DNA from: Pseudomonas syringae
GTDB taxonomy: Bacteria > Pseudomonadota > Gammaproteobacteria > Pseudomonadales > Pseudomonadaceae
Reading direction: 5' to 3'
NCBI RefSeq assembly: GCF_023278085.1
Contig: NZ_CP066265.1
Location: forward strand, 2,696,501 to 2,760,500
Length of the DNA: 64,000 nucleotides
Shown: positions 1 through 64,000 of the stretch, in pieces
Position numbering within the stretch: the stretch's first letter is position 1
Layout of the letters: each line of letters starts with the position of its first letter
Position numbers and translations under genes: made by a program
The notes under the pieces: model-generated
What the model saw: the letters and a program-made list of their open reading frames with translations, nothing else
What the model was told of the DNA's origin: nothing
Database searches by the model: none

Positions 1-914
1 CGCTGGATATCTGCAGCTACGAGCTGGTGCAGTCCAGCGGTGAACCACTGCCGCCCTTCACCGCCGGCGCCCATATCGACGTACACCTGCCTGACGGGCT
101 GATCCGCCAATACTCGCTGTGCAACCCGCCCCACGAGCGCCACCGCTATCTGATCGGCGTCCTCAACGACCCGGCTTCACGTGGAGGGTCCAGGCGCCTG
201 CACCAGCAGATCCACCCGGGTGCGCAGTTGCGCATCAGCGAACCGCGCAACCTGTTCCCGCTCGCTCAGAGCGCACGTCGCAGCTTGCTGTTCGCAGGTG
301 GTATCGGCATCACGCCCATCCTGTGCATGGCTGAACAGCTCGCACAGGATCACGCCGATTTCGAGCTGCATTACTGCGTCCGCTCTGCCGAACGAGGGGC
401 GTTCATTCAACGTCTGCAGCAATCAGCCTTCGCCGACCGGGTAACGCTGCACCTGGATGAGCAGCCGGAAACCGCGCTGAATGCCCTGCACGTGCTCGCC
501 GCCCCCGCACCGGACACCCATCTGTATGTCTGCGGGCCGGGCGGCTTCATGCAGCACATCCTCGACACCGCGCGCACTGCAGGCTGGTCTGAAGACCATC
601 TGCATCGCGAATATTTTGCCGCAGAGCCAATCGACACCCGCGCTGACGGTAGCTTTTCCATCGAAATAGCCAGCACCGGACAGGTGATCGCCATCCCGGC
701 CAACAAGACCGTCGCTCAGGTGCTGGAAAGCCAGGGTATCGATATCCCGCTGTCGTGCGAGCAAGGTGTCTGCGGGACATGCCTGACACGCGTCTTGAAA
801 GGCGTTCCTGATCACCGCGACCTGTTTCTGACTGAAGAAGAACAGGCGCTCAACGATCAGTTCACGCCCTGCTGCTCGCGCTCGAAGACGCCCTTGCTGG
901 TGCTCGACATCTGA
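1..914 (+). CDS. vanB: vanillate O-demethylase reductase subunit (partial, 5' end missing)
   Basis: The reading frame is open from base 3 to the stop at 912-914, so the true start lies left of the window. The protein has the phthalate-dioxygenase-reductase layout: an FAD/FMN-binding beta barrel with RQYSLCN, an NAD-binding domain with GGIGITPI and YVCGPGGFM, and a C-terminal plant-type 2Fe-2S domain with CEQGVCGTC plus a later cysteine pair. This family passes electrons from NADH to a Rieske oxygenase. The VanB assignment rests on this architecture, on the adjoining FCD-type GntR gene, and on a ferulate-to-vanillin cluster elsewhere in the window whose product needs VanAB. Another PDR-family reductase cannot be excluded because vanA is outside the window. 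Confidence 0.85.
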
Positions 915-1625
915 TCAGTCTGCGCGCTGGATGACCTTGATGCGCTCATGCAGGCCGGTACCGAAAATCTCGGCGTAGCGCAGCGTGGCGTTGGCATGCT
1001 CACGCATGATCGCTTCGGCACGCGCGCCTTCGCCATTGATCAGGGCATCGACCACCGCATGATGCTGCATGTGCGCGAAATTGAACCGACGGTACTCACG
1101 AATCAGATTGTTACGGTCCACCGCCAGCGCGGTGACCGAAGCAAAGGGCAGATGATCATTACGGGCCAGTGCATCGGCGATTGCCCGGTTGCCGCTGCCG
1201 TCGACGATGATCCGGTGCAAGCGCATGTTCATGTCGTGATAGAGCTCAAGGTCGTCTTCAGTGACATGGCCCTTGTCGAACAACTCATCGCCTTGCACCA
1301 AGCACTTTTCAAGCTCGGCCCTCGCCTGCGGCGTCACCCCGCGCTCGGCCATCTGCCGCGCTGCCAGGCCTTCCAGCACGCCGCGAACGTCCACTGCCCC
1401 GGCGATTTCCTGCGCACTGATCGAGCGCACCTGAAAGCCACGGCCGCCAGACGGCACCAGCAGCCCTTCCTGTTCAAGCGTGCGAAACGCGATGCGCACC
1501 GGCATGCGCGAGACGCCAAACAGCTCGGCAGTCGGCACTTCCATCAATCGTTCCCCAGCCGCCAGCTCGCCAGATGCAATCATCTTGCGCAGCGCGACCA
1601 GAACGGTTTGTCCGGGCTTGGTCAT
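915..1625 (-). CDS. vanR: GntR-family regulator, FCD subfamily (VanR-like)
   Basis: This 236-residue protein has an N-terminal winged helix (about residues 5-70, with AELFGVSRMPVRIAFRTLEQ as recognition region) and a helical FCD ligand domain (about 80-220) that carries acidic and histidine residues typical of metal/carboxylate binding (DMNMRLH, HMQHHAVV). It is convergent with vanB, and the two stop codons abut (TGATCA at 912-917). VanR proteins repress vanAB and are relieved by vanillate, so the position supports that role. The operator would be upstream of vanA, outside the window. The start is the ATG at 1625; the first residues match the usual FCD start. Confidence 0.8.
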   Translation of the reverse strand: MTKPGQTVLVALRKMIASGELAAGERLMEVPTAELFGVSRMPVRIAFRTLEQEGLLVPSGGRGFQVRSISAQEIAGAVDVRGVLEGLAARQMAERGVTPQARAELEKCLVQGDELFDKGHVTEDDLELYHDMNMRLHRIIVDGSGNRAIADALARNDHLPFASVTALAVDRNNLIREYRRFNFAHMQHHAVVDALINGEGARAEAIMREHANATLRYAEIFGTGLHERIKVIQRAD

Positions 1626-1700
1626 GAAAGGGATTCCCAGAGCATCGAAGGACGCATCTTAACCCACGCGCACGCGGGTAACGGCGACAAGCGTGCCAAA

Positions 1701-3671
1701 TCAGATCCGGCAGGAGGCGGCGCCACCGAATGTGCGCTCGCCATCTGGCGTGTCGAGCCAGGTCAGGGTCTCTTCAAAACTGATCGGCGGGCTGTAAAAG
1801 AAGCCCTGCACCATGGTGCACCCCAGAGAAGTCAATGCGTTCAGCTCGTCCTGCGTTTCGACGCCTTCGATCACGCAGCCCAAAGACATGTCCAGACTCA
1901 GCGCGACCAGCGATTTGACAATCTTGTAGCTGGCCGGGTTGTTGTGCACGCCTGTCACGAAACTGCGGTCGATCTTGAGCTTGGTCAGGGCCAGCGCGTG
2001 CAACTGGCTGAGGCTCGAATAGCCGGTGCCGAAATCATCCAGCGAAATACCGCAACCAAGTTGACGGAACTGGGTAATCGCCTGCTGTACCTGAGCGATG
2101 TCCTGCATGATGGCCGTTTCAGTAATCTCCAGATCCAGCCGCGAGGCATCAAAACCGCTGGTTTCGATGATCCCGACGATCTGATTGACGCTTTCGCAGG
2201 TCGCGCAGTCATGCGCCGACAGATTGAACGACAACCTGATCGGCGCTGGCCAGAACAGTGCTTTTTGCAACGCATGAGTCAGCAAAGGCGCAGTGAGTTT
2301 GTTGATCATGCCAATACGTTCGGCGATCGGAATGAACTGCGCAGGCGATACCGGCCCCAGTTCCGGGCTGTTCCAGCGCGCCAGGGCTTCGAAGGCTACC
2401 GTTTCACGGGAGCAGCTTTCGATAATCGGCTGAAACAGCACATGGAACTCACTGTCGAGATTGGCCCGTCGCAGTGCCTGCTCAGTGATACCGTCAGCAT
2501 GCAGCTGTTCACGGTGAGCAACAGAGAACAGACAGGCTGTTCCGGGATTGTGGTTCTTGCCCTGATACAGCGCGTAGTCAGCGTATTCGAACAGTTGCGT
2601 CGCATTATCGGCAGTGCCGGGAAAGGTTGCCATCCCGAGCGTCGCGCCAATCTGGATCGGCATATCCGACAGTTCAAAACTTTCATGCATGAGATCGCAC
2701 AGACGCTTGCCGAATGCCACCAGCGCTTCATTGCTGACATCGCCTTTGATGACCAGTGCAAACTCGTCACCGCCCAGACGCGATACATGCACCGTATCGC
2801 TCGACGCCGTCATCAGGCGCTCAGCCACCAGTATCAATAACCGGTCGCCAGTGCGATGCCCGTAAAGGTCATTGACCGGCTTGAATCCGTCCAGATCCAG
2901 AACGCCCACCGCCAGCCCTGTCTGCTGATGCATGGCTTGCTGCATCGCCGTATCCAGTGTCTGAAAAAACTGCCGGCGGTTAGGCAGGCCGGTCAGGCTG
3001 TCCTGGTTAGCCAGTCGCAGGTTCTCGTTGCCCAGCTGTTCGGTCTTGACCTGAACGTTCACCAGACTGGTGAAATCGCGGTACTGATACTGAAGAATGA
3101 TCAACATGCTGATCGACACCAGCACGATGTTTACGGCAGTGGCGATAAACGTCAGGTTATGGGTAGAAGCAAAAAAGATCACGAACGCCGTATTGACGAC
3201 CAGTGCTGTGGTCAACGCAGCAGGCCGCAGGTGCATCATGCAGAAGATACATACGATAACGGTGATACCCATGAAAAATGCGACATGCGCCTGCGCGTAA
3301 GCATCTCCATAGGGGTAAAGCGACAGTGACCAGGCTGCAAAACCGGCGGCGATAACGCCAGCCAGGCCATTGGTGCCGCGCAATGTCTTGAGGATGACCT
3401 GCGGCGACGGCGTTGGTTTGTTGACCGTCAGCAACCATTTGCGCGCACGAATGCCGCAAATAACCGTCAGCAGAGCGGGAGCCAACAGGGTCAGCCACTT
3501 GGGTGCGATCAATAAATGGGTGTAAGCCAACGCCCAGGTATTGACCAACAGCACGAAGTACATCAACGGCAGTTGACGGGACAACGCAACATACTGGGCC
3601 TGCAAAAGCCTGGGATTATCGTGGTGTACAGACATCAGGATGCGCAAGGCACCCAATCGTTTTCTCGGCAT
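1701..3671 (-). CDS. membrane GGDEF-EAL protein (cyclic-di-GMP turnover)
   Basis: The N-terminal ~200 residues hold about six hydrophobic segments forming a membrane sensor region. A GGDEF domain follows with intact GGDEF (residues ~300-304 from this start) and the LDLDGFKPVND metal site, then an EAL domain with FEALARW, NLS, LEITET, DDFGTGYSSL, KID and EGVE, i.e. the usual phosphodiesterase metal and base residues. Both domains look catalytically competent. No RxxD inhibitory site sits five residues before GGDEF. The start at 3671 is preceded by GAGAAG at good spacing; an ATG at 3635 and a start at 3707 are alternatives. It is monocistronic by position. The signal sensed is unknown. Confidence 0.85.
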   Translation of the reverse strand: MPRKRLGALRILMSVHHDNPRLLQAQYVALSRQLPLMYFVLLVNTWALAYTHLLIAPKWLTLLAPALLTVICGIRARKWLLTVNKPTPSPQVILKTLRGTNGLAGVIAAGFAAWSLSLYPYGDAYAQAHVAFFMGITVIVCIFCMMHLRPAALTTALVVNTAFVIFFASTHNLTFIATAVNIVLVSISMLIILQYQYRDFTSLVNVQVKTEQLGNENLRLANQDSLTGLPNRRQFFQTLDTAMQQAMHQQTGLAVGVLDLDGFKPVNDLYGHRTGDRLLILVAERLMTASSDTVHVSRLGGDEFALVIKGDVSNEALVAFGKRLCDLMHESFELSDMPIQIGATLGMATFPGTADNATQLFEYADYALYQGKNHNPGTACLFSVAHREQLHADGITEQALRRANLDSEFHVLFQPIIESCSRETVAFEALARWNSPELGPVSPAQFIPIAERIGMINKLTAPLLTHALQKALFWPAPIRLSFNLSAHDCATCESVNQIVGIIETSGFDASRLDLEITETAIMQDIAQVQQAITQFRQLGCGISLDDFGTGYSSLSQLHALALTKLKIDRSFVTGVHNNPASYKIVKSLVALSLDMSLGCVIEGVETQDELNALTSLGCTMVQGFFYSPPISFEETLTWLDTPDGERTFGGAASCRI

Positions 3672-3862
3672 CGCAAGGCTTCTCGTTACCACATTCAAAG
3701 CGCGCAAGTGGAATGCCGCTCATCATGCTCTCGGCAGGTGTGGCTTATTCTTTACAGCGAAAAGCAGCCGTGCATCGTTTTGATGAGATGAACAAGGCGC
3801 GCGGACACCTTTCGTTCCGCGTGCTGCAGTATGAAAATGGCTTGCAGGCTCAAGCAGACAAC

Positions 3863-4555
3863 CTAGTTAGCCGCGACCTGGTCACGATCTGCCTGCACCA
3901 CCAATGCTTTGAGCGAGGCATCGAACTGTTTCAGGGCGTTCACCTGAAACTCGCGCTGCTGGTCGATCTGCGCGGCGATTTCCGGGGCAGCCTTGCCCTG
4001 CACCCAGACAGAGGTCATTTCCCGCACCACTTCACCTTCCGCCTTGCCAATGTAGTGCAGGTTGTTGTCGTAGAAACGAGCCATGAAGCGCGCTTCAACC
4101 TGACTGTTGCGTTTGCTCACCAGACGGTTGTAAGTGTCGAGCATCACAATGACGTCAGGACGCGCCTGCATCAACGCATCCAGATTGTCGTAGACGGTTA
4201 CGGTGGCGAACTGCTTCTGCAATGAGCCAATCAGCCAGTCGGTGGCCAGTTTCGGGTCAGAGCTGTTGATGAACGCGTTACGAATGCGCGAATCGAGTGC
4301 GCCGTTCTGGCCGCTTTTGAGCGCGACCGAGTGGTAGTTGTTCAGGTATTGCAGGTTGCTGACAGTGCTCTCGCTGTACAGCACGCCCACTGACTGACTG
4401 TGCTGAAGACTGGCAGCGCTGTCGACCACCGGCGTGAGGTGGCAAGACTGTCCGGCGGAGACAAATGCAGGAGAAACTGCAGCATTGACTGGCGCACTGA
4501 CCGCAAAACCAGTGGCTAGCACGGCAGCAAGCGTCAACAGATTGAACATTCTCAT
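3863..4555 (-). CDS. secreted/periplasmic protein of unknown function
   Basis: About 230 residues with a clear N-terminal signal peptide (MRMFNLLTLAAVLATGFAV then SAPVNA cleavage region). The mature part shows no motif I recognise. It contains IGSLQKQFATVTVYDNLDAL and PDVIVMLDTYNR, reminiscent of periplasmic lipoprotein-like folds with alternating strand/helix, and the C-terminus is helical and polar. The ATG at 4555 is chosen because GGGAG lies eight bases upstream; a GTG at 4558 is possible. No neighbour on the same strand is close enough to suggest an operon. Function is not assigned. Confidence 0.7.
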   Translation of the reverse strand: MRMFNLLTLAAVLATGFAVSAPVNAAVSPAFVSAGQSCHLTPVVDSAASLQHSQSVGVLYSESTVSNLQYLNNYHSVALKSGQNGALDSRIRNAFINSSDPKLATDWLIGSLQKQFATVTVYDNLDALMQARPDVIVMLDTYNRLVSKRNSQVEARFMARFYDNNLHYIGKAEGEVVREMTSVWVQGKAAPEIAAQIDQQREFQVNALKQFDASLKALVVQADRDQVAAN

Positions 4556-4693
4556 CACATCGTCTCCCTTTGGAGCAAGTGGCTATGACGCCATCCTCCT
4601 CCTTTGCCGGAAAAACAAAACTTGCCTTGCTTGATGATGACTATCGACTTAACCAATGATAGTTGACGCCCGTAAGGTGCAAGGCTTTTCGCG

Positions 4694-5593
4694 TCACCTT
4701 TCATCCGCCCTGACCGCTGCGCGGATCGCTTCAAGCAGCATCCTGCAGGCCGGGTTGTCATTGTCCGAGCGCCAGGCCAGATGCAACTCGCTCTGCACGC
4801 CTTCGCCCAGATCGATGTCCTGGAACACTACATCCTTGAACACCACATTGGTCGCGCAACGCGGAACCAGAGCCAGCCCCATCCCGGCGTTGACCAGCGC
4901 CAGAATAGTCAGTGACGATCCCAGCCATTGGACATACTCCGGTGCCACTCGTGCGGAACGAAACATACCGGTCAGCAGTTCGTTGAACGGTGGGTAGGCC
5001 GAATGCGAATACATCAAAAACGGCGCGCCATCGAGGTCTTCAACCCTGACCGACTGTGCACGGGCCAACGGATGATTCCCCGGCACCGCCAGCACAAACG
5101 GCTCGCGCACCAGGCACTCGCTCTCGTAACCCGGTTGAAACAGCGGCGCACGCACAATACCCAGATCAATGCGTCGGGCCCTGAGCGCTTCATGCTGCTG
5201 ATAGGTATTCATTTCAGTCAGGGAAATCTTCACCTGCGGCTGTTTGAGCCGCGCTTCGGCGATCACCCTGGGCAGAAATTCATACACCGCACTGCCGACA
5301 AAGCTGATCGTCACCGAACCGATATCGCCCTCTGCAAAGCGCCGCGCCGACATCGCCGCTTGCTGCGCGCGCTCCAGCAAGGTCTGCGCCTCAATGAAAA
5401 AGGCCCGGCCTGCGGCAGTCAAGGCGACACTCCGGGTACTGCGGGTGAACAGCTCAACGCCCAGATTGTGTTCCAGTAACTGAATCTGTCGGCTAAGGGG
5501 TGGCTGAGTCATATTGAGGCGTTCGGCGGCGCGCCGAAAATTAAGCTCGGTGGCCACCGTCGTGAAGCAGCGCAGCTGGGAAAGCTCAAACAT
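4694..5593 (-). CDS. LysR-family regulator next to glucarate genes
   Basis: A full-length LTTR of about 299 residues: helix-turn-helix at residues ~1-60 (FTTVATELNFRRAAERLNMT, PPLSRQIQLLE) and a two-lobed periplasmic-binding-like effector domain. The ATG at 5593 is favoured over 5617 because GGA sits eight bases before it and LTTRs usually begin MFELSQLR. It is divergent from an MFS transporter and glucarate dehydratase with ~90 bp between, the classical LTTR arrangement, so it probably regulates glucarate uptake and catabolism. That role is inferred from position only. Confidence 0.85.
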   Translation of the reverse strand: MFELSQLRCFTTVATELNFRRAAERLNMTQPPLSRQIQLLEHNLGVELFTRSTRSVALTAAGRAFFIEAQTLLERAQQAAMSARRFAEGDIGSVTISFVGSAVYEFLPRVIAEARLKQPQVKISLTEMNTYQQHEALRARRIDLGIVRAPLFQPGYESECLVREPFVLAVPGNHPLARAQSVRVEDLDGAPFLMYSHSAYPPFNELLTGMFRSARVAPEYVQWLGSSLTILALVNAGMGLALVPRCATNVVFKDVVFQDIDLGEGVQSELHLAWRSDNDNPACRMLLEAIRAAVRADER

Positions 5594-5681
5594 TGATTCA
5601 TTCCGGGTATCAATCAAGTCAGTAACTAGATTAGACGGGAATAATCAGTGAGTCCATGATCGGCTCATCCCCAAAAAAACA

Positions 5682-7076
5682 ATGAATGGGAGTCGCCTCT
5701 TGAATACCGTCCCTCACGCTACGGACGCCACGGTGTTAGCCCGTGCCGCGTCCAAGGTGAAACGCCACGTGCTGCCGCTGTTCGTGGTGATGTTCATCGT
5801 TAACTATATCGACCGGGTCAACATCGGTTTTGTACGCAGTCATCTGGAAACCGATCTGGGCATTGGTGCTGCGGCCTATGGGCTGGGCGCAGGCTTGTTC
5901 TTTGTCGGTTACGCGCTGTTTGAAGTGCCGTCCAACATGCTGCTGCAACGTTATGGCGCCCGCGCCTGGCTGACCCGCATCATGTTTACCTGGGGCGCAG
6001 CGGCCATGGCGATGGCCTTCGTGCAGGGCGAAACCAGCTTCTATGTACTGCGCTTTATCCTGGGTGCAGCTGAAGCAGGCTTCTTTCCAGGCATTATTTA
6101 TTACTTCACGCAGTGGCTTCCTTCGGCTGATCGCGGCAAGGCCATGGCGCTGTTTCTCAGCGGTTCTGCGATCGCTTCGGTGATCTCCGGGCCGGTATCG
6201 GGCGCGCTGCTGGGCGTGGAAGGGTTGAACCTGCACGGCTGGCAATGGATGTTCCTGATCGAAGGCTTCGCCTCCATCGTGCTGTGCGGCTTTGTCTGGT
6301 TCTGGTTGCAGTCACACCCCCACGAAGCGACCTGGCTCAGCGATGAAGAAAAAACCGCGCTGACCAGCGCCATTGCCGAAGAACAACGGCTGCGCGAAGC
6401 CACGCAGACTGTGCGGCCGACCCTGTTCAGGTTGCTGGCGGACCGCCAAATCATGCTGTTCTGCTTCATCTATTTTTCGATAGCCCTGACCATTTACGGC
6501 GCCACGTTCTGGCTGCCGAGCATGATCCGCAAGATGGGCAGTTTCAGCGACTTCGAGGTTGGGCTGTTCAATTCGGTGCCGTGGATCATCTCGATTGTCG
6601 CCATGTACGGCTTTGCCGCCCTCGCCGCACGCTTCAAGCACCAACAGGCATGGGTCGCCATCACGCTGGTGATCGCTTCGCTCGGCATGTTCATGTCCAC
6701 CATTGGCGGGCCTGTCTTCGCGTTTGTTGCCATCTGTTTCGCTGCGATTGGCTTCAAGGCTGCATCGGCGCTGTTCTGGCCGATCCCGCAGGGCTACCTG
6801 GATGCGCGCATCGCCGCGGCGGTCATCGCGCTGATCAATTCCATCGGCAACCTCGGCGGCTTCGTCGCGCCCACGACCTTCGGCTTTCTGGAGCAGACCA
6901 CTGGCTCCATTGAGGGCGGGCTGTATGGACTGGCCGCCACTTCGCTGCTGGCTGCCGTGGTGATCTTCTTTGCACGTACCACCCCGCGAGGTGACACGCG
7001 CCACCCGCCGAAAGCCGGGTTGACCGGGCCGCACACTGCCGCCCCGCTCGCTACCCCTTCCAGCCTCAAGCCCTGA
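5682..7076 (+). CDS. MFS transporter, anion:cation symporter type (glucarate/galactarate-like)
   Basis: Twelve predicted membrane segments in 464 residues with the MFS signature of the ACS (phthalate/glucarate permease) subfamily: YIDRVNIGF in the first helix, GYALFEVPSN in helix 2, and FFPGIIYYFTQW in helix 4. It is 18 bp upstream of glucarate dehydratase, so the likely substrate is D-glucarate or a related sugar diacid. The ATG at 5682 lacks a clear ribosome site, while a TTG at 5700 has GGGAG seven bases upstream and could be the real start. Family membership is firm; the substrate is inferred from the neighbour. Confidence 0.85.
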   Translation: MNGSRLLNTVPHATDATVLARAASKVKRHVLPLFVVMFIVNYIDRVNIGFVRSHLETDLGIGAAAYGLGAGLFFVGYALFEVPSNMLLQRYGARAWLTRIMFTWGAAAMAMAFVQGETSFYVLRFILGAAEAGFFPGIIYYFTQWLPSADRGKAMALFLSGSAIASVISGPVSGALLGVEGLNLHGWQWMFLIEGFASIVLCGFVWFWLQSHPHEATWLSDEEKTALTSAIAEEQRLREATQTVRPTLFRLLADRQIMLFCFIYFSIALTIYGATFWLPSMIRKMGSFSDFEVGLFNSVPWIISIVAMYGFAALAARFKHQQAWVAITLVIASLGMFMSTIGGPVFAFVAICFAAIGFKAASALFWPIPQGYLDARIAAAVIALINSIGNLGGFVAPTTFGFLEQTTGSIEGGLYGLAATSLLAAVVIFFARTTPRGDTRHPPKAGLTGPHTAAPLATPSSLKP

Positions 7077-7094
7077 CTCCCCGGGAGACGCCCT

Positions 7095-8369
7095 TTGAAA
7101 ATCACACGTGTGACCGTGACCCCTATCGCCTTTCGCGACCCGCCGCTGCTCAACGCCAGCGGTATCCACGAACCCTTTGCTCTGCGCTCGATCATCGAGG
7201 TAGAGACCGACAATGGCTACATCGGCCTCGGTGAAAGCTACGGCGATGCACCTGCACTGGCGATTCAGCAACAGGTGCAGAACCAGTTGCTCGGCCTTGA
7301 CCCCTTTAACCTCAACCAGTTGCGCAGCATCGTGCAGGCCACCGTTGCGGCCCACAAACCGGCCAGCCTGGCCGGTGCCGAACTGGCGCCAGGCTCGCAT
7401 GCCAGCAAAGCGGTGAGCAATGCCTACTCGGCGTTCGAGGTCGCGTTTCTGGACGTGCAGGCACGCTCCATGAACCTGCCGTTGGTGGACCTGCTGGGTG
7501 GTGCAGTTCGCGAACAGATCCCTTTCAGCGCCTACCTGTTCTTCAAGTATGCGCAGCACGCCGATGCGCCCTACAAGCCGGACAGCTGGGGCGAAGCGCT
7601 GAACGAGGAACAGATCGTCGCGCAGGCCCGGCGCATGATCGAGACCTACGGTTTCAAGAGCATCAAACTCAAGGCCGGCGCACTGCGACCGGAACACGAA
7701 GTGTCGTGCATCAAGGCGTTGAAAAAGGCCTTTCCCGGCTATCCGCTGCGCATCGATCCCAACGGCAACTGGTCGCTGGAAACCTCGATTCGCATGGCGG
7801 AACTGCTGGGTGATGATTTGCAATACTACGAAGATCCGACCCCAGGCCTGGACGGCATGTCCGAACTGCACAAGCGCACCGGCCTGCCGCTGGCGACCAA
7901 CATGGTGGTCACCGATTTCGACGAATTCCGCCGTAGCGTGTCCCTCGACAGCGTGCAGATCGTGCTCGCCGACCACCATTACTGGGGCGGCCTGCGCGAC
8001 ACCCAGACGCTGGCGAAAATGTGCGACACCTTTGGCCTCGGCGTCTCGATGCACTCTAATTCGCACCTGGGCATCAGCCTCATGGCCATGGCCCACGTGG
8101 CAGCCTCAGTACCCAATCTGGATTACGCCTGCGACACGCACTACCCATGGCAGGAACCGGACGAGGAAGTCATCAAAGGCGGCAAACTGCCGATTGTCGA
8201 CGGGTGCGTCAGCATCACCCGCGCTCCCGGCCTGGGCCTTGAGCTGGATTACGACCAGTTGGGCAAGCTCAATGACCAGTACCACAGCTGCGGCATTCGT
8301 CAGCGCGATGATGTGAAGCAGATGCAGAAGTACCAGCCGGACTGGAAGGCGGTAAAGCCGAGGTATTGA
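7095..8369 (+). CDS. gudD: glucarate dehydratase, enolase superfamily
   Basis: A 424-residue enolase-superfamily protein. The catalytic set of the glucarate dehydratase group is present: KLK with general base K193, metal ligands D221 (RIDPNGNW), E246 (YYEDP) and N269 (ATNM), D293, and H320 in MHSNSHLGISL. The reaction is dehydration of D-glucarate (and/or L-idarate) to 5-keto-4-deoxyglucarate. The start is a TTG at 7095 with GGGAG eight bases upstream. It forms an operon with the upstream MFS permease and ends in a region with a GC hairpin before the convergent ABC transporter operon. Confidence 0.92.
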   Translation: MKITRVTVTPIAFRDPPLLNASGIHEPFALRSIIEVETDNGYIGLGESYGDAPALAIQQQVQNQLLGLDPFNLNQLRSIVQATVAAHKPASLAGAELAPGSHASKAVSNAYSAFEVAFLDVQARSMNLPLVDLLGGAVREQIPFSAYLFFKYAQHADAPYKPDSWGEALNEEQIVAQARRMIETYGFKSIKLKAGALRPEHEVSCIKALKKAFPGYPLRIDPNGNWSLETSIRMAELLGDDLQYYEDPTPGLDGMSELHKRTGLPLATNMVVTDFDEFRRSVSLDSVQIVLADHHYWGGLRDTQTLAKMCDTFGLGVSMHSNSHLGISLMAMAHVAASVPNLDYACDTHYPWQEPDEEVIKGGKLPIVDGCVSITRAPGLGLELDYDQLGKLNDQYHSCGIRQRDDVKQMQKYQPDWKAVKPRY

Positions 8370-8390
8370 GCATCTGCCGCGAGGAGATAC

Positions 8391-8417
8391 GCTGGACGGC
8401 AACACAGCCCGTCCAGC
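8391..8417. terminator. GC hairpin between convergent operons
   Basis: GCTGGACGG (8391-8399) pairs with CCGTCCAGC (8409-8417), a nine-base perfect stem between gudD and the convergent substrate-binding protein gene. There is no T run on either side, so termination is inferred from position and structure. Confidence 0.5.
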
Positions 8418-8438
8418 ATCACGCAAGCTGCGCTGTGA

Positions 8439-9272
8439 TCAAGGCAAGGGATCAAACTTCAAGTCGGTGAGGCTTTGCACCTTGTCTTCACGGGTCATCT
8501 TGTATTCGGTGTTCGGGCCGATCCAGTTTGCCCAGATCGCATCGATTTCGCCTGCCGCCTCCATCGCGTACAGCGATTCATTGACCTTGGCCAGAAATGC
8601 CGGCTCGCCCTGACGCATGCCTGCGCCGATAGGCTCCAGCGCCATGGGCTCCTTGGCGATTGCCAGCTCTACACCGCTGGCCTTGGCCTGCCCGACCAGT
8701 TTGATCGCGGTCATGGTGTTGGTGACCAGACCCACGACCTTGTTTTGCTGCAACGCCATGTACGCGGAACCGGTGTCCTGGAAAGTCACTGGTGTTGCGT
8801 CAGCCAGACGGATCGACTGCTCCGAAGTAGAGCCTTTGGTCGAACTGATGCGCTTGCCCTTGAAGAACGACTTTGGCTGATCAGCGTTGGCGGCGCGCAC
8901 CACCAGCGTTTCCTTGGCAATGTAGTACGGGTCACTGAACTGGATCTGATCGGCGCGGCTCCTGGTGTAGGCCAGGTTGGCGAAAATCACGTCCACACGG
9001 CCCATTTTCACTTCCGGAATACGCGCTTCGACCGACAATGGCTTAAGCTCCAGCTCGACACCCATGTGCCTGGCCAAGGCTTTGCACAGGTCGACATCCA
9101 TGCCCACCAGCTCACGGGTTTTCGGGTCCGGTGCCGAAAACGGCGGCACGTCGGCATACACGCCGCAACTCAGGCTCTTTTTGCTCATCACATCGCTGAG
9201 CTGATCCGCGTGGGCAACGGCAACAGCCAGTGGCGACAACGCCAGTGCAGCCAGCAAAGACTTCATACGCAT
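8439..9272 (-). CDS. amino-acid ABC transporter substrate-binding protein
   Basis: A 277-residue SBP_bac_3 family protein with a signal peptide (MRMKSLLAALALSPLAVAVA then HA-D cleavage). The mature part has the family segments LVGMDVDLCKALARHMGVEL, RVDVIFANLAYTRSRADQIQFSDPYY and QDTGSAYMALQQNKV. Such proteins bind polar amino acids or related zwitterions in the periplasm. AGGAG precedes the ATG at 9272. It is last in the order permease, permease, ATPase, binding protein, all on the minus strand, and downstream of an SDR and a carboxylase-type operon, so it may import the substrate of that pathway. Confidence 0.9.
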   Translation of the reverse strand: MRMKSLLAALALSPLAVAVAHADQLSDVMSKKSLSCGVYADVPPFSAPDPKTRELVGMDVDLCKALARHMGVELELKPLSVEARIPEVKMGRVDVIFANLAYTRSRADQIQFSDPYYIAKETLVVRAANADQPKSFFKGKRISSTKGSTSEQSIRLADATPVTFQDTGSAYMALQQNKVVGLVTNTMTAIKLVGQAKASGVELAIAKEPMALEPIGAGMRQGEPAFLAKVNESLYAMEAAGEIDAIWANWIGPNTEYKMTREDKVQSLTDLKFDPLP

Positions 9273-9324
9273 GGTGAGACTCCTGAAAACTGATTGAGTG
9301 ATTCGGTTAAGTCAGTGCCTGTGC

Positions 9325-10062
9325 TCAATGGCTGCGCAGGTCGGAAATGAAGCGCTGTGCGCGGGGGTGGCTCGGTTGCTGAAAGAACGCTTCAGGGCTG
9401 GATTTTTCGAGGATCTGCCCTGCGTCCATGAACCAGATGGTGTCGGCCACCTCGCGGGCGAAGTTCATCTCATGGGTGACGCACATCATGGTCATGCCTT
9501 CTTTGGCCAGGCCTTTCATCACGCTGAGCACTTCCCCGACCATTTCCGGGTCAAGGGCGCTGGTGGGTTCATGGAACAGCATCACTGGCGGCTCCATAGC
9601 CAGCGCGCGGGCAATCGCCACGCGCTGCTGCTGACCACCGGATAACTGCGCCGGGTAGGCGCCGGCCTTGTGGGCCAGGCCTACTCTGTCCAGCAATTCC
9701 ATGGCCCTTGCTCGTGCTTCGCTGCTTTTGAGACCGCGCACCTTGGTCGGAGTCAGGATGATGTTGTCGAGCACCGACAGGTGCGGAAACAGGTTGAAGC
9801 TCTGGAACACGAAGCCCACGCGACTGCGCAGTCGATTGACGTTCGCGTCGGTGCCGTTCACGTCGTGGCCGTCAAACAGGATCTGCCCCTGTTGAACGTC
9901 TTCCAGGCGGTTGACGGTGCGGATCAGTGTCGATTTTCCGGAACCCGAGGGTCCGCACAGCACCACCACTTCGCCGCGCTGTACTTCGGCAGTGATCTCG
10001 GTCAGGGCCTGGTACTCGCCATACCATTTGTTGATCCTGGAAAACATGATCATTGGATGCAT
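9325..10062 (-). CDS. amino-acid ABC transporter ATP-binding protein with altered Walker B
   Basis: A 245-residue PAAT-type ATPase: Walker A GPSGSGKS (37-44), Q-loop Q87, signature LSGGQQQR (140-147), D-loop SALD (168-171), switch histidine H197. The Walker B motif reads VMLFHEPTS, so position 164, normally aspartate (LFDEP), is histidine. The codon at 9573-9571 is CAT and one base change would give GAT. The neighbouring glutamate is intact. Loss of the Mg-coordinating aspartate usually cripples ATP hydrolysis, so transport may be impaired. GAGGGTT precedes the ATG, and the upstream permease stops 10 bp before. Confidence 0.9.
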
Positions 10063-10072
10063 GGGGCAACCC

Positions 10073-10813
10073 TCATTTATCGGTGGTCAAAGGCCGGGCA
10101 GCAGGTGCAGGCGCAGCGCTGCCCTCCCGCTTGCGGGCAATTCGCTGCTCGACACTCCCGGCCAGACGGGTCAGGCCGTAGCACAGCACGTAATAGGTGA
10201 CCGCCAGAATGAAGAACACCTGAAACGGCTTGGTCAGCAGCTGGTTGTTGATCTGATTGGCGGCAAAGGTCACTTCCTGGACGTTAATGACATAGCCCAA
10301 TGAGGTTTCCTTGATGATCGAAATGAACTGGCTGATCAGGCTCGGCAAGGCGTTGTACAGCGCCTGCGGCAGGATCACCCAGACCGTGGTGCGCATGTAG
10401 CCCATGCCCAGTGCGCGGGACGCTTCGTACTGACCGGTCGGCAAAGCCTGAATGGCTCCGCGAATGATTTCGCACAGGTACGCACTCTGATACACCACCA
10501 GTGTGCAGAGCATGGTGGTAAAGCCGGTGATGTTATGGCCGATCAGCAAAGGGACCAGAAAATAGGTCCAGAAAATCACCATCAGCAACGGAATACCGCG
10601 CATCACGTAAACCCAGACCGTCGCCGGATAGCGCAGCCAGCGCCACGGCGAAACCCGCGCCAGTGACAGCAACAACCCGAGCGGGAACGCCAGCAACAGC
10701 GCCAATGCCGCCAGAACCAGCGTCGACACCAGCCCGCCCATAGGGCCGTGCGGGTATTGGCCGACCAGCAGCAGGGTCCAGTTATCGCGAACAATCGTGA
10801 ATACATCGAACAT
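10073..10813 (-). CDS. amino-acid ABC transporter permease
   Basis: A 246-residue HisM/GlnP-type permease with about five membrane segments and the cytoplasmic EAA loop [22 protein letters not shown] that contacts the ATPase. The C-terminus is polar ([11 protein letters not shown]). GAGG lies upstream of the ATG at 10813. It is six bases from the upstream permease gene and ten from the ATPase gene, so the three are almost certainly cotranscribed. Confidence 0.9.
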
Positions 10814-10819
10814 CGTCGC

Positions 10820-11521
10820 CTACCTCGCCATGGCTTTGCTGAAATGCCGGGCCAGCAACGCCCCCAGGCCCATCAACAGCAGTGAAATGGCCAGATAGAC
10901 CACGGTTGCGACCAGGTACGCCTCGAAGGTACGGAAGGTGTAGTTCTCGACCTCGCGGGTGGCATAAGTGAGCTCGACTACGCCGATGGCCATGACCAGG
11001 CTGGTGTTCTTGAACAGCAAGACCGTGTGATTGATCAACGAAGGCAGGCAGTTGCGAACGCCCTGCGGCAGGATCACGTAACGCATCGAACGCACGTAAC
11101 CCAGGCCCAGCGCACGCGAAGCTTCGACCTGCCCGGCCGGAATGGCGCGCAGGCCGCTGCGGATGTCTTCACTGAAATAGGCGGCCTGGCACAGCCCCAG
11201 CGCGATCACCGAGAACAGGTACTCGGTGCTGTAGTTGGACAGCCAGATCTGCGTGCTCTCGGACAGCAGCGTCGGGATACCGAAGTACCAGAGCATCAAT
11301 TGCACCAGCGTTGGCACATTGCGGTGGTAGGACACGTAGGCAGCGACCAGACGCTCGGCATATCGGTTGCCGGTCAGGCGAACCGACACCAACAGCAAGG
11401 CAATCGCCATGGCCAGGCACCAGGCGAAAAATGCCAGTTGCAGGGTCGTTTCTATGCCCTTGACGATCAGCTCGGCGTACTCGCCTTGCAGGATCGCTGA
11501 AAGATCGAATTTACTGGTCAT
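10820..11521 (-). CDS. amino-acid ABC transporter permease
   Basis: A ~233-residue permease of the same family as its downstream neighbour, with the EAA loop EASRALGLGYVRSMRYVILPQG. The ATG at 11521 (MTSKFDLSAI) is chosen because GGGA lies seven bases upstream; ATGs at 11533 and 11539 are possible but lack a good site. The two different permeases imply a heterodimeric channel. Its closest upstream gene on the same strand is an SDR ending at 11628. Confidence 0.88.
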   Translation of the reverse strand: MTSKFDLSAILQGEYAELIVKGIETTLQLAFFAWCLAMAIALLLVSVRLTGNRYAERLVAAYVSYHRNVPTLVQLMLWYFGIPTLLSESTQIWLSNYSTEYLFSVIALGLCQAAYFSEDIRSGLRAIPAGQVEASRALGLGYVRSMRYVILPQGVRNCLPSLINHTVLLFKNTSLVMAIGVVELTYATREVENYTFRTFEAYLVATVVYLAISLLLMGLGALLARHFSKAMAR

Positions 11522-11627
11522 GGTTGTTCCCATAGACATTCAGTCAGGGCAGAAGCAAGGCGCCGACTGGATCGGCGCGGGTATGACGTGGCGGCTCAAG
11601 CCGCTCTCGTGACCGGGGCTGCTCGCC

Positions 11628-12380
11628 TCAGCCTTCATAGTCCTGTGGGCGCGCAGTCGAGAGCCCGCCCGGCACCTGAAGCGTCGGGGTGATTTCCATA
11701 TGGCCGATGTTGACGGCGATGGGCGCGGCGATCACATAGGCGATGGCGTCGGCAATGTCCTTGGCCACCGGCAGCTCGTAGCCCTCGATGAAGCGCTGGC
11801 GTACTTCTTCGGAGTCGCCGTGTACATGGGCAAAAATATCTGTCGCCACGCGACCGGGGCAGATTTCAGTGACGCGCACGCGCTTGCCGAAGGCATCGAT
11901 GCGCAACTGACGGGACAGCATGCTTACCGCAGCCTTGGTGGCGTGGTAGGTGGAGTTGCCGCCGAAGTTGTAGGCGGCGGCAATCGAGCTGATGTTGATG
12001 ATGTGCCCGCAGTCACGCTCGACCATGCCCGGCAACGAAAGCCTGGCGATCTGCAGCACGGCGCGCAGGTTCACATCAATCAGCAAGTCGATGCCTTCAG
12101 CGTCGGCCTTGAGCAGCGAGCCGGGCCGGTCGACCCCGGCATTGTTGACCACGACATCGAACTGCTGCGCCTGAAACAAGGCCGTCAGACCGGCCAGATC
12201 CGTCACATCGATGGCGTGGGCAATGCAGCCAGTGCGCTCAGCCAGCGCCGCCAGCTTGTCCGCACTGCGCGCCAAAGCGTGAACCTGCAGGCCTTCGGCA
12301 CACAGGCGTTCGACGACCGCTTCACCAATGCCGGAGGAAGCGCCGGTGACCAGCGCGGTTTTGTAATCGGAAAAAGGCAT
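11628..12380 (-). CDS. short-chain dehydrogenase/reductase (SDR)
   Basis: A classical SDR of ~250 residues: NAD(P) motif TGASSGIG near the N-terminus, NNAG, the catalytic Ser in INISSIAA and the YHATK Tyr-Lys pair, followed by CPGRVATD. The sequence resembles the YdfG/serine-3-dehydrogenase branch (NVDGIDLL-type positions), so a 3-hydroxy acid substrate is conceivable, but this is not shown. The ATG at 12380 with upstream AAGGA is preferred to the start at 12419. A GGTCATAAG-type operator lies ~115 bp upstream, shared with the carboxylase operon, suggesting that the SDR and ABC genes form a coregulated unit. Confidence 0.88.
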   Translation of the reverse strand: MPFSDYKTALVTGASSGIGEAVVERLCAEGLQVHALARSADKLAALAERTGCIAHAIDVTDLAGLTALFQAQQFDVVVNNAGVDRPGSLLKADAEGIDLLIDVNLRAVLQIARLSLPGMVERDCGHIINISSIAAAYNFGGNSTYHATKAAVSMLSRQLRIDAFGKRVRVTEICPGRVATDIFAHVHGDSEEVRQRFIEGYELPVAKDIADAIAYVIAAPIAVNIGHMEITPTLQVPGGLSTARPQDYEG

Positions 12381-12491
12381 AGGGAGGTTTCCTTGAATAA
12401 GCTTCGATCGGTCGCGCATCGTTCAACGCCGATCGCCTTGTACTGGACTTTAACCAGCGTCATGGGCAGCGACCAAGACGCAATGGTTGTG

Positions 12492-12517
12492 TGGCGATAA
12501 GCTGCACTTATGACCCG
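12492..12517 (-). promoter_or_regulatory. GGTCATAAG-N5-CTTAT operator, copy 1
   Basis: On the minus strand the site reads CGGGTCATAAG, TGCAG, CTTATCGCC: a perfect ATAAG/CTTAT inverted repeat with a five-base spacer (arms at 12497-12511). It overlaps the stop of pxpA and sits ~115 bp upstream of the SDR start. Three related copies occur near 17.2 and 18.3 kb. The T-N11-A-like dyad fits a LysR-type operator. Confidence 0.55.
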
Positions 12518-13278
12518 AGCAGCTGTGAAACGGGGGTAATGACGCCGCCCTGCCCTTCGATGCTTTGCCGGATGCTGCGCGCAAGCTCCACGGCGCCCGG
12601 CGTGTCGCCATGCAGCAAGATTGATTGGGCATTGACCGCCACGCGCTTGCCGCTGAGGGTCGTGACGGTGCCGTCCTGCAGCAATTGTGCGACCCTGGCC
12701 CGGACCTGCTCCGGGTCCTTGACCACCGCACCGGCAATACCGCGCGGCACCAGCAGGCAGTGCTCGTCGTAGGCGCGGTCGGCCAGAAAGGTCGTCGCCA
12801 CCCTCAGGTTGCAGGCCGCGGCGGCCTGCTCGATGGCGATGCTGCTGGATGAGCTGATGATCATCTGCGGGTCAAAACCGGCGACCGCTTTTACCAACGG
12901 CCCGGCCAGTTCGGCATCGGCCGCAGCCATATTGCCCAGCGCACCGTGAAAACTCATGTGCGTGACGCGGTAACCGGCAGCGGCTGCAAGGCCCGCCAGC
13001 GCGCCAAGTTGATACACCACCATGGCGCACAACTCCTTGAGCTCGATGTTCATTCTGCGGCGGCCGAAACCCTGCAGATCAGGAAAGCCGACATGTGCGC
13101 CGAGATCGATACCCAGCGCCTTGGCGCGACGCACCGTGCTGTCCATGATCAACGGATCACCGGCATGAAAACCACAGGCTACGTTGGCCGAGGAGATCAA
13201 TTGCATCAACGCCTCGTCCTCGCCCATGGTCCAGGGCCCGAAGCCCTCGCCCAGATCAGCATTCAGATCGATACGCAT
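12508..13278 (-). CDS. pxpA: PxpA/LamB-YcsF family protein, divergent copy
   Basis: About 256 residues of the LamB/YcsF family, which in PxpABC forms the 5-oxoprolinase subunit A. N-terminal RIDLNADLGEGFGPW, SSANVACGFHAGDP and LGAHVGFPDLQGFGRR are conserved. The segment usually KPHGALY reads MSFHGALGN, so the otherwise invariant Lys and Tyr are replaced; the second PxpA in this window keeps KPHGALY. The reaction here may therefore not be 5-oxoproline hydrolysis. The start at 13278 (MRIDLNADLGEG) fits the family. It is four bases downstream of the BCCP-like gene and last in the accBC-pxpBC operon. Confidence 0.85.
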   Translation of the reverse strand: MRIDLNADLGEGFGPWTMGEDEALMQLISSANVACGFHAGDPLIMDSTVRRAKALGIDLGAHVGFPDLQGFGRRRMNIELKELCAMVVYQLGALAGLAAAAGYRVTHMSFHGALGNMAAADAELAGPLVKAVAGFDPQMIISSSSSIAIEQAAAACNLRVATTFLADRAYDEHCLLVPRGIAGAVVKDPEQVRARVAQLLQDGTVTTLSGKRVAVNAQSILLHGDTPGAVELARSIRQSIEGQGGVITPVSQLLGS

Positions 13279-13282
13279 TGCG

Positions 13283-13690
13283 TCATTCCTCCAGTTCAAT
13301 CAGCGGCTGGCCATAACCGACTCGCTCATGTTCAGCAGCCAGGAAACGCACCACGCGCCCTGCCTTATCGCTACGCACCGGCAGATACAGCAGGCCGATG
13401 CGCAACAGCCCGAGCAACTGCCCGACAACAACGGCATCGCCCGGCTTCACGTAGCTGCTTTTTTCGTCAGGATGACTGGCTACAAATACGCCGGGATTGT
13501 CGGCAGCGATTACCCGAGCAACGGTCGGAGCCTGCTCGACTGCGACCCGCACATCAGGTCCGCACCTGCTTGCATCCGGGCACACACCGCGCCGGATCAA
13601 CAACTCGAACCCTGGCCGTTTCAGCTCCAGCACCGTCAGGCCCGCGTCACGAATCCAGCCTGCCAGCTGGCGAATGTCATTGATGTCCAT
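13283..13690 (-). CDS. BCCP-like protein lacking the biotinyl lysine
   Basis: A 135-residue protein related over its whole length to the AccB encoded ~3 kb upstream: the N-terminal helix region (MDINDIRQLAGWIRDAGLTV) and a C-terminal lipoyl/biotinyl fold (VKPGDAVVVGQLLGLL ... AGRVVRFLAAEHERVGYGQPL). Where AccB has EAMKM, this protein has RIGLL (residues 97-101), so the biotin-accepting lysine is leucine and the protein cannot be biotinylated there. It overlaps pxpC by one base and precedes pxpA. A structural or regulatory subunit of the carboxylase is one possibility; a decaying duplicate is another, although the frame is intact. Confidence 0.8.
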   Translation of the reverse strand: MDINDIRQLAGWIRDAGLTVLELKRPGFELLIRRGVCPDASRCGPDVRVAVEQAPTVARVIAADNPGVFVASHPDEKSSYVKPGDAVVVGQLLGLLRIGLLYLPVRSDKAGRVVRFLAAEHERVGYGQPLIELEE

Positions 13691-14661
13691 CAGCTGTGTC
13701 CTTGCAGGCCGCGCAGCGCAAGCAGGCGCCGGGCGTCTTCGATGAAGGCGTGATTGGTGTCCAGTGCCTCGACGGCCTCTTCATAGCTGCATTGCACGAA
13801 GCGCACCTTGCTGCCGATGGGGGCCTGGCCGAGGCGCCACAGGTCCGCTTCGATAACCGTCGCAAACTTGGGATAGCCGCCGCTGGGTTGTGCGTCGCGC
13901 ATTTGCACGATCGGCTGCCCGCCATGGGGCACCTGAATCACGCCGGGTACGATGCCGTGAGAGCGGATTTCCAGCGCCTCCCGCGCCAGCAGCGGCGTGC
14001 CTTCCATGCGATAACCGTAACGGTTGCTTTGCGTGGTGATTTTCCATTCACCGGCAAAAAATGTTTCCTGAGCCTCGACGCTGAAACAGTCGAACTCGGC
14101 CGCGGGCAGCACCCGTATGGCGTGCAGACCGTCAAGCATCAATGGCAGCGCCGTCACAGCCGATTCCACGCCAAAGTCACCAAGGCGCGGTTCATGGGCG
14201 GCACCCGCAGGAATCAGATCCCCTTGCTGCAAGGCGCGGCCCTGCCAACCGCCGAATTCACCCCGCAACTGAGTGCTGCGCGAGCCCAGTACCATGGGCA
14301 CATCAATGCCCCCGGCGAGGCACAGATAGGCGCGACTGCCGGTGGTCGGGTAACTCAGCTTCAACACCTGATCCTTGCGGGCATGGGCAACCCAGTTGCC
14401 CGGCAGCCGTTGGCCATCCAGCCGCGCCGCGCAGGCAGCACCGGTAATCGCAAACGTACAGTCTTCAACAAAACGCACTTCGAACGGGAACAGCGGTATT
14501 TCAATTCCCGCCGCGTCCTCTTCATTGCCCAGCAACAGATTGCCCAGGCGTAGCGATAACGTATCCATGGCACCCGAGGTGCCGACGCCATAGCCCAGGC
14601 TGCCATGTCGGCCCAGATCCTGAACGGTGGCCAGCGCGGTGGCGCTGATAACTTCGATCAT
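13690..14661 (-). CDS. pxpC: PxpC/KipA (allophanate hydrolase subunit 2-like) carboxyltransferase-family protein
   Basis: A 323-residue AHS2-family protein (VQDLGRHGSLGYGVGTSGAMD at the N-terminus, GSRSTQLRGEFGGWQGR in the middle, SHGIVPGVIQVPHGGQPI, and QPSGGYPK near the end). In PxpABC this is subunit C; the same fold forms part of the carboxyltransferase domain of urea carboxylase. It overlaps pxpB by four bases. The presence of dedicated biotin carboxylase and BCCP genes in the same operon favours a biotin-dependent carboxylase role here. Confidence 0.87.
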   Translation of the reverse strand: MIEVISATALATVQDLGRHGSLGYGVGTSGAMDTLSLRLGNLLLGNEEDAAGIEIPLFPFEVRFVEDCTFAITGAACAARLDGQRLPGNWVAHARKDQVLKLSYPTTGSRAYLCLAGGIDVPMVLGSRSTQLRGEFGGWQGRALQQGDLIPAGAAHEPRLGDFGVESAVTALPLMLDGLHAIRVLPAAEFDCFSVEAQETFFAGEWKITTQSNRYGYRMEGTPLLAREALEIRSHGIVPGVIQVPHGGQPIVQMRDAQPSGGYPKFATVIEADLWRLGQAPIGSKVRFVQCSYEEAVEALDTNHAFIEDARRLLALRGLQGHS

Positions 14662-15323
14662 CGAATGATCCTCTCGATGCGCAAGCGCAGTTGATCGCCG
14701 GGTTGCAAAAGCGCCGGCGGGTGCTGCCCAGCGTCAAAGAACACCATGTCCGTGCGCCCTATCGTGTTCCAGCCACTGGGGCCTGCCGAGGCAGAAATAC
14801 CGGTCTGGATGCCGCCGATGGACACCGACCCGGCACCGATGTCGAGCACCGGCACCTTGCGTCGAGGGGTTGCCAGACGCGGGTCCATACCGCCCAGATA
14901 GCAATAACCGGGGTGGCTGCCCAAGGCGTAAACCGGGTACAGCGGCTCGCAATGCAGGTTGGCGATGGTCTCGATGTCCAGGCCGGTATGGGCGATGACA
15001 TCGACCATGTGCGGGCCGCCGTCACCGCCGTAGACCACCGGCAACTCGATGATCCGGCCCTGCAACGGTAACGGCTGGCATTGCTCCCAGGCTTCCAGCA
15101 AACGGGTGTGCAGCCCGTTCAGATCCCGTGGCGGGGTCTCGAAGGTCAGCATCAGATTGTTCATGCCCGGCACGGCTTCACGCACCTGGGGCCAGTCCTT
15201 GCTCATGCTCGCCAACGCCCAGATGCGTTGTTGCGGCGCCAGATCCAGCTCGCCGGGTGCTTCGAACAGCAAGGCGGTGGTGCCGAGCAAGGTGATTCGT
15301 GGCGGTGACTGCAATACGGTCAT
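14658..15323 (-). CDS. pxpB: PxpB/KipI (allophanate hydrolase subunit 1-like)
   Basis: A 221-residue AHS1-family protein with the conserved core [26 protein letters not shown], the LATPRRKVP segment and the [14 protein letters not shown]-terminal motif. It partners PxpC in 5-oxoprolinase, and its fold is the other half of the urea carboxylase carboxyltransferase domain. It overlaps accC and pxpC by four bases each, indicating translational coupling within one operon. Confidence 0.87.
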
Positions 15324-16672
15324 GGGTGGCTCCTTGTCTGCAACCAGCGCTCCAGGTGGTGAATATCCATACCGCCCTTGCAGAACACCGGGTCCTGCAG
15401 AATGTCGCGATGCAATGCGATATTGGTGGAGATACCCTCGACGTGCATTTCACTCAGCGCCAGGCGCATACGCGCCAACGCTTCATCACGGCTGGCGCCA
15501 TGAGTAATCACTTTCGCCACCATCGAATCGTAATAAGGCGGGACGCGGTAACCGTGGCTGACATGCGAGTCAACCCGCACACCGAAGCCACCGGGGATCT
15601 GCCAGCGGGTCACCTGCCCCGGCGTCGGCATGAAGCTGCGCGGGTCTTCGGCGTTGATTCGGCATTCCAGTGAATGGCCGGATACGCTGACGTCGGCCTG
15701 ACTGAAGCTCAGGCGCTCGCCCATCGCCATGCGAATCTGCTGCTGGACGATGTCGATACCGGAGGTCATTTCGGTAACGGGGTGCTCGACCTGCAAGCGG
15801 GTATTCATTTCGATGAAGTAAAACTCGCCGTGCTCGAAAAGGAATTCGAACGTGCCTACGCCCTGATAACCGATCTGTCGGCATGCCTGGGCACAACGCT
15901 CGCCTACCCGGCTCATCAAGGCCGCGTCGATGCCAGGTGCCGGCGCCTCTTCCAGCACTTTCTGATGACGGCGCTGCATCGAGCAGTCTCGCGAGCCGAG
16001 CCAGACCGCGTTGCCATACGCATCGCACAACACCTGAATCTCGACGTGGCGCGGCTGGCCGAGAAATTTCTCGATATACAACTCAGGATTGCCAAACGCA
16101 CGGCGTGCTTCCTCGCTGGTCAGCGCGATGGCATCGAGCAGCTGAGATTCTTCATGAACCACGCGCATGCCACGTCCTCCGCCACCGCCTGCGGCTTTGA
16201 CGATGACCGGGTAACCGATGTCGCGGGCAATCGCCAGAATGCTTTGCGGGTCGGCGGGCATGCTGCTGTCCGGGCCCGGAACACACGGCACGCCAGCCTC
16301 ACGCATCGCCCGTTTGGCCGCGACCTTGTCGCCCATCACCCGAATACACGCGGCGCTGGGGCCGATGAAGGTCAGACCAGCCTGCTCGATGCGCTCGGCG
16401 AACGCCGCATTTTCGGACAGAAAACCATAACCGGGGTGGATCGCCTGAGCGCCGGTCAACTGTGCGGCGTACAGCACCGCCGCCTGATTCAGATAGCTCT
16501 GCCCCGGCGCCGCAGGTCCGATGCACAGTGCATCGTCGGCCTGCTGCACGTAACTGGCGTCGCGATCCGCTTCTGAATAAACCGCAACCGTCTTCAGCCC
16601 GAGGCCCTTGCAGGCGCGCTGTATACGCAAGGCTATTTCACCGCGATTGGCGATCAAGACTGTATCGAACAT
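15320..16672 (-). CDS. accC: biotin carboxylase (AccC-type)
   Basis: A 450-residue biotin carboxylase. It begins [17 protein letters not shown] and has the ATP-grasp glycine loop [13 protein letters not shown], the [14 protein letters not shown] segment, the [17 protein letters not shown] site and the [13 protein letters not shown] catalytic stretch, all intact. It carboxylates the biotin of a BCCP using bicarbonate and ATP. The ATG at 16672 follows AGAGGGG; the longer start at 16765 is rejected because family proteins begin at MFD. No accA/accD lies nearby, so this is probably not the fatty-acid acetyl-CoA carboxylase but a pathway-specific copy working with PxpB/PxpC. Confidence 0.9.
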
Positions 16673-16712
16673 CAAAAACCCCTCTAGAACCCAGGATGGC
16701 AGCGCAAGCCGT

Positions 16713-17153
16713 TCAACCGATAGTGAACAGCGCCTGACCGGCCTGAACTTCTTCGCCGTTGGCAACCAGAATGGCGCTCACAACCCCCGCCATTTCAGCC
16801 TTGACCGGGTGAAACATCTTCATCGCTTCAACCACCGCCAGGGTCTGGCCCACTTCGACCTGCGTGCCAACGGCAACGAAAGGCGGCTGATCCGGTGCCG
16901 GAGTCAGGTGCAACACCCCGTACAGCGAAGCGCAAGCCTGCCCGGCGGGCTTAGCGGCTGGTGGTTGCGAAGCAGCAGTGGCCTTGGCTGCAGGTGTGAC
17001 GACCGGGAGCGAAACAACGGGAGCGGCGTGACTGGCAACTTGAGCGTGCTCGCGCAGCAAACGTAGCTGCGTGTCACCCTCGCAAAGGCTGAGCTCGCTG
17101 AGATCCGATTCAGCCATCAGGTCGATAAGTGCTTTGATACGTTCCGGCTTCAT
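16713..17153 (-). CDS. accB: biotin carboxyl carrier protein (AccB-type)
   Basis: A 146-residue BCCP: an N-terminal helical part, an Ala/Pro/Thr-rich linker (residues ~45-75) and a C-terminal biotinyl domain with [15 protein letters not shown]112 being the biotin site. The start at 17153 ([12 protein letters not shown]) matches the family. It is first in the accB-accC-pxpB-pxpC-(BCCP-like)-pxpA operon, ~90 bp downstream of a GGTCATAAG-type operator. Confidence 0.9.
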
Positions 17154-17237
17154 GCAACGGCCCTTGCCTGGCAAAAGAAATGTGGCTGAGGGCAATGTAA
17201 CGAGCGCGGTTTTTGACCGCCAAGACGGTTTGGCTGT

Positions 17238-17263
17238 GGGGTGATAAGCCCCCCTTATGACCC
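17238..17263 (-). promoter_or_regulatory. GGTCATAAG-N5-CTTAT operator, copy 2
   Basis: The minus strand reads CGGGTCATAAG, GGGGG, CTTATCACC: a perfect ATAAG/CTTAT dyad at 17244-17258. It lies between the LysR gene and accB, ~90 bp before the accB start. It is nearly identical to copy 1 outside the spacer. Confidence 0.6.
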
Positions 17264-17270
17264 GCTCAGG

Positions 17271-18182
17271 TCATTGGCTGCGCCGATTGCCACGCATTTC
17301 AGCGACCAGTTCCAGCAGGATCGCCTTGACCGCTTGCGCGGGGACGGACAGTGGCAAGTGACCTGAAAGGCACAGCGCCAGAGGTGCTTCGATCTCGGGC
17401 TCGATAATGCGGCTCAGGTGGACCGCATGGGTGTCGGCGAGAACCCGCGCGGCGGATTCGGGAAGAATGGTTGAACCGAAACGGTCAGCCACCGCTGCCG
17501 CCAGGGTCGTCGATGATTCGATTTCCGCCACCACCCGGGCACTGCGTTCGATGCGCAGGAATGCCTCGTCCACCAGACGGCGGATGGTGTTATAGGTGCG
17601 CGGCAGCAGCAAATCGATGTCGGCCAACTCGGCCAGCGGGATTTCCTCGCATCCCTGAAGCATGTCTTCTGCGCTGACCAGATACAGCTGCTCGCGTATC
17701 AATGGCACAAAGCTCAGGCCGTGTACTTCGCGCCCCCCATAAAGTACTGCCATGTCCATACGCCCGTTCATGATCAGTTCACTGAGGGTGGTGCCGAAGT
17801 TTTCATTGAGGTACAGCAGAATGCCCGGATGCCGCTCGCGCACCCGTTTGAGCAGCGGCAGCGACAGCGTCGACGCAGCTGTGCCCGGCGCCAGTCCGAC
17901 CGATACCGGGCCTGACAGCGCGAGCCCGCTGGCGTTGACGTCGCTTTGCGCCTGCTCGCACTGACGCAGAATGACCTGAGCGTGACCGTACAGCACCTTC
18001 CCCGCTTCGGTCGGGGTCACGCCGCGCTTGGTGCGGATCAGCAATTGTTGCTGCAGCTCTGCTTCCAGGGTCACCAGTTGCTGACTCAACGCAGGCTGAG
18101 CGATGTGCAGCACATCGGCGGCCTGGGTCAGGCTGCCGATGTCGACGATTTTCACGAAATATTTCAAACGGCGAAGGTTCAA
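17271..18182 (-). CDS. LysR-family regulator of the carboxylase region
   Basis: A ~303-residue LTTR with HTH at the N-terminus (LRRLKYFVKIVDIGSLTQAA, PALSQQLVTLE) and a substrate-binding-like effector domain. The TTG at 18182 gives the usual MNLRRLKYF start with GGAG nine bases upstream; the GTG at 18203 is an alternative. It is flanked on both sides by copies of the GGTCATAAG-type operator, one before accB and two before the divergent aminotransferase, which makes it the obvious candidate binder of that motif. Confidence 0.87.
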   Translation of the reverse strand: MNLRRLKYFVKIVDIGSLTQAADVLHIAQPALSQQLVTLEAELQQQLLIRTKRGVTPTEAGKVLYGHAQVILRQCEQAQSDVNASGLALSGPVSVGLAPGTAASTLSLPLLKRVRERHPGILLYLNENFGTTLSELIMNGRMDMAVLYGGREVHGLSFVPLIREQLYLVSAEDMLQGCEEIPLAELADIDLLLPRTYNTIRRLVDEAFLRIERSARVVAEIESSTTLAAAVADRFGSTILPESAARVLADTHAVHLSRIIEPEIEAPLALCLSGHLPLSVPAQAVKAILLELVAEMRGNRRSQ

Positions 18183-18257
18183 GGTGTTGCGCTCCAAGGT
18201 CACGACTCCGCTGTCTCAGCAAGACACAGGCCAGCTCTGTGGAAAGTGCGGCGAACC

Positions 18258-18280
18258 CGGTCATAAGCAATGGTTATGTC
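18258..18280 (+). promoter_or_regulatory. GGTCATAAG-type operator, copy 3
   Basis: CGGTCATAAG, CAATG, GTTATGTC: ATAA and TTAT arms at 18263-18277 with a seven-base spacer. It lies in the lysR/aminotransferase divergent region, ~180 bp before the aminotransferase start and ~80 bp before lysR, fitting autoregulation. Confidence 0.5.
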
Positions 18281-18354
18281 ACCAGCATGCGATTACCGTG
18301 TTACCCCCCGCAACCATTGGACCGCTCGATTTTGGTGCGAGGCTGCTTCATCTC

Positions 18355-18378
18355 CGGTCATAAGCACTGCCTATCAAC
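18355..18378 (+). promoter_or_regulatory. GGTCATAAG-type operator, copy 4
   Basis: CCGGTCATAAG, CACTG, CCTATCAACC: the left half is identical to the other copies and the right arm has one mismatch (CCTAT at 18370-18374). It is ~85 bp upstream of the aminotransferase GTG start. Confidence 0.5.
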
Positions 18379-18460
18379 CCAGAACAAACTCGTCTTATGG
18401 GCTGCCCGTCGCAGGCTCGTAACGTATTCCTCGTCAAGGCCATCAACGAGGAATGCCAAC

Positions 18461-19669
18461 GTGACCGCATCTCGCATCGCTGCCCGCGTGCTCCGCATCA
18501 AACCATCGCCAAGCAGTGCTGCTGCCGACCGGGCCAATGAACTGCGGCGCGCTGGCAAGTCGATCATCAATCTGGTGGTCGGCGAGCCGGACTTCGACAC
18601 GCCTGCGCACATTCGTCAGGCAGCTTGCGCCGCCATCGAGAACGGTGAAACGCGCTACACACTCAACGCTGGCACCGCAGCGCTGCGCGAGGCTATTGCA
18701 GCCAAACTGCAGCGCGAAAACGGCCTGACCTACGCGCCCGGCCAGATCGTGGTCACCAGCGGTGCGAAGGCTGCCATCTTCAATGCTTTCGCGGCGACAT
18801 TGGGTGTCGACGATGAAGTACTGATTCCTGCGCCTTACTGGGTGTCGTACCCGGACATGGTGCTGGCGTGCGACGGTCGCCCTGTCACCCTGGCATGCCC
18901 GGAAGAAAACCAGTTCAAGCTGACTGCCGCGCAACTGCGCAATGCGATCACTCCGCGCACCCGCTGGCTGCTGCTCAACTCGCCGAGCAACCCGACCGGC
19001 GCGACCTACAGCGCAGCCGAATGGCGCGCGCTGGCCGACGTACTGCTCGACTACCCGGACGTGCTGGTCATGACCGATGACATCTACGAGCACATCCGCT
19101 ACGACGACACACCGCTCAGCCACCTGCTCACTGTCGAGCCCGCGTTGCGCGAACGCGTGCTGATCATCAACGGCGTCTCCAAGACCTACGCCATGACCGG
19201 CTGGCGTATCGGCTACGCTGCTGGCCCCGCAGATATCATCAGTGCGATGGCAACCCTGCAATCGCAATCCACCAGCAACGCCTGCTCCGTGAGCCAGGCC
19301 GCTGCAGTGGCAGCACTCAACGGTGATCAGTCATTTGTCGACGAAAGCGTCAAGGTCTACAAGCAGCGTCGCGATCGCTGCCTGGCGCTGATCAATGCGA
19401 TTGACGGCCTGAGCTGCATCAAGCCGGAAGGCGCGTTCTATCTGTACGTCAATTGCGGCGCGCTGATCGGCAAGCGCACGCCATCGGGCGCATTGCTGGA
19501 GGCCGACACCGACGTGGTCCTGTACCTGCTGGAAAGTCAGGGCGTCGCCGTTGTAGCGGGCACCGCGTATGGCCTGGCGCCGTTTTTCAGAATGTCGACC
19601 GCGACCGCCATCGAGACCCTTGAAAGCGGCTGTGCGCGCATTGCGACCGCTGTCGCTGCGTTGCGCTGA
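18461..19669 (+). CDS. PLP-dependent aminotransferase, class I (aspartate aminotransferase-like)
   Basis: A 402-residue fold-type I aminotransferase: VVGEPDFDTP, YTLNAGTAALREAIA, SPSNPTGATY, TDDIYE and the PLP lysine K241 in GVSKTYAMTGWRIGYAAG. The start is the GTG at 18461, which follows GAGGAA at good spacing and gives the family N-terminus; longer reading to 18239 crosses the regulatory region. It transfers an amino group between an amino acid and 2-oxoglutarate or oxaloacetate; the true substrate is unknown. It is followed 11 bp later by an MFS gene, and then a porin. Confidence 0.88.
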   Translation: MTASRIAARVLRIKPSPSSAAADRANELRRAGKSIINLVVGEPDFDTPAHIRQAACAAIENGETRYTLNAGTAALREAIAAKLQRENGLTYAPGQIVVTSGAKAAIFNAFAATLGVDDEVLIPAPYWVSYPDMVLACDGRPVTLACPEENQFKLTAAQLRNAITPRTRWLLLNSPSNPTGATYSAAEWRALADVLLDYPDVLVMTDDIYEHIRYDDTPLSHLLTVEPALRERVLIINGVSKTYAMTGWRIGYAAGPADIISAMATLQSQSTSNACSVSQAAAVAALNGDQSFVDESVKVYKQRRDRCLALINAIDGLSCIKPEGAFYLYVNCGALIGKRTPSGALLEADTDVVLYLLESQGVAVVAGTAYGLAPFFRMSTATAIETLESGCARIATAVAALR

Positions 19670-19679
19670 GCGCATTCAC

Positions 19680-21236
19680 ATGACGACGCCGAGCCATCCA
19701 GCCCTGACCTTCAAACAGGCCCTGCTGGCCATGCTCGGCATTTCACTGGTGCTGATGCTCTCGGCACTCGACCAGACCGTGATCGGCAACGCGCTGCCCA
19801 GCATCGTCTCGGAACTCAACGGTTTCGAGCTGTACGCCTGGGTCGCTACCGGTTATCTGCTGGCCTCCATTGTGACCATCCCGATCTTCGGCCGGCTGGG
19901 CGACTTCTATGGGCGCAAACCCTTCGTGCTTGCAGCCACAGTGATATTTACCCTGGCCTCGCTGGTCTGCGCGCTGGCAGACAGCATGCTGACGCTGGTG
20001 ATCGGCCGCGCCATGCAAGGCATTGGTGGCGGAATGCTGATCGGTACGGCGTTCGCCTGCGTGCCGGAACTGTTTCCCGACACCCGTCAGCGGCTGCGCT
20101 GGCAGGTGCTGCTCAGCGCCATGTTCAGCGTGGTCAATGCCATCGGCCCGGGGCTGGGCGGTTATCTGACAGGCGAGTTTGGCTGGCGCTCGGTGTTCTG
20201 GCTGAATCTGCCATTGGGCATGATCGCCCTGTTCTTTGCCTGGCGTTTTCTGCCGTGGTATCGCCCGCAGCCTGCGGGGCCGATCCGTCTGGACTGGATC
20301 GGTGCGGTATTGATCGTCCTGAGCCTGGGCAGCCTGCAACTGTTCGTCGAATGGCTCGGTCAGCGTCCCTTGGCAATCAGCCTGCTGTGCGGCGCGGTCA
20401 CGGTTATCGCCTTGACGGGCCTCTGGTTCCAGGAACGCCGTTGCGCGTTTGCGTTGCTGCCCGCCGGGCTGTTTGCCAACCGCAGCATCCGCCTGCTGTT
20501 CATCACGTCGCTGCTGGCCGGCGCGATCATGTTTACCTTGCTGTTCTACCTGCCACTGTTGTTGCAGGGCAGTTACGGCTACTCGCCGCAAGACGCTGGC
20601 CTGCTGCTGACACCGCTGGCCCTGAGTATCACCCTGGGCGCGATCGTCAATAGCCGGATCATGACGCGGCTGAGCAATCCAAATCTGCTGCCGACCGCCG
20701 GTTTCATCGCCCTGTCCATTGCCTGCGCGGCACTGGCGATGGTCGGACTGCAGGCCGGTTTCTCGACCCTGTTGTTGCTCATTCTGCTGGCGGGCCTGGG
20801 GCTGGGCTTCATTCTGCTCAATCTTACCGTGTTCACCCAGACCCTTGCCGAGCGCCAGTACCTCGGCATCGCCACGGCGCTGACCCAATCTTTACGACTG
20901 GTCGGCGGATTGCTCGGCACGGCGGCCATCGGCGTGCTGGTCAAATGGCTGTACCTGGCCAACCTGCACAGTGCCCTGGCCTCGGCGGGCCAGCTACAGG
21001 CCATGCCGCACCTGGTTGACCCTCAGGTGCTGTTGCAGCACCTGCCTGTGAGTAACGATGCCACCTTGCTGTTGGCCCGCACCGCCCTCGCTCACGCAGT
21101 CGGCACCGCGCTGTTGCTCTGCGCCGGGCTTGGCGTCGTGGCGTTGTTCACGCTTTACCGGTTGCCTCGCGTCACGCTGTATCAGGCGTCAACCGCTGCA
21201 CCCCATCCTGTTGAACAACACCTGCCTGACAAATAA
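19680..21236 (+). CDS. MFS transporter, 14-TM DHA2/EmrB-QacA type
   Basis: A 518-residue MFS protein with about 14 membrane segments. Motif D1 (SALDQTVIGNALPSI) in helix 1, motif A (GRLGDFYGRK) and motif C-like glycines (GPGLGGYLTG) mark it as drug:H+ antiporter family 2. These usually export toxic or waste compounds, though some serve in pathway-product efflux. The ATG at 19680 is used because the longer frame overlaps the aminotransferase. It is probably cotranscribed with the aminotransferase and the OprD porin. Confidence 0.87.
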   Translation: MTTPSHPALTFKQALLAMLGISLVLMLSALDQTVIGNALPSIVSELNGFELYAWVATGYLLASIVTIPIFGRLGDFYGRKPFVLAATVIFTLASLVCALADSMLTLVIGRAMQGIGGGMLIGTAFACVPELFPDTRQRLRWQVLLSAMFSVVNAIGPGLGGYLTGEFGWRSVFWLNLPLGMIALFFAWRFLPWYRPQPAGPIRLDWIGAVLIVLSLGSLQLFVEWLGQRPLAISLLCGAVTVIALTGLWFQERRCAFALLPAGLFANRSIRLLFITSLLAGAIMFTLLFYLPLLLQGSYGYSPQDAGLLLTPLALSITLGAIVNSRIMTRLSNPNLLPTAGFIALSIACAALAMVGLQAGFSTLLLLILLAGLGLGFILLNLTVFTQTLAERQYLGIATALTQSLRLVGGLLGTAAIGVLVKWLYLANLHSALASAGQLQAMPHLVDPQVLLQHLPVSNDATLLLARTALAHAVGTALLLCAGLGVVALFTLYRLPRVTLYQASTAAPHPVEQHLPDK

Positions 21237-21303
21237 CAAGAAACCTGACTGCCGTCTGACTCTGCCTCTCACAACACTTAACTACAGCATGAGGATGAAC
21301 CCG

Positions 21304-22635
21304 ATGGAGCGTATCAATCGCGCCACCACTTTCGTTGCGGGCTTTTGTGGCCTGCTGATCGCGCAACAGAGCTACGGCGAAGGCTTTCTGGAAGACAGCA
21401 AGGCCAGTATTCTGGCGCGCAACTTCTTCAGCAATGCAGACAATCGCAGCGGCGCAGCCGATCCCAACTACACCCAGGAATGGGGACAGGGCTTCATGCT
21501 CAACTACCAGTCCGGCTACACACCGGGCACCGTCGGCTTCGGCGTCGACGCGCTCGGCCAGTTGGGCATCCGCCTGGACTCGGGCAAAGGCCGCCATTAC
21601 AACCCGCAAAGTACCGCGTTCAATGGCAACATTTTCCCGACTGACAGCGATGGCCGCGCAGTCGACGAGTTCAGCAGCCTGGGCGCAACACTCAAGGCAC
21701 GCGTCTCCAAAACCGAGCTGAAGTACGGGACGCTGGTGCCCATGTTGCCGGTGGTGATGTCCACCGACCGTATGCTGCAACAAACCTTTCGTGGCGGGCA
21801 GATTCAGTCTGGCGACGTGAAGGACTTCACGTTCACCGCGGGTCAGCTGGAACATGTCATGGGCCGCGGTTCGACCAATCAGATGGGCATGTCGATTCCT
21901 GGCGCAAACAACCCGCTGACCGGTGAGTTCGTCAACACGTTCTATTACGCGGGCGTCGATTACAAACCGACCAAAGACCTGACCTTGCAGTATTACTACG
22001 GCAACCTGGAGAACTTCTATAAGCAGAACTTTCTGGGCCTGAAATACGACATGCAACTCGGTCCCGGCACGTTGCGCACCGACCTGCGCCACTTCGACAA
22101 CCGCTCGGACGGCGCCAACGGCCACGATCCATCGTTCTACACCGTGGGCTATTACGGTAATGGTGTGACCAAAGGTGAAGTCGACAGCCGCCTGTCCAGC
22201 GCGCAGTTCACCTATCTAATCGACGGCCACACCTTGGCTGCCGGTTATCAGGCAGTGACCGGCGACAGTGACGCTGTCTGGCTGAATCAGGGTGATGGAT
22301 CAACGGCCTACTTCATGACCGAATCAATGATCGGCAAATTCCAGCGCGCCGGAGAACGCACCTGGCAGGTTCGCTATGGCTATGACTTCGCCAGACTGGG
22401 CGTACCGGGTCTCAACTTCCTGGCGATGTATGAAAGCGGCTCGAATATCCAGACCTCCGACGGCGACAAGAAGGAATGGGAGCGCAACGTGACCCTGAGT
22501 TACGTGGTGCAGTCCGGCCCGGCGAAAAACCTCAGCGTTGCCCTGCGCCACGCGCAACTGCGCACCGAGTTCGCCAGCCAGCGTGATTCCGATGAGCATC
22601 GGATTATCGTGAGTTACCCGATCAATATTTTCTGA
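21304..22635 (+). CDS. OprD-family outer membrane porin
   Basis: A 443-residue porin with a signal peptide ending QQSYGEG and the OprD landmarks: FLEDSKASILARNFF, QEWGQGFMLNYQSGYTPG, GFGVDALGQLGI, the YYGNLEN eyelet region, and a C-terminal strand VSYPINIF. OprD-type porins admit basic amino acids or carboxylates. The ATG at 21304 follows GAGGA with eight-base spacing; in-frame ATGs at 21289 and 21295 are alternatives. It follows the MFS gene, and a strong hairpin lies just downstream. Confidence 0.9.
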   Translation: MERINRATTFVAGFCGLLIAQQSYGEGFLEDSKASILARNFFSNADNRSGAADPNYTQEWGQGFMLNYQSGYTPGTVGFGVDALGQLGIRLDSGKGRHYNPQSTAFNGNIFPTDSDGRAVDEFSSLGATLKARVSKTELKYGTLVPMLPVVMSTDRMLQQTFRGGQIQSGDVKDFTFTAGQLEHVMGRGSTNQMGMSIPGANNPLTGEFVNTFYYAGVDYKPTKDLTLQYYYGNLENFYKQNFLGLKYDMQLGPGTLRTDLRHFDNRSDGANGHDPSFYTVGYYGNGVTKGEVDSRLSSAQFTYLIDGHTLAAGYQAVTGDSDAVWLNQGDGSTAYFMTESMIGKFQRAGERTWQVRYGYDFARLGVPGLNFLAMYESGSNIQTSDGDKKEWERNVTLSYVVQSGPAKNLSVALRHAQLRTEFASQRDSDEHRIIVSYPINIF

Positions 22636-22644
22636 AGCAGGCTG

Positions 22645-22673
22645 GGCAGCAGATACAAAACGTGTCTGCTGCC
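22645..22673. terminator. hairpin terminator-like structure after oprD
   Basis: GGCAGCAGATAC pairs with GTGTCTGCTGCC (12 bp, one G-T wobble) around a five-base loop, ten bases after the porin stop and before a convergent gene. No T tract follows. Confidence 0.6.
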
Positions 22674-22686
22674 TGATGCAGGCTGT

Positions 22687-23169
22687 TCAGCTCTTCATCG
22701 ACATTACCGCAGCCTGTTTTGCCTGAGTGTCTGACATGCTGCCATTGTTTGACGCTTTCTCCAGCGCCGCATTGGCGGTCATGAGCCCGGCATTCAGCCC
22801 GGCAAGGGCCGTTTGCAGTGAACCAGCCTTAACCTGTCTGGCTTGCGGAGACAGGCTACCATCGGCCATCACTGCCTGCAGTTCAGCCATTTTTTCAGCG
22901 ATCTGCTGCTTCAACTCGCGAATCCGGATCAACGTGTCCTTGACGTTACCCGGCAGATCGCTCTCTTTGATATCGCGGTTTGGATCGCTGTCAGCCGCAG
23001 CTTTGGTGATGCCTGCACTCGACAGAGAAACTTTAACGCTCGCTGGAGCCGCCGCCGTTGCCGAGCCCGTCGATGCCGCGCTCGCCTGATCTGCGGACTC
23101 TGCTTTGGCAGCATCCTTGAGCAATGAAAGCTCACTGCCACTCAAAGTCTTTGTGTTGATAGTCAGCAT
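22687..23169 (-). CDS. small Ala/Ser-rich helical protein of unknown function
   Basis: A 160-residue protein starting MLTINTKTLSGSELSLLKDA. It has a low-complexity Ala/Ser/Thr stretch (residues ~25-45), then a likely coiled coil (VKDTLIRIRELKQQIAEKMAEL, residues ~75-100) and a helical C-terminus rich in Ala and Asn. It has no cysteine, signal peptide or membrane segment. This composition recalls type III-secreted or flagellar-type accessory proteins, but no Hrp box was found upstream. The start at 23169 is favoured by composition; 23244 is possible. A TGTATC-N6-GATACA dyad lies in its promoter region. Confidence 0.65.
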   Translation of the reverse strand: MLTINTKTLSGSELSLLKDAAKAESADQASAASTGSATAAAPASVKVSLSSAGITKAAADSDPNRDIKESDLPGNVKDTLIRIRELKQQIAEKMAELQAVMADGSLSPQARQVKAGSLQTALAGLNAGLMTANAALEKASNNGSMSDTQAKQAAVMSMKS

Positions 23170-23199
23170 GTGAGCGTCTCTCAAGTACGGATTGAAAAG

Positions 23200-23217
23200 T
23201 GTATCGGCAATGATACA
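23200..23217. promoter_or_regulatory. TGTATC-N6-GATACA inverted repeat
   Basis: A perfect six-base dyad with a six-base spacer (GGCAAT), ~30 bp upstream of the start at 23169. It could be an operator for a dimeric regulator of the small helical protein. No regulator is implied by neighbours. Confidence 0.35.
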
Positions 23218-23274
23218 TATCTCTTGAAAGATGTTGCCCATCATACGTTTAACGGTGTTCCAGGCATTCCTTCT

Positions 23275-23309
23275 GGTGTCAGGGCTCGGATGTACCGGGC
23301 CCTGACACC
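23275..23309. terminator. 15-bp hairpin after the monooxygenase-fold gene
   Basis: GGTGTCAGGGCTCGG pairs with CCGGGCCCTGACACC (15 bp, one wobble) with a five-base loop. It begins four bases after the stop of the minus-strand gene ending at 23313. It is very stable but has no T tract. Confidence 0.6.
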
Positions 23310-23312
23310 GAC

Positions 23313-23621
23313 TCAGTTCGATACCGGATCGAGGAATATCAGTTGCGGCGCTTCTGCAAACAACTCGCCGCTGGCGGCGGCAAACTGTTGATAGTGTGAC
23401 GTAGCAACATGCGCATCAAGAGCCGCCTGGTCCTTGAAACATTCACGCATGTAGAACGTTCCCGGCTCATCGCGCTTTTCGAATAATACGTACTCGATAT
23501 TCCCCGGCTCTGTTCGGGTTGGCGACACCAGTGCCGATAACGCGTCTTTCAATGCCGATTCTTTACCTGCTTTGGCTTTCAGTACCGCGATCAAGACTAC
23601 TTGCTTTGTCTGTGCACTCAC
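23313..23621 (-). CDS. antibiotic biosynthesis monooxygenase-fold (YgiN-like) protein
   Basis: A ~102-residue ABM-domain protein: VVLIAVLKAKAGKESALKDAL, EPGNIEYVLFEKRDEPGTFYMRECFKD, AALDAHVATSHYQQF. Members are dimeric ferredoxin-like proteins acting as quinol monooxygenases or in reactive small-molecule handling. The GTG at 23621 has GGAG at good spacing; a TTG at 23651 would overlap the upstream MRJP-like gene. It probably forms an operon with that gene. Confidence 0.8.
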   Translation of the reverse strand: MSAQTKQVVLIAVLKAKAGKESALKDALSALVSPTRTEPGNIEYVLFEKRDEPGTFYMRECFKDQAALDAHVATSHYQQFAAASGELFAEAPQLIFLDPVSN

Positions 23622-23647
23622 TGTCCATTCTCCACTGTTCAATTCAA

Positions 23648-24832
23648 TCAATGCGTAGGTGCAGGCGCAGCGCCGACTTTCACACGCAGCAGGCTGTAAG
23701 GTTTTTCCCGTTTGTCCTGCCCGGCGTTGAAGCCTGCCTGGCGGTGCAACTGGTTGACGATGAAATACAGGTAGCCATCAGGGCCAATTGACAAGGTGTC
23801 AGGCCACAACATGCGCGGATCGTGCGCGACGGTCTGCCAGACACCGCTCGGCAGAAGCTTGCGAATTGCATTGTGCTCGTAGTCACCCGCGTATACGGCA
23901 CCGTCTGCATCAGATTCCAGACCATCGGAAGCGCCCTTTTCACCCAGATCCTTGACCGCTGCGGCCAGTTGCGGCTCAGTCACCTGGCTGTCGTTCAACA
24001 GGTCGGTCGCGACCGAATAAAGATGACGGCTGGACAATGGCGAGAAATACAGCGTCTTGCCATCTGCCGACAGCGCAATGCCATCGGACGCGACGGTGAC
24101 AGGCTTGCGCTTCCCGTCCGGCCCTTGGCCAAGCACCTGCACGCCCTCCACTACCGGCACGAAATCAGGGTCTGCGGACGTTGCCTTCGCCCCGCTCAAG
24201 CGCCGCACCGCTTGCCCACTGGCTATATCCATGACAATGATCGCGCCCGGACCGCTCACCGACGAGTCGGTGACATACACCGTCCCCTCCGTGCCTTTGC
24301 GGAAGTCGAAGCGCATGTCGTTGACATAGGTGCCGGGCAATATGACGTTATCCGGGAATACCAGCCGCTTGACGATCTTGTGGCTGGCCAGGTCGACCGC
24401 AACCAGCTTGACGCCCCGTGGACGTGGCGAGGCAAACTCCGGTGCTGCAGTGTCCAGAAGCCAGACGCGTCCCTTGCCGTCGGCAACCACACTTTGCACG
24501 CTGATCAACCCGTCGCCAGGATCCTTCGGATTTTCCCGGTTGACCGCAAGATCCGGATAAGCCACCACCTTGCCGTTCCGGATCTCACCGACCGTGAAAG
24601 GCACCTTGTCACCCCAGCGAGGGAAATTGACGAAGATTCGCCCGGTTTCGGAGACTGTTACGCCGGTAGGCATTGCGTCGTAGAAGGCATGGACCTGTTC
24701 AAGCTTGCCTATAGGTTTGTCGGCCGGCGCGCCGGCAGGCAACTCGGTAGTGGTCATGCCATAGGCCAAAGAGGTTGTGAGACTGGCTGCCGACATGATG
24801 GCAAGTGCTGCGGCCATGGTTTTTCGATGCAT
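23648..24832 (-). CDS. secreted MRJP/yellow-family beta-propeller protein
   Basis: A 394-residue protein with a signal peptide (MHRKTMAAALAIMSAASLTT...AYG). The mature part matches the major royal jelly/yellow family: VTVSETGRIFVNFPRWGDKVPFTVGEI, GRVWLLDTA, NVILPGTYVNDMRFD, LYFSPLSSRHLYSV and YEHNAIRKL near the end. It is presumably a periplasmic six-bladed propeller; bacterial members have no settled enzymatic role (lactonase or dopachrome tautomerase-like activities have been suggested for relatives). It is followed by a YgiN-like gene, hinting at quinone or catechol chemistry. Confidence 0.82.
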   Translation of the reverse strand: MHRKTMAAALAIMSAASLTTSLAYGMTTTELPAGAPADKPIGKLEQVHAFYDAMPTGVTVSETGRIFVNFPRWGDKVPFTVGEIRNGKVVAYPDLAVNRENPKDPGDGLISVQSVVADGKGRVWLLDTAAPEFASPRPRGVKLVAVDLASHKIVKRLVFPDNVILPGTYVNDMRFDFRKGTEGTVYVTDSSVSGPGAIIVMDIASGQAVRRLSGAKATSADPDFVPVVEGVQVLGQGPDGKRKPVTVASDGIALSADGKTLYFSPLSSRHLYSVATDLLNDSQVTEPQLAAAVKDLGEKGASDGLESDADGAVYAGDYEHNAIRKLLPSGVWQTVAHDPRMLWPDTLSIGPDGYLYFIVNQLHRQAGFNAGQDKREKPYSLLRVKVGAAPAPTH

Positions 24833-25076
24833 GCTGCTCTCCTGACGGGCCAGCCGGGTGGCCCATCGGTATCAAGGTTGATGCGCACGACGTGTGATGA
24901 CTTTCATCAAGACACGCTGCTCAAGGGTGTGGGGTAGACAAGATGGTGAGCAGTTTGGTCTTTCAGGGTACAAAGAAAAACACGGGGAACGCACTAACAC
25001 TTTCAACACGGGATTGAAGATGCGCACTCATCCTTACATACATAGATCCCGTCGCATTGGCACGGTATACAGTCTC
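24833..25076. other. non-coding stretch upstream of the MRJP gene
   Basis: No supported gene. It should contain the promoter of the minus-strand MRJP gene. GC content drops around 24940-25020. I see no clear operator. Confidence 0.5.
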
Positions 25077-25285
25077 GTTCCCGCCTGCTCAAGATCGGAC
25101 GCAGAGCGTCCAGAACGGCATGACGACGCAGAGCGTCGCACGATATTGAGGTTATCGTTCCGCTGATTCAAGACCGGACGCAGAGCGCTCAGCGCGGCAT
25201 GCCTATGCAGAGCGTCGTACGATAGTTGAGGTTATCGTTCCGCACGCTCCAGCGTGGGAATGCAGTTCTGGACGCTCTGCGTCCA
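25077..25285. repeat. 80-bp tandem repeat with GACGCAGAGCGTC palindromes
   Basis: Two head-to-tail units begin with GTTCC at 25077 and 25157, and a third partial unit begins at 25237, an exact 80-bp period. Each unit contains GGACGCAGAGCG, a second GCAGAGCGTCG and the end GAGGTTATCGTTCC. The partial unit carries ACGCTCCAGCGT and GGACGCTCTGCGTCC in inverted orientation. The unit resembles the intergenic repeats common in P. syringae genomes. There is no coding content. Confidence 0.8.
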
Positions 25286-25462
25286 ACCTTGAATAGGCGC
25301 GGCAGCATGTATGTGTGACGGGGAGCGTCACCCAATGCATGCCAACGCGCAACAGCCCTATGATGATGACCAGCATCTTGTTTGTCCGCCGCTTTGATGA
25401 CGTTCAACATCAATGCTATATTTGCGGCCTGTCGAATGGAGCAGGCAAAAGAGGCAACCCCA

Positions 25463-26044
25463 ATGAGAGTCACCAAGGCGCAGGCCCAAGCCAACCGGGC
25501 ACACATTGTCGAGACGGCTTCTGTTCAGTTCCGTGAGCACGGCTATGACGGTGTCGGGGTGGCTGATCTGATGGCAGCGGCAGGCTTTACCCATGGTGGT
25601 TTTTACAAGCACTTCGGCTCGAAGTCTGACCTGATGGCTGAAGCGGCGGCCTGCGCCATTGCGCAGACGGTAGAGCAGTCGAAGGGTATCGCCCCTGCGC
25701 AGTTCATCGACTATTACCTGTCCAGAGAACACCGTGACAATCCCGGCACGGGCTGTACCATGGCCGCGCTCGGCGGCGACGCCGCGCGCCAGTCGGATGA
25801 TGTCAAACAGACGTTTGCTGACGGCATCGAGCGGACGCTGGCTGCCTTTGCGCCCGCCGATGCGGCGACCGATGACGCAATCCGCCAGCGGGCGCGGGCG
25901 AAAACCATTGATATGTTTGCCCATGCGTTGGGCGCTGTGCTGCTGTCGCGCAGTTGCCCGGACGACTCGCCACTGGCGGACGAGATACTCGACGTCTGTC
26001 GCGCACGAATGCAGGCGCAATTGAAGCCAGCGCAGGCTGACTGA
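25463..26044 (+). CDS. TetR-family regulator
   Basis: A 193-residue TetR protein. The HTH lies in IVETASVQFREHGYDGVGVADLMAAAG then THGGFYKHFGSKSDLMAEA, the usual TetR N-terminal signature. The C-terminal ligand domain (DNPGTGCTMAALGGDAARQ) resembles regulators of short-chain dehydrogenase or oxidoreductase genes. The ATG at 25463 follows GAGG; an ATG at 25436 is possible. The neighbours do not reveal its target. Confidence 0.85.
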   Translation: MRVTKAQAQANRAHIVETASVQFREHGYDGVGVADLMAAAGFTHGGFYKHFGSKSDLMAEAAACAIAQTVEQSKGIAPAQFIDYYLSREHRDNPGTGCTMAALGGDAARQSDDVKQTFADGIERTLAAFAPADAATDDAIRQRARAKTIDMFAHALGAVLLSRSCPDDSPLADEILDVCRARMQAQLKPAQAD

Positions 26045-26061
26045 CGGGTTCGCTTGAGGCA

Positions 26062-26094
26062 GCGGGCAGGACAGGACCATTGCGCCCTGCCCGC
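26062..26094. terminator. hairpin between TetR gene and second pxp operon
   Basis: GCGGGCAGG (26062-26070) pairs with CCTGCCCGC (26086-26094), a nine-base perfect stem between two convergent stop codons. No T tract; placement supports a bidirectional terminator. Confidence 0.5.
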
Positions 26095-26102
26095 CGATCG
26101 CT

Positions 26103-27077
26103 TCAGGACGGAAACAGTTTGCTCAGGCAGGCCAGTTTCTTCTTGTAGGATTTTCGTGCCAGCAAGGCATCTTCCAAAGTGACTGCGACGAAACGCGCTT
26201 TCTGGTTGGGCTGCATCTGGCCGATCAGGTCCAGGTCAGCGCTGATCACCGTGCCGATCATCGCGTAGCCGCCGCCCGAGACCGCATCACGGTGCAACAC
26301 AATCGGCTCCAGCCCGGCCGGTACCTGAATCGAACCTATCGGGTAGCAACTGTCGACAATGTTCGAGGGATCAGAGCCAGCGCCAAACGGCTGCTCGCGG
26401 GGCTGAAAGGTCAATGCACGGCCACCCTTGAAGCGATAACCGATACGGTCTGCTTCAGAACCTACTGTCCACGACTCGGAGAAAAAGCTGGTCGCGGCAA
26501 ACTCGGTCAGGCGTTCGTAATACAGTCCCGGCACCACACGCAGATAAACTTCCCCGCCCAGCGACTGGCGCAGCGCCATCGGCAGACTTGCCCCTGCTCG
26601 GCCTTTGCCGCCGGGAATGCCGATCGGCAATTGGTCGTCAGCCTCCAGCCTGCGCCCCTGAAAACCGCCCAGCGCGCCCAGCGTGTAGGTCGAACGGCTG
26701 CCCAGCACCAGCGGCACATCGATACCGCCCGCCACCGCGAGATAGGCACGGGCACCGTCTTTGGGAAAATCAAAGCGCAATACCTGCCCCGCCTTGACCG
26801 AAAATGCAGTGTCATGGTGCATTTCCACGCCGTCCAGGCGCGCGGCCATGTGGGCACCGCAGACAGCTGCCAGTGTGTCGCAGTGAAATTCCAGTTCCGG
26901 CCCGATCAACGTGCACTCCAGCCCGGCGGCACCTGGCGGATTGCCAACCAGATGATTGGCAGCACTGAGCGCGTATTGGTCGAGCGCGCCCGAGGGGGGA
27001 ATGCCGAGGTGGTAATAGCCTTCGCGGCCGAGGTCCTGGACTGACGTGGCCAGGCCCGGTTTGATGACCTTGATCAT
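26103..27077 (-). CDS. pxpC: 5-oxoprolinase subunit PxpC (second copy)
   Basis: A 324-residue AHS2/KipA-family protein: VQDLGREGYYHLGIPPSGALDQ, GSRSTYTLGALGGFQGRRL, SCYPIGSIQVPAGLEPIVLHRDAVSGGGYAMIG. With PxpA and PxpB it hydrolyses 5-oxo-L-proline to glutamate with ATP. It overlaps pxpB by four bases. It is only moderately similar to the copy at 13690-14661 by eye, and this set has no biotin carboxylase genes. Confidence 0.88.
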   Translation of the reverse strand: MIKVIKPGLATSVQDLGREGYYHLGIPPSGALDQYALSAANHLVGNPPGAAGLECTLIGPELEFHCDTLAAVCGAHMAARLDGVEMHHDTAFSVKAGQVLRFDFPKDGARAYLAVAGGIDVPLVLGSRSTYTLGALGGFQGRRLEADDQLPIGIPGGKGRAGASLPMALRQSLGGEVYLRVVPGLYYERLTEFAATSFFSESWTVGSEADRIGYRFKGGRALTFQPREQPFGAGSDPSNIVDSCYPIGSIQVPAGLEPIVLHRDAVSGGGYAMIGTVISADLDLIGQMQPNQKARFVAVTLEDALLARKSYKKKLACLSKLFPS

Positions 27078-27946
27078 GCCAGCACCTCCTGCAGCGATTT
27101 GGGATAACCGACTGGATCGGCCAGAAAGGCGTCCAGAGAAAACTCGACCGGACGAATCCGCAGATCGAAGTGCCCTGCTTCCACCTCCGCCACGGCACGA
27201 TCATAAGCTTCACGGTCAACCGGCTTGAACTGCACGATGTCACCCGGCCGGAAAAACACCATGTGCTCTTTCAGGTAGGCCAGCTTCTGCTGAGGGTCAT
27301 AAATCGGCGCCGGAGTGACGCCGAACATCTGATAACCGCCCGCCCCGCGCACTGAGTAGATACAGCCAAAGCAACCGCCATGGCCCAGCGTCAATTTCGG
27401 CGTATCGGTACGCGGACGCAGGTATTTGGGCACCTGCAACTGACGCTCGCGCTCGACCATCTGAAACATGAACGGCAGACCGGCCACAAAACCCACCATC
27501 GAGACAAACCAAGGGGCACCACTGTGCGCGGCAATAAACGCATCCACGTCGGCCAGGTTGTTGATCCGCGCGGCGTACTCCAGGTCAGTGGCACTCGGGT
27601 CCTGATGCCGATCTCGAAAACGCATCAGGGTTTCGTGAGTCCACGGATCGTTGTACAGCACGGGAATCTCGATGATCCGGGTTTGCAGGGTTCGCTCGGC
27701 GACCGCCCCGGCCTCCGCCTCACGCACCGCCTCAAGCAATGCGTGAGGGGCGATGCGGTCCGGGTCGAAACGGATCTGGAACGAAGCGTTTGCCAGACAC
27801 ACGTCCAGTACGCCATCCAGCGCCAGGCGCTCGACTGCGCGGGTCACGGCCATACCGGTGAAAAAGGCTTCCAGCGACATACTGTCACTGACCTCGGCAA
27901 ACAAGTGCTCATCGGCACCAAAGCTGTAGCGAATCGGATCAGCCAT
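27074..27946 (-). CDS. pxpB: 5-oxoprolinase subunit PxpB (second copy)
   Basis: A 290-residue AHS1/KipI-family protein, longer than the first copy. It has IIEIPVLYNDPWTHETLMRF, MVGFVAGLPFMFQM and the LGHGGCFGCIYSVRGAGGYQMFG C-terminal region in place of the PSGWN motif. The start at 27946 (MADPIRYSFG) follows AAAAGGAA; a start at 28036 would leave an untypical leader. It is between pxpA and pxpC. The length and sequence place it in a distinct KipI subfamily, so the exact substrate is less certain than the family. Confidence 0.82.
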   Translation of the reverse strand: MADPIRYSFGADEHLFAEVSDSMSLEAFFTGMAVTRAVERLALDGVLDVCLANASFQIRFDPDRIAPHALLEAVREAEAGAVAERTLQTRIIEIPVLYNDPWTHETLMRFRDRHQDPSATDLEYAARINNLADVDAFIAAHSGAPWFVSMVGFVAGLPFMFQMVERERQLQVPKYLRPRTDTPKLTLGHGGCFGCIYSVRGAGGYQMFGVTPAPIYDPQQKLAYLKEHMVFFRPGDIVQFKPVDREAYDRAVAEVEAGHFDLRIRPVEFSLDAFLADPVGYPKSLQEVLA

Positions 27947-28063
27947 GTCTGTTCCTTTTGGAATCGTTGTAGAAAGGCAGGCAAAGATCAGTAACCTGGC
28001 TCGCGTTTCTGTGCACACGATGCCCTCTTGATTCAACGTGCATGATTCAACGTGCGAATGGAC

Positions 28064-28819
28064 TCAGCGTGGCACGCGCACCTCGATCCCGGCCCGGTCC
28101 AGCGCGGTCCGCGTGGCTTCGGCGAGCGCCAACGCTCCCGGCGTGTCACTGTGCAGGCAGATGGAATCGAATTCGATGGCCAGATCCTGCCCCTCGACGG
28201 TCCGCACCAGGCCTTGCTGACAGGCGCGTACAACCCGCGCCGCGACTTCATCCGGGTCGTGAGCACGCACGTTACGGGTAAACACAATCGAACCGCTCAG
28301 GTCATAGTCACGGTCCGCATAGAACTCGCGGACCACCGGCTGACCCAGCTCCTCGGCGATGGTGCAGATCACCGAGCCGGGCATGCAGTAGAGCAGCAAA
28401 TCAGGCTCCAGACGTTGCAGGTTTTCCACCAGCAGCCGCGCCGCCTCTTCGTCGCGAGCCAGATGCATATACAGCGCGCCATGGGGTTTGAAGTGCTGCA
28501 AAGCCACGCCCTGAACCCGCGCCAGTTCGCGCAGGGCGCCCAGTTGGTAAAGCATATCGTCGACCAGTTCCTGCGCTGGCGCATTGATGTGTCGCCGCCC
28601 GAAGCCCACCAGATCTCGGAACCCCGGGTGCGCGCCGATGGCGACCCCCAGACGTTTGGCCTGCTCGATCGTGCGCCGCATGGTGCCGGGATCGCCCGCG
28701 TGAAAGCCGGTGGCGATATTTGCCGAACTGATGAACGCCATCAGTTCGGTATCGACGCCGTCACCAATGGTCCATGCGCCAAAACTTTCACCCATGTCCG
28801 AGTTGAAATCCACCTGCAT
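28064..28819 (-). CDS. pxpA: 5-oxoprolinase subunit PxpA (second copy)
   Basis: A 251-residue LamB/YcsF-family protein with all typical motifs: [53 protein letters not shown] and [12 protein letters not shown]. Unlike the copy at 12.5 kb it keeps the KPHGALY motif. It is first in the pxpA-pxpB-pxpC operon and divergent from a LysR gene, with a dyad and direct repeats between them. Confidence 0.9.
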
Positions 28820-28885
28820 GGCGATGCTCCTGGGGCTATCGAGTTGATGGAAACCACGTTAGATTCACACCTACCCCTTGGGAAG

Positions 28886-28924
28886 ATCTATTAACAGATA
28901 CGCTGCCTTCTGAAAAACAGATAC
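28886..28924. promoter_or_regulatory. putative LysR operator between pxpA and lysR
   Basis: ATCT-ATTAAC-AGAT (28886-28899) is an inverted repeat, and AACAGATAC occurs twice (28893-28901 and 28916-28924), 23 bp apart on the same face of the helix. It lies in the 124-bp divergent region of pxpA and lysR. Confidence 0.4.
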
Positions 28925-28943
28925 CTCACCAACTGGAGTACGT

Positions 28944-29861
28944 ATGTCCCTGACCCTGCGCCAGGTTCGCTATTTCGTCGCAACTGCCGAGATCGGGCAG
29001 ATTTCGCAAGCGGCCATCCACCTGAACATCTCCCAGTCGGCCGTCACCACGGCGATCAAGGAACTGGAAGGCATGCTCGGCACACTCTTGTTTCAGCGCT
29101 CGGCGCAGGGCATGAGCCTGACCGACGCCGGCCGGCACTTTCTCAACCGCGCCTACGTGATCCTGCGTAGCGTTGACGACGCGCTGAACAGCCCCATGCC
29201 CGATCTGCGTGCCAGTGGCGTATTGCGCCTGGCTGCCAGCTACACCGTCATTGGCTACTTTCTGCCGCACCACCTGCAACGCCTCGAACACTGGCATCCA
29301 GACGTCGCCATCGAAGTGCATGAGCAGGAACGGCAATCCATCGAGCAAGGCTTGCTGGAGGGTCGATTCGACATGGCTGTGGTGCTCACCGCGAACCTCA
29401 CTCACCCGGATATCGTCTCGGAAACACTGTTCAATTCCGAGCGCCGCCTATGGCTCTCCAGCCATCATCCGCTGTGCCAGCGCGCCTCGGTCAGCCTCGC
29501 CGACGTGGCAAAAGAGCCCTACATCCTGCTGACCGTCGACGAGGCCGAACAGAGTGCGAGGCGCTACTGGGAAATGGCCGGCCAGCAACCCAGCGTCCGC
29601 GTGCGCACCAGCTCGGTCGAAGCAGTGCGCAGCATGGTCGCCAATGGCAGTGGCGTGGCGATCCTCTCTGACCTGGTGCATAGACCCTGGTCACTGGAAG
29701 GCAAACGCATCGAGACAAGGACCGTCACCGACAAGGTAACGCCCATGAGCGTCGGCCTGGCCTGGCACAGAGCGCGGGAGTTAAGCCCGGCGATGCAGGC
29801 GTTCCGTAACTATTTCCACGACGCGTTTCTGGCCCCGCAACAGCTGTCGGCGCGGCGTTGA
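28944..29861 (+). CDS. LysR-family regulator divergent from pxpABC
   Basis: A 305-residue LTTR with HTH YFVATAEIGQISQAAIHLN and QSAVTTAIKELE and a typical effector domain. GGAG lies upstream of the ATG at 28944. Position next to the second pxpABC operon, together with the shared dyad, suggests that it controls that operon. It ends eight bases before a convergent LysR gene. Confidence 0.87.
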   Translation: MSLTLRQVRYFVATAEIGQISQAAIHLNISQSAVTTAIKELEGMLGTLLFQRSAQGMSLTDAGRHFLNRAYVILRSVDDALNSPMPDLRASGVLRLAASYTVIGYFLPHHLQRLEHWHPDVAIEVHEQERQSIEQGLLEGRFDMAVVLTANLTHPDIVSETLFNSERRLWLSSHHPLCQRASVSLADVAKEPYILLTVDEAEQSARRYWEMAGQQPSVRVRTSSVEAVRSMVANGSGVAILSDLVHRPWSLEGKRIETRTVTDKVTPMSVGLAWHRARELSPAMQAFRNYFHDAFLAPQQLSARR

Positions 29862-29868
29862 GAGCGTG

Positions 29869-30792
29869 TTATTTGCCTGGCGGAACGACCGGTGCGTGCT
29901 CCGCCATCAGTGCCGTGATCCAGTCAATGAACACGCGCACCTTGATGCTGACATGCCGGTTCGGCGGAAAGGCCACGTACATCGGCATGCTGTCCAGCTG
30001 CCAGTCTTCGAACAGACGGACCAGTTTTCCGCTCTCCAGATGCGGCCGGGACATGTAGTCCGGTAGCCAGAGGATGCCCATTCCGGCGAGTCCGGCAGCG
30101 ATGTAGGCATTGCCGTCATCCACAGCCAGCGTATAGCGCCCCTGAACATGGACCTGCTCGCCGTTGCGATGCATGGCATAAGGCAGCGCCTTGCCGGTGC
30201 GCGCCCATAGATAGCCGACGACGCGATGAGAAGAGTCCTCCAGCTCGCGTGGATGGGTCGGCGCGCCCATTCGCGACAGGTAGTCCGGGGCGGCGTATAC
30301 CCCCAGTTGCAAGTCGCCCACGCGCCGCGCCATCAAGGATTGATCGGTGATTTCACCACCGCGAACCACGCAGTCGACATTTTCGCCGATCAGGTCGACC
30401 ATCCGGTCGCTGACGCCCATGTCGATCTGGATATCCGGGTAGCGGGCATGGAACTCAGGCAATGCGGGCATCAGCAGCAGGCTGGCAAACGGGCTGGGCA
30501 CGTCCACCCGTAAGCGACCTCTGGGCAGAGATGCGGCGCTGGACAGGCTGGTCTCGGCATCGTCCATGTCTGCCAGCAGCCTGACCACCCGCTCGTAATA
30601 GACGGCGCCATCGGCGGTCACGTTGACCTTGCGCGTGGTGCGGTTCAGCAACCTGACGCGCAGGCGCGCTTCGAGTTGCTGAATCAGCTGTGTCACGCTG
30701 GTTTTACTCATGTGCAGCGTACCGGCCGCCTGGGTGAAGCTGCCGGTTTCCACCACCCGGGCAAACGCTTGCATCGCGTCGAAACGGTCCAT
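29869..30792 (-). CDS. LysR-family regulator divergent from ridA-like gene
   Basis: A 307-residue LTTR of the CrgA/AaeR branch: FDAMQAFARVVETGSFTQAAGTLHMSKTSVTQLIQQLE and MGVSDRMVDLIGENVDCVVRGG. The ATG at 30792 follows AGGTGAG. It is divergent from the RidA-family gene with a perfect TGTTTGG/CCAAACA dyad between them, so it is likely to regulate that gene and itself. Confidence 0.87.
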   Translation of the reverse strand: MDRFDAMQAFARVVETGSFTQAAGTLHMSKTSVTQLIQQLEARLRVRLLNRTTRKVNVTADGAVYYERVVRLLADMDDAETSLSSAASLPRGRLRVDVPSPFASLLLMPALPEFHARYPDIQIDMGVSDRMVDLIGENVDCVVRGGEITDQSLMARRVGDLQLGVYAAPDYLSRMGAPTHPRELEDSSHRVVGYLWARTGKALPYAMHRNGEQVHVQGRYTLAVDDGNAYIAAGLAGMGILWLPDYMSRPHLESGKLVRLFEDWQLDSMPMYVAFPPNRHVSIKVRVFIDWITALMAEHAPVVPPGK

Positions 30793-30815
30793 GTTCACTC
30801 ACCTGTCTAGTGGAT

Positions 30816-30834
30816 TGTTTGGCTTTTCCAAACA
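30816..30834. promoter_or_regulatory. TGTTTGG-N5-CCAAACA operator
   Basis: A perfect seven-base inverted repeat with a five-base spacer (CTTTT), 24 bp upstream of the LysR start and in front of the RidA-family gene. Location and symmetry fit a LysR-type operator. Confidence 0.5.
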
Positions 30835-30920
30835 GTGCTGATCAAGGTTGCTCGTTTATCCCCCCAGTGCAAGCCCCTACAGTGGCTCCATCGCCTGATT
30901 TTCACTTGATGGAGACACCC

Positions 30921-31325
30921 ATGACACAACGTGACGTTATATTTCCAGCCGGTCGCCAGACGCTTTACGAGCGCAACCATTATTCCCCGGCGATCCGCTC
31001 GGACGGTTTTCTGTTCGTGTCCGGACAAGTCGGCAGCAGAGAGGACGGTTCGCCAGAGCCTGACCTCGAAAAGCAGGTGCGCCTCGCGTTCACCCATTTG
31101 AACGCGATTCTGCTGGCGGCCGGGTGCACGTTTGATGATGTGCTCGACGTGACGGTGTTCATCGTCGATCCCGAAGCGAAGTTCGAGCGGATCTGGAGTG
31201 TGTTTCCGGAATTCTGGGGCAACGCGCCCCACCCGACGCTGACGGCTGTGGGCGTGACATGGCTTTACGGCTTCGATTTTGAAATCAAGGTCATTGCCAA
31301 GCTGCCGGCAAGCACAACGGCATAA
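30921..31325 (+). CDS. RidA/YjgF-family protein
   Basis: A 134-residue RidA-family protein: RNHYSPAIRSDGFLFVSGQVG, LEKQVRLAFTHLNAILLAAGCTFDDVLDVTVFIVD and WLYGFDFEIKVIAKLP. The conserved arginine that binds carboxylates in RidA proteins is not evident near the C-terminus, so it may be a non-deaminase subfamily member. The ATG at 30921 follows GGAG; an ATG at 30909 is possible. Confidence 0.85.
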   Translation: MTQRDVIFPAGRQTLYERNHYSPAIRSDGFLFVSGQVGSREDGSPEPDLEKQVRLAFTHLNAILLAAGCTFDDVLDVTVFIVDPEAKFERIWSVFPEFWGNAPHPTLTAVGVTWLYGFDFEIKVIAKLPASTTA

Positions 31326-31337
31326 TGCCTGTGCCGT

Positions 31338-31679
31338 TTAGCGGCTGCGGATCGGTACGACGCAGTCGCTGTCAACCACAGCGGGCTCTTCGAAACGCCG
31401 AAAGAACTCCCCGGACACGACATGTTCCAGAAACTGCGCCTGATCCTCCGTCACCGGATGCCTGGGAGCGTAGCCATCGGCATCAGGCACAGCCAGCAAA
31501 CGTGCCTTGCGCGCATGCGCTACTGCAATGAACGCCCTTTTCTCTTCAAGGGACATCTGCGAAAAGTAGTCAGACAGACTTTCCAGCGAGCGTACCGCCA
31601 GATCCTGGTCGAGCTGATCGTCATCCGTGAACATCAAATGCCAGACGAAATCGAAAGAAAGCTCAGCGAGGGCTCGCAT
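31338..31679 (-). CDS. hypothetical protein
   Basis: About 113 residues from the ATG at 31679, which follows GGAG by eight bases; the frame extends to 31835 and a longer protein is possible. The sequence is acidic and helical (LDQDLAVRSLESLSDYFSQMSLEEKRAFIAVAHARKARLL) with no motif I recognise. It lies between the RidA-like gene and fcs and shows no clear functional link. Confidence 0.5.
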   Translation of the reverse strand: MRALAELSFDFVWHLMFTDDDQLDQDLAVRSLESLSDYFSQMSLEEKRAFIAVAHARKARLLAVPDADGYAPRHPVTEDQAQFLEHVVSGEFFRRFEEPAVVDSDCVVPIRSR

Positions 31680-31871
31680 AGACCGGGCTCCGTAGTGTTC
31701 AGAGGCGCGAGATTCCTCGTTCACCACGATCCGGTCAAGCGGTAACAGATGATCTGCGTCAAATGTGGCGCCTAACGTCGAGAAATGACGCTTTGTGATC
31801 GCTATCACCCTGCATACAAGGGGCTGGCACGGCACTCGGGTTTCTCGGCCCCATGCCTTGCCCGACGCCCC

Positions 31872-33758
31872 TCACGTCTGCGGCCCGGCACTCAGTCGGT
31901 CAGGGTCCTGATCGCGATACAGCGCCTCGACTTTCGCCGCACGCGCTTGCAGCACGGCGCGCTGGTTGATCGACCCCTTGTCAGTGATTTCGCCGCGATC
32001 GATCGAAGCCGGTTCATCCAGCAGCACCATCCACTCCAGGCGGCTGGCGTTGCCGTTGGCCCCATGATTCAGGCGCGTTAGCCAGTCGCTGAACCATTGG
32101 CGCACCTGCACGCTGGCCAAGACCTCGGCGTCAGTGGCTTGCGCGCCTAATCCAGACAGTTGACGGCACTCGTGCAGCCTCGGAAACACCAGCACGCCCA
32201 GGCATTCGCGATCTGGCGCCGCAATCACCACGTCCTGAACATAAGGTGAGCCTTCAAGCACCGCGCGGTTACGCATGGGCCCGACGCTGACAAAGACCCC
32301 CGACGACAGCTTGAAGTCCTCGGCCAGACGCCCGTCGAACATCAGCCCCAGTTCCGGCGCAGCGGGGTCGGCAAGCTTGATTGCATCGCCGGAGCAATAG
32401 AACCCCCTTTCATCGAACACCTCAGCCGTCTGCTGCGGCGATCGCCAGTACCCCGGCATGATGTGCGGCCCGCGAAAGCGACCTTCCAGCTTGCCGTCGA
32501 CCGGCACCAGGCACACTTCGCAACCCGGCGCAGGCAGCCCGATGTAGCCGGCCATCGACAGCGGCCCGGTGGTGAATGTGCAGGACGGCGCCGCCTCGGT
32601 CATACCCAGCCCGGCCATCATGCGGATGCGCTCGCCGCAATGCTGCTCGGCTACCCGGTCCAGACGGTCCCAGACGCTTTGCGACAGACCGGCTGCGGCG
32701 AAGAAAAACAGCCTCATGCGCGAGAAAAAGCGCTCACGCAATTCGCCGTCCTGCTCCAGTGCGTTGACCAGTTCCTCCCAGCCCTTGGGCACGGTGAGGT
32801 ACGCGGTGGGCGAGATTTCCTTGAGATTACGCAGCGTCTCGGCAAAGCCCTGAACGGTGGGCTTGCCGTTATCCAGATAAAACGTACCACCGTTATAAAG
32901 CACGATGCCGACATTGTGACTGCCGCCGAACGTGTGATTCCACGGCAGCCAGTCCACCAGCACGGGTGGCTCTGTGCCAAACACTGGAAATGTCTGCAAC
33001 AGCATCTGCTGATTGGCGCACAACATGCGCTGAGTAGTGACGACCGCCTTGGGCAGTCGGGTCGAGCCCGATGTGAAAAGGAATTTGGCGATGCTGTCCG
33101 GCCCGCTGGCCTGAAAAGCGGCCTCGGCCTCAGGGCCACCGGGCTGTTCGAGGAGGCTGGCAAAACTCACCTGGGGCCTGCCGCTCAGTCGTCCGCGCAC
33201 CGCAATGATCGGCGTGTCAGCAGGAATCACGGCCTCGATGGCACGCTGAAAAGGCGCTGTATCGCTGACGAAGATCAGGCCCGGCTGCAACACGTCGCAG
33301 ACGTGGCGCAACTTGGCGAAATCCTGGGACATGACCGAATACGCCGGTGACACCGGGCAATACGGAATCCCGGCGTACATGGCCCCCAGGGCAATCTGCA
33401 GATGCTCGATGTCGTTGCCCGACAGCAACGCGAGCGGTTTTTCGGCGGACAAACCGTAATCAAGCAAACTCTGGGCAATGGCCCGGACGTCAGTCAGCAT
33501 GTCGGCGTAACTGACCTTGCGCCAGCCGCCCAGGCTGTCGCGGGCAGCGATGAATGTCTGTTGCGGGCGCACGTTGGCCCAATGCACCAGCCGTTCAAGC
33601 AATCGGTCGGGGTATTCGGCGAGGGGCTCAAGTGCACGCATGTGCAGAATGCCCTGTTCTTCGCGAACTTCGATGGCCGGGTGGCCGATGGCAACCTCAC
33701 GGTAGCGCGGCTCGCGGGCTTCACTCTGCCAGGATGACGATTTGATTTCGGAACTCAC
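31872..33758 (-). CDS. fcs: feruloyl-CoA synthetase
   Basis: A ~628-residue AMP-binding adenylate-forming enzyme: FLFTSGSTRLPKAVVTTQRM (P-loop), GLGMTEAAPS, YWRSP and FDGRLAEDFKLSSG near the end. It activates ferulate and related hydroxycinnamates to CoA thioesters. The GTG at 33758 follows GGAGAG by about eight bases; an ATG at 33773 overlaps that site. It is third in the ech-vdh-fcs order on the minus strand, which matches known Pseudomonas ferulate clusters. A benzoate/salicylate-type substrate is less likely given the neighbours. Confidence 0.9.
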   Translation of the reverse strand: MSSEIKSSSWQSEAREPRYREVAIGHPAIEVREEQGILHMRALEPLAEYPDRLLERLVHWANVRPQQTFIAARDSLGGWRKVSYADMLTDVRAIAQSLLDYGLSAEKPLALLSGNDIEHLQIALGAMYAGIPYCPVSPAYSVMSQDFAKLRHVCDVLQPGLIFVSDTAPFQRAIEAVIPADTPIIAVRGRLSGRPQVSFASLLEQPGGPEAEAAFQASGPDSIAKFLFTSGSTRLPKAVVTTQRMLCANQQMLLQTFPVFGTEPPVLVDWLPWNHTFGGSHNVGIVLYNGGTFYLDNGKPTVQGFAETLRNLKEISPTAYLTVPKGWEELVNALEQDGELRERFFSRMRLFFFAAAGLSQSVWDRLDRVAEQHCGERIRMMAGLGMTEAAPSCTFTTGPLSMAGYIGLPAPGCEVCLVPVDGKLEGRFRGPHIMPGYWRSPQQTAEVFDERGFYCSGDAIKLADPAAPELGLMFDGRLAEDFKLSSGVFVSVGPMRNRAVLEGSPYVQDVVIAAPDRECLGVLVFPRLHECRQLSGLGAQATDAEVLASVQVRQWFSDWLTRLNHGANGNASRLEWMVLLDEPASIDRGEITDKGSINQRAVLQARAAKVEALYRDQDPDRLSAGPQT

Positions 33759-33838
33759 GTGCGTTCTCTCCATCAAGGGCGCGCTCGCCAGACGGCACAT
33801 GGCCGGCTGGCATGAGCGCAGCAGCACTCGGCTGCAGC

Positions 33839-33852
33839 CTTGTTATTGTTAT
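33839..33852 (-). promoter_or_regulatory. Crc/Hfq-like CA motif upstream of fcs
   Basis: The minus strand reads ATAACAATAACAAG, two overlapping matches to AAnAAnAA, ~85 bases before the fcs start within the vdh-fcs intergenic leader. Being distant from the start, it is a weaker case than the other motifs in this cluster. Confidence 0.35.
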
Positions 33853-33911
33853 GTGTGGCTAGCTGACGGCAACGTATTGGCTACAAGACATTGCTGTCAG
33901 CGCAAGGAACA

Positions 33912-35360
33912 TCAGATCGGGTAGTGCCGTGGCCCGTTTTGCAAGGTCACCCATCGCAACTGGGTGAAATGCTCGATCGAGGCCTTGCCGCCGAAGCTGC
34001 CATAACCGCTGGACTTGACCCCGCCGAAGGGCATTTGCGCTTCATCATGTACGGTCGGCCCGTTGATATGGCAGATGCCCGACTCAACCCGCTGAGCCAA
34101 TGCCAGAGCACGACTGGTGTCACGGCTGAAAATCGCCGCCGACAGACCGAATTCCGAATCATTGGCCAGCCGCAGCAACGCCTCGTCCCCTTCCCCGCGA
34201 AGCAGCACAGCGACCGGCCCGAAAGACTCTTCGCGGTACAGACGCATGCGATCAGTCACACCGTCAAGCAGCGTCGGTTGCAAAATGCTGCCCTGCAACT
34301 GGCCGCCAATTACCAGCTTCGCCCCCAGCCCGATGGCGTCGTCGATCAGCGCCTTGATACGCGTGCCAGCGCCGACATCCACCAGCGAACCCAACACCGA
34401 ATCACTGTCATGCGGATTACCGGCACGCAAGGTTTCGATCTTTGCTGTGAGCTTGGCGAGAAAAGCGTCGGCGACTTTCTGATCGACAATCAGGCGCTCG
34501 GTGGACATGCAGATCTGGCCTTGATTGAAATAAGCCCCGAAGGCCGCCGCTTCGACCGCGGCATCCAGATCGGCGTCATCCAGCACCAGAAACGGAGCCT
34601 TGCCGCCCAGTTCCAGCAGTGCAGGTTTCAGATGACGTGCCGACAGTTCGCCAACGATGCGCCCCACATGGGTGGAACCGGTGAAGTTGACTCGCCGCAC
34701 CGCAGGATTGGCGATCAGACGTTCGACAATCGCTGCCGCATCGGCAGGAGCATTACTGATCACGTTGATCACACCGTCACCCAGCCCGGCATCCTGCAAC
34801 ACCTGGCCAATCAGCCGATGCACGGCGGGGCTGATCTCCGACGCCTTGAGCACCACAGTATTGCCGCAGGCCAGGGGCATGGCGATAGCGCGGGTGGCAA
34901 GAATCACTGGCGCATTCCACGGCGCAATGCCGAGCACCACACCGCAAGGCTGACGCAGGGCCATGGCAAAATTGCCGGGAACGTTGGAGGGAATCACCTC
35001 GCCGGTGATCTGGGTGGTCATCGACGCGGCTTCACGCAGCATGTTGGCGGCCAACTGCACGTTGAAACCGTACCAGTTGGCCATTGCTCCGGTTTCTCCG
35101 GCAGCCGCGATGAACTCGGCGCTACGTGCCTGAAGTTGCTCGGCAGCCTTGAGCAAACGGTCGCGGCGTTCGCCGGGCGCCATTGCCGACCAGGCAGGAA
35201 AAGCGTTCTGTGCCGCAGCCACGGCGGCATCTGCATCCTCGACAGTCGCAGCAGCGACCCGCGAAACTACCTCGCCGGTTACCGGGTTACAGCGGTCAAA
35301 CGTACGTCCGTCACGCGCCGGGCACGACTGACCACCAATCAACAGGGGCACGTCCAGCAT
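33912..35360 (-). CDS. vdh: vanillin dehydrogenase
   Basis: A 482-residue aldehyde dehydrogenase with the general base E250 (LELGGKAP), catalytic C284 (GQICMSTERL), the Asn of PWNAP and the FTGST loop. The closest known relatives in this gene context oxidise vanillin to vanillate with NAD+. The ATG at 35360 follows GAGG by seven bases. It is downstream of ech across a 269-bp spacer filled by heptamer repeats, and upstream of fcs. Confidence 0.9.
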   Translation of the reverse strand: MLDVPLLIGGQSCPARDGRTFDRCNPVTGEVVSRVAAATVEDADAAVAAAQNAFPAWSAMAPGERRDRLLKAAEQLQARSAEFIAAAGETGAMANWYGFNVQLAANMLREAASMTTQITGEVIPSNVPGNFAMALRQPCGVVLGIAPWNAPVILATRAIAMPLACGNTVVLKASEISPAVHRLIGQVLQDAGLGDGVINVISNAPADAAAIVERLIANPAVRRVNFTGSTHVGRIVGELSARHLKPALLELGGKAPFLVLDDADLDAAVEAAAFGAYFNQGQICMSTERLIVDQKVADAFLAKLTAKIETLRAGNPHDSDSVLGSLVDVGAGTRIKALIDDAIGLGAKLVIGGQLQGSILQPTLLDGVTDRMRLYREESFGPVAVLLRGEGDEALLRLANDSEFGLSAAIFSRDTSRALALAQRVESGICHINGPTVHDEAQMPFGGVKSSGYGSFGGKASIEHFTQLRWVTLQNGPRHYPI

Positions 35361-35387
35361 GGTCATTCCTCTTGTTAGGGGGAGCAG

Positions 35388-35623
35388 CTTCAAGTTTCAA
35401 GTTTCAAGCTGCAAGCCTCAAGCTCAAAGCATGAGAAACAGTCTTGAGCTTCAAGCCTCTAGCCTCAAGCCTCAAGCCTTAAGCCTTAAGCCTTAAGCCT
35501 TAAGCTCAAAGCCACAGCTTGTAGCTTGTAGCTTGTAGCTTGTAGCTTGTAGCTTGTAGCTTGCAGCTTGCAGCTTGCAGCTTGCAGCTTGTAGCTTGTA
35601 GCTTGTAGCTTGCAGCTTGCAGC
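35388..35623. repeat. heptamer repeat array with inverted halves
   Basis: The left part (35388-35510) holds variants of CAAGCYN and CCTTAAG heptamers, and the right part (35516-35623) about 15 tandem copies of AGCTTGT or AGCTTGC. The right unit is the reverse complement of the left CAAGCTRCAAGC pattern, so the RNA could fold on itself. It fills the gap between ech and vdh in the same operon. Confidence 0.9.
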
Positions 35624-35629
35624 TAAACC

Positions 35630-36460
35630 CTACCTTTTATAGGCCTCCAATCCGGGCTTGATGCTTTTGTCATCAAGGAATTGCTTCATGCCCTGTTCGC
35701 GGCCGCCTTCCTTGTCCAGCAGGCGCGACTGGTCGAGTTTGGCGTACAGGTAGTCTTCGTTCTGCTCCCAGGTCAGTTCACGGCAACGCTTGAAGCCATG
35801 CTTGGCGGCGCGCAGCACCACCGGGTTCTTTTCCAGCAGGTTGAGTGCCAGGTCGATGGTCACCTGACGCAGTTGCGCCAGCGGCACGCTTTCATTGACC
35901 AGGCCCATCTCGGCGGCTTTTTTACCGTCGAAGGTCTTGCCGGTCATGATGTAGTACAGCGACTGGCGATGCCCCACAGTGTCGGCCATCGCTTTGCTCA
36001 CCAGATTACCGGGCGGAATGCCCCAGTTGATTTCCGAGAGACCGAAGGTTGCCTCGTCGGCGCAGATCGCCAGGTCGCAGGCAACCAGCGGGCTGAAGCC
36101 ACCGCCGAAGCACCAGCCGTTGACCATGGCGATGGTCGGTTTGGCGTACATGCGCAGCAGTTTCCACTGCCATTGAGAAGCCTCGCGGCGGATCTTTTCC
36201 TGCAGGATTTCCGGGCCGGCATCCACCTCGCGGAAGTACTCCTTGAGGTCCATGCCGGCCGTCCAGGCTTCACCCGCACCGGTCAGCACCAGAACACCTG
36301 CGTCAGGGTCCTGTTCAAGGGTTTCCAGCACGTCGACCATTTCCCGGTTAAGGGTCGGGCTCATGGCGTTGCGTTTTTCCGGCCGGTTGAGAATGACCCA
36401 CGCGATGCCTTGCTCGATTTCGACCTTTACGGTTGTCCAGCGACCTTCGTACTTGCTCAT
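35630..36460 (-). CDS. ech: hydroxycinnamoyl-CoA hydratase-lyase (feruloyl-CoA hydratase/lyase)
   Basis: A 276-residue crotonase-family protein, the same length as P. fluorescens HCHL. The residues known to matter in HCHL all fall at identical positions: Y75 (DLKEY), S123 (GGGFSP), E143 (LSEINWG) and Y239 (YLYAK). It hydrates feruloyl-CoA and cleaves it to vanillin and acetyl-CoA. The ATG at 36460 follows GAGAG; an AAGAACAA motif overlaps the leader just upstream. It is first in the ech-vdh-fcs operon and divergent from a MarR regulator. Confidence 0.94.
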   Translation of the reverse strand: MSKYEGRWTTVKVEIEQGIAWVILNRPEKRNAMSPTLNREMVDVLETLEQDPDAGVLVLTGAGEAWTAGMDLKEYFREVDAGPEILQEKIRREASQWQWKLLRMYAKPTIAMVNGWCFGGGFSPLVACDLAICADEATFGLSEINWGIPPGNLVSKAMADTVGHRQSLYYIMTGKTFDGKKAAEMGLVNESVPLAQLRQVTIDLALNLLEKNPVVLRAAKHGFKRCRELTWEQNEDYLYAKLDQSRLLDKEGGREQGMKQFLDDKSIKPGLEAYKR

Positions 36461-36472
36461 GGCGGTGCTCTC

Positions 36473-36480
36473 TTGTTCTT
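36473..36480 (-). promoter_or_regulatory. Crc/Hfq-like motif in the ech leader
   Basis: The minus strand reads AAGAACAA, an exact AAnAAnAA match, 12 bases upstream of the ech ATG and directly before the GAGAG ribosome site. Binding of Hfq-Crc there would block translation of the first operon gene. Confidence 0.45.
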
Positions 36481-36513
36481 GATTCGTGGATGAGTCAAAA
36501 CTAGGCGACAAAT

Positions 36514-36534
36514 ATAGTTATGTCAATTAACTAT
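36514..36534. promoter_or_regulatory. MarR-type operator ATAGTTA-N7-TAACTAT
   Basis: A perfect seven-base inverted repeat with a seven-base spacer, 54 bp upstream of ech and ~140 bp upstream of the divergent MarR gene. Its right half (AATTAACTATT, 36525-36535) recurs at 38615-38625 before the porin and transporter genes, so one regulator may control both sites. Confidence 0.6.
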
Positions 36535-36671
36535 TATTCAGATCAAACAAAATCCCGGCACTCACTCCGGATATGTCGGTCACAATCACGTATGCCCATA
36601 GCCATCATCTGCCAACCCCGGCAAACTGCAGGGCTCACCTGCTGAACCACAATAAAAGGACCGCATTTTCA

Positions 36672-37160
36672 ATGGCCAAGCCATCCGACTTCGACGACGT
36701 CTGCCAGGCGACTGCACAGATTGAAGAGGCTCCGTCACCTACAGACTCCGCACTGGATGATCTGATCGGTTACGCCATGCGTCGGGCTCAACTCAAGCTA
36801 TTCCAGAACCTGATCGGGCGCCTTTCGGCACACGATCTGCGGCCTGCCCAGTTCTCCGCGCTGGCGATCATCGAACAGAATCCTGGCCTGATGCAGGCTG
36901 ATCTTGCCAAGGCGCTGGCGATAGAGCCGCCGCAGGTGGTGCCATTGCTCAACAAACTTGAAAACCGTGCGTTGGCTGTGCGGGTGCGCTGCAAGCCGGA
37001 CAAGCGCTCATACGGCATCTTTCTGAGCAAGAGCGGTGAAACGTTGCTGCGCGAACTGAAGCAGATCGCCATCGACAGCGATCTGGATTCCACCTCAGCG
37101 CTGAACGATCAGGAACGCCAGGACCTGCTGCGACTGCTGAAAAAGGTTTACCAGTCATAA
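36672..37160 (+). CDS. MarR-family regulator (FerR-like)
   Basis: A 162-residue MarR protein: helices plus a winged HTH (QFSALAIIEQNPGLMQADLAKALAIEPPQVVPLLNKLE, then a wing with CKPDKRSYGIFLS). In ferulate clusters this regulator represses ech-vdh-fcs and is released by feruloyl-CoA. Divergence from ech with a perfect dyad between them supports this. The ATG at 36672 is preceded by AAAAGGA at slightly long spacing. Confidence 0.87.
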   Translation: MAKPSDFDDVCQATAQIEEAPSPTDSALDDLIGYAMRRAQLKLFQNLIGRLSAHDLRPAQFSALAIIEQNPGLMQADLAKALAIEPPQVVPLLNKLENRALAVRVRCKPDKRSYGIFLSKSGETLLRELKQIAIDSDLDSTSALNDQERQDLLRLLKKVYQS

Positions 37161-37175
37161 GCCGTCGGGCACCCA

Positions 37176-38489
37176 TTACCAGATGGGCAGGCTGTACTGC
37201 ACCACAAAGCGCGTCTGGTTCTCATCGCGAAAGGCCGCACCTGCCGGGAAGTCATTGCGATAAATGGATTTGCGAGCCAGCAGGCTGACATTCTTCAGCG
37301 GCCCGCTTTGCACCACATAACCCAGCTCCATCTGAAACTCGCGTTCCTTGCGGTCATCGGCATTGAAAGCGGCCAGCTCGATATTATCGCCGCGCACATA
37401 GCGCAGCCGACTGCGCAGGCCGACGATGCCCAAAGCCGTGAAGTCGTAATCATAAATGGCCTGCCATGTGCGCTCTTTGGCATTGAGGAAGTCTGAACTC
37501 ATGGTCATTTCGCTCAACCCCATCAGTTCGGTGCCGGACACGTAAGGCGTCGCTGTATCGCCACTGGAATGCATATAGCCGAGGCTGACGCTGTGCCCGC
37601 CAAGCCTGTAGCCCAACAGCGCCGAGAGGTTCTGGTTGTCCACCTCGCCAGCCTTTGCGCTGCCAGTATCACGGCTGAAAAAGCTGCGTAGATCCGTGGT
37701 CAATACGCCGTCACCTATCGGCAGTTTGTGCAGCATGGCAAGCGTATCCTGCGTGTAAAGGTCGTCCACTTCGGCGTGATAGGCGCGCACGCCAAGTTCC
37801 TTGTTTATCTGGTAGTCACCCCCGGCATAGTCCATGTGGGATGAAGTTGCCGCACCATTGAAGCGCCGATTCGGTGAGGCAATGCTGATCGCCTGATAAT
37901 TGCTGGAGTCACGCTTGTTGACGCGATCGATGTAGCCCGCGTTCAGGGTCAGCCCATCGATTTCCTTTGAGGTGATGGTCGTACCGCGAAAGGTCTGGGG
38001 CAGCAACCGTGACGGGCTGGCAAACGCAAATGGCAGGAAAATCGACACGTCGCCGGTCTTGACCGTGGTTTCACTGAGCTTGAGCTTGCCCGTCAGCGCC
38101 AGCCTTGAATATTCGTCGGCGGCTCGCCCGTCGCTGGCGGAAACCGGCAGCAATTCGGTGCCGCTGCGATCCGGCGCGGAATCCAGTTTGACGCCCACCA
38201 AGCCCCGCGTATCGAGACCGAAACCCACTGGCCCGTTGGTAAAACCCGACTCCATATTCATGATGAAGCCCTGCGCCCACTCTCGCGTAGCGGTCTTCGC
38301 GCCCTCATCCTTGTAATCGCGATCCATGTAGTAGTTACGCAAGGTCAGCGTACCGTGGCTGTCTTCCAGAAAGCCCTGGGCCAGTAATGGATCGGGAAAC
38401 ACACTGATGCCCAACAGGCCGAGCGCAATGCCTCGATATTTGCCAGACGAATTTAAAGCGGGTACAGCCCCACGGGTGAGCTTCGGCAT
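37176..38489 (-). CDS. OprD-family outer membrane porin
   Basis: A 437-residue OprD-type porin with signal region (GIALGLLGISVFPDPLLAQG) and mature start FLEDSHGTLTLRNYYMDRD, REWAQGFIMNMESGFTNG, GFGLDTRGLVGV, and C-terminal FVVQYSLPIW. Its place in the ferulate cluster suggests uptake of hydroxycinnamates or vanillate (VanP/OpdK-like subgroup). It has a strong A-rich Crc-type motif close to the ATG, and it is convergent with the MarR gene. Confidence 0.9.
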   Translation of the reverse strand: MPKLTRGAVPALNSSGKYRGIALGLLGISVFPDPLLAQGFLEDSHGTLTLRNYYMDRDYKDEGAKTATREWAQGFIMNMESGFTNGPVGFGLDTRGLVGVKLDSAPDRSGTELLPVSASDGRAADEYSRLALTGKLKLSETTVKTGDVSIFLPFAFASPSRLLPQTFRGTTITSKEIDGLTLNAGYIDRVNKRDSSNYQAISIASPNRRFNGAATSSHMDYAGGDYQINKELGVRAYHAEVDDLYTQDTLAMLHKLPIGDGVLTTDLRSFFSRDTGSAKAGEVDNQNLSALLGYRLGGHSVSLGYMHSSGDTATPYVSGTELMGLSEMTMSSDFLNAKERTWQAIYDYDFTALGIVGLRSRLRYVRGDNIELAAFNADDRKEREFQMELGYVVQSGPLKNVSLLARKSIYRNDFPAGAAFRDENQTRFVVQYSLPIW

Positions 38490-38502
38490 GATCGGTGTCC
38501 AG

Positions 38503-38517
38503 TTATTGTTGTTGTTT
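38503..38517 (-). promoter_or_regulatory. Crc/Hfq-like CA motif upstream of oprD
   Basis: The minus strand reads AAACAACAACAATAA, several overlapping AAnAAnAA matches, 13 bases before the ATG at 38489 and overlapping the ribosome-binding region. Confidence 0.6.
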
Positions 38518-38792
38518 CTGGATTCGGTCCGGCATTACACAGGTCCGTGGACTGAGAATTGAAAGAATCAGCGCCGCCGTCAATGCAGAGTGATCGATAA
38601 TCGAACATTAATGAAATTAACTATTTAAACGCCCTCGGCAAATAGATCTCTTAACTCTATGTTTTTAAAGCGCTAAATCATTAATTTCAGGAGCAGATAG
38701 CTCAGCTTCATTTTTTAGTTATTTTTGTTACCTTGATAAATACCTGTCCCGACGCTGTGATCAGCGTTCACCTACAGGCTTCGCCATCCGAC
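38518..38792. promoter_or_regulatory. AT-rich divergent control region (oprD / MFS)
   Basis: There is no gene in this ~300-bp gap. It is markedly AT-rich between 38590 and 38745, unlike flanking DNA. It contains AATTAACTATT (38615-38625), identical to the right half of the MarR-type operator at 36525-36535, within ATTAATGAAATTAACTAT. A second TTAGTTAT lies near 38716. These probably form the control elements for the porin and the divergent aromatic-acid transporter. Confidence 0.5.
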
Positions 38793-38803
38793 AAAAACAA
38801 CAA
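38793..38803 (+). promoter_or_regulatory. Crc/Hfq-like CA motif upstream of the MFS gene
   Basis: AAAAACAACAA matches AAnAAnAA and abuts the GAGG ribosome site at 38805-38808, with the ATG at 38815. Binding here would directly occlude the ribosome site. Confidence 0.6.
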
Positions 38804-38814
38804 TGAGGCTTGCC

Positions 38815-40023
38815 ATGAACCGTTCGCTGCGTCGCTCGACGCTGACTATCGTCTTGTGTTTTATCGTTGCGCTTATCGAGGGATTCGACCTGCAGGCTGC
38901 CGGTACAGCAGCGGCAGGCCTGCGCGAGACCTTCGCACTTGACCCGAAAATGATGGGCTGGGTATTCAGCGCCGGCATCATCGGCCTTCTGCCGGGGGCT
39001 TTTTTCGGCGGCTGGATCGCTGATCGTATTGGTCGCAAGAAAATCCTTGTCAGTGCAGTGCTGCTGTTTGGGGTCTTTTCATTGAGCACGGCCTACGTCG
39101 ACACCTTTTCCGGTCTGTTGCTGGTGCGCTTCATGACCGGCCTGGGGCTGGGCGCTGCCCTGCCCAACCTGATTGCGCTGTGCGCAGAGGCCGTGAGCGA
39201 ACGTCACCGCGGAGTCGCCATCAGCGTCATGTACTCGGGCGTTCCGTTGGGCGGCGCACTGGCCGCCGTGGTGGCGATGTTCACCAGCGAACACTGGCAG
39301 ACAACCTTTATCGTCGGCGGCCTGGCGCCTCTGCTGGTGGTTCCGCTGATGATCCTGTTGCTGCCTGAATCCAGCGCCTTCAAACAGCAGACGTCTGCGG
39401 TTCGGCACTCAGCCGTCAGCGCGCTGTTTGGCGAAGGCCGTGGCCGTACAACAGTGGCGCTGTGGGTTGGCTATTTCTTCACACTGACCGTCATGTACAT
39501 GCTGCTTAACTGGTTGCCTTCGCTGCTCATTGGTCAAGGCTTCAGCAAACCACAGGCGGGCATGGTGCAAATGCTGTTCAACATCGGTGGAGCGCTGGGT
39601 TCATTACTGGGCGGCGTGCTGCTGGACCGCTGCAACGGCATCAAGGTGGTGCTGTTTGTCTACGCAGGTCTGCTGGCTGCGCTGGCCGGTGTCGGGCTGT
39701 CGGCCGGTATCGTGCCGATGGCGGTCGCCGGGTTTGCTGCCGGGGTGTTTGTCATCGCTGCGCAATTGGTGCTCTATGCCCTGGCACCGCCCTCCTACCC
39801 CACCTCGGTGCGCGCCACTGGCGTCGGCGCTGCGGTGGCAATCGGTCGTTTGGGCTCGGTCGCAGGTCCACTGGCTGCCGGGCAGCTGCTGGCGGCTGGC
39901 GCCGGAACTGCCGGCGTGCTGCTGGCAACATCGCCAGGTCTGGTGATTGCGGCACTGGCGGCGATCAGCGTGTTGTCGCGATCGCTGCCCGTCGGGAAGC
40001 GCGAGTTCAAAACGGCAGGCTGA
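38815..40023 (+). CDS. MFS transporter, aromatic acid:H+ symporter (PcaK-like)
   Basis: A 402-residue, 12-helix MFS protein of the AAHS family. Helix 1 carries the family motif EGFDLQAAGTAA with the acidic residue needed by PcaK-type carriers, the 2-3 loop has GGWIADRIGRKK, and helix 4-5 has YSGVPLGGALAAV. In this cluster it probably imports ferulate, coumarate or vanillate. The ATG at 38815 has GAGG six bases upstream; an ATG at 38803 is less likely. Confidence 0.9.
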   Translation: MNRSLRRSTLTIVLCFIVALIEGFDLQAAGTAAAGLRETFALDPKMMGWVFSAGIIGLLPGAFFGGWIADRIGRKKILVSAVLLFGVFSLSTAYVDTFSGLLLVRFMTGLGLGAALPNLIALCAEAVSERHRGVAISVMYSGVPLGGALAAVVAMFTSEHWQTTFIVGGLAPLLVVPLMILLLPESSAFKQQTSAVRHSAVSALFGEGRGRTTVALWVGYFFTLTVMYMLLNWLPSLLIGQGFSKPQAGMVQMLFNIGGALGSLLGGVLLDRCNGIKVVLFVYAGLLAALAGVGLSAGIVPMAVAGFAAGVFVIAAQLVLYALAPPSYPTSVRATGVGAAVAIGRLGSVAGPLAAGQLLAAGAGTAGVLLATSPGLVIAALAAISVLSRSLPVGKREFKTAG

Positions 40024-40051
40024 TCGCAGTCGGCTCTCGTACCGGCGCTCC

Positions 40052-40187
40052 GCACTCAGCGTTATACACAGTGAGCTTGCTCGCGAAGAGGCCGGTACAG
40101 CCGCGTCGCGAACAAGCGAAGCGTCGCCCGGTTCGCTCTACGGCCTTCGGCCAGAATCAAAAGCGACTTGTGTATCACGCTGAGTGC
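40052..40187. repeat. REP element inside an 18-bp inverted repeat
   Basis: The arms at 40052-40069 and 40170-40187 are inverted copies with 17 of 18 bases matching. They enclose GTGAGCTTGCTCGCGAAGAG (REP consensus core) plus CGCGAACAAGCGAAGCG and GGCCTTCGGCC palindromes. It sits between convergent genes. It is probably a P. syringae-type intergenic repeat cassette and may also act as a terminator. Confidence 0.75.
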
Positions 40188-40218
40188 TACGCATGGGCAC
40201 GAGAGTCGTCTGTGAAAG

Positions 40219-41166
40219 CTACAACTTGTGCAGGAAATTCAGTACCAGTTTATTGCCTTCGGTACGGTTCTCCGCGCCCTGTTCGAAGTAGCTGTTGACC
40301 GACAGCACGTTTTCTTTGCTGAACGCATACAGAAACCCCGGGCCGATGGCCCAGACTTTTTCCTTGCGGCCGCTGACGTCGTGGCCATCTACCTGAGTGT
40401 CGGTGAATTGCTTGAGCCAGTAACCGTTCAATCCCAGTGACAGTTGCTCGGTCACGGCATATTGCAGGGTCAGGTTGGCATGCAATGCCTGACCCGCCTG
40501 GGTGTCGGAGACGTTTCCGAAACCTGCCTGCGGGTCGTCGTTCTTGCCGTTCCACAAATACATGAAACGCCCGCTGGCCGACCATTTTGGCGAAAACCAG
40601 TACGTCGCAGCGTAGTACGGGTTGAAGGACCAGAAATGACTGCCAGGGTTGATCGAACGATTACGGTTGTAGGCACCCACCGGAACGGAGATATCCGCTT
40701 CGATGCGCTGAGTCAGCAACGGGCTGCCGTCAGCGCGAGTCAGGGTCGGCAGTTGCAGAAACGGCCCGATGACCACATCGCCAAAACCGGCTCGCGAGCT
40801 CAGCACCGTGTTGTCCAGCCCATCGTCCACATCGACATGGGCCAGTGACGTGTTGATCGCGGTAATCCCCGGCATCGCGCCGTTGGCCAGTGGCTGGCCG
40901 ACATAAATGATCTGCGTCGTCATCGCCAGAACATCGACGTCCTGTTTGGGAAGTTGCAGCTTATTGCCGTTGACGTCGTTGAAACGGTCGGCCCTGGAAG
41001 CGATGAGGTACTCCTCCAGATACCAGCCCGGCCCCGCCGGGGCTGGCGACCCGTCGTAGAAACTGGTACTGCCCAGGTTCAGGCCAGGCAAATCATAGGC
41101 AAACGCGGTCGATGACAAGGCAACCAGTGAAGTGGTCGCAACGGTACGCAAGATAGACTTCTGCAT
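40219..41166 (-). CDS. SphA/MetA-family outer membrane channel
   Basis: A 315-residue protein with signal peptide (TVATTSLVALSSTAFAYDLPG) and the conserved N-terminus YEPGxxxx-like GLNLGSTSFYDGSPAPAGPGWYLEEYLIASRADRF of the phenol-degradation MetA/SphA family. Alternating beta strands continue to the end (NKLVLNFLHKL). These proteins are thought to act as outer-membrane channels for hydrophobic aromatics. It is downstream of calA on the same strand and has its own A-rich leader motif. The likely cargo is coniferyl alcohol or a similar phenylpropanoid. Confidence 0.8.
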   Translation of the reverse strand: MQKSILRTVATTSLVALSSTAFAYDLPGLNLGSTSFYDGSPAPAGPGWYLEEYLIASRADRFNDVNGNKLQLPKQDVDVLAMTTQIIYVGQPLANGAMPGITAINTSLAHVDVDDGLDNTVLSSRAGFGDVVIGPFLQLPTLTRADGSPLLTQRIEADISVPVGAYNRNRSINPGSHFWSFNPYYAATYWFSPKWSASGRFMYLWNGKNDDPQAGFGNVSDTQAGQALHANLTLQYAVTEQLSLGLNGYWLKQFTDTQVDGHDVSGRKEKVWAIGPGFLYAFSKENVLSVNSYFEQGAENRTEGNKLVLNFLHKL

Positions 41167-41182
41167 CTTGTGATTCCTGTAC

Positions 41183-41198
41183 TTATTGTTGTTATTTT
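41183..41198 (-). promoter_or_regulatory. Crc/Hfq-like CA motif upstream of the channel gene
   Basis: The minus strand reads AAAATAACAACAATAA, the closest of all to the known Crc target pattern in Pseudomonas aromatic genes, ~16 bases before the ATG at 41166 and upstream of AGGAA. Confidence 0.6.
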
Positions 41199-41250
41199 CA
41201 AGCGCCCGGACGTCGCGACCGCGCCGTCAGGGTTGCAGCCTGCAAGGCCG

Positions 41251-42018
41251 TTACACGTAAGACGCTGCCAGCCCCCCGTCCACTGGCAGGTTGACGCCGT
41301 TGACCCAGCGCGACGCGTCGGAACAGAGAAACGCGATCACCGCCGCCACTTCATCGGCCAATGCCGGGCGCTTCATGTGCAGGCTGTCGCGGGCGACCCG
41401 TTCTTCACCGACCATGCTCACAAAATCGTCCAGAATCGGCGTGAACACCGGCCCCGGCGCGACGCAGTTGACCCGAACCGCTTGCTCGCGAAACCACTCC
41501 TGCGACTGCTGAAAACTCCAGACAATCAATGCTTCCTTGAAATACTGGTAACAACTGTCCTGCGCGACCGGATTGGCCGCCAGCCACTTCTGCCCTTCGC
41601 TGTAGCTCTCAGTGGCCGCCAGCGCCTTGTGCAACTCCAGACGCTCGGCCCATTGCGAACCCAGTATCGACGAGACATTGACGATGCTGCCGCCCGGCGC
41701 CATGCGCGGCAGCAGACGCTGGGTCAGATGCCGCAAGCCGAGGTAGTTGATCTCGGCCACCGCCTTGACCGGCGCGGTGCCGGGCACGCCGGCAATGTTG
41801 CACAGCCCGTCGATCTGCCGGGGCAGACGCTCGACCAGCGCATTGATGCTGTCCGGGTCGCCCAGGTCGGCCTGAAAAAAGCCGTCCACGGTGAGTTGCG
41901 GTTCATGTCGGTCGATGCCAATGACTCTGGCGCCCTGGAAGCGAGCCAGGCGCGCCACCTCCGCGCCGATGCCGGATGACACGCCAGTGATGATCAGTGT
42001 TTTGCTGTTCAGGTTCAT
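41251..42018 (-). CDS. calA: coniferyl alcohol dehydrogenase (CalA-type SDR)
   Basis: A 255-residue SDR, the same length as CalA of Pseudomonas sp. HR199. It has ITGVSSGIGAEVA, the shortened CNIAGVPGTAPVK region, SSILGSQWAERLELHKALAA and a catalytic YxxxK in YQYFKEAL, followed by NCVAPGPVFTPI. It oxidises coniferyl alcohol to coniferyl aldehyde with NAD+. It is directly downstream of an aldehyde dehydrogenase behind a sigma-54 promoter, so the two make ferulate from coniferyl alcohol. Confidence 0.88.
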   Translation of the reverse strand: MNLNSKTLIITGVSSGIGAEVARLARFQGARVIGIDRHEPQLTVDGFFQADLGDPDSINALVERLPRQIDGLCNIAGVPGTAPVKAVAEINYLGLRHLTQRLLPRMAPGGSIVNVSSILGSQWAERLELHKALAATESYSEGQKWLAANPVAQDSCYQYFKEALIVWSFQQSQEWFREQAVRVNCVAPGPVFTPILDDFVSMVGEERVARDSLHMKRPALADEVAAVIAFLCSDASRWVNGVNLPVDGGLAASYV

Positions 42019-42030
42019 AATCGCGCGCTC

Positions 42031-42043
42031 TTATTGTTGTTTT
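42031..42043 (-). promoter_or_regulatory. Crc/Hfq-like CA motif upstream of calA
   Basis: The minus strand reads AAAACAACAATAA, an AAnAAnAA match, 12 bases before the calA ATG and just upstream of the AAGAG ribosome site. Confidence 0.55.
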
Positions 42044-42082
42044 GAATCACGTCTTGCCTAAAAACAGAAACTGCCGTGAAGC

Positions 42083-43564
42083 TCAGAAGGGATAGGTCGG
42101 GGCCTTTTGCTTGACCGTCACCCACTGCCATTGACTGTACTCATCCCAGTCCGAAGGGCTGCCCGCGCTGCCGCCGTTGCCCGATGCACCCCGGCCGCCG
42201 AACGAATTGACACATTCATCCGCCACGGTCTGGTCATTGATGTGCAACATGCCGCACCTGAGCCGGTCGCCAATCGCCATCGCTCGTCCTACATCAGGCG
42301 AAATGACGGCGGCCGCCAGGCCGTATTCCGAGCGATTGGCCAGTTCGATGGCTTGCTCATCGGTGGCGAAGCTCGCCACGACAGCCACCGGCCCGAATAT
42401 TTCCTCTTCGAACGCACGCATGCCGGGCTTCACACCGCTGAGCACGGTCGGCCGGTAGAACAGGCCGTCGTATTCGCCACCGGTTTCCAGTTGAGCACCT
42501 GCGTGAAGGCTTTCGCTGACCACCTGGTGGACGTGCTGTAACTGCCGCTCGTTGATCAGCGGGCCCAACGCCGCTTCACCACGCGCCGCATTGCCCACCG
42601 TCAGCGCCCGGGCCTTGTCCGCCAGCTTGCGGGTCAGGCTGGCAGCGATCGACTCGTGAACCAGAATCAGCCCGGTTGCCATGCAGATCTGCCCCTGATG
42701 CAGCCAGGCACCGAACGCAGCATTGCTGGCGGCCAGATCCAGGTCAGCGTCTTCGAGGATAATCAGTGGATTCTTGCCGCCCAGTTCCAGCGAGACCTTT
42801 TTCAGATTGCGCCCGGCCGCTTCGGCGACTTTACGTCCTGCGGCCGTCGAGCCCGTGAATGTGATCATGCGCACGTTGGTATCGCGACACAGCGCCTCGC
42901 CTGCGTCCGCCCCGCCCGGCAGAACGTGCAGCAAGCCCTTGGGCAGGCCCGCCTCCTCGAACAACCGGGCGATCAGAAACCCGCCACTGACAGGGGTCTG
43001 CGGGTCAGGTTTGAGTACCACGGCATTGCCAGCGGCCAGCGCCGGGGCGACCGAACGCAGGGACAGCACCAGCGGAAAATTGAACGGCGAGATGACCCCG
43101 ACGACGCCATGCGCAACTCGACGCGCATAGGACAGACGCCCTGCCGCACTAGGCAGCATCAGGCCGTGACCATGCGCCTGCGAGAGCATGCCCGCCGCCT
43201 GGCGCAGCAGCACGATGCATTCGTTCACTTCATGCTGCCCCTTGTGCAGGCTGCCGCCCGTTTCGCGGGCAACGTACAGCGACAATTCATCGTACGCACA
43301 CACCGCATGATCGGCCGCGAGAAGAAAGATTTCGGCTTTTTCGCGCGGCCCCATGGCCGCCCAAGCTGGCTGGGCAAGCGCGGCTTCGCGGCAGGCAACC
43401 GCAATATCGGCTGCGTCCGCCATGGCAGTGTTCATCAGCAATTGGCCGGTTGCCGGTTCGATGACCGGCAAGCGTGGCGCGGAAGAAGGAATCCAGCCGC
43501 CATTGAAGACGCATTCGGCTTCAATCGCGCGTTGCAAAAGAGGGGTGGCATCAAACGCTGACAT
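42083..43564 (-). CDS. aromatic aldehyde dehydrogenase (benzaldehyde/coniferyl aldehyde type)
   Basis: A 493-residue ALDH with general base E260 (LELGGKNP), catalytic C294 (GQICMATGL), SPFNFPL and FTGST motifs. By sequence it belongs to the benzaldehyde dehydrogenase branch; its position upstream of calA points to coniferyl aldehyde to ferulate (CalB role). The ATG at 43564 is used because a sigma-54 promoter at 43641-43656 lies inside the longer frame to 43666. It is the first gene of the operon controlled by the XylR-type activator. Confidence 0.87.
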   Translation of the reverse strand: MSAFDATPLLQRAIEAECVFNGGWIPSSAPRLPVIEPATGQLLMNTAMADAADIAVACREAALAQPAWAAMGPREKAEIFLLAADHAVCAYDELSLYVARETGGSLHKGQHEVNECIVLLRQAAGMLSQAHGHGLMLPSAAGRLSYARRVAHGVVGVISPFNFPLVLSLRSVAPALAAGNAVVLKPDPQTPVSGGFLIARLFEEAGLPKGLLHVLPGGADAGEALCRDTNVRMITFTGSTAAGRKVAEAAGRNLKKVSLELGGKNPLIILEDADLDLAASNAAFGAWLHQGQICMATGLILVHESIAASLTRKLADKARALTVGNAARGEAALGPLINERQLQHVHQVVSESLHAGAQLETGGEYDGLFYRPTVLSGVKPGMRAFEEEIFGPVAVVASFATDEQAIELANRSEYGLAAAVISPDVGRAMAIGDRLRCGMLHINDQTVADECVNSFGGRGASGNGGSAGSPSDWDEYSQWQWVTVKQKAPTYPF

Positions 43565-43640
43565 GTTCAGACTCCGGCTTTTATGGTTGTAATCGCCTGC
43601 ACTCCATTCGACTGGACAGCACGCGCCGTACTTGTTCCAC

Positions 43641-43656
43641 AGCAAAGCCTGTGCCG
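43641..43656 (-). promoter_or_regulatory. sigma-54 promoter of the aldehyde dehydrogenase-calA operon
   Basis: The minus strand reads CGGCACAGGCTTTGCT: GG and GC of the -24/-12 elements are separated by exactly ten bases (GGCAC-N5-TTGCT). Transcription would start near 43630, ~65 bases before the ATG at 43564. The adjacent divergent gene encodes a sigma-54 activator. Confidence 0.8.
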
Positions 43657-43771
43657 GGATTGCCACGACGTTGTCATATTAGCGCTGAGCCGCTCTAGCA
43701 AAGGGCCTTGCGACCATTAAACCTTTTTTAAAAACTAAAAAGATAACCAGGCCGGCTCCCCGGACTTGCTC

Positions 43772-43817
43772 ATTTGATCAGCTCGTGATTAATAACCCGC
43801 AAGCCACATGATCATTT
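43772..43817. promoter_or_regulatory. putative activator binding sites (UAS) for the XylR-type regulator
   Basis: Two TGATCA cores in ATTTGATCAG (43775-43780) and CATGATCATTTG (43809-43814) are 34 bp apart, about three helical turns. They lie 120-160 bp upstream of the sigma-54 promoter, where XylR/DmpR upstream activating sites are normally found. Confidence 0.45.
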
Positions 43818-43846
43818 GAATACTATCGCCGGTCCGAGGTCAGAGC

Positions 43847-45643
43847 ATGAACACTCCTCACTGCCAACTTCCCGATCACAGCGTTGCCACTGAGCACTTC
43901 TCGCCGCGCGGCGACAGCACACAGCCGGGCGCCAGCGGATCGCCAACCGCCGAAGAGCTGACCGGCTGCCTGTTTTTCTCGCCCGAAGACGGCCGCATCT
44001 GGCTTAACGATCAGCGCATGCTGCTGCTCCACAGCTCGTCGTTCGGCAACCTGCGCCGCGAGATCATCGAACGTCTTGGCCGGGAGCAGGCACGCGGAAT
44101 GTTCACCCGCGCGGGTTACCTGTCCGGTGCGCGGGATGCCCGACTGATTCGTGAGCGCTGGCCACTGGCCGATGCCACCTCGGCGTTTCGCGCCGGTACT
44201 CACTTGCACACCCTTGAAGGCATGACCAAGGTTGAACCGCTGCATTTCAAGTTCGATGCAGAATCCGGCTTCTACGAAGGGGAATTTCTCTGGCATCACT
44301 CCTGTGAAGCGGATGAGCATGTCGCGGCTTATGGCATCGCACAGGACCCGGTGTGCTGGACCGAAATCGGTTATGCCATCGGCTTCGTCAGCGGCCTGTT
44401 CGGGCAGATGGTAATTTTTCGGGAGGTCGAGTGCCGTGGCATGGGCCACGCGACCTGCCGGGTGGTCGGCAAGACCGCAGAGCAATGGGGCGATGTGGAG
44501 CGCGACCTGAGTTATCTGAACGTCGTAAACGCGGCCAGCCCTGCTCCGCCAGGCCAGCTGGCAAGCGCACCTGATGAAGCGGGCTCCGCGACCGCGACCG
44601 ATCACACGCTGATTGGTGCCAGCGCCGCATTCACTGCGGCCACCCAGGCCCTTCAGCGCGTGGCGACGACACCTGCAACGGTGCTGATCAGCGGCGAGTC
44701 CGGTGTGGGCAAGGAAATGTTCGCTCGCCAGTTGCATCAGCTCAGTCGTCAGCAAAAAGGCCCTTTTATCGCGCTCAACTGCGCGGCCATCCCGGACAAC
44801 CTGATCGAGGCGGAGCTGTTCGGCGTCGAGCGCGGCGCCTACACCGGCGCCACCCACTCAAGACCCGGACGCTTCGAGCGCGCCAATGGCGGCACGCTGT
44901 TCCTGGATGAAATCACCTCCCTCAGTCTGGCCGGGCAAAGCAAGCTGCTGCGCGCCCTGCAAGAACGCGAGATCGAGCGCGTCGGCGGGGGGCACGGCAT
45001 AAAGGTCAATGTCCGGGTGGTGGCGGCGACCAACGTTGATCTGCGCAAGGCCGTGGCCAGCGGTGATTTTCGTGAAGACCTGTTCTACCGGTTGAATGTC
45101 TACCCGATCGCCCTGCCCCCGTTGCGCGAGCGCCGTGATGACATTCCATTGCTGATCAGTGCATTTCTCAAAAGGTTTTGTCAGGAATACGGCAGAACCC
45201 CGGCCGGCTTGACCATGCGCGCCTTGAAAACGCTGGTGCGCTATGACTTCGCCGGTAACGTGCGAGAACTGCAGAATTTGATCGAGCGTGGTTTGATCGC
45301 CAGCGATGAAGGCCAGGCTATTGATCTGGTGCATATTTTCCGCAATGAATCGCTGCCAGTGGATTCGTACTCGCTGAATCACGCTGGCGCACTTTCGCAG
45401 ACGTCCGAGGCAGGCACAGGGGCTGATACAGGGGTTGATACAACGGCAACGACCAGCGAGAGATTACTGGATACGCTGCATGAGCCGCAGAACGCATTCT
45501 CCATCGAGGATCTGGAAAGACGCTTGATCGATGAAGCCCTGCAAAAAAGCGAGGGCAACCTGGCGGCTGCCTCTCGCTTGTTGGGGCTGAGTCGCGCCCA
45601 GTTTGCCTATCGCCTGAAAAAGCACCGGTTCAAGACAGCCTGA
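43847..45643 (+). CDS. sigma-54-dependent activator, XylR/DmpR family
   Basis: A 598-residue protein with an XylR_N aromatic-sensing domain (residues ~35-145), a V4R domain (~150-215), an AAA+ sigma-54 activation domain with Walker A GESGVGKE (~282-289) and GAYTGA at 330-335 (a common variant of GAFTGA), and a C-terminal Fis-type HTH ([20 protein letters not shown]). Such proteins bind an aromatic inducer directly. The ATG at 43847 follows GAGG. It is divergent from the sigma-54 promoter, so coniferyl alcohol or its aldehyde is a plausible inducer. Confidence 0.92.
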
Positions 45644-45657
45644 ACGACAACAGGCAG

Positions 45658-45679
45658 TGCGCAGCCGGAAAGCTGCGCA
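45658..45679. terminator. hairpin between convergent activator and treS
   Basis: TGCGCAGC (45658-45665) pairs perfectly with GCTGCGCA (45672-45679) around a six-base loop, between the two stop codons. No T run follows. Confidence 0.5.
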
Positions 45680-45686
45680 AACCGGC

Positions 45687-47750
45687 TTAGATGGGCAGAG
45701 TACTGACCACGCGCAGCGCCAGACCTTCGTAGGCATCGAGGGTGATGGTGAACTCGCCCTGCTCGGTCAGATCCCCCTCAACACGTTCGTTGATGATGTC
45801 GACCACCGGGCCGGGCGCAATGCCAGGCAGGTTAAGGGTCTCGACAATGGTTTCGGCACTGAAGTTGAGCGCCGTGATCTGCGTGCCCTTGCCAGCCGGC
45901 AATTCATGGACCATGACCAGCAGGCCCGGATGCTCGACGTCCGGAATCAGAATCTGACGGCTCGCGGCGATGTCATAGGCACGACGCACCGCGAGGATCT
46001 TCTTCAGTTGCGAGGCGAACGAATCAGGCCGTTTCAGCTGGCTGACGAGGCTGCCATACAGCGACCTCGGACGCGGCATGTTGCCCGCAGAGAACTCGGC
46101 TTCCGGGTCCAGATCGACCAGGTCGTAGGCACCGCGGTGAACCCAGCGGGTATCGCCGTCCTGCATCAAATGCTCGACCTGCTCGGCCGGCAGCGTCAAG
46201 GCACCCACCATGTCCCAGCCAGACAAGGCAAACACGCCCGGCTGCATGGCGTTGTACATGACCAGCAACAAATGGATGTGCTGGATCTGCTGGATATCTG
46301 CGTCGGTGATGTCGTCCAGATCGCGGATGCCCAGCGCGGCGGTGATGATACTGGCTGTGGTGCAGGATACGCCGTTGGTGACGAACTTGAGGTTGTACGG
46401 CGCGTGTTCGCCCGACAGCTTCTCGTACATCTCTTCGCGAATGTGCTCGCGCAAGATGTTGCCCGGGAACGTCTGCCCCTGGTAGTGGAAGGTGTCGTGG
46501 GCGTGCAGTGTCCAGAAATGCACCAGCTCCAGCGTCAACTCGTCATGGTTCTGCAAGGCGTGGATCAGCGAGGCCGGATCAATGCCATACGCATGAACCT
46601 GACGCAGCATCAAGCGCAGGAACTCGGTGGTGCCGGTCAGCAGCGCGTGCTGATAGGCCGGGCGAGTAATAAAGTCGTAGGACAGGTCAGCGCCGCCGTT
46701 GCCCATTGAAGCGATGTCGTCGATGGTCAGGTTCAGCTCCTGGAAGCTGAAACCGCCCGCCTTGCGAATCGCGCCAGCCAACAGCTGGTTGCCGGTGATC
46801 GACAACGGGTGGCTCTCCGACCAGGCGGTGCCTTCGGCGCGGCGCTCGACACCCAGAAAACCGTTGGCATCCAGACGTAGCACGCGAGCGCCCATGACGT
46901 CGATCGCGTGCAGCGCATCACCGATGATCATCTGCTGCGCGGCGAAGCTCGGGTCCAGCCAGTTCAGCGAAGGCTGGCCGTCCTTGAAGTAATGCAGGTA
47001 GACCCAACGCCGTGCTTTGCCGTCGACGCCCTGCACTACATCCGTGGCGCTCCAGTCGGTTTCCTTGACGCCCGGTTCGAAGAAGATCACCCGTTGCAAC
47101 TGACCAACGATGTAATGCTTGTCGCGCAACTGATCGACCACATCGGGCATCAGGTTGACCGCGTCACGGCCTGCCGGAACGTCGGGCAGCAGTTGCCAGT
47201 CTTCCTCGCGGATTTCGACCATGTGAAACAGGCCGGGGTAATCTTCGTAAGCCAGTTCGGCAAGCCGGAAGTCAGCGCCTTTGCCAGTGTGCGAAGGGAT
47301 GATGTCATCGATGATCACCGCGTTGTGCGCGGCCGCGATGCGCGTCAGGCTCAACAATTGCGCTTCGGTACCCAGATCCGGGTCGATGCCGAAGCTGATG
47401 CGGTCGAAGTTGCCGTCGATACTCGGCGTGCGAGTGCGGCCCTGCAGCCCGCCGGAGAGCTTGAGCGGACCGTTATGAATGCCTTGAATGCCGATTTCCG
47501 ACAGCGCATGCCACAAGGTTTCGTCACCCAGCGCTTCCAGTACCGAGCCACCCTCACGGGTGACGATCGACGCCGGGTAGGCGGTGAACCAGACCGAAGC
47601 GATAGCGGAAGCGTCTCGCGGACGGGCCAGAGCGAACGGACGCTGCCAGAGCCTGCCCTGCCCCGAATAAGTCTTGGCGCGCTGCCTGGCGGCGTTAAGC
47701 ATCGATTGCTCGACCAGCCACTCCACGTACTGCTTGTCCGGTATCGTCAT
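45687..47750 (-). CDS. treS: trehalose synthase (maltose to trehalose), GH13
   Basis: A 687-residue GH13 protein closely resembling the ~689-residue single-domain trehalose synthase of P. stutzeri, without the maltokinase extension of other TreS. Catalytic residues are visible: nucleophile D294 (RLDANGF), acid/base E338 (FQELN), and D403 (LQNHDE); region I is [14 protein letters not shown]. It interconverts maltose and trehalose in the cytoplasm, relevant to osmotic and desiccation tolerance. It stands alone between hairpins. The match to the P. stutzeri enzyme is from memory. Confidence 0.82.
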
Positions 47751-47784
47751 AGCGTTCAGTCTTCCTCTTGAATCGGCGACCTGA

Positions 47785-47806
47785 AACGCTCCGCTGGCGG
47801 AGCGTT
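47785..47806. terminator. hairpin downstream of the broken LysR gene
   Basis: AACGCTCCGC (47785-47794) is followed after two bases by GCGGAGCGTT (47797-47806), a ten-base perfect arm pair lying between the LysR stop and the treS start. It may end the minus-strand LysR transcript. Confidence 0.55.
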
Positions 47807-47877
47807 CTGAATGTTTTACCTATGGGTAAGAGCTCTTTGCACCGAAAACGTTGCATCAGTGTCGAGCGCAACCGCTA

Positions 47878-48743
47878 TCAATAGCGCTGAACAGGCATGC
47901 CGGGCGGTTTCTTCAGCGCTTGAATCACTGCATTGGCAGCATTGGAAAGCAGCGAGGTCGGGCGCGCCACGATGCTGATCTGACGCGTGACCGGCAATGG
48001 CAACGCGATCTGCTGGACGTCGCCGGCCTGAGCGCTCAACAGCGCACTGGGCAGAATCGAGATGCAATGCCGTTTGGCAACCAGATCCAGCAGGGTTTCC
48101 AGACAACTGAGTTCGCCCCGATGAACAAGCCGCACCTGTGCTGCAGCCAGTTGCTGGTGCAGGCGCTCGACGCCCGGATGCCGCCAGGCCACATAACGCG
48201 CATTCTGCACCCGCTCGACAAAGCTGCGCTGTGCAGCCTGTTCGTTGCGTGCAGCGACCAGTACGTAATGATCCGACCATTGATGATGTTCCAGATAATG
48301 TTCGCCCACGACAGTCGCCGGAAGGATCACGATATCGGCGATATCCTTCCTTAACGCGTCGAGTGACGGATTCTGCTCGCTGCTGTGCAGCACATTCAGA
48401 TGGATATCAGGATAGTGACGGGCCAGAAAATCCAGTGATGCCGGCAGGCTGGTCTCGCGAATATGCGTGTGGTAGTGAATGGTTACACTACCACTGACCC
48501 CATTTTTTTTAGTTGTTCCAGCGTTGCCATAACGTTGCCGAGCGTCTGGGTGATGACTTTTCCCTCGGGAGTCAGGGTGCAGCCAGTGCGGCTGCGGATG
48601 AACAGCCGTTTTTCGAAAAAATCCTCGACCTCCTTGATCGCATAACTGATGTTCGACTGGCTGCACCCCAGAATGGCCGCAGCCTCGGAAAACGAACCGT
48701 GCTGCGCGACGGTTTGAACGACTTTGAAGAAGTGGGTTTTCAT
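47878..48743 (-). pseudogene. LysR-family regulator split by a frameshift at an A8 tract
   Basis: The N-terminal part (MKTHFFKVVQTVAQHGSFSE ... NVMATLEQLKK, start 48743) is an intact LTTR HTH that stops at 48483. The effector domain (SVTIHYHTHIRETSLPASLD onward to VQRY) continues in another frame to 47878. The switch point is a run of eight A (minus strand) at 48503-48510, where one extra A would rejoin the frames as ATLEQLKKNGVSGSVTIHY. It is therefore either a pseudogene, a slippage-controlled gene, or a sequencing error. Confidence 0.8.
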
Positions 48744-49061
48744 GTGTCCTGCACTCTGGTTTTGCAAAGATTGGGGGCGGCCTGCCGCTGGATGGGAAAG
48801 TGATCGGGGAATGTGATCGGGAATGCAGGAATCCCTGGCTGACAAGCCAGACTGCCGGCTTCAAGGCAGTCGGCAGAGACGTCTCAGACTGGGGTGGTGC
48901 ATAGGCAGGTCTTCCCGAAACGGGCTTCGCTATGCACGTTTCGGGCACATGCCGTCATCCGTGATATCCAGGGCAAGACGAATGTCTTCGAGCCGCTGTG
49001 AACATCGGCCCCGACGCTGTCCCTTACCACCAGGGAAGTTGCAGCGGGGAACGCAAATGAA
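48744..49061. other. non-coding gap with hairpins
   Basis: No gene is supported in this 318-bp gap. It contains GACTGCC/GGCAGTC (48850-48871) and TGGCT/AGCCA stems. The structure could belong to a terminator or small RNA, but nothing decides this. Confidence 0.4.
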
Positions 49062-49667
49062 TCAGTCGTTTTCGGTCCAGTCGAAATCCATTTGCAGCGC
49101 AGTGCGCTCGGCCAGAGCACGGCTGTGCAAGCGCTCGACCAGATGCAGGCTCATGTCGATACCGGCGGAAATACCGGCCGATGTCACGAATGCACCCTCG
49201 TCTACCCAGCGCAACGTGCTGAGCACGTCCACCGAGGGGAACATTTCCTTGAGGTCGTCGATGTCTTCCCAATGCGTAGTGACCTGCTTGCCGGCCAGCT
49301 TGCCGGTCTTGGCCAGCATGAAGGCTCCAGTGCAGACCGCCGCGACCACACGCCCCGGTACTGACTGATCGCTGATCCAGCGAATGACGTCGGCTTTTTC
49401 CAGCTCGGCATTGACCACCCCGCCCGGCACGATCAGGCAGTCGATGGGAGGGTGATCACTGATGGAAAAATCCGGGTCGACTTTCAACCCTGCACGCGCG
49501 CGCACCGGCGTGATGCTGCGGCCAATGGTGAACACGTTGAACAGCGCCCGGTCATCGCGGCTGTTGCGCGCGTGCATGCGGGTTGCGGTGGTGAATACTT
49601 CGTAGGGGCCAGCGAAGTCGAGGACTTCGACGTCGTCGTAGACGTAGATACCGATATTGAGTGGCAC
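49062..49667 (-). CDS. DJ-1/PfpI-family protein
   Basis: A 201-residue class I glutamine amidotransferase-like protein. The nucleophile elbow is AAVCTGAF (C112), the nearby THWEDIDDL supplies His/Asp, and the N-terminal FAGPYEVF has the conserved acidic residue. Relatives include isonitrile hydratases and the sensor domains of GlxA/FtrA regulators. It is divergent from ftrA, whose N-terminal half has the same fold, so the two may work on the same metabolite. Confidence 0.87.
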   Translation of the reverse strand: MPLNIGIYVYDDVEVLDFAGPYEVFTTATRMHARNSRDDRALFNVFTIGRSITPVRARAGLKVDPDFSISDHPPIDCLIVPGGVVNAELEKADVIRWISDQSVPGRVVAAVCTGAFMLAKTGKLAGKQVTTHWEDIDDLKEMFPSVDVLSTLRWVDEGAFVTSAGISAGIDMSLHLVERLHSRALAERTALQMDFDWTEND

Positions 49668-49791
49668 GAGTTGGCTCCAGGGTCTGCTTGCCAGACCGCT
49701 TGCATGTTAATGTTTCACCTGGATTGCAGGTTACGCAGTAGCATCGAGGCAAACTACTGGCTGAAATGCCAATATCCGGTAACATCGCGCC

Positions 49792-50745
49792 ATGAAAAAT
49801 CATCTCGTCGTCGCCCTGATCTATAACCAGCTCTGCACCTTCGAATTTGGCTGCACGGTTGAGGTATTTGCCCTCAAACGACCCGAACTCGGGGTCAGCT
49901 GGTATGAGTTTGCGACCTACCCGGTCGACGACGGGCCGATCGCCGCGGCGGGCGGCATCACCATCGTGCCGACGCCGGGCGAAGTGCTGCTGGAAAATGC
50001 CGACACCATCATCGTGCCGGGCTGGCGCGGCGTTGAATCAGCGGTCCCACAGCGCTTGATCGAACAGCTTCAGGCTGCGCACGCACGGGGCGCGAGGATC
50101 TGTTCGATCTGCACCGGCGCCTTTGTGCTGGCGGCGGCCGGTCTGCTTGACGGGCACAAGGTCACCACCCACTGGCGTTACACCGATCTGCTGGCCAGCA
50201 TGTATCCGGGCCTGACCATCCAGCCCAACGAGTTGTATGTGGATCAAGGCACGATTGTCACCGCTGCCGGCTCGGCAGCCGGGCTGGACATGATGCTGCA
50301 CCTGGTGCGCAACGATCACGGGGCGCGTGTCGCCAACATGGTGGCGCAGCGCATGGTGATCCCGCCCCATCGCGAAGGCGGACAGTCGCAGTACGCCTCC
50401 CGGCAACTGGTGACCGCCAGCGACGGGCCGATTTCCAATTTGATGGACTGGATTCGCAGTGACCTGAAGCGGCCGCATACCATCAAGGACATGGCTTCGC
50501 GTGCAGCACTCAGTACCCGCACCCTACACCGCAGCTTCATGGAAAGCACCGGTCTGACACCCATCGACTGGCTGCTTGGCGAGCGCGTGGCCTACGCCAA
50601 GGAGCTGCTTGAATCCTCGAAACTGCGCCTCAACGAGGTGGTCGACCGGGCGGGTTTCGGTTCCGAAGAGTCGTTCCGCCGCCATTTCCGCAATCTGGTG
50701 GGAATCAGTCCGAGCAGTTACCGCAAGCAGTTTGCTCGGGTCTGA
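49792..50745 (+). CDS. ftrA: AraC-family regulator with DJ-1/PfpI domain (FtrA/GlxA type)
   Basis: A 317-residue protein with an N-terminal DJ-1/PfpI-like domain (residues ~5-170; ICTGAFVLAAAG, TTHWRYTDLL) and a C-terminal AraC HTH pair (SRAALSTRTLHRSFMESTGLTPIDWLLGERV, EVVDRAGFGSEESFRRHFRNLVGISPSSYRKQF). It is divergent from the PfpI gene. Its 3' end overlaps the convergent serine hydrolase gene by 41 bp, which closes the hydrazine-type operon; whether it regulates that operon is unknown. Confidence 0.88.
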   Translation: MKNHLVVALIYNQLCTFEFGCTVEVFALKRPELGVSWYEFATYPVDDGPIAAAGGITIVPTPGEVLLENADTIIVPGWRGVESAVPQRLIEQLQAAHARGARICSICTGAFVLAAAGLLDGHKVTTHWRYTDLLASMYPGLTIQPNELYVDQGTIVTAAGSAAGLDMMLHLVRNDHGARVANMVAQRMVIPPHREGGQSQYASRQLVTASDGPISNLMDWIRSDLKRPHTIKDMASRAALSTRTLHRSFMESTGLTPIDWLLGERVAYAKELLESSKLRLNEVVDRAGFGSEESFRRHFRNLVGISPSSYRKQFARV

Positions 50746-51883
50746 GATACAGCGCGTCGACCATGGCGTCGGCAAACTCGCCCCACGCGCCCGCTACGGC
50801 GGTGTTGGTGATGGCGACCAGGCTGATGGCCGACACCGGATCAACCCAATAATGACTGCCATACAGGCCGCACCATGACCAGGTGCCCGCGCCCTGCGGC
50901 TGCCCGGCGGCCAGCGGATCGCTCAGAATCATCGGCCCCAGGCCGAATTTCCAGCCCGGCCCACGGTTCTCGACAATCTTCTGGTCCATCGTGTTGCCCA
51001 GCAGTTGCCGGGTACTGGCAGGGTTCAGCAACGGCGCACCGCCCAGACGAAGACACTCCAGCACGCGAAGATAGTCATCCGCCGTGCCCAGCATGCCCGC
51101 CCCGCCCGACTCATAAGCCGTCGTGTCAAACGCGCGAGCCGAGGACAGCCGTGCCCATCCGCTGTCGAGCCTCAATACCTCGTTGTCGCCGATACGCTGC
51201 GGCCCGCGAGCGCCATCCTGGTAGGCAACGGCCAGCGGTTGACCCGGCCCATGACGGAATGAAGTCCTGCTCATGCTTAAAGGCTCAGTGACCCATCGGG
51301 CGACGGCGTCGGACAAGGGCATGCCGCAGGCCTGTTCGATCACCGCGCCCAGCACGTCGGTGGCCAGCGAATACCCCCACGCGCTGCCGGGCTCGAACAG
51401 CAATGGCAAGCGCGCCAGTCGCGCCAGGTTTTCGTGCAGGTCAAACGCTACACAATCCAGTCCGTCCGAGACGCCAGCCTGTTGATAGGCATTGCCGGGC
51501 GCTTGCTCGAAACCGTAGCTCAGGCCGGAGGTGTGCGACAGCAAATGCCGCAGGGTAATGACCGGCTCACGGCCATCTGCCAACCGTGGTCGAAAGGCTG
51601 GCAGCCAGTCAGTCAGCGCAGCGTCAAGACGCAGGACTCCCAGCTCGCACAGGCGCATCACCACGATGGACGTCAGCAGTTTAGTCAGTGACGCCAGGCG
51701 AAAGCGCGTGTTGCGGCAGACCGGAATCTGCCGCTCCCGATCAGCCCAGCCGCTGGCGCAGGCGTAACGCAACTCACCGTCCTGGGCCAGCAGCACAACC
51801 CCCCCGACGATCCGGCCCTGATCAATGAACCTCTGCCAGACCTGCGCCAGGCGCTGCACGGCGCTTTCATCGAGTTGCTGCAT
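50705..51883 (-). CDS. beta-lactamase-family serine hydrolase
   Basis: A 392-residue class C beta-lactamase/esterase-fold protein with SxxK (S65-L-T-K68), HTSGLSYGF, and a YSL triad at 171-173 in place of YxN; the C-terminal HYWVDP may supply the KTG-equivalent strand. It has no signal peptide, so it should be cytoplasmic. It is the last gene of the ten-gene operon, three bases after the alcohol dehydrogenase. Hydrolysis or transacylation of an ester or amide in the pathway product is possible; the substrate is unknown. Confidence 0.85.
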   Translation of the reverse strand: MQQLDESAVQRLAQVWQRFIDQGRIVGGVVLLAQDGELRYACASGWADRERQIPVCRNTRFRLASLTKLLTSIVVMRLCELGVLRLDAALTDWLPAFRPRLADGREPVITLRHLLSHTSGLSYGFEQAPGNAYQQAGVSDGLDCVAFDLHENLARLARLPLLFEPGSAWGYSLATDVLGAVIEQACGMPLSDAVARWVTEPLSMSRTSFRHGPGQPLAVAYQDGARGPQRIGDNEVLRLDSGWARLSSARAFDTTAYESGGAGMLGTADDYLRVLECLRLGGAPLLNPASTRQLLGNTMDQKIVENRGPGWKFGLGPMILSDPLAAGQPQGAGTWSWCGLYGSHYWVDPVSAISLVAITNTAVAGAWGEFADAMVDALYLRPEQTACGNCSD

Positions 51884-51886
51884 GCT

Positions 51887-53041
51887 TCAGCAACCATGAA
51901 CCGCACGGCTGAAAATCTGCGCGTACTCTGCCGCCGAATGGCGAATCGGGTTGGTGTGCGAACAGCCATCGGCAAACGCCATCTTTCCAACCCGCTCCGT
52001 ATCGCGATCATCAATACCGATGGCGGCCAGCGTGTGCGGAATGCCGATCTGCTCACGGAGGTCCAGCACCCACGCCATTACGCCTTTGAAACCCGGCTCG
52101 GGCAACCGCAGGTAAACCGCCAGATCCTCCATCTGGGTCAGCAGCGCCGAGCTGTTGGCGTGCAGCACATAAGGCAGCAGGATCGCGTTCAACAAACCAT
52201 GGTGCTGGTCATATAGCGCGCCGAGACTCTGTGCAATCGCGTGGACGCCGCCCAGGCCACGCTGAAACGCGGCGGCGCCCAGGCTTGAGGCCACCAACAT
52301 CTGCTGACGCGCCTCCAGATCCTGCCCGTCGGCAACCACGCGGGGCAGATACTGCTTGATCATCTGCATGCCCTTGACCGAGACCGCTTCGGCCATCGGG
52401 TGCCAGACCGGTGAGCACCAGGCCTCCATGCAGTGGGTCAACGCGTCGGCACCGGTGGCGGCAGTCAAATGCATCGGCAGGTCCAGCGTCAGCGTGGCGT
52501 CCAGAATCGCAATGCGCGGCATCATGCGGATGTGCAGGATCGTGCGTTTGACCTGTGCCAGCTCATCGGTGATGACCGACGCCCTGCCCACTTCCGAGCC
52601 AGTCCCGGCCGTGGTCGGCAAAGCGATGACCGGCGCGATGCCTTGCGGGTCGGCGCGCAGGTGATTCTGGCCGATGTCCTCGAAATCCCAGAGCGGGCGG
52701 GTCTGGCCGGACATCAGCGCCACGGCCTTGGCTGCGTCCAGCGCCGAGCCGCCGCCGAATGCAATGACGCCGTCGTAACCACCGGCGCGATAAGCCTCCA
52801 GCCCTTCGGCAACATTGCTGCCGGTAGGGTTGCCCTTGACCCGGTCGAACAGCCCGCAGTGGCCCAATTGGCTACGGCAGTCCTCCACGGCGGAGGCGAT
52901 CATGGCGGTACTGCCGAGAAAGCGGTCGGTGATCAATAACGGCCGCTTGATGCCTGTCACCCGACAGGCGTCAGCCAGCTCTGAGACGCGCCCTGCGCCG
53001 GCCCGGATTGAAGTCGGATAGTGCCAATCGTTGCTGTGCAT
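51887..53041 (-). CDS. iron-containing alcohol dehydrogenase (group III)
   Basis: A 384-residue Fe-ADH: FGGGSALDAAKA for NAD(P), PTTAGTGSEV, and metal ligands D199, H203 (GADALTHCMEA), H267 (GVHAIAQ) and H281 (YDQHHG), with the His-x13-His spacing typical of the family. It interconverts an alcohol and an aldehyde. Within this operon a plausible substrate is the aminoadipate semialdehyde that an Spb39-type oxidase would release; that is inference. Confidence 0.88.
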   Translation of the reverse strand: MHSNDWHYPTSIRAGAGRVSELADACRVTGIKRPLLITDRFLGSTAMIASAVEDCRSQLGHCGLFDRVKGNPTGSNVAEGLEAYRAGGYDGVIAFGGGSALDAAKAVALMSGQTRPLWDFEDIGQNHLRADPQGIAPVIALPTTAGTGSEVGRASVITDELAQVKRTILHIRMMPRIAILDATLTLDLPMHLTAATGADALTHCMEAWCSPVWHPMAEAVSVKGMQMIKQYLPRVVADGQDLEARQQMLVASSLGAAAFQRGLGGVHAIAQSLGALYDQHHGLLNAILLPYVLHANSSALLTQMEDLAVYLRLPEPGFKGVMAWVLDLREQIGIPHTLAAIGIDDRDTERVGKMAFADGCSHTNPIRHSAAEYAQIFSRAVHGC

Positions 53042-53077
53042 TGAGGTATTCCCTTGAAAATCGAGTCAGTCAGCGCT

Positions 53078-53722
53078 TCAGTGAAAGAAACCAGCGGGCA
53101 GCAGACCGATCAGCAGACGCAGGCCGAACGCGATCATGAAAAGCCCGGTGACAATGTCGATGGCTTTTTTCATGCGCTGATAGCGAACCTGCACGGCAGG
53201 AATCGAAAACAGCGTGGCCAGCAACACGAACCATGAGATGGCCAGCACCGCGATGATCGATACCCCTGCCGTGCGCACCCAAATCGGCATGCCCGGCGTG
53301 GTGACGGTGGTGAAGACGCTGGTGTAAAACGCCAGCGCCTTGGGGTTGGTCAGGTTGGTGAACAGGCCGAAGCGATAGGCGCGCCCGAGGCTGCCGATGC
53401 CCAGCGCGCCGATGTCCCTCGGCTTGGGCTGGCTGCCTGCGCTGCGCAGGCTTTTGCTGCCGAGCCAGGTCAGATAGGCACCGCCGAGCAATTGCAGGGC
53501 CGGTTGCAGCCAGGGCAACTGCTGAAAGATAAGCCCCAGCCCGGTGGCGGCCAGCAACGCCCAGAGAATGCTTCCCGAGGCCACGCCCAGCCCGGCGCAG
53601 ATTCCCTGCTGCCGGGACTGGCTGAATGACAGCTGGGTGATGACCAGAAAATTCGGCCCGGGACTGATGATCAGCACAATGAACGCGCCAGCCAGCGCCG
53701 TCAGTAATGTCAGTTCGTACAT
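53078..53722 (-). CDS. LysE/RhtB-family amino-acid exporter
   Basis: A 214-residue protein with six membrane segments and the family start LTLLTALAGAFIVLIISPGPNFLVITQ, then SRQQGICAGLGVASGS and NLTNPKALAFY. LysE-type proteins export basic or neutral amino acids. Placed between the alcohol dehydrogenase and FAD/NAD(P) genes of the operon, it is likely to export the pathway product or to relieve a toxic intermediate. Confidence 0.9.
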   Translation of the reverse strand: MYELTLLTALAGAFIVLIISPGPNFLVITQLSFSQSRQQGICAGLGVASGSILWALLAATGLGLIFQQLPWLQPALQLLGGAYLTWLGSKSLRSAGSQPKPRDIGALGIGSLGRAYRFGLFTNLTNPKALAFYTSVFTTVTTPGMPIWVRTAGVSIIAVLAISWFVLLATLFSIPAVQVRYQRMKKAIDIVTGLFMIAFGLRLLIGLLPAGFFH

Positions 53723-53747
53723 AGGTAATTCCTTTTTTATGAATGAG

Positions 53748-55499
53748 TTAAAGCACTTCTTTAAATGAGTGCGTGAAGTCTTCTGCTACGTGAGCTGCCA
53801 GCATTTCGAGGCATGACTCGACTGCCCGCCGCGCCTCGAGCAGCGCGTGGCAGGTGGGGTCTGGCGTAGGCACGTAATGGTTGTAAAACGTGCAGCCTTC
53901 GACGGCCGGGCCCAGCACCCAGAGCCTTGGCTGCGGCGAACCGTGACGACCAAGCGCACGGCCAGCCCGATCGGTTTCGATCCCGTCGGCGGGCCAGGCA
54001 TGTGCGGCGCGGATCAGCCCTTGCTCCAGCAAATCGCCAATCAGGCCGTGCGCATTAATCGACACGCCGCTGTGAGCAACCCGCGCCGTTATGACGCTGT
54101 CGACAAGCGGCCTTGACTGCTGTGCAGCGTCCACCGGCGGCAATACCGTCACTACACCCGCCGTGATTAACGCGAGCAGGTCTTCATGGCGCTCCTTTTG
54201 TGGCCCGCCGACCAGACGGTTCGACAGCCCGGCCCACGTGCTGTAGAAATCCAGGGTCGACGTCTCGGTCAGCCCGTTGCGTTCGGCGACCAGACGCAGC
54301 ACATCGCGGTAATCGCGCCAGACTTCCAGGGCCAGCCGGATCGGACTCTGTGCAGTGCCCAGCCGACTCAACGCCAGATCGCGCTCGATCCACGCGATAA
54401 ACCAGGCGGCATAGGCCGCTGCTGACCCGGACCAGCGCTCGGTCGCCAGCCACTCATCCGGGTCGAAGTCACCCCACTGCTCGGCCAGCCTTGCAAACAA
54501 CGCAGGCCTCGACGTCGCTTCACGCAGCAGTTGCTGAACTGACTGCACATGCCGGGGCGCTTCAATACGGGCTTTGGCCTGATAGAACACCGCGCGCATT
54601 TCATCCTTGATCAGCGGCAGCACGTCGCGCCGGAAATCCAGTTGCCCGGCAGGCCTTTGCTGGCGCAAGCCGTTGATGGCCTCTGCGGTAAGGAATAGCC
54701 GTGGCAGCGCCGCCTGACTGTCGGGGTGCCCGTGTGGCCGGGCGTGAAACGGCAGCCCCGAACGCGAATACAGAAACACCTGGGGCTCGCGTCCAGACGG
54801 CAGGTATCGCCAGCCGGCAAAACCACCATCGCGCACGTATCGCCCGCCACGACCCTGGGTAAGGCTGGCCAGCGTGTCCATGGCGGTCAGCCCGAGCCCT
54901 TCGATCGCAACCGTTTCGCCGATCACCTGCTGTTCTGCGGGTTCTACAGCGTGCCCGCTGGTCAGGAACACAGCGTCAACAGACATCTGGCGCTGCTGGC
55001 TGCGCAGCCTGAAACCGTTCGCGTCGGGCAGCAAGCGGCAGGCGGTCACCTGCTCGGCGTAATGGCGCACCCGCACGTGTGCCGGGCACTGTTGCAGCAG
55101 GAAGCGGTAACTGTCCTGCAAGTAGCGACCCAACAAGCGACGCGGCACGAAATCCCCGAACCCGACAGGCCTGCCCTGACCGTCGATGCAGACGTGGCCA
55201 CGCTCATCCAGACGAACGCCACGCGCGCTGCACCACTGCAGAAAGGTCCAGCCCGCTGGCTCACAGGCAGGAAACGCGGAGGAAAACGCTGACAGTTGGC
55301 CCGCCATGGTATTGAGCATCAGGTAATCCGGCTGCTGCGCATGATGCAAGCCACTGCCCGGCAGCTGCGGATCGAACACTTCGATATGCAGTGGCTGCTG
55401 ACCGGCGTGACGGCTCATGCCGATCAACTGCTCCAGAATGCTCAGCCCTCGTGACCCCATGCCGATGATCGCAACGGTATGCGTATGCATGGCCATCAC
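53748..55499 (-). CDS. FAD/NAD(P)-binding protein (NAD_binding_9 family)
   Basis: A ~583-residue flavin/nicotinamide-binding protein. The Rossmann motif IIGMGSRGLSILEQL lies at the N-terminus, followed by VFDPQLPGSGLHHAQQPDYLMLNT and PRRLLGRYLQDSY, and a second nucleotide region around EGLGLTAMDTLA. The C-terminal GHGLIGDLLEQGL and GPAVEGCTFYNHYVPTP are typical of this poorly characterised group. It overlaps the SbnA-SbnB gene by four bases (GTG at 55499, ATGs at 55496 and 55490 possible). The function is unknown; an oxygenase or desaturase in the pathway is conceivable. Confidence 0.8.
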   Translation of the reverse strand: MMAMHTHTVAIIGMGSRGLSILEQLIGMSRHAGQQPLHIEVFDPQLPGSGLHHAQQPDYLMLNTMAGQLSAFSSAFPACEPAGWTFLQWCSARGVRLDERGHVCIDGQGRPVGFGDFVPRRLLGRYLQDSYRFLLQQCPAHVRVRHYAEQVTACRLLPDANGFRLRSQQRQMSVDAVFLTSGHAVEPAEQQVIGETVAIEGLGLTAMDTLASLTQGRGGRYVRDGGFAGWRYLPSGREPQVFLYSRSGLPFHARPHGHPDSQAALPRLFLTAEAINGLRQQRPAGQLDFRRDVLPLIKDEMRAVFYQAKARIEAPRHVQSVQQLLREATSRPALFARLAEQWGDFDPDEWLATERWSGSAAAYAAWFIAWIERDLALSRLGTAQSPIRLALEVWRDYRDVLRLVAERNGLTETSTLDFYSTWAGLSNRLVGGPQKERHEDLLALITAGVVTVLPPVDAAQQSRPLVDSVITARVAHSGVSINAHGLIGDLLEQGLIRAAHAWPADGIETDRAGRALGRHGSPQPRLWVLGPAVEGCTFYNHYVPTPDPTCHALLEARRAVESCLEMLAAHVAEDFTHSFKEVL

Positions 55500-57616
55500 C
55501 AGCGGCTCGATTCAAAGAAGAATCGCGGCACAGGCACTGCACTGCCCTCGGCCAGCGCCTGCTGATACAGCCGCTGCCCCACTGCGAGGTCCAGCACGCC
55601 GAGGCCAAACGGCGAGAAGATCGAGGCTCGATCCGGGGCCAGCTCTACCTGCCCGGCCATCAGCTGCGCCAGCGTGCCGGTGATGAACGAGCGGTCCCGG
55701 TACTGCTGAACGGCCAGATCAGGGGACGTCTGCGCCTTGAGGCAGTGCTCGACGTCATCCAGGATGTTGTTGGCCTGAGCAATCACCTCCGGCCCGAGAT
55801 CACGCAGGGAAATATTCAGCAGCAATTGCCCCGGCCGGAAGATCGGCTCCAGTACATAAGGGCTGGGCGCAGTGGTGGCGAACACCACCACGTCGGCTTG
55901 CAGGCAGTCGTGTAAATCAGCCGCCTCGCTGCGCAGTTGATGGCAACCGGCAGCATGTTTGATCAGGGCCAGCATCGAATCTTCGTGCTGATCGAAGACG
56001 CTGACCGTGTCCATGCTCCAGCCGTCGCTGACGAACATGTCGAGGATGGTCCGGGCAATGAACCCGGCACCCACGAAGGCCATTCGCCCGACATGACGCT
56101 GTTGCCGATTCATCCAGCGCGCGCCCAGTACGGCTGACGCTGCTGTACGCATGGCGCTGATTCGCGAGGCTTCCAGGCAAGCGAAGGCATAGCCGGTCAG
56201 AGGATCATTGAGAATCAACACCGCAGACGCACGTTGCAGACCACTCTCGACATTGCCCGGAAAACTGGAGATCCACTTGATGCCACTGACTGGCTGATCC
56301 CCCGTCAGGCTGGCCGGCAGCGCGATGATGCGATTGGCCGGTGCTTCGGGAAAGCGCAGAAAATAGCTGTCAGGGTTGATCGTGCGACCGGCTTCGTGGT
56401 CCAGATAAGCCGTCTGCACGTCGTCGATACAGGCCAGAGGATCAGCGGCCAGCAGGCGCGCAACCACTTCCCCATCGACCACATGAAACGGTGCACGCTT
56501 CAAGCGCTCGGCAGCCAGCCAAACGGTCCATGACGAAAAATCCGGTGGCAACGAGCTTGCTCGCGAAGGCGTCATGCCTGAACCACCGCTTTCGCGAGCA
56601 AGCTCGCTCCCACAAAGGGCTGGGGCTGCGGGTGGCACTGAGAGGTCTGCCAGGGTCATGTTCAGCACGTCGCGCCCGAAACGCTGCTCGACCCAATGAT
56701 CGTCGTACAGCGTATCCAGATAGCGCTCGCCCCAATCCGGCGATAACGCCACCACCACCGCACCCGGCTCGATACGCTCGCGCCAGGCATGCACGGCTGC
56801 AATCACTGTTGCGGTCGAGCCGCCGACCAGCAGGCCTTTGCTGCGCGCCAGAATGCGGCACATGGCGACGGTATGCGCTTCCGGGACCATTTCCAGCGCA
56901 TGAATGCCGTCTGAGTTGAAGATCGGCGGGCGCTGGCTGGTGCCCAGCCCCGGGATGAAACGTCGACTGGCCGGCGCGCCAAACGTCACCGAACCGACGC
57001 TGTCCACAGCAATGATCCGGGTGGTCGGATGATGACGCTGAAAATGCTGAATGCAGCCCATCAGCGTGCCGGTGGTGCCCGCCCCCACAAAAAGGTAATC
57101 CACATGACCGAAATGCCGACTGATCGAACTCGCCGTAGTCCGCGCATGGGCGCGCGGATTGGCAGCGTTTTCATATTGATTGAGCCAGACGTAACGCGGA
57201 TCACCGGCCACCTTGTGGCGAATCAGCTCAATGCGTGTGCCCAGAAAACCGCCGTTGGCATCCGGGGTTTCCACCTGAATGACCTCGGCCCCGTAACTGC
57301 GCATCATGCGGATGTTGTGGCTGGAACTGTTGGGATCGACCACGCAGGTAAACGCAATGCCGCGCTCGGCGCAGATCATCGCCAGCGCTACGCCGAGATT
57401 GCCTGACGACGACTCGATCAGAATCGTCTCGGGCCCCAGCAGACCGCGCGCCTGCACGTCATTGATCAAGCCGACAGCCGTCTTGAGTTTGATGGAGCCC
57501 GCCGGGTTGAGCGACTCCATTTTCAGGAAAAAGTCGAGCCCCAGGCCGGTGACTTTCAAAAAGGCCTGATCGTGAACGATTTCGCAGAGGCTTTGGTATT
57601 CGGAAGCTGTGTGCAT
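55496..57616 (-). CDS. fused SbnA-SbnB-like diaminopropionate synthase
   Basis: A 706-residue fusion. Residues 1-325 are a PLP-dependent cysteine synthase-like SbnA domain (PLP lysine K43 in NPAGSIKLK, ESSSGNLGVALA, VGAGTTGT). Residues 363-706 are an SbnB-like ornithine cyclodeaminase-fold domain with NAD motif FVGAGFIARTI (514-524). In staphyloferrin B and viomycin-type pathways SbnA makes N-(2-amino-2-carboxyethyl)-glutamate from O-phosphoserine and glutamate, and SbnB converts it to L-2,3-diaminopropionate. The linker at ~335-358 (CGSELARES ... SRASSLPPD) is encoded by a REP pair. The ATG at 57616 is used, as the upstream frame lacks homology. Confidence 0.87.
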   Translation of the reverse strand: MHTASEYQSLCEIVHDQAFLKVTGLGLDFFLKMESLNPAGSIKLKTAVGLINDVQARGLLGPETILIESSSGNLGVALAMICAERGIAFTCVVDPNSSSHNIRMMRSYGAEVIQVETPDANGGFLGTRIELIRHKVAGDPRYVWLNQYENAANPRAHARTTASSISRHFGHVDYLFVGAGTTGTLMGCIQHFQRHHPTTRIIAVDSVGSVTFGAPASRRFIPGLGTSQRPPIFNSDGIHALEMVPEAHTVAMCRILARSKGLLVGGSTATVIAAVHAWRERIEPGAVVVALSPDWGERYLDTLYDDHWVEQRFGRDVLNMTLADLSVPPAAPALCGSELARESGGSGMTPSRASSLPPDFSSWTVWLAAERLKRAPFHVVDGEVVARLLAADPLACIDDVQTAYLDHEAGRTINPDSYFLRFPEAPANRIIALPASLTGDQPVSGIKWISSFPGNVESGLQRASAVLILNDPLTGYAFACLEASRISAMRTAASAVLGARWMNRQQRHVGRMAFVGAGFIARTILDMFVSDGWSMDTVSVFDQHEDSMLALIKHAAGCHQLRSEAADLHDCLQADVVVFATTAPSPYVLEPIFRPGQLLLNISLRDLGPEVIAQANNILDDVEHCLKAQTSPDLAVQQYRDRSFITGTLAQLMAGQVELAPDRASIFSPFGLGVLDLAVGQRLYQQALAEGSAVPVPRFFFESSRW
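56546..56612. repeat. in-frame REP pair (BIME) inside the SbnA-SbnB gene
   Basis: TGGCAACGAGCTTGCTCGCG at 56546 and its inverted partner TTCGCGAGCAAGCTCGCTCC at 56591 form two facing P. syringae-type REP sequences about 23 bp apart. On the coding strand they begin GTGGGAGCGAGCTTGCTCGC, the usual REP consensus. They contribute the linker between the two enzyme domains without stop codons. Confidence 0.85.
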
Positions 57617-57621
57617 AAGGG

Positions 57622-58944
57622 TCACTTCCACTGTGCCAGCAAGGGTGCATCGGCTACCGGTTCGACGGCCTGGCCGAGGGCATTGGCAATACGTTCGGCA
57701 CGCAGCGCCATCAACGAGAACGACTGGCTGTCGCTGATCCCGTGGCTGCGCTCGGAGAGGCCATTGACCCAGATATTCACGTCGCACTCGCCCTCGGTTG
57801 CGACGCGGTAATCGCGATCGATCAGCAAGCCGCCGTCCATCCCGGTTTTCAGCCACGGCTGTAATCCACTCAGCAGCGGCGGCAAAAGGTGTTGCTGGTA
57901 TCCAGTGCCGAGTACCAGCGCATCGACTTCGAGTACCTGATTACGTTGGCTGAAAGTGTCGGTCAGCACGATCCGATAGCCGTCGGCGGTTTGCTCGATG
58001 CCGCTGATCACGCTGTAGGCGTAGGTCTGCAAGCGTTTGCGACCGGCGATGGCGTCCTCGTAGATCAGCGAAAACAGCTTCTGGCTTTCATCCGGGTCGA
58101 TACCGGCGTAGTTAGTCGAACGGCTCCAGTCGAGGAAGCGCTGGCGTGCCGCAGGGTCCAGGCTGTGGAAGTAATCGACATGATCCGGAGCGAACACCCG
58201 GTTGGGAAACTGGCCCAGTTGCGTGAGTTTGAAACCGGCAGAACGATGCACTGAATGCACTTCAATGTCGGAGCGACGGCTGACCAGCTCCAGCACCGAC
58301 TCGCTGGCGCTTTGCCCTGAGCCGAGCACCAGCCAGCGCTGAGGCAGTTGTTCGCCCAACGCTTGCAGGCGGGTCAGAAACTGCGAGGTATGAAACAGCC
58401 GCGGGCCAAGCAAGGCCCGAAACGGCTCAGGGATATACGGCGCGCTACCACTGGACAACACCAGATTGCGCGCGGTGAAGCTGGCGTCCGGCGTGCGAAC
58501 CCGTACTTCGTGCAAGCGGCCGTTGCGGATCACCGGGTCAATGTCGGAGACCGGTGCGTTGAATCGCGTCTGGCTGTCCACCTGCCTGGACACCCAGTTC
58601 AGGTAATCCGACCATTCATGACGACTGGCCGGACGGCCCAGCAGGCCGAAATCGAACATCCGTCCTTTATCTTTGAGGTACATGGCGAAGGAAAAACGGC
58701 TGCGCGGATTGCGTGGCGTCACCAGGTCACGAAAGACATGGTGATTAATGTCTGTTCCGGCCAGCAGCAGCTCGCGGTGCCATTGGCTGTCGGGAGCGGC
58801 TTCCAGATAACGCAGGGAGAGTCTGGCCAGCGGGTCATTCGCTTCCCGTGCGTCCTCGAACGCACAGGCCAGCGCAATCCCGGCGGGGCCGAACCCGATA
58901 CAGATGGCGTCCGAATGAAAAGAATGTGGTGTCGAGTTGCCCAT
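57622..58944 (-). CDS. L-lysine/L-ornithine N-monooxygenase
   Basis: A 440-residue flavoprotein of the IucD/PvdA/SidA family: FAD motif CIGFGPAG (17-22), substrate/FAD segment FRDLVTPRNPRSRFSFAMYL, NADPH motif LVLGSGQSASE (207-215) and ALVLGTGY near the C-terminus. It hydroxylates the side-chain amine of lysine or ornithine. Lysine N6-hydroxylation is the first step of Spb-type hydrazine synthesis, and no siderophore synthetase is visible here. It is five bases upstream of the SbnA-SbnB gene. Confidence 0.88.
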   Translation of the reverse strand: MGNSTPHSFHSDAICIGFGPAGIALACAFEDAREANDPLARLSLRYLEAAPDSQWHRELLLAGTDINHHVFRDLVTPRNPRSRFSFAMYLKDKGRMFDFGLLGRPASRHEWSDYLNWVSRQVDSQTRFNAPVSDIDPVIRNGRLHEVRVRTPDASFTARNLVLSSGSAPYIPEPFRALLGPRLFHTSQFLTRLQALGEQLPQRWLVLGSGQSASESVLELVSRRSDIEVHSVHRSAGFKLTQLGQFPNRVFAPDHVDYFHSLDPAARQRFLDWSRSTNYAGIDPDESQKLFSLIYEDAIAGRKRLQTYAYSVISGIEQTADGYRIVLTDTFSQRNQVLEVDALVLGTGYQQHLLPPLLSGLQPWLKTGMDGGLLIDRDYRVATEGECDVNIWVNGLSERSHGISDSQSFSLMALRAERIANALGQAVEPVADAPLLAQWK

Positions 58945-58984
58945 GTGGTTCCGGTCCTTAGAAGTGTTTTGAAACGTTGAGTAT

Positions 58985-59959
58985 TCAGTCGGTAGCGGCG
59001 CTCAGCCCGGCAGGCCCGAGCTTCCAGAGGCGGGCCGAAGCGGTTCGGCATTCGCCCTGATCGAAACTGACCGTGCCCATCGGCGTGCTGAAGGTGCTGT
59101 GATGAAGCGCGTTCAGCAGTGCCTGTCCACGCTCGGTGCTACTGGCCAGAATGGCCAGTACGTGGAGCATCAGCAGGCTTTCGCGGAAGTAGGTGTGCGG
59201 TTCAGCGGCGAACAGCGCCCGGTGCCATGCACTTGCCGGGCAGTGGTGACTGTCAGGCGTGTCGAAACCGATGACGTAGGTGTTGCGGTCGTGGGCCGGG
59301 GCACAGCCTAAATGCGGCGACGCGGCGTCGTCGGTCAGCACCAGCGGCCGAACGCTGCCGGCCTGGCGGCGTGCCTGCCAGTGCTCGCGACTGGCATTGA
59401 GACGTCCGGCAAATACCTCCACATCAGCGCTGTCCCGGTCGCTGACGCGCTTCAGGCCTGCTGCGGCGAGCGCTTCACCAATCGCTGCAGCCAGTGCCTG
59501 ACCGTGTGCGCTGCCATCGGCATCAACCTGCACAGACCTCCACCGTCGAGCCGCCAGCCAGCGCACCAGATCGCCCGCCAATTGGCGGTCCGAGGGGCAG
59601 AAACGAAAGACATTGCGATGTTCCTGGGTCAACCGGTCGATGGTGGCCGCCGGCGTCAGCAGCGCAATACCGGCCTGCTCATAGCGCGGCGCAGCACCGA
59701 TGGACGCGTCGGATGAAAAGTGACCGATCCCCAGATCGGCCTGCCAGTCGATCATGTGCTGCGCCACCTCGGCGCCACGCGCAGCGTCGGCACCGTCGTC
59801 GATAAAGTGCCACTGCACCTGTGCCAGTTCCGGTATGCAATTACGCGCCACCGCCAGTGCGCGCATGAAGGTCCGTGCATGCGGCGTTGCGGCGGGGTCG
59901 AACAGCGCGCTGACGCCGACGCGTAGCCCTGTTGTCATGGGCATGAACGGCAACATCAC
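58985..59959 (-). CDS. leucine-binding-protein-like protein without signal peptide
   Basis: About 324 residues of the type I periplasmic-binding fold (Peripla_BP_6/AmiC-like): ITVGVSALFDPAATPHARTF-like start, GIGHFSSDASIGAAPRYEQAGIALLTPAATIDRLTQ, FRFCPSDRQLAGDLVRWLAARRW, and YVIGFDT. It lacks a signal peptide, so it is probably cytoplasmic, as is AmiC, a ligand sensor. It overlaps the FAD oxidase gene by four bases (GTG 59959; ATG 59956 possible). A sensing or ligand-carrying role for an amino-acid-like pathway compound is suggested; no partner antiterminator is seen. Confidence 0.75.
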   Translation of the reverse strand: MMLPFMPMTTGLRVGVSALFDPAATPHARTFMRALAVARNCIPELAQVQWHFIDDGADAARGAEVAQHMIDWQADLGIGHFSSDASIGAAPRYEQAGIALLTPAATIDRLTQEHRNVFRFCPSDRQLAGDLVRWLAARRWRSVQVDADGSAHGQALAAAIGEALAAAGLKRVSDRDSADVEVFAGRLNASREHWQARRQAGSVRPLVLTDDAASPHLGCAPAHDRNTYVIGFDTPDSHHCPASAWHRALFAAEPHTYFRESLLMLHVLAILASSTERGQALLNALHHSTFSTPMGTVSFDQGECRTASARLWKLGPAGLSAATD

Positions 59960-61074
59960 GGCTGCACGCTCTCACGCTGCGGCGACAGCGCTGACCAACC
60001 GGAACAGGCCCCCTGACTGCCACGCAACCGGCCAAGCAGCTGGTCGCAGGCAATCTGTGCGATGCCGGGCGCAAACTTGAACCCCAGCCCGGACATGCCC
60101 GCAGCCAGATAAACCGGACTCTGCTCATCGCAGAAGCCCAACAACGGACGGCCATCGACGCTGTAGCTGTCGAAACCCGGCAACACATCCAGCACCCGTG
60201 CATTTGTTGCTGAACCGCACAGCTGGTTGATGCGCTTGCAGGCATCTTCGGCATGCCGCGCATCGGGCTGTGCCAGGTCCTCCGGCCACAAAGCGCTGTC
60301 GCGCAGCCCGCAGCCGGTCTGCACGATGTTGCGGGTCAGCGGTATGGCATAGCTCTGGGCGACGGCATCAATGATCGGCATCGACCAATCGCTGTCAGTC
60401 AACACGCGTGCCAGCGGGATCGAACGCACGTCCAGCTCCGCCTGCGGCACCAGATGCCCGCTCCAGGCCCCCGCCGCGACCACCACGGCCCTACAGCGCA
60501 GTGTCGCGTCACCCAATTCGATGTCCACCCGGTCGCTTGCGCGGCGCTCGATTGCCTTGATGTCGCGGTGTTCCAACAACAAACCTTGCTGGCGCACCTC
60601 TTGGCACAGCGCCGCGACGGCCAGCCGCACATTACCGACGCACGCGTTCGGCTCGAACAGGTTGACTCTTGCTTCGTCTGCGCACTGCGGGTAGCGGCCG
60701 CCGTTGAGTTCGTGACTGGCCAGCAGACGCATCGGATAACGCGCGCTGGCGTGCTGTTCAATGGCGTTGCACAGCGTTTCCAACTGATCGGCAGCGGCAC
60801 GGTAAATGACCCCGGTGCGCCGCAATGCGCTGGCGTAGGTGGTGGCGAAGACGCCCTCGTGCATCCGGTCGATGGACAAGGCGGCCAGCTCCATCAACAG
60901 CGGATCGGTGTCGTACAGCCGCACCAGCCCGCCGGAATAGCTGCTGGCCCCCAGGCTTGCGGCAGAGCCCTTGTCGACAAGCGCCACCGACACACCCGCG
61001 CTGCACAGTTTCGCCGCGATGCTGGCACCGGTTATCCCGGCGCCAATCACCGCAATCTCATAATCGAGGAACAT
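59956..61074 (-). CDS. FAD-dependent amino-acid oxidase-like protein (Spb39-like)
   Basis: A 372-residue DAO-family flavoprotein: AVIGAGITGASIAAKL at the N-terminus, SSYSGGLVRLYD, AVVVAAGAWSGHLV, and C-terminal DGRPLLGF and YLAAGMSGLGFKFAPGIAQI. In Spb-type pathways an enzyme of this family oxidatively cleaves the lysine-hydrazine conjugate to release the hydrazino acid and aminoadipate semialdehyde. The gene is 14 bp downstream of the MetRS-like gene, matching that role. Glycine oxidase-type activity is an alternative. Confidence 0.82.
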   Translation of the reverse strand: MFLDYEIAVIGAGITGASIAAKLCSAGVSVALVDKGSAASLGASSYSGGLVRLYDTDPLLMELAALSIDRMHEGVFATTYASALRRTGVIYRAAADQLETLCNAIEQHASARYPMRLLASHELNGGRYPQCADEARVNLFEPNACVGNVRLAVAALCQEVRQQGLLLEHRDIKAIERRASDRVDIELGDATLRCRAVVVAAGAWSGHLVPQAELDVRSIPLARVLTDSDWSMPIIDAVAQSYAIPLTRNIVQTGCGLRDSALWPEDLAQPDARHAEDACKRINQLCGSATNARVLDVLPGFDSYSVDGRPLLGFCDEQSPVYLAAGMSGLGFKFAPGIAQIACDQLLGRLRGSQGACSGWSALSPQRESVQP

Positions 61075-61088
61075 GATGGTGGGTCCGT

Positions 61089-62588
61089 TCAGATGGAGTA
61101 TTCAGCGGCCGAGCCGTTCATGAGCGTGGCGTTGACCCGGTTTTCGGGCAGCCCGAATGCCGTCACGATGCGCGCTGACATGTCCGGGATCAGCGCCTTG
61201 CCCGCCAGGGCAATGAACGCTGCCAGATGACTGACCGGACGGTCTTCGGCGAGCCGCGTGCGGGTGATGGCAATCACATCCAGCAGCACCTGAGCCAGGC
61301 CTTTCATGGAGAACTGCGCAGGTTCGGCAGCCCTGCTCCACTGCAGGCGAAGCGCCTCAAGCAGACCGGCATCCGCCCCGCAGATCCCGCTCCACCAGCT
61401 GTGATCGTGGTTTTTCCCGGCCTCCAGCAAGGCGGGGAAAAACTCGTCGAACAGCTCTTTGCGCCATTGTTTAAAGCGTTGCAGGCGGAAATCGCCCTCA
61501 CTTTCTTCGGGCGCGATGCTGGCCAGGTACAAGCGCGCACTGTCGGCACAGGCTTCGCGTGCCAGGTCGCCGACCCAGATCGCGTGATTACGACTGGTGG
61601 ACAGGTTCAGGCCATCAAGTTTGAGAAACTGATTGGGCATGAAACGCTGCTGCACCTTGATGTCACGCAGCGCCGACAGTTGCGCCGGGTAGACCACGGC
61701 GTGACTGAACACACAGTCGAAGCCGAGAAAATGCACCAACGTGCCCTGCCCCGACTGCCAGTACTGGCGAAACAGCTCCGGACGTCCAACCTTGTCAGCG
61801 TATTCACGAAACGCCGCCATGTAACCGGCCAGCCCCATGAACCAGGTGTGTACGCGGCATGAGCCGTCGGCGTGCAGGTCGAGACCTCCGTCACCCGGAC
61901 GCGTCACGCCCCAGTCATGCAAGTGCTCCAGCGTGTCGCGCAGCCAGCCATCGAGAGGCTTGCGCCACTGACGCCCAAGCAGCCGCTCGCTCAGCAGTGG
62001 CTTGAAGGCCGCCAGCTTGAGAAAGGCGCGATGAGCGGTTTTCCAGTGCGACGGCTGTTTGCAGAGCTTGCAGTGCAGCCCGGTCATCAGCTCGGCATCA
62101 GGGGCCTGGGCGCAGTTTTCGCATTGACTGGCATCGGACTCGGCACCGCAGTAGTTGCAGTGCCCCCGGGCGAACGCTTCGTAACCCCAGACCTCGCAGT
62201 CAGGGCAGTAAGGTTCGCTGGCGTCGCGATACTCGATCAAACCTGCGTCGCGCAACGTATTGAAGACTTCAGCGACCGCCTCGGCGAACCATGGATTGTT
62301 GTAGGGGCGCATCCAGTGATCAGGCTGGATATTGATCGCCGCGAGCGAAGCCTCGATGCGGTCCGAGTTACGATTGGCCAGCGCCACCGGGTCGACATCC
62401 AGTTCCCGCCCCTTGCGCAGCATGTAGGACTGGTAGTCATCCGAGTAGGACACCAGCACACAGTCGTGGCCGCGCTGACGCTGAACGCGGGTAAATACGT
62501 CAGCGGCCAGAAACGGCCCGGCGATATGGCCGATATGCAGATCGCCGTTCGGGGTCGGCGGCGTGATCGTGACAATGAACTTAGTCAT
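61089..62588 (-). CDS. MetRS-like protein (hydrazine synthetase half)
   Basis: A 499-residue class I tRNA synthetase-fold protein. HIGH is intact (GDLHIGHIAG, 18-21) and four CxxC pairs (C128/131, C144/147, C156/159, C173/176) form the MetRS zinc knuckle. The KMSKS loop is degenerate (LNLSTSR, 327-333) and the C-terminal anticodon domain looks reduced, so it is unlikely to be housekeeping MetRS. In Spb40/PyrN/Tri28-type enzymes a cupin fused to a MetRS-like domain forms an N-N bond between N6-hydroxylysine and an amino acid. Here the cupin is a separate gene overlapping by eight bases. The ATG at 62588 is chosen; a longer frame to 62624 is inside the cupin gene. Confidence 0.82.
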   Translation of the reverse strand: MTKFIVTITPPTPNGDLHIGHIAGPFLAADVFTRVQRQRGHDCVLVSYSDDYQSYMLRKGRELDVDPVALANRNSDRIEASLAAINIQPDHWMRPYNNPWFAEAVAEVFNTLRDAGLIEYRDASEPYCPDCEVWGYEAFARGHCNYCGAESDASQCENCAQAPDAELMTGLHCKLCKQPSHWKTAHRAFLKLAAFKPLLSERLLGRQWRKPLDGWLRDTLEHLHDWGVTRPGDGGLDLHADGSCRVHTWFMGLAGYMAAFREYADKVGRPELFRQYWQSGQGTLVHFLGFDCVFSHAVVYPAQLSALRDIKVQQRFMPNQFLKLDGLNLSTSRNHAIWVGDLAREACADSARLYLASIAPEESEGDFRLQRFKQWRKELFDEFFPALLEAGKNHDHSWWSGICGADAGLLEALRLQWSRAAEPAQFSMKGLAQVLLDVIAITRTRLAEDRPVSHLAAFIALAGKALIPDMSARIVTAFGLPENRVNATLMNGSAAEYSI

Positions 62589-62973
62589 CGAGGCACCCCG
62601 TGGTCTCGCTGTGCTGCGCGACAAAGGCGTTGACGTAGTTCATGTCCCACCACACCACGTAAAAATGGAAGTCCTCGGCAGAATCGTTAATGACGTAATG
62701 ATGGGTGTGCTTCGGAATCGCGGCGATGTCGCCCACGTTGAACTCCATCTGCCTGTCCCCCACCACAAGCCGGGCGCTGCCCTTGATGGCAATGAAGATT
62801 TCCTGGTCGATCTGGGTGTGCGTTTCGCTGCGGGTGCCAGGGCGGACCACGCACCAGCCGCCCGCAAACGGCATCGGGTAGCCGTCCCACGGCAATAGGC
62901 GGCTGCCATCGAGGCCGTATTCTGGCACCAGCGCATCGAACGCGGTTTTACGGTGTATATCGAACTTTTCCAT
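62581..62973 (-). CDS. cupin protein, partner of the MetRS-like enzyme
   Basis: A 130-residue single cupin: PGTRSETHTQIDQEIFIAIKG (ligand positions H52, Q54/D56, E58) and GDIAAIPKHTHHYVIND (H91 or H92). The first HxH is HTQ, a deviation. In known hydrazine synthetases this domain rearranges the O-acylated hydroxylysine ester to the hydrazine. The stop TAA at 62581-62583 overlaps the MetRS-like start (GATGACTAA). It is the first gene of the operon. The start at 62973 (MEKFDIHRKT) follows GGAAAAGAG. Confidence 0.85.
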   Translation of the reverse strand: MEKFDIHRKTAFDALVPEYGLDGSRLLPWDGYPMPFAGGWCVVRPGTRSETHTQIDQEIFIAIKGSARLVVGDRQMEFNVGDIAAIPKHTHHYVINDSAEDFHFYVVWWDMNYVNAFVAQHSETTGCLDD

Positions 62974-63268
62974 GCTCTTTTCCGTACGTTTCCAAGTGCG
63001 GCAAAGCATGAAATTGTTACTGGATGCTGGCTATCTGATTGGCGGGTACGTCAGGGGCGAGAAATCGAATTTGCGGATGGCTGTCGACACAACCAAGCTT
63101 GCTATCTTTTTTGCTAATGGCTGGTATCGATAACGCTAATAATTGAATCGAGGAGGGTGATGTTACCGTTGGCGGCGATGAAACGAACACTTCTTCCAGC
63201 CCTGCGAATCCGCGTCGCAAGGCCGCTGAATCTCTGCTCTGCTTCATCACTCCTTTGGTTAGATCTTT
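62974..63268. other. upstream region of the operon with a possible small + transcript
   Basis: No firm gene in this 295-bp gap. On the minus strand it should hold the operon promoter; CAGTAACAAT near 63020 resembles a -10 element but no convincing -35 was found. On the plus strand GAGGAGG (63150-63156) precedes a short frame from ATG 63160 (36 codons to 63270), but the spacing is too tight for confident start choice. The strong plus-strand terminator just after suggests that something here is transcribed. Confidence 0.4.
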
Positions 63269-63303
63269 AAGCCACCTCACGTTGCGTGAGGTGGCTTTTT
63301 TTT
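63269..63303 (+). terminator. strong rho-independent terminator
   Basis: AAGCCACCTCACG pairs with CGTGAGGTGGCTT (13 bp) around a TTG loop and is followed by a run of T to 63303. It is the best canonical terminator in the window, oriented for plus-strand transcription, with no assured gene before it. It also lies 19 bp beyond the integrase stop. Confidence 0.9.
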
Positions 63304-63321
63304 GCTCGGCAGTCAGGCTGC

Positions 63322-64000
63322 TTACAGATCAAACCCGTCCACAACGTTGCGACGTTCATTTTCGCTGCGCATGTCGTAGCTGGCGGTGGTCGAGATATGC
63401 GTGTGATGGGCCAGCTTCTGAGCAATCGACAAATCATATTCTTCGATCACCCGGGTGATGAACGAGCGACGAAAGTCGTGGGGCATGATGTTGACCCCGA
63501 CCTCACGGCCACGCTGCTTGGCGATGAAATAGATAGCGTGTTTGGTGATTCGCTCGCGGGTGATATGGCTGCCCCGCCGAATACGGTTGAACAGGAACGG
63601 GTCATCGCCCTGCCCCGGCTGCAGGCACGAGCGACGCAATTCCAGCCAGTCATTCAGCGCCTTGAACGCCCATTCCGGAGCGTATTTGATCAACTGTTTA
63701 TTGCCTTTGCCCAGCACCCGCAGGCTGCGCTCGGCAAAGTCGATCTGCGACAGGTCGAGGTTCACCGACTCGGACTTGCGCATGCCTGATCCATACAAAA
63801 TGGCGATGATTGCAGCGTCGCGCCGCCCTTGAGGCCGCGGGTCCGCCGCGCAGGCTTGCATCAGCTCGCGGATCAGGGTGCGGCGAATATTACGCCCTTT
63901 GGCCAGCCGCGTGCCGCTTACCGGCTTGATCGAGCGGATTTTCAACAACTGGTCATGCGTGATCAGGTCGTGCCGCCAGGCCTCGTTCATCACGCCGCGA
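63322..64000 (-). CDS. tyrosine recombinase/integrase (partial, 5' end missing)
   Basis: The frame is open to the window edge, so the start is outside. The catalytic domain is intact: first Arg in GSGMRKSE, a Lys in the GKGNKQ beta hairpin, PHDFRRSF (HxxR), AHHTHIST (His) and the nucleophile Tyr in TTASYD. It is XerC/phage-type. Its position next to the hydrazine-type operon suggests that the operon may lie in or at the end of a mobile or island region; no attachment repeat or tRNA was seen at this edge. Confidence 0.85.
   Translation of the reverse strand, partial: RGVMNEAWRHDLITHDQLLKIRSIKPVSGTRLAKGRNIRRTLIRELMQACAADPRPQGRRDAAIIAILYGSGMRKSESVNLDLSQIDFAERSLRVLGKGNKQLIKYAPEWAFKALNDWLELRRSCLQPGQGDDPFLFNRIRRGSHITRERITKHAIYFIAKQRGREVGVNIMPHDFRRSFITRVIEEYDLSIAQKLAHHTHISTTASYDMRSENERRNVVDGFDL

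Follow-up and report, generated by a model that had tools for sequence, protein, structure and literature searches.

The window, a 64,000-nucleotide stretch of the Pseudomonas syringae contig NZ_CP066265.1 (positions 2,696,501 to 2,760,500), carries between positions 50705 and 62973 a run of ten closely packed genes on the minus strand, all with open reading frames. In gene order, from the highest coordinate downwards, these are:

62581-62973, minus strand: cupin of 130 aa (Cupin_2), predicted N-N-forming rearrangement enzyme
61089-62588, minus strand: MetRS-like protein of 499 aa (tRNA-synt_1g; NF008859, 881 bits)
59956-61074, minus strand: DAO-family flavoprotein of 372 aa (DAO, PF01266)
58985-59944, minus strand: LivJ-like amino-acid-binding protein of 319 aa (Peripla_BP_6), predicted cytosolic
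57622-58944, minus strand: PF13434 N-hydroxylase of 440 aa (Lys_Orn_oxgnase), predicted short-diamino-acid type
55496-57616, minus strand: SbnA-SbnB fusion of 706 aa (PALP and OCD_Mu_crystall; TIGR03945 and TIGR03944)
53748-55490, minus strand: FzmM/CreE-like class B N-oxygenase of 580 aa (NAD_binding_9; homology to 8cp2)
53078-53722, minus strand: predicted LysE/RhtC-type amino-acid exporter (PF01810)
51887-53041, minus strand: iron-type alcohol dehydrogenase, Fe-ADH (PF00465 and PF25137)
50705-51883, minus strand: beta-lactamase-family serine hydrolase (PF00144)

Successive genes are separated by -8, 14, 11, 40, 5, 5, 25, 36 and 3 bp, and this tight spacing suggests that all ten form an operon read as a single transcript. 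The ORFs, coordinates and domains all agree with the minus-strand run with overlaps or short gaps given in the preliminary description of this DNA. Promoter and terminator scans did not rise above shuffled sequence (2 vs 2.6 and 9 vs 10.6, respectively), and between positions 48000 and 64000 no Rfam match at gathering score and no riboswitch control was found.

The SbnA-SbnB protein exceeds both curated cut-offs (408 against 350 bits for SbnA and 410 against 327 bits for SbnB) and is a real single ORF, which bears out the fusion called earlier; it is also the sole SbnB match of the genome at E 1e-10. It is predicted to be an L-2,3-diaminopropionate (Dap) synthase. SbnA-type enzymes add an amine to activated serine. 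SbnA and SbnB of staphyloferrin B are members of the same families, but domain searches among the ten genes of the window found neither an NIS synthetase nor an NRPS, as the preliminary description had noted, and a siderophore operon was rejected for that reason. The genes for the cupin, MetRS-like protein, DAO protein, binding protein, hydroxylase and SbnA form a complete set in 52 of 80 related loci, and in all 52 SbnA loci the MetRS-like gene adjoins those for the cupin, the DAO protein and the hydroxylase. SbnB is likewise present in 51 of these, the contig of the remaining one (L019) stopping after SbnA, and of the 51 loci, 31 have the two domains fused whereas 20 encode them separately. 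The SbnA-carrying clusters constitute a single clade in the MetRS-like tree (support 100/99), so the co-segregations reported here should be counted as a single event or a few rather than as 52. MetRS-like, FzmM-like and SbnB genes occur together in 28 of 398 Pseudomonas genomes, that of the window included. Fe-ADH also adjoins the Burkholderia copies L033/L034 (58-59% identity), matches to the serine hydrolase are confined among the 80 loci to Pseudomonas loci L003-L018 and L020-L032, and the exporter scores 139 bits with the RhtC model, under its cut-off of 288.

Within the fetched stretches, none of the 52 SbnA loci has a member of the transaminase BLAST cluster, whereas 17 other loci do, all of them lacking SbnA. 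When three of the transaminase-like genes were scored against the diaminobutyrate-transaminase cut-off, one exceeded it, one fell slightly short and the third was better described as another aminotransferase. The genome of the window encodes two other diaminobutyrate transaminases over the cut-off, and diaminobutyrate should therefore be available in this strain.

In a tree of 31 MetRS-like sequences chosen from 80 and seven of eight housekeeping MetRS (the housekeeping sequence L113 is missing), the MetRS-like protein groups with the 30 other cluster-borne proteins, apart from the housekeeping enzymes (support 100/100), and this split was recovered in 100% of 200 bootstrap trees. Clustering with housekeeping MetRS had been named beforehand as the outcome that would speak against the preliminary description; what the tree returned was the separate clade. 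A housekeeping MetRS with 25% identity to the MetRS-like protein is encoded elsewhere in the same genome, and the two results together rule out a housekeeping or duplicated MetRS. The lysine of the ATP-binding motif is K458 in PyrN; the KMSKS region reads NLSTS/LSTSR in the window and FSTG in the solved homologue 9l8v. Over 27 pocket and motif positions, which we take to mark the pocket on the strength of E. coli MetRS numbering, a single difference separates the window from eight loci without SbnA: position 330, which belongs to the KMSKS region, is Leu in the window and Phe in the eight loci. Six of these eight clusters have a diaminobutyrate-transaminase-like gene. Among loci with such a gene, one to four pocket positions differ from the window in L056, L060, L063, L065, L066 and L069, and more than four in L072, L075, L078, L080 and L082. 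Since the window shares its pocket with the eight loci without SbnA, the change between the clusters appears to sit on the hydroxylamine side, and activation of Dap by the MetRS-like protein is disfavoured.

The metal-ligand positions of the cupin are H52-Q54-E58-H92, and this HQEH set occurs in the window, in 51 of 51 loci with SbnA and SbnB and in L019, and in none of 24 other loci. The second position, corresponding to RHS1 H65 and PyrN H52, is Gln54 in the window and Gln in 52 of 52 SbnA loci, and outside these it is Asn in 10 and His in 14. Glu58 of the window is equivalent to RHS1 E69 and PyrN E56, and each of the 76 locus cupins likewise has Glu at this position. Loss of the second His removes zinc in RHS1 (PMC8664883); however, the account in PMC8664883 names the Glu, and not this His, as the invariant residue of the cupin, and Gln54 is therefore treated as a variant feature and membership of the MetRS-like and cupin pair among the hydrazine synthetases as provisional. 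The closest solved chain is 4mv2 (plu4264), RHS1 (5UQP) being absent from the PDB matches at E 0.1.

The preliminary description labelled the PF13434 protein a lysine/ornithine hydroxylase, but residues common to the solved enzymes of those types are missing. The window has Arg72 where PvdA, KtzI, MbtG and SidA share a Lys (KDL), and a loop carries a one-residue insertion with Gln407 that these four enzymes lack. Both features recur in 52 of 53 SbnA-linked sequences and in 11 of 11 sequences of a sister clade that adjoins the diaminobutyrate-transaminase-like gene, suggesting a hydroxylase of the short-diamino-acid type. The tree comprises 58 sequences, 8 of 65 family members having been omitted for length; it undercounts the family, as 74 loci hold a match and the ORF caller missed some, and L062, L070, L071 and L074 fall outside the two clades. 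The closest solved chain is 5cqf. In Photorhabdus and Serratia the same hydroxylase type occurs with no SbnA over the cut-off in three of three genomes (best 295 vs 350 bits), and this type therefore need not act on Dap. These hydroxylase sites bear directly on the earlier proposal that N6-hydroxylysine is joined to glutamate or glycine, giving a hydrazino acid of the Spb/Pyr type that is then coupled to Dap. The gene types match those of Spb38/39/40 as described in PMC11705231, but Arg72 and the extra loop residue set the hydroxylase apart from PvdA, KtzI, MbtG and SidA, and the MetRS-like pocket is that of the six clusters with a diaminobutyrate-transaminase-like gene, making this route unlikely. 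What survives of the earlier reading is a likely N-N-forming MetRS-like and cupin pair, a Dap synthase and the exporter type in one gene run; the lysine donor and glutamate partner are weakened.

The protein formerly described only as FAD/NAD(P)-binding is a homologue of aspartate N-hydroxylase 8cp2 by both sequence (phmmer E 9.3e-46) and fold (Foldseek E 1.6e-40, TM 0.81 over 627 alignment columns), with the helical substrate domain present. The equivalents of Arg13, Asn62, Arg266, Arg409, Arg412 and Arg416 of 8CP2 are kept in 27-29 of 29 sequences, and the Arg276 position is poorly aligned, with Ala in the window. Asn413 of 8CP2 is Asp396 in the window, and among the 29 sequences this position is Asp in 19, Glu in 8 and Asn in 2. 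Residue 413 tracks SbnB imperfectly, as L103 has Asp there in a genome without an SbnB match, and L055/L057 have SbnA and SbnB yet retain Asn. We consider it somewhat more likely than not that the substrate of the enzyme is Dap or one of its derivatives. Members of the FzmM/CreE family feed nitrite into N-N pathways (PMC10404684, PMC11705231), and the window enzyme could likewise act on aspartate as the nitrite source for diazotising the hydrazine. It differs from FzmM/CreE, however, at Asn413, which is Asp or Glu in 27 of 29 sequences, and in adjoining SbnB; N413E in 8CP2 abolishes Asp hydroxylation (PMC10404684), and no CreD-like lyase is encoded among the ten genes, which leaves this role highly improbable.

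In 11 of 398 Pseudomonas genomes, SbnB and FzmM-like genes are neighbours although no MetRS-like match is present, and SbnA is adjacent in all five of these that were fetched. No hydrazine synthetase gene was found in the five 20-kb stretches, and the FzmM-like enzyme can therefore work without N-N formation. The same arrangement bears on whether the hydrazine itself is the nucleophile, SbnA adding a hydrazino acid in place of glutamate to aminoacrylate and SbnB releasing beta-hydrazinoalanine. The addition of an amine to activated serine would suit such a route, and the fusion would channel the intermediate, but the occurrence of SbnA-SbnB and the oxygenase without a hydrazine synthetase gene makes glutamate the likelier nucleophile and the hydrazine a quite improbable one.

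The DAO protein falls short of the cut-off of each of the 25 NCBIfam families shown; a ThiO glycine oxidase identity is rejected, the score being 83 bits where the cut-off is 251. In 65 of the 69 loci with a DAO gene, the LivJ-like gene is the next one after it. Its product has a confident model (pLDDT 93.8), the best PDB folds being Leu/Ile/Val- and GABA/Ala-binding proteins, but no signal peptide was seen in 68 N-termini of homologues read by eye and no ABC transporter genes occur among the ten genes; it is predicted to be cytosolic, unlike LivJ substrate-binding proteins.

All of the chemistry proposed for the ten gene products is inferred; we consider an N-N-bonded product probable, and give about even odds that Dap is one of the N-N partners. 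The reading preferred here, to which a probability of roughly 0.5 is assigned, is that the operon makes and exports a small N-N-bonded amino acid in which a nitrogen of N-oxygenated Dap has been linked to the amine of a second small amino acid. SbnA-SbnB would supply Dap, and the FzmM-like oxygenase would hydroxylate it, the acidic residue at 413 holding the extra ammonium that takes the place of the carboxylate of aspartate. Adenylation of the second amino acid would fall to the MetRS-like protein, which would also form an O-acyl-hydroxylamine ester that the Gln-liganded cupin may rearrange to the N-N bond, and oxidative cleavage of one C-N bond by the DAO protein would give a hydrazino acid, for example beta-hydrazinoalanine. 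The PF13434 hydroxylase may carry out another N-oxidation, or it may be the enzyme that converts Dap to the hydroxylamine. The reactive amino acid may be held or passed on by the cytosolic LivJ-like protein, and the product would leave the cell through the RhtC-like carrier. SbnA, SbnB and the FzmM-like enzyme would have replaced the diaminobutyrate transaminase and its hydroxylase of related clusters; given such a replacement, the hydrazine synthetase would be likely to join the N-N bond onto Dap. In its fullest form, offered only tentatively, this cassette swap, bringing in SbnA-SbnB and a new FzmM-type L-Dap N-oxygenase, re-aimed a hydrazine synthetase with a Gln-ligand cupin, and the LivJ-like protein is a chaperone of a beta-hydrazinoalanine-type product exported by much of the P. 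syringae group, the Dap oxygenase also working without hydrazine genes in other Pseudomonas.

A two-armed pathway is a possible, if somewhat doubtful, alternative. The core would make a hydrazine from diaminobutyrate or ornithine produced elsewhere, SbnA-SbnB and the FzmM-like enzyme would make N-oxygenated Dap, and the halves would be joined later or both be products. The two further diaminobutyrate transaminases of the genome, the hydroxylase type without SbnA over the cut-off in Photorhabdus and Serratia, the 11 genomes with SbnB and FzmM-like genes but no MetRS-like match and the link drawn in PMC11705231 between Por9 of P. orientalis and N5-hydroxyornithine are consistent with two arms, but the ten genes include no obvious ligase for joining the halves, and where SbnA-SbnB appears the transaminase-like gene seen in related clusters is missing.

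Compared through their descriptions in PMC8664883 and PMC11705231, PyrN, Spb40, Tri28, Apy9 and the stand-alone RHS1 resemble the window in combining MetRS-like and cupin parts, with an invariant cupin Glu and a clustered N-hydroxylase; a DAO-family protein is also part of the Spb, Tri and Apy clusters. The window differs from these systems in that the MetRS-like protein and cupin are two separate genes, in the Gln second metal ligand and LSTSR for KMSKS, and in having a Dap synthase, an FzmM-like oxygenase and a LivJ-like protein as well. Lysine is not the sole hydroxylamine donor described, others being diaminobutyrate in actinopyridazinone (Apy9-11) and N5-hydroxyornithine in Pseudomonas orientalis (Por9-11), and the DAO relative Apy10 cuts the hydrazine (PMC11705231). 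The description of the Apy and Por clusters in PMC11705231, through which they were compared with the window, names one synthetase each and mentions neither a Dap synthase nor an FzmM-like enzyme nor a binding protein. Absent from the preliminary description were the FzmM-like second N-oxygenase, the cytosolic binding protein, the Gln ligand of the cupin and the MetRS-free SbnA-SbnB-oxygenase cassette. No published description of this operon was found in the literature searched, the closest being a table entry of 2011 that lists the Pseudomonas protein PSPTO_2960 as an SbnA/SbnB fusion with product 'Unknown' (PMC3179956).

If the preferred reading is correct, Dap N-oxygenation by an FzmM relative would be a new activity, the N-N-forming cupin would have an altered metal site, and the cytosolic binding protein would be a component without mention in the available descriptions of related clusters. 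The solved structures 5cqf, deposited as a lysine 6-monooxygenase, and 4mv2/4q29, a cupin deposited under its locus name, would be open to re-reading. A function would also be provided for a gene set that is widespread in plant-associated Pseudomonas and for which the literature searched describes no product.

The ten closely spaced genes of the operon (-8 to +40 bp apart; window genome 5.6 Mb) code for a cupin, a MetRS-like protein, a DAO-type flavoprotein, a leucine-binding-like protein, a PF13434 hydroxylase, an SbnA-SbnB fusion, an FAD/NAD(P)-binding protein (FzmM-like, see below), a LysE-type carrier, an Fe-alcohol dehydrogenase and a serine hydrolase, and this domain content, as given in the preliminary description, was borne out by domain searches. 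The locus is laid out as follows:
47878-48948: LysR-type regulator (read from sequence), legible only across two overlapping frames (47878-48948 and 48483-48845)
50705-62973, minus strand: the ten-gene operon
63322-63993: tyrosine-recombinase-type gene (read from sequence), extending past the window edge
A LysR-like gene also occurs near the Burkholderia copy L033, while the BLAST family of the recombinase is represented in 17 of the 81 compared stretches, the window included.

A genome scan for the MetRS-like protein gave 361 confirmed matches; the best 80 were taken for comparison, and among these its closest named relatives derive from the Pseudomonas syringae group. Matches to the cupin, DAO, binding protein and hydroxylase were found in 76, 69, 68 and 74 of these 80 loci, respectively, and all four occur in every one of the 52 loci with SbnA. 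The FzmM-like gene is present in 50 of these 52, the exceptions being the rearranged L003 and L019, whose contig ends. In L003 (14757-21500, P. syringae pv. cilantro) the distal genes (half of the operon) lie in the opposite orientation, the FzmM-like gene lies beyond the stretch and SbnB is shortened. The LysE-type and Fe-alcohol dehydrogenase genes also adjoin the Burkholderia copies L033 and L034, while serine hydrolase matches are confined, among the best 80, to the Pseudomonas loci L003-L018 and L020-L032. As the carrier is RhtC-like, the product may be a free small amino acid. The gene set is real and conserved, and the operon is probably a variant hydrazine-synthetase cluster that uses L-2,3-diaminopropionate (Dap), the predicted SbnA-SbnB product, as a building block.

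The proposal that the operon makes an N-N-bonded amino acid would have been undermined by a MetRS-like protein grouping with housekeeping MetRS. The window protein shares 25% identity with the housekeeping MetRS of its own genome, and in a tree of 38 proteins a single branch (100/100) places 31 cluster-borne MetRS-like proteins opposite seven housekeeping MetRS, all from genomes whose MetRS-like protein was also included. It retains the HIGH motif and the amino-acid-site Asp, while NLSTS occupies the KMSKS position. In PyrN and RHS1 the MetRS-like part forms an ester with ATP, which the metal-cupin rearranges to the N-N bond (excerpts of PMC8664883), and the window pair would act likewise. The metal ligands in the same excerpts are Asp63, His65, Glu69 and His103 in RHS1 and His50, His52, Glu56 and His90 in PyrN; the window cupin has His52, Gln54, Glu58 and His92, with Gln54 at the position of RHS1 His65 and PyrN His52. 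This HQEH set is shared by the window, all 51 loci with SbnA and SbnB and L019, but by none of the 24 other locus cupins among the best 80 (HHEH 10, HNEH 10, FHEH 3, YHEH 1). The closest solved chain, plu4264 (4mv2), is of the His form.

The binding-protein gene directly follows DAO in 65 of the 69 DAO loci among the best 80, and no signal peptide was seen by eye in any of 68 N-termini. The model (pLDDT 93.8) folds like the Leu/Ile/Val-, GABA/Ala- and glutamate-receptor binding domains and the first-lobe motif is conserved, consistent with a putative cytosolic amino-acid holder for a reactive hydrazine. In the Rhizobium and Kordia clusters a serine O-acetyltransferase-like gene directly follows the binding-protein gene (L062:13903-14742, L063:13669-14397).

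The "FAD/NAD(P)-binding protein" of the preliminary description is present, and can be described more exactly as FzmM-like, an unexpected component of a hydrazine-synthetase-type cluster. At E 0.01 its sequence matches a single PDB entry, the FzmM-type L-aspartate N-hydroxylase 8cp2 (E 9.3e-46), which is also the best structural match of its model (pLDDT 87.9, TM 0.81). The N413E exchange abolishes aspartate hydroxylation by 8cp2 (excerpts of PMC10404684). Among 29 operon homologues this position is Asp in 19, Glu in eight and Asn in two, while the equivalents of Arg13, Arg266, Arg409, Arg412 and Arg416 around the chamber are retained in 27-29; the Arg276 position aligns poorly between the two proteins, and Arg577 falls beyond the aligned region. 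Since the Dap side chain is an ammonium group, an acidic residue at 413 would suit this substrate.

The "lysine/ornithine N-hydroxylase" belongs to PF13434, but departs from the solved Lys/Orn enzymes. Its tree comprises mainly two clades, one transaminase-side and one SbnA-linked. A transaminase-like gene adjoins the hydroxylase in 10 of the 11 rows of the former; in the eleventh, L061, the fetched stretch stops 360 bases past the hydroxylase. In both clades one loop is longer by a residue, which is Gln in 52 of the 53 SbnA-linked rows (the exception, L049, is incomplete) and Gly in all 11 transaminase-side rows, and Arg stands in place of the Lys of PvdA, KtzI, MbtG and SidA, a Lys that contacts the substrate in the ornithine enzymes. 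Five further rows retain Lys without the insertion. The Arg and the lengthened loop would fit a smaller substrate chain. The window genome yielded no further PF13434-like hydroxylase at E 1e-10 and, as solved PvdA matches the window query far better than this, the genome may lack PvdA.

In the fetched stretches, the BLAST cluster of the diaminobutyrate-transaminase-like gene is carried by 17 of the best 80 loci, none with SbnA, and by none of the 52 SbnA loci. Three members were scored against the diaminobutyrate-transaminase cut-off of 402 bits: that of Photorhabdus exceeds it (419), that of a gammaproteobacterial bin falls slightly short (395) and that of Sediminibacillus scores highest as another aminotransferase. 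Among transaminase-type relatives L059, L063 and L064 contain NRPS adenylation-type genes (read from sequence), unlike the window. The SbnA clusters form a single clade in the MetRS-like tree (100/99), so that the segregation of SbnA and transaminase reflects one or a few events. The compared MetRS-like pocket positions are identical between the window and eight loci without SbnA, six of which have the transaminase-like gene, and the change relative to related clusters therefore appears to lie on the hydroxylamine side. This pocket evidence covers only part of the transaminase loci: others show one to four differences, and the most remote ones more.

Photorhabdus and Serratia are sister to the SbnA clade in the MetRS-like tree (98/97), and none of three genomes searched has SbnA over the cut-off. 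In L052 and L056 from these genera the transaminase and its hydroxylase lie upstream of the core and the other hydroxylase downstream. The Photorhabdus result argues against Dap being the substrate of the PF13434 enzyme in every case. The simplest history would be replacement of a diaminobutyrate cassette by a Dap cassette, which may be compatible with either the FzmM-like or the PF13434 enzyme as hydroxylamine supplier.

Across 398 Pseudomonas genomes, matches to MetRS-like (E 1e-60), FzmM-like (1e-40) and SbnB (1e-60) proteins occur in 29, 49 and 42, respectively, with all three in 28 and FzmM-like plus SbnB without MetRS-like in 11, where the two are adjacent by coordinates in every case. 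Nine stretches were fetched, five of them from these 11 genomes (L098-L101, L105); SbnA adjoins the pair in all five, and these 20-kb stretches gave no match to the cupin, the MetRS-like protein, DAO, the binding protein or the hydroxylase. A MocR-type regulator lies downstream of the cassette in the three copies tested (L098, L099, L101). L099, whose copy alone was run against Pfam, also has a permease-like gene. Position 413 is Asp in these five, as well as in L102 and L103; in L102 the surroundings of the FzmM-like gene are the same, but only short ORF fragments of SbnA and SbnB are present. As it occurs elsewhere without the hydrazine genes, the SbnA-SbnB-oxygenase cassette is a separate module, and the operon of this P. 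syringae strain appears to be this Dap module added to a hydrazine core.
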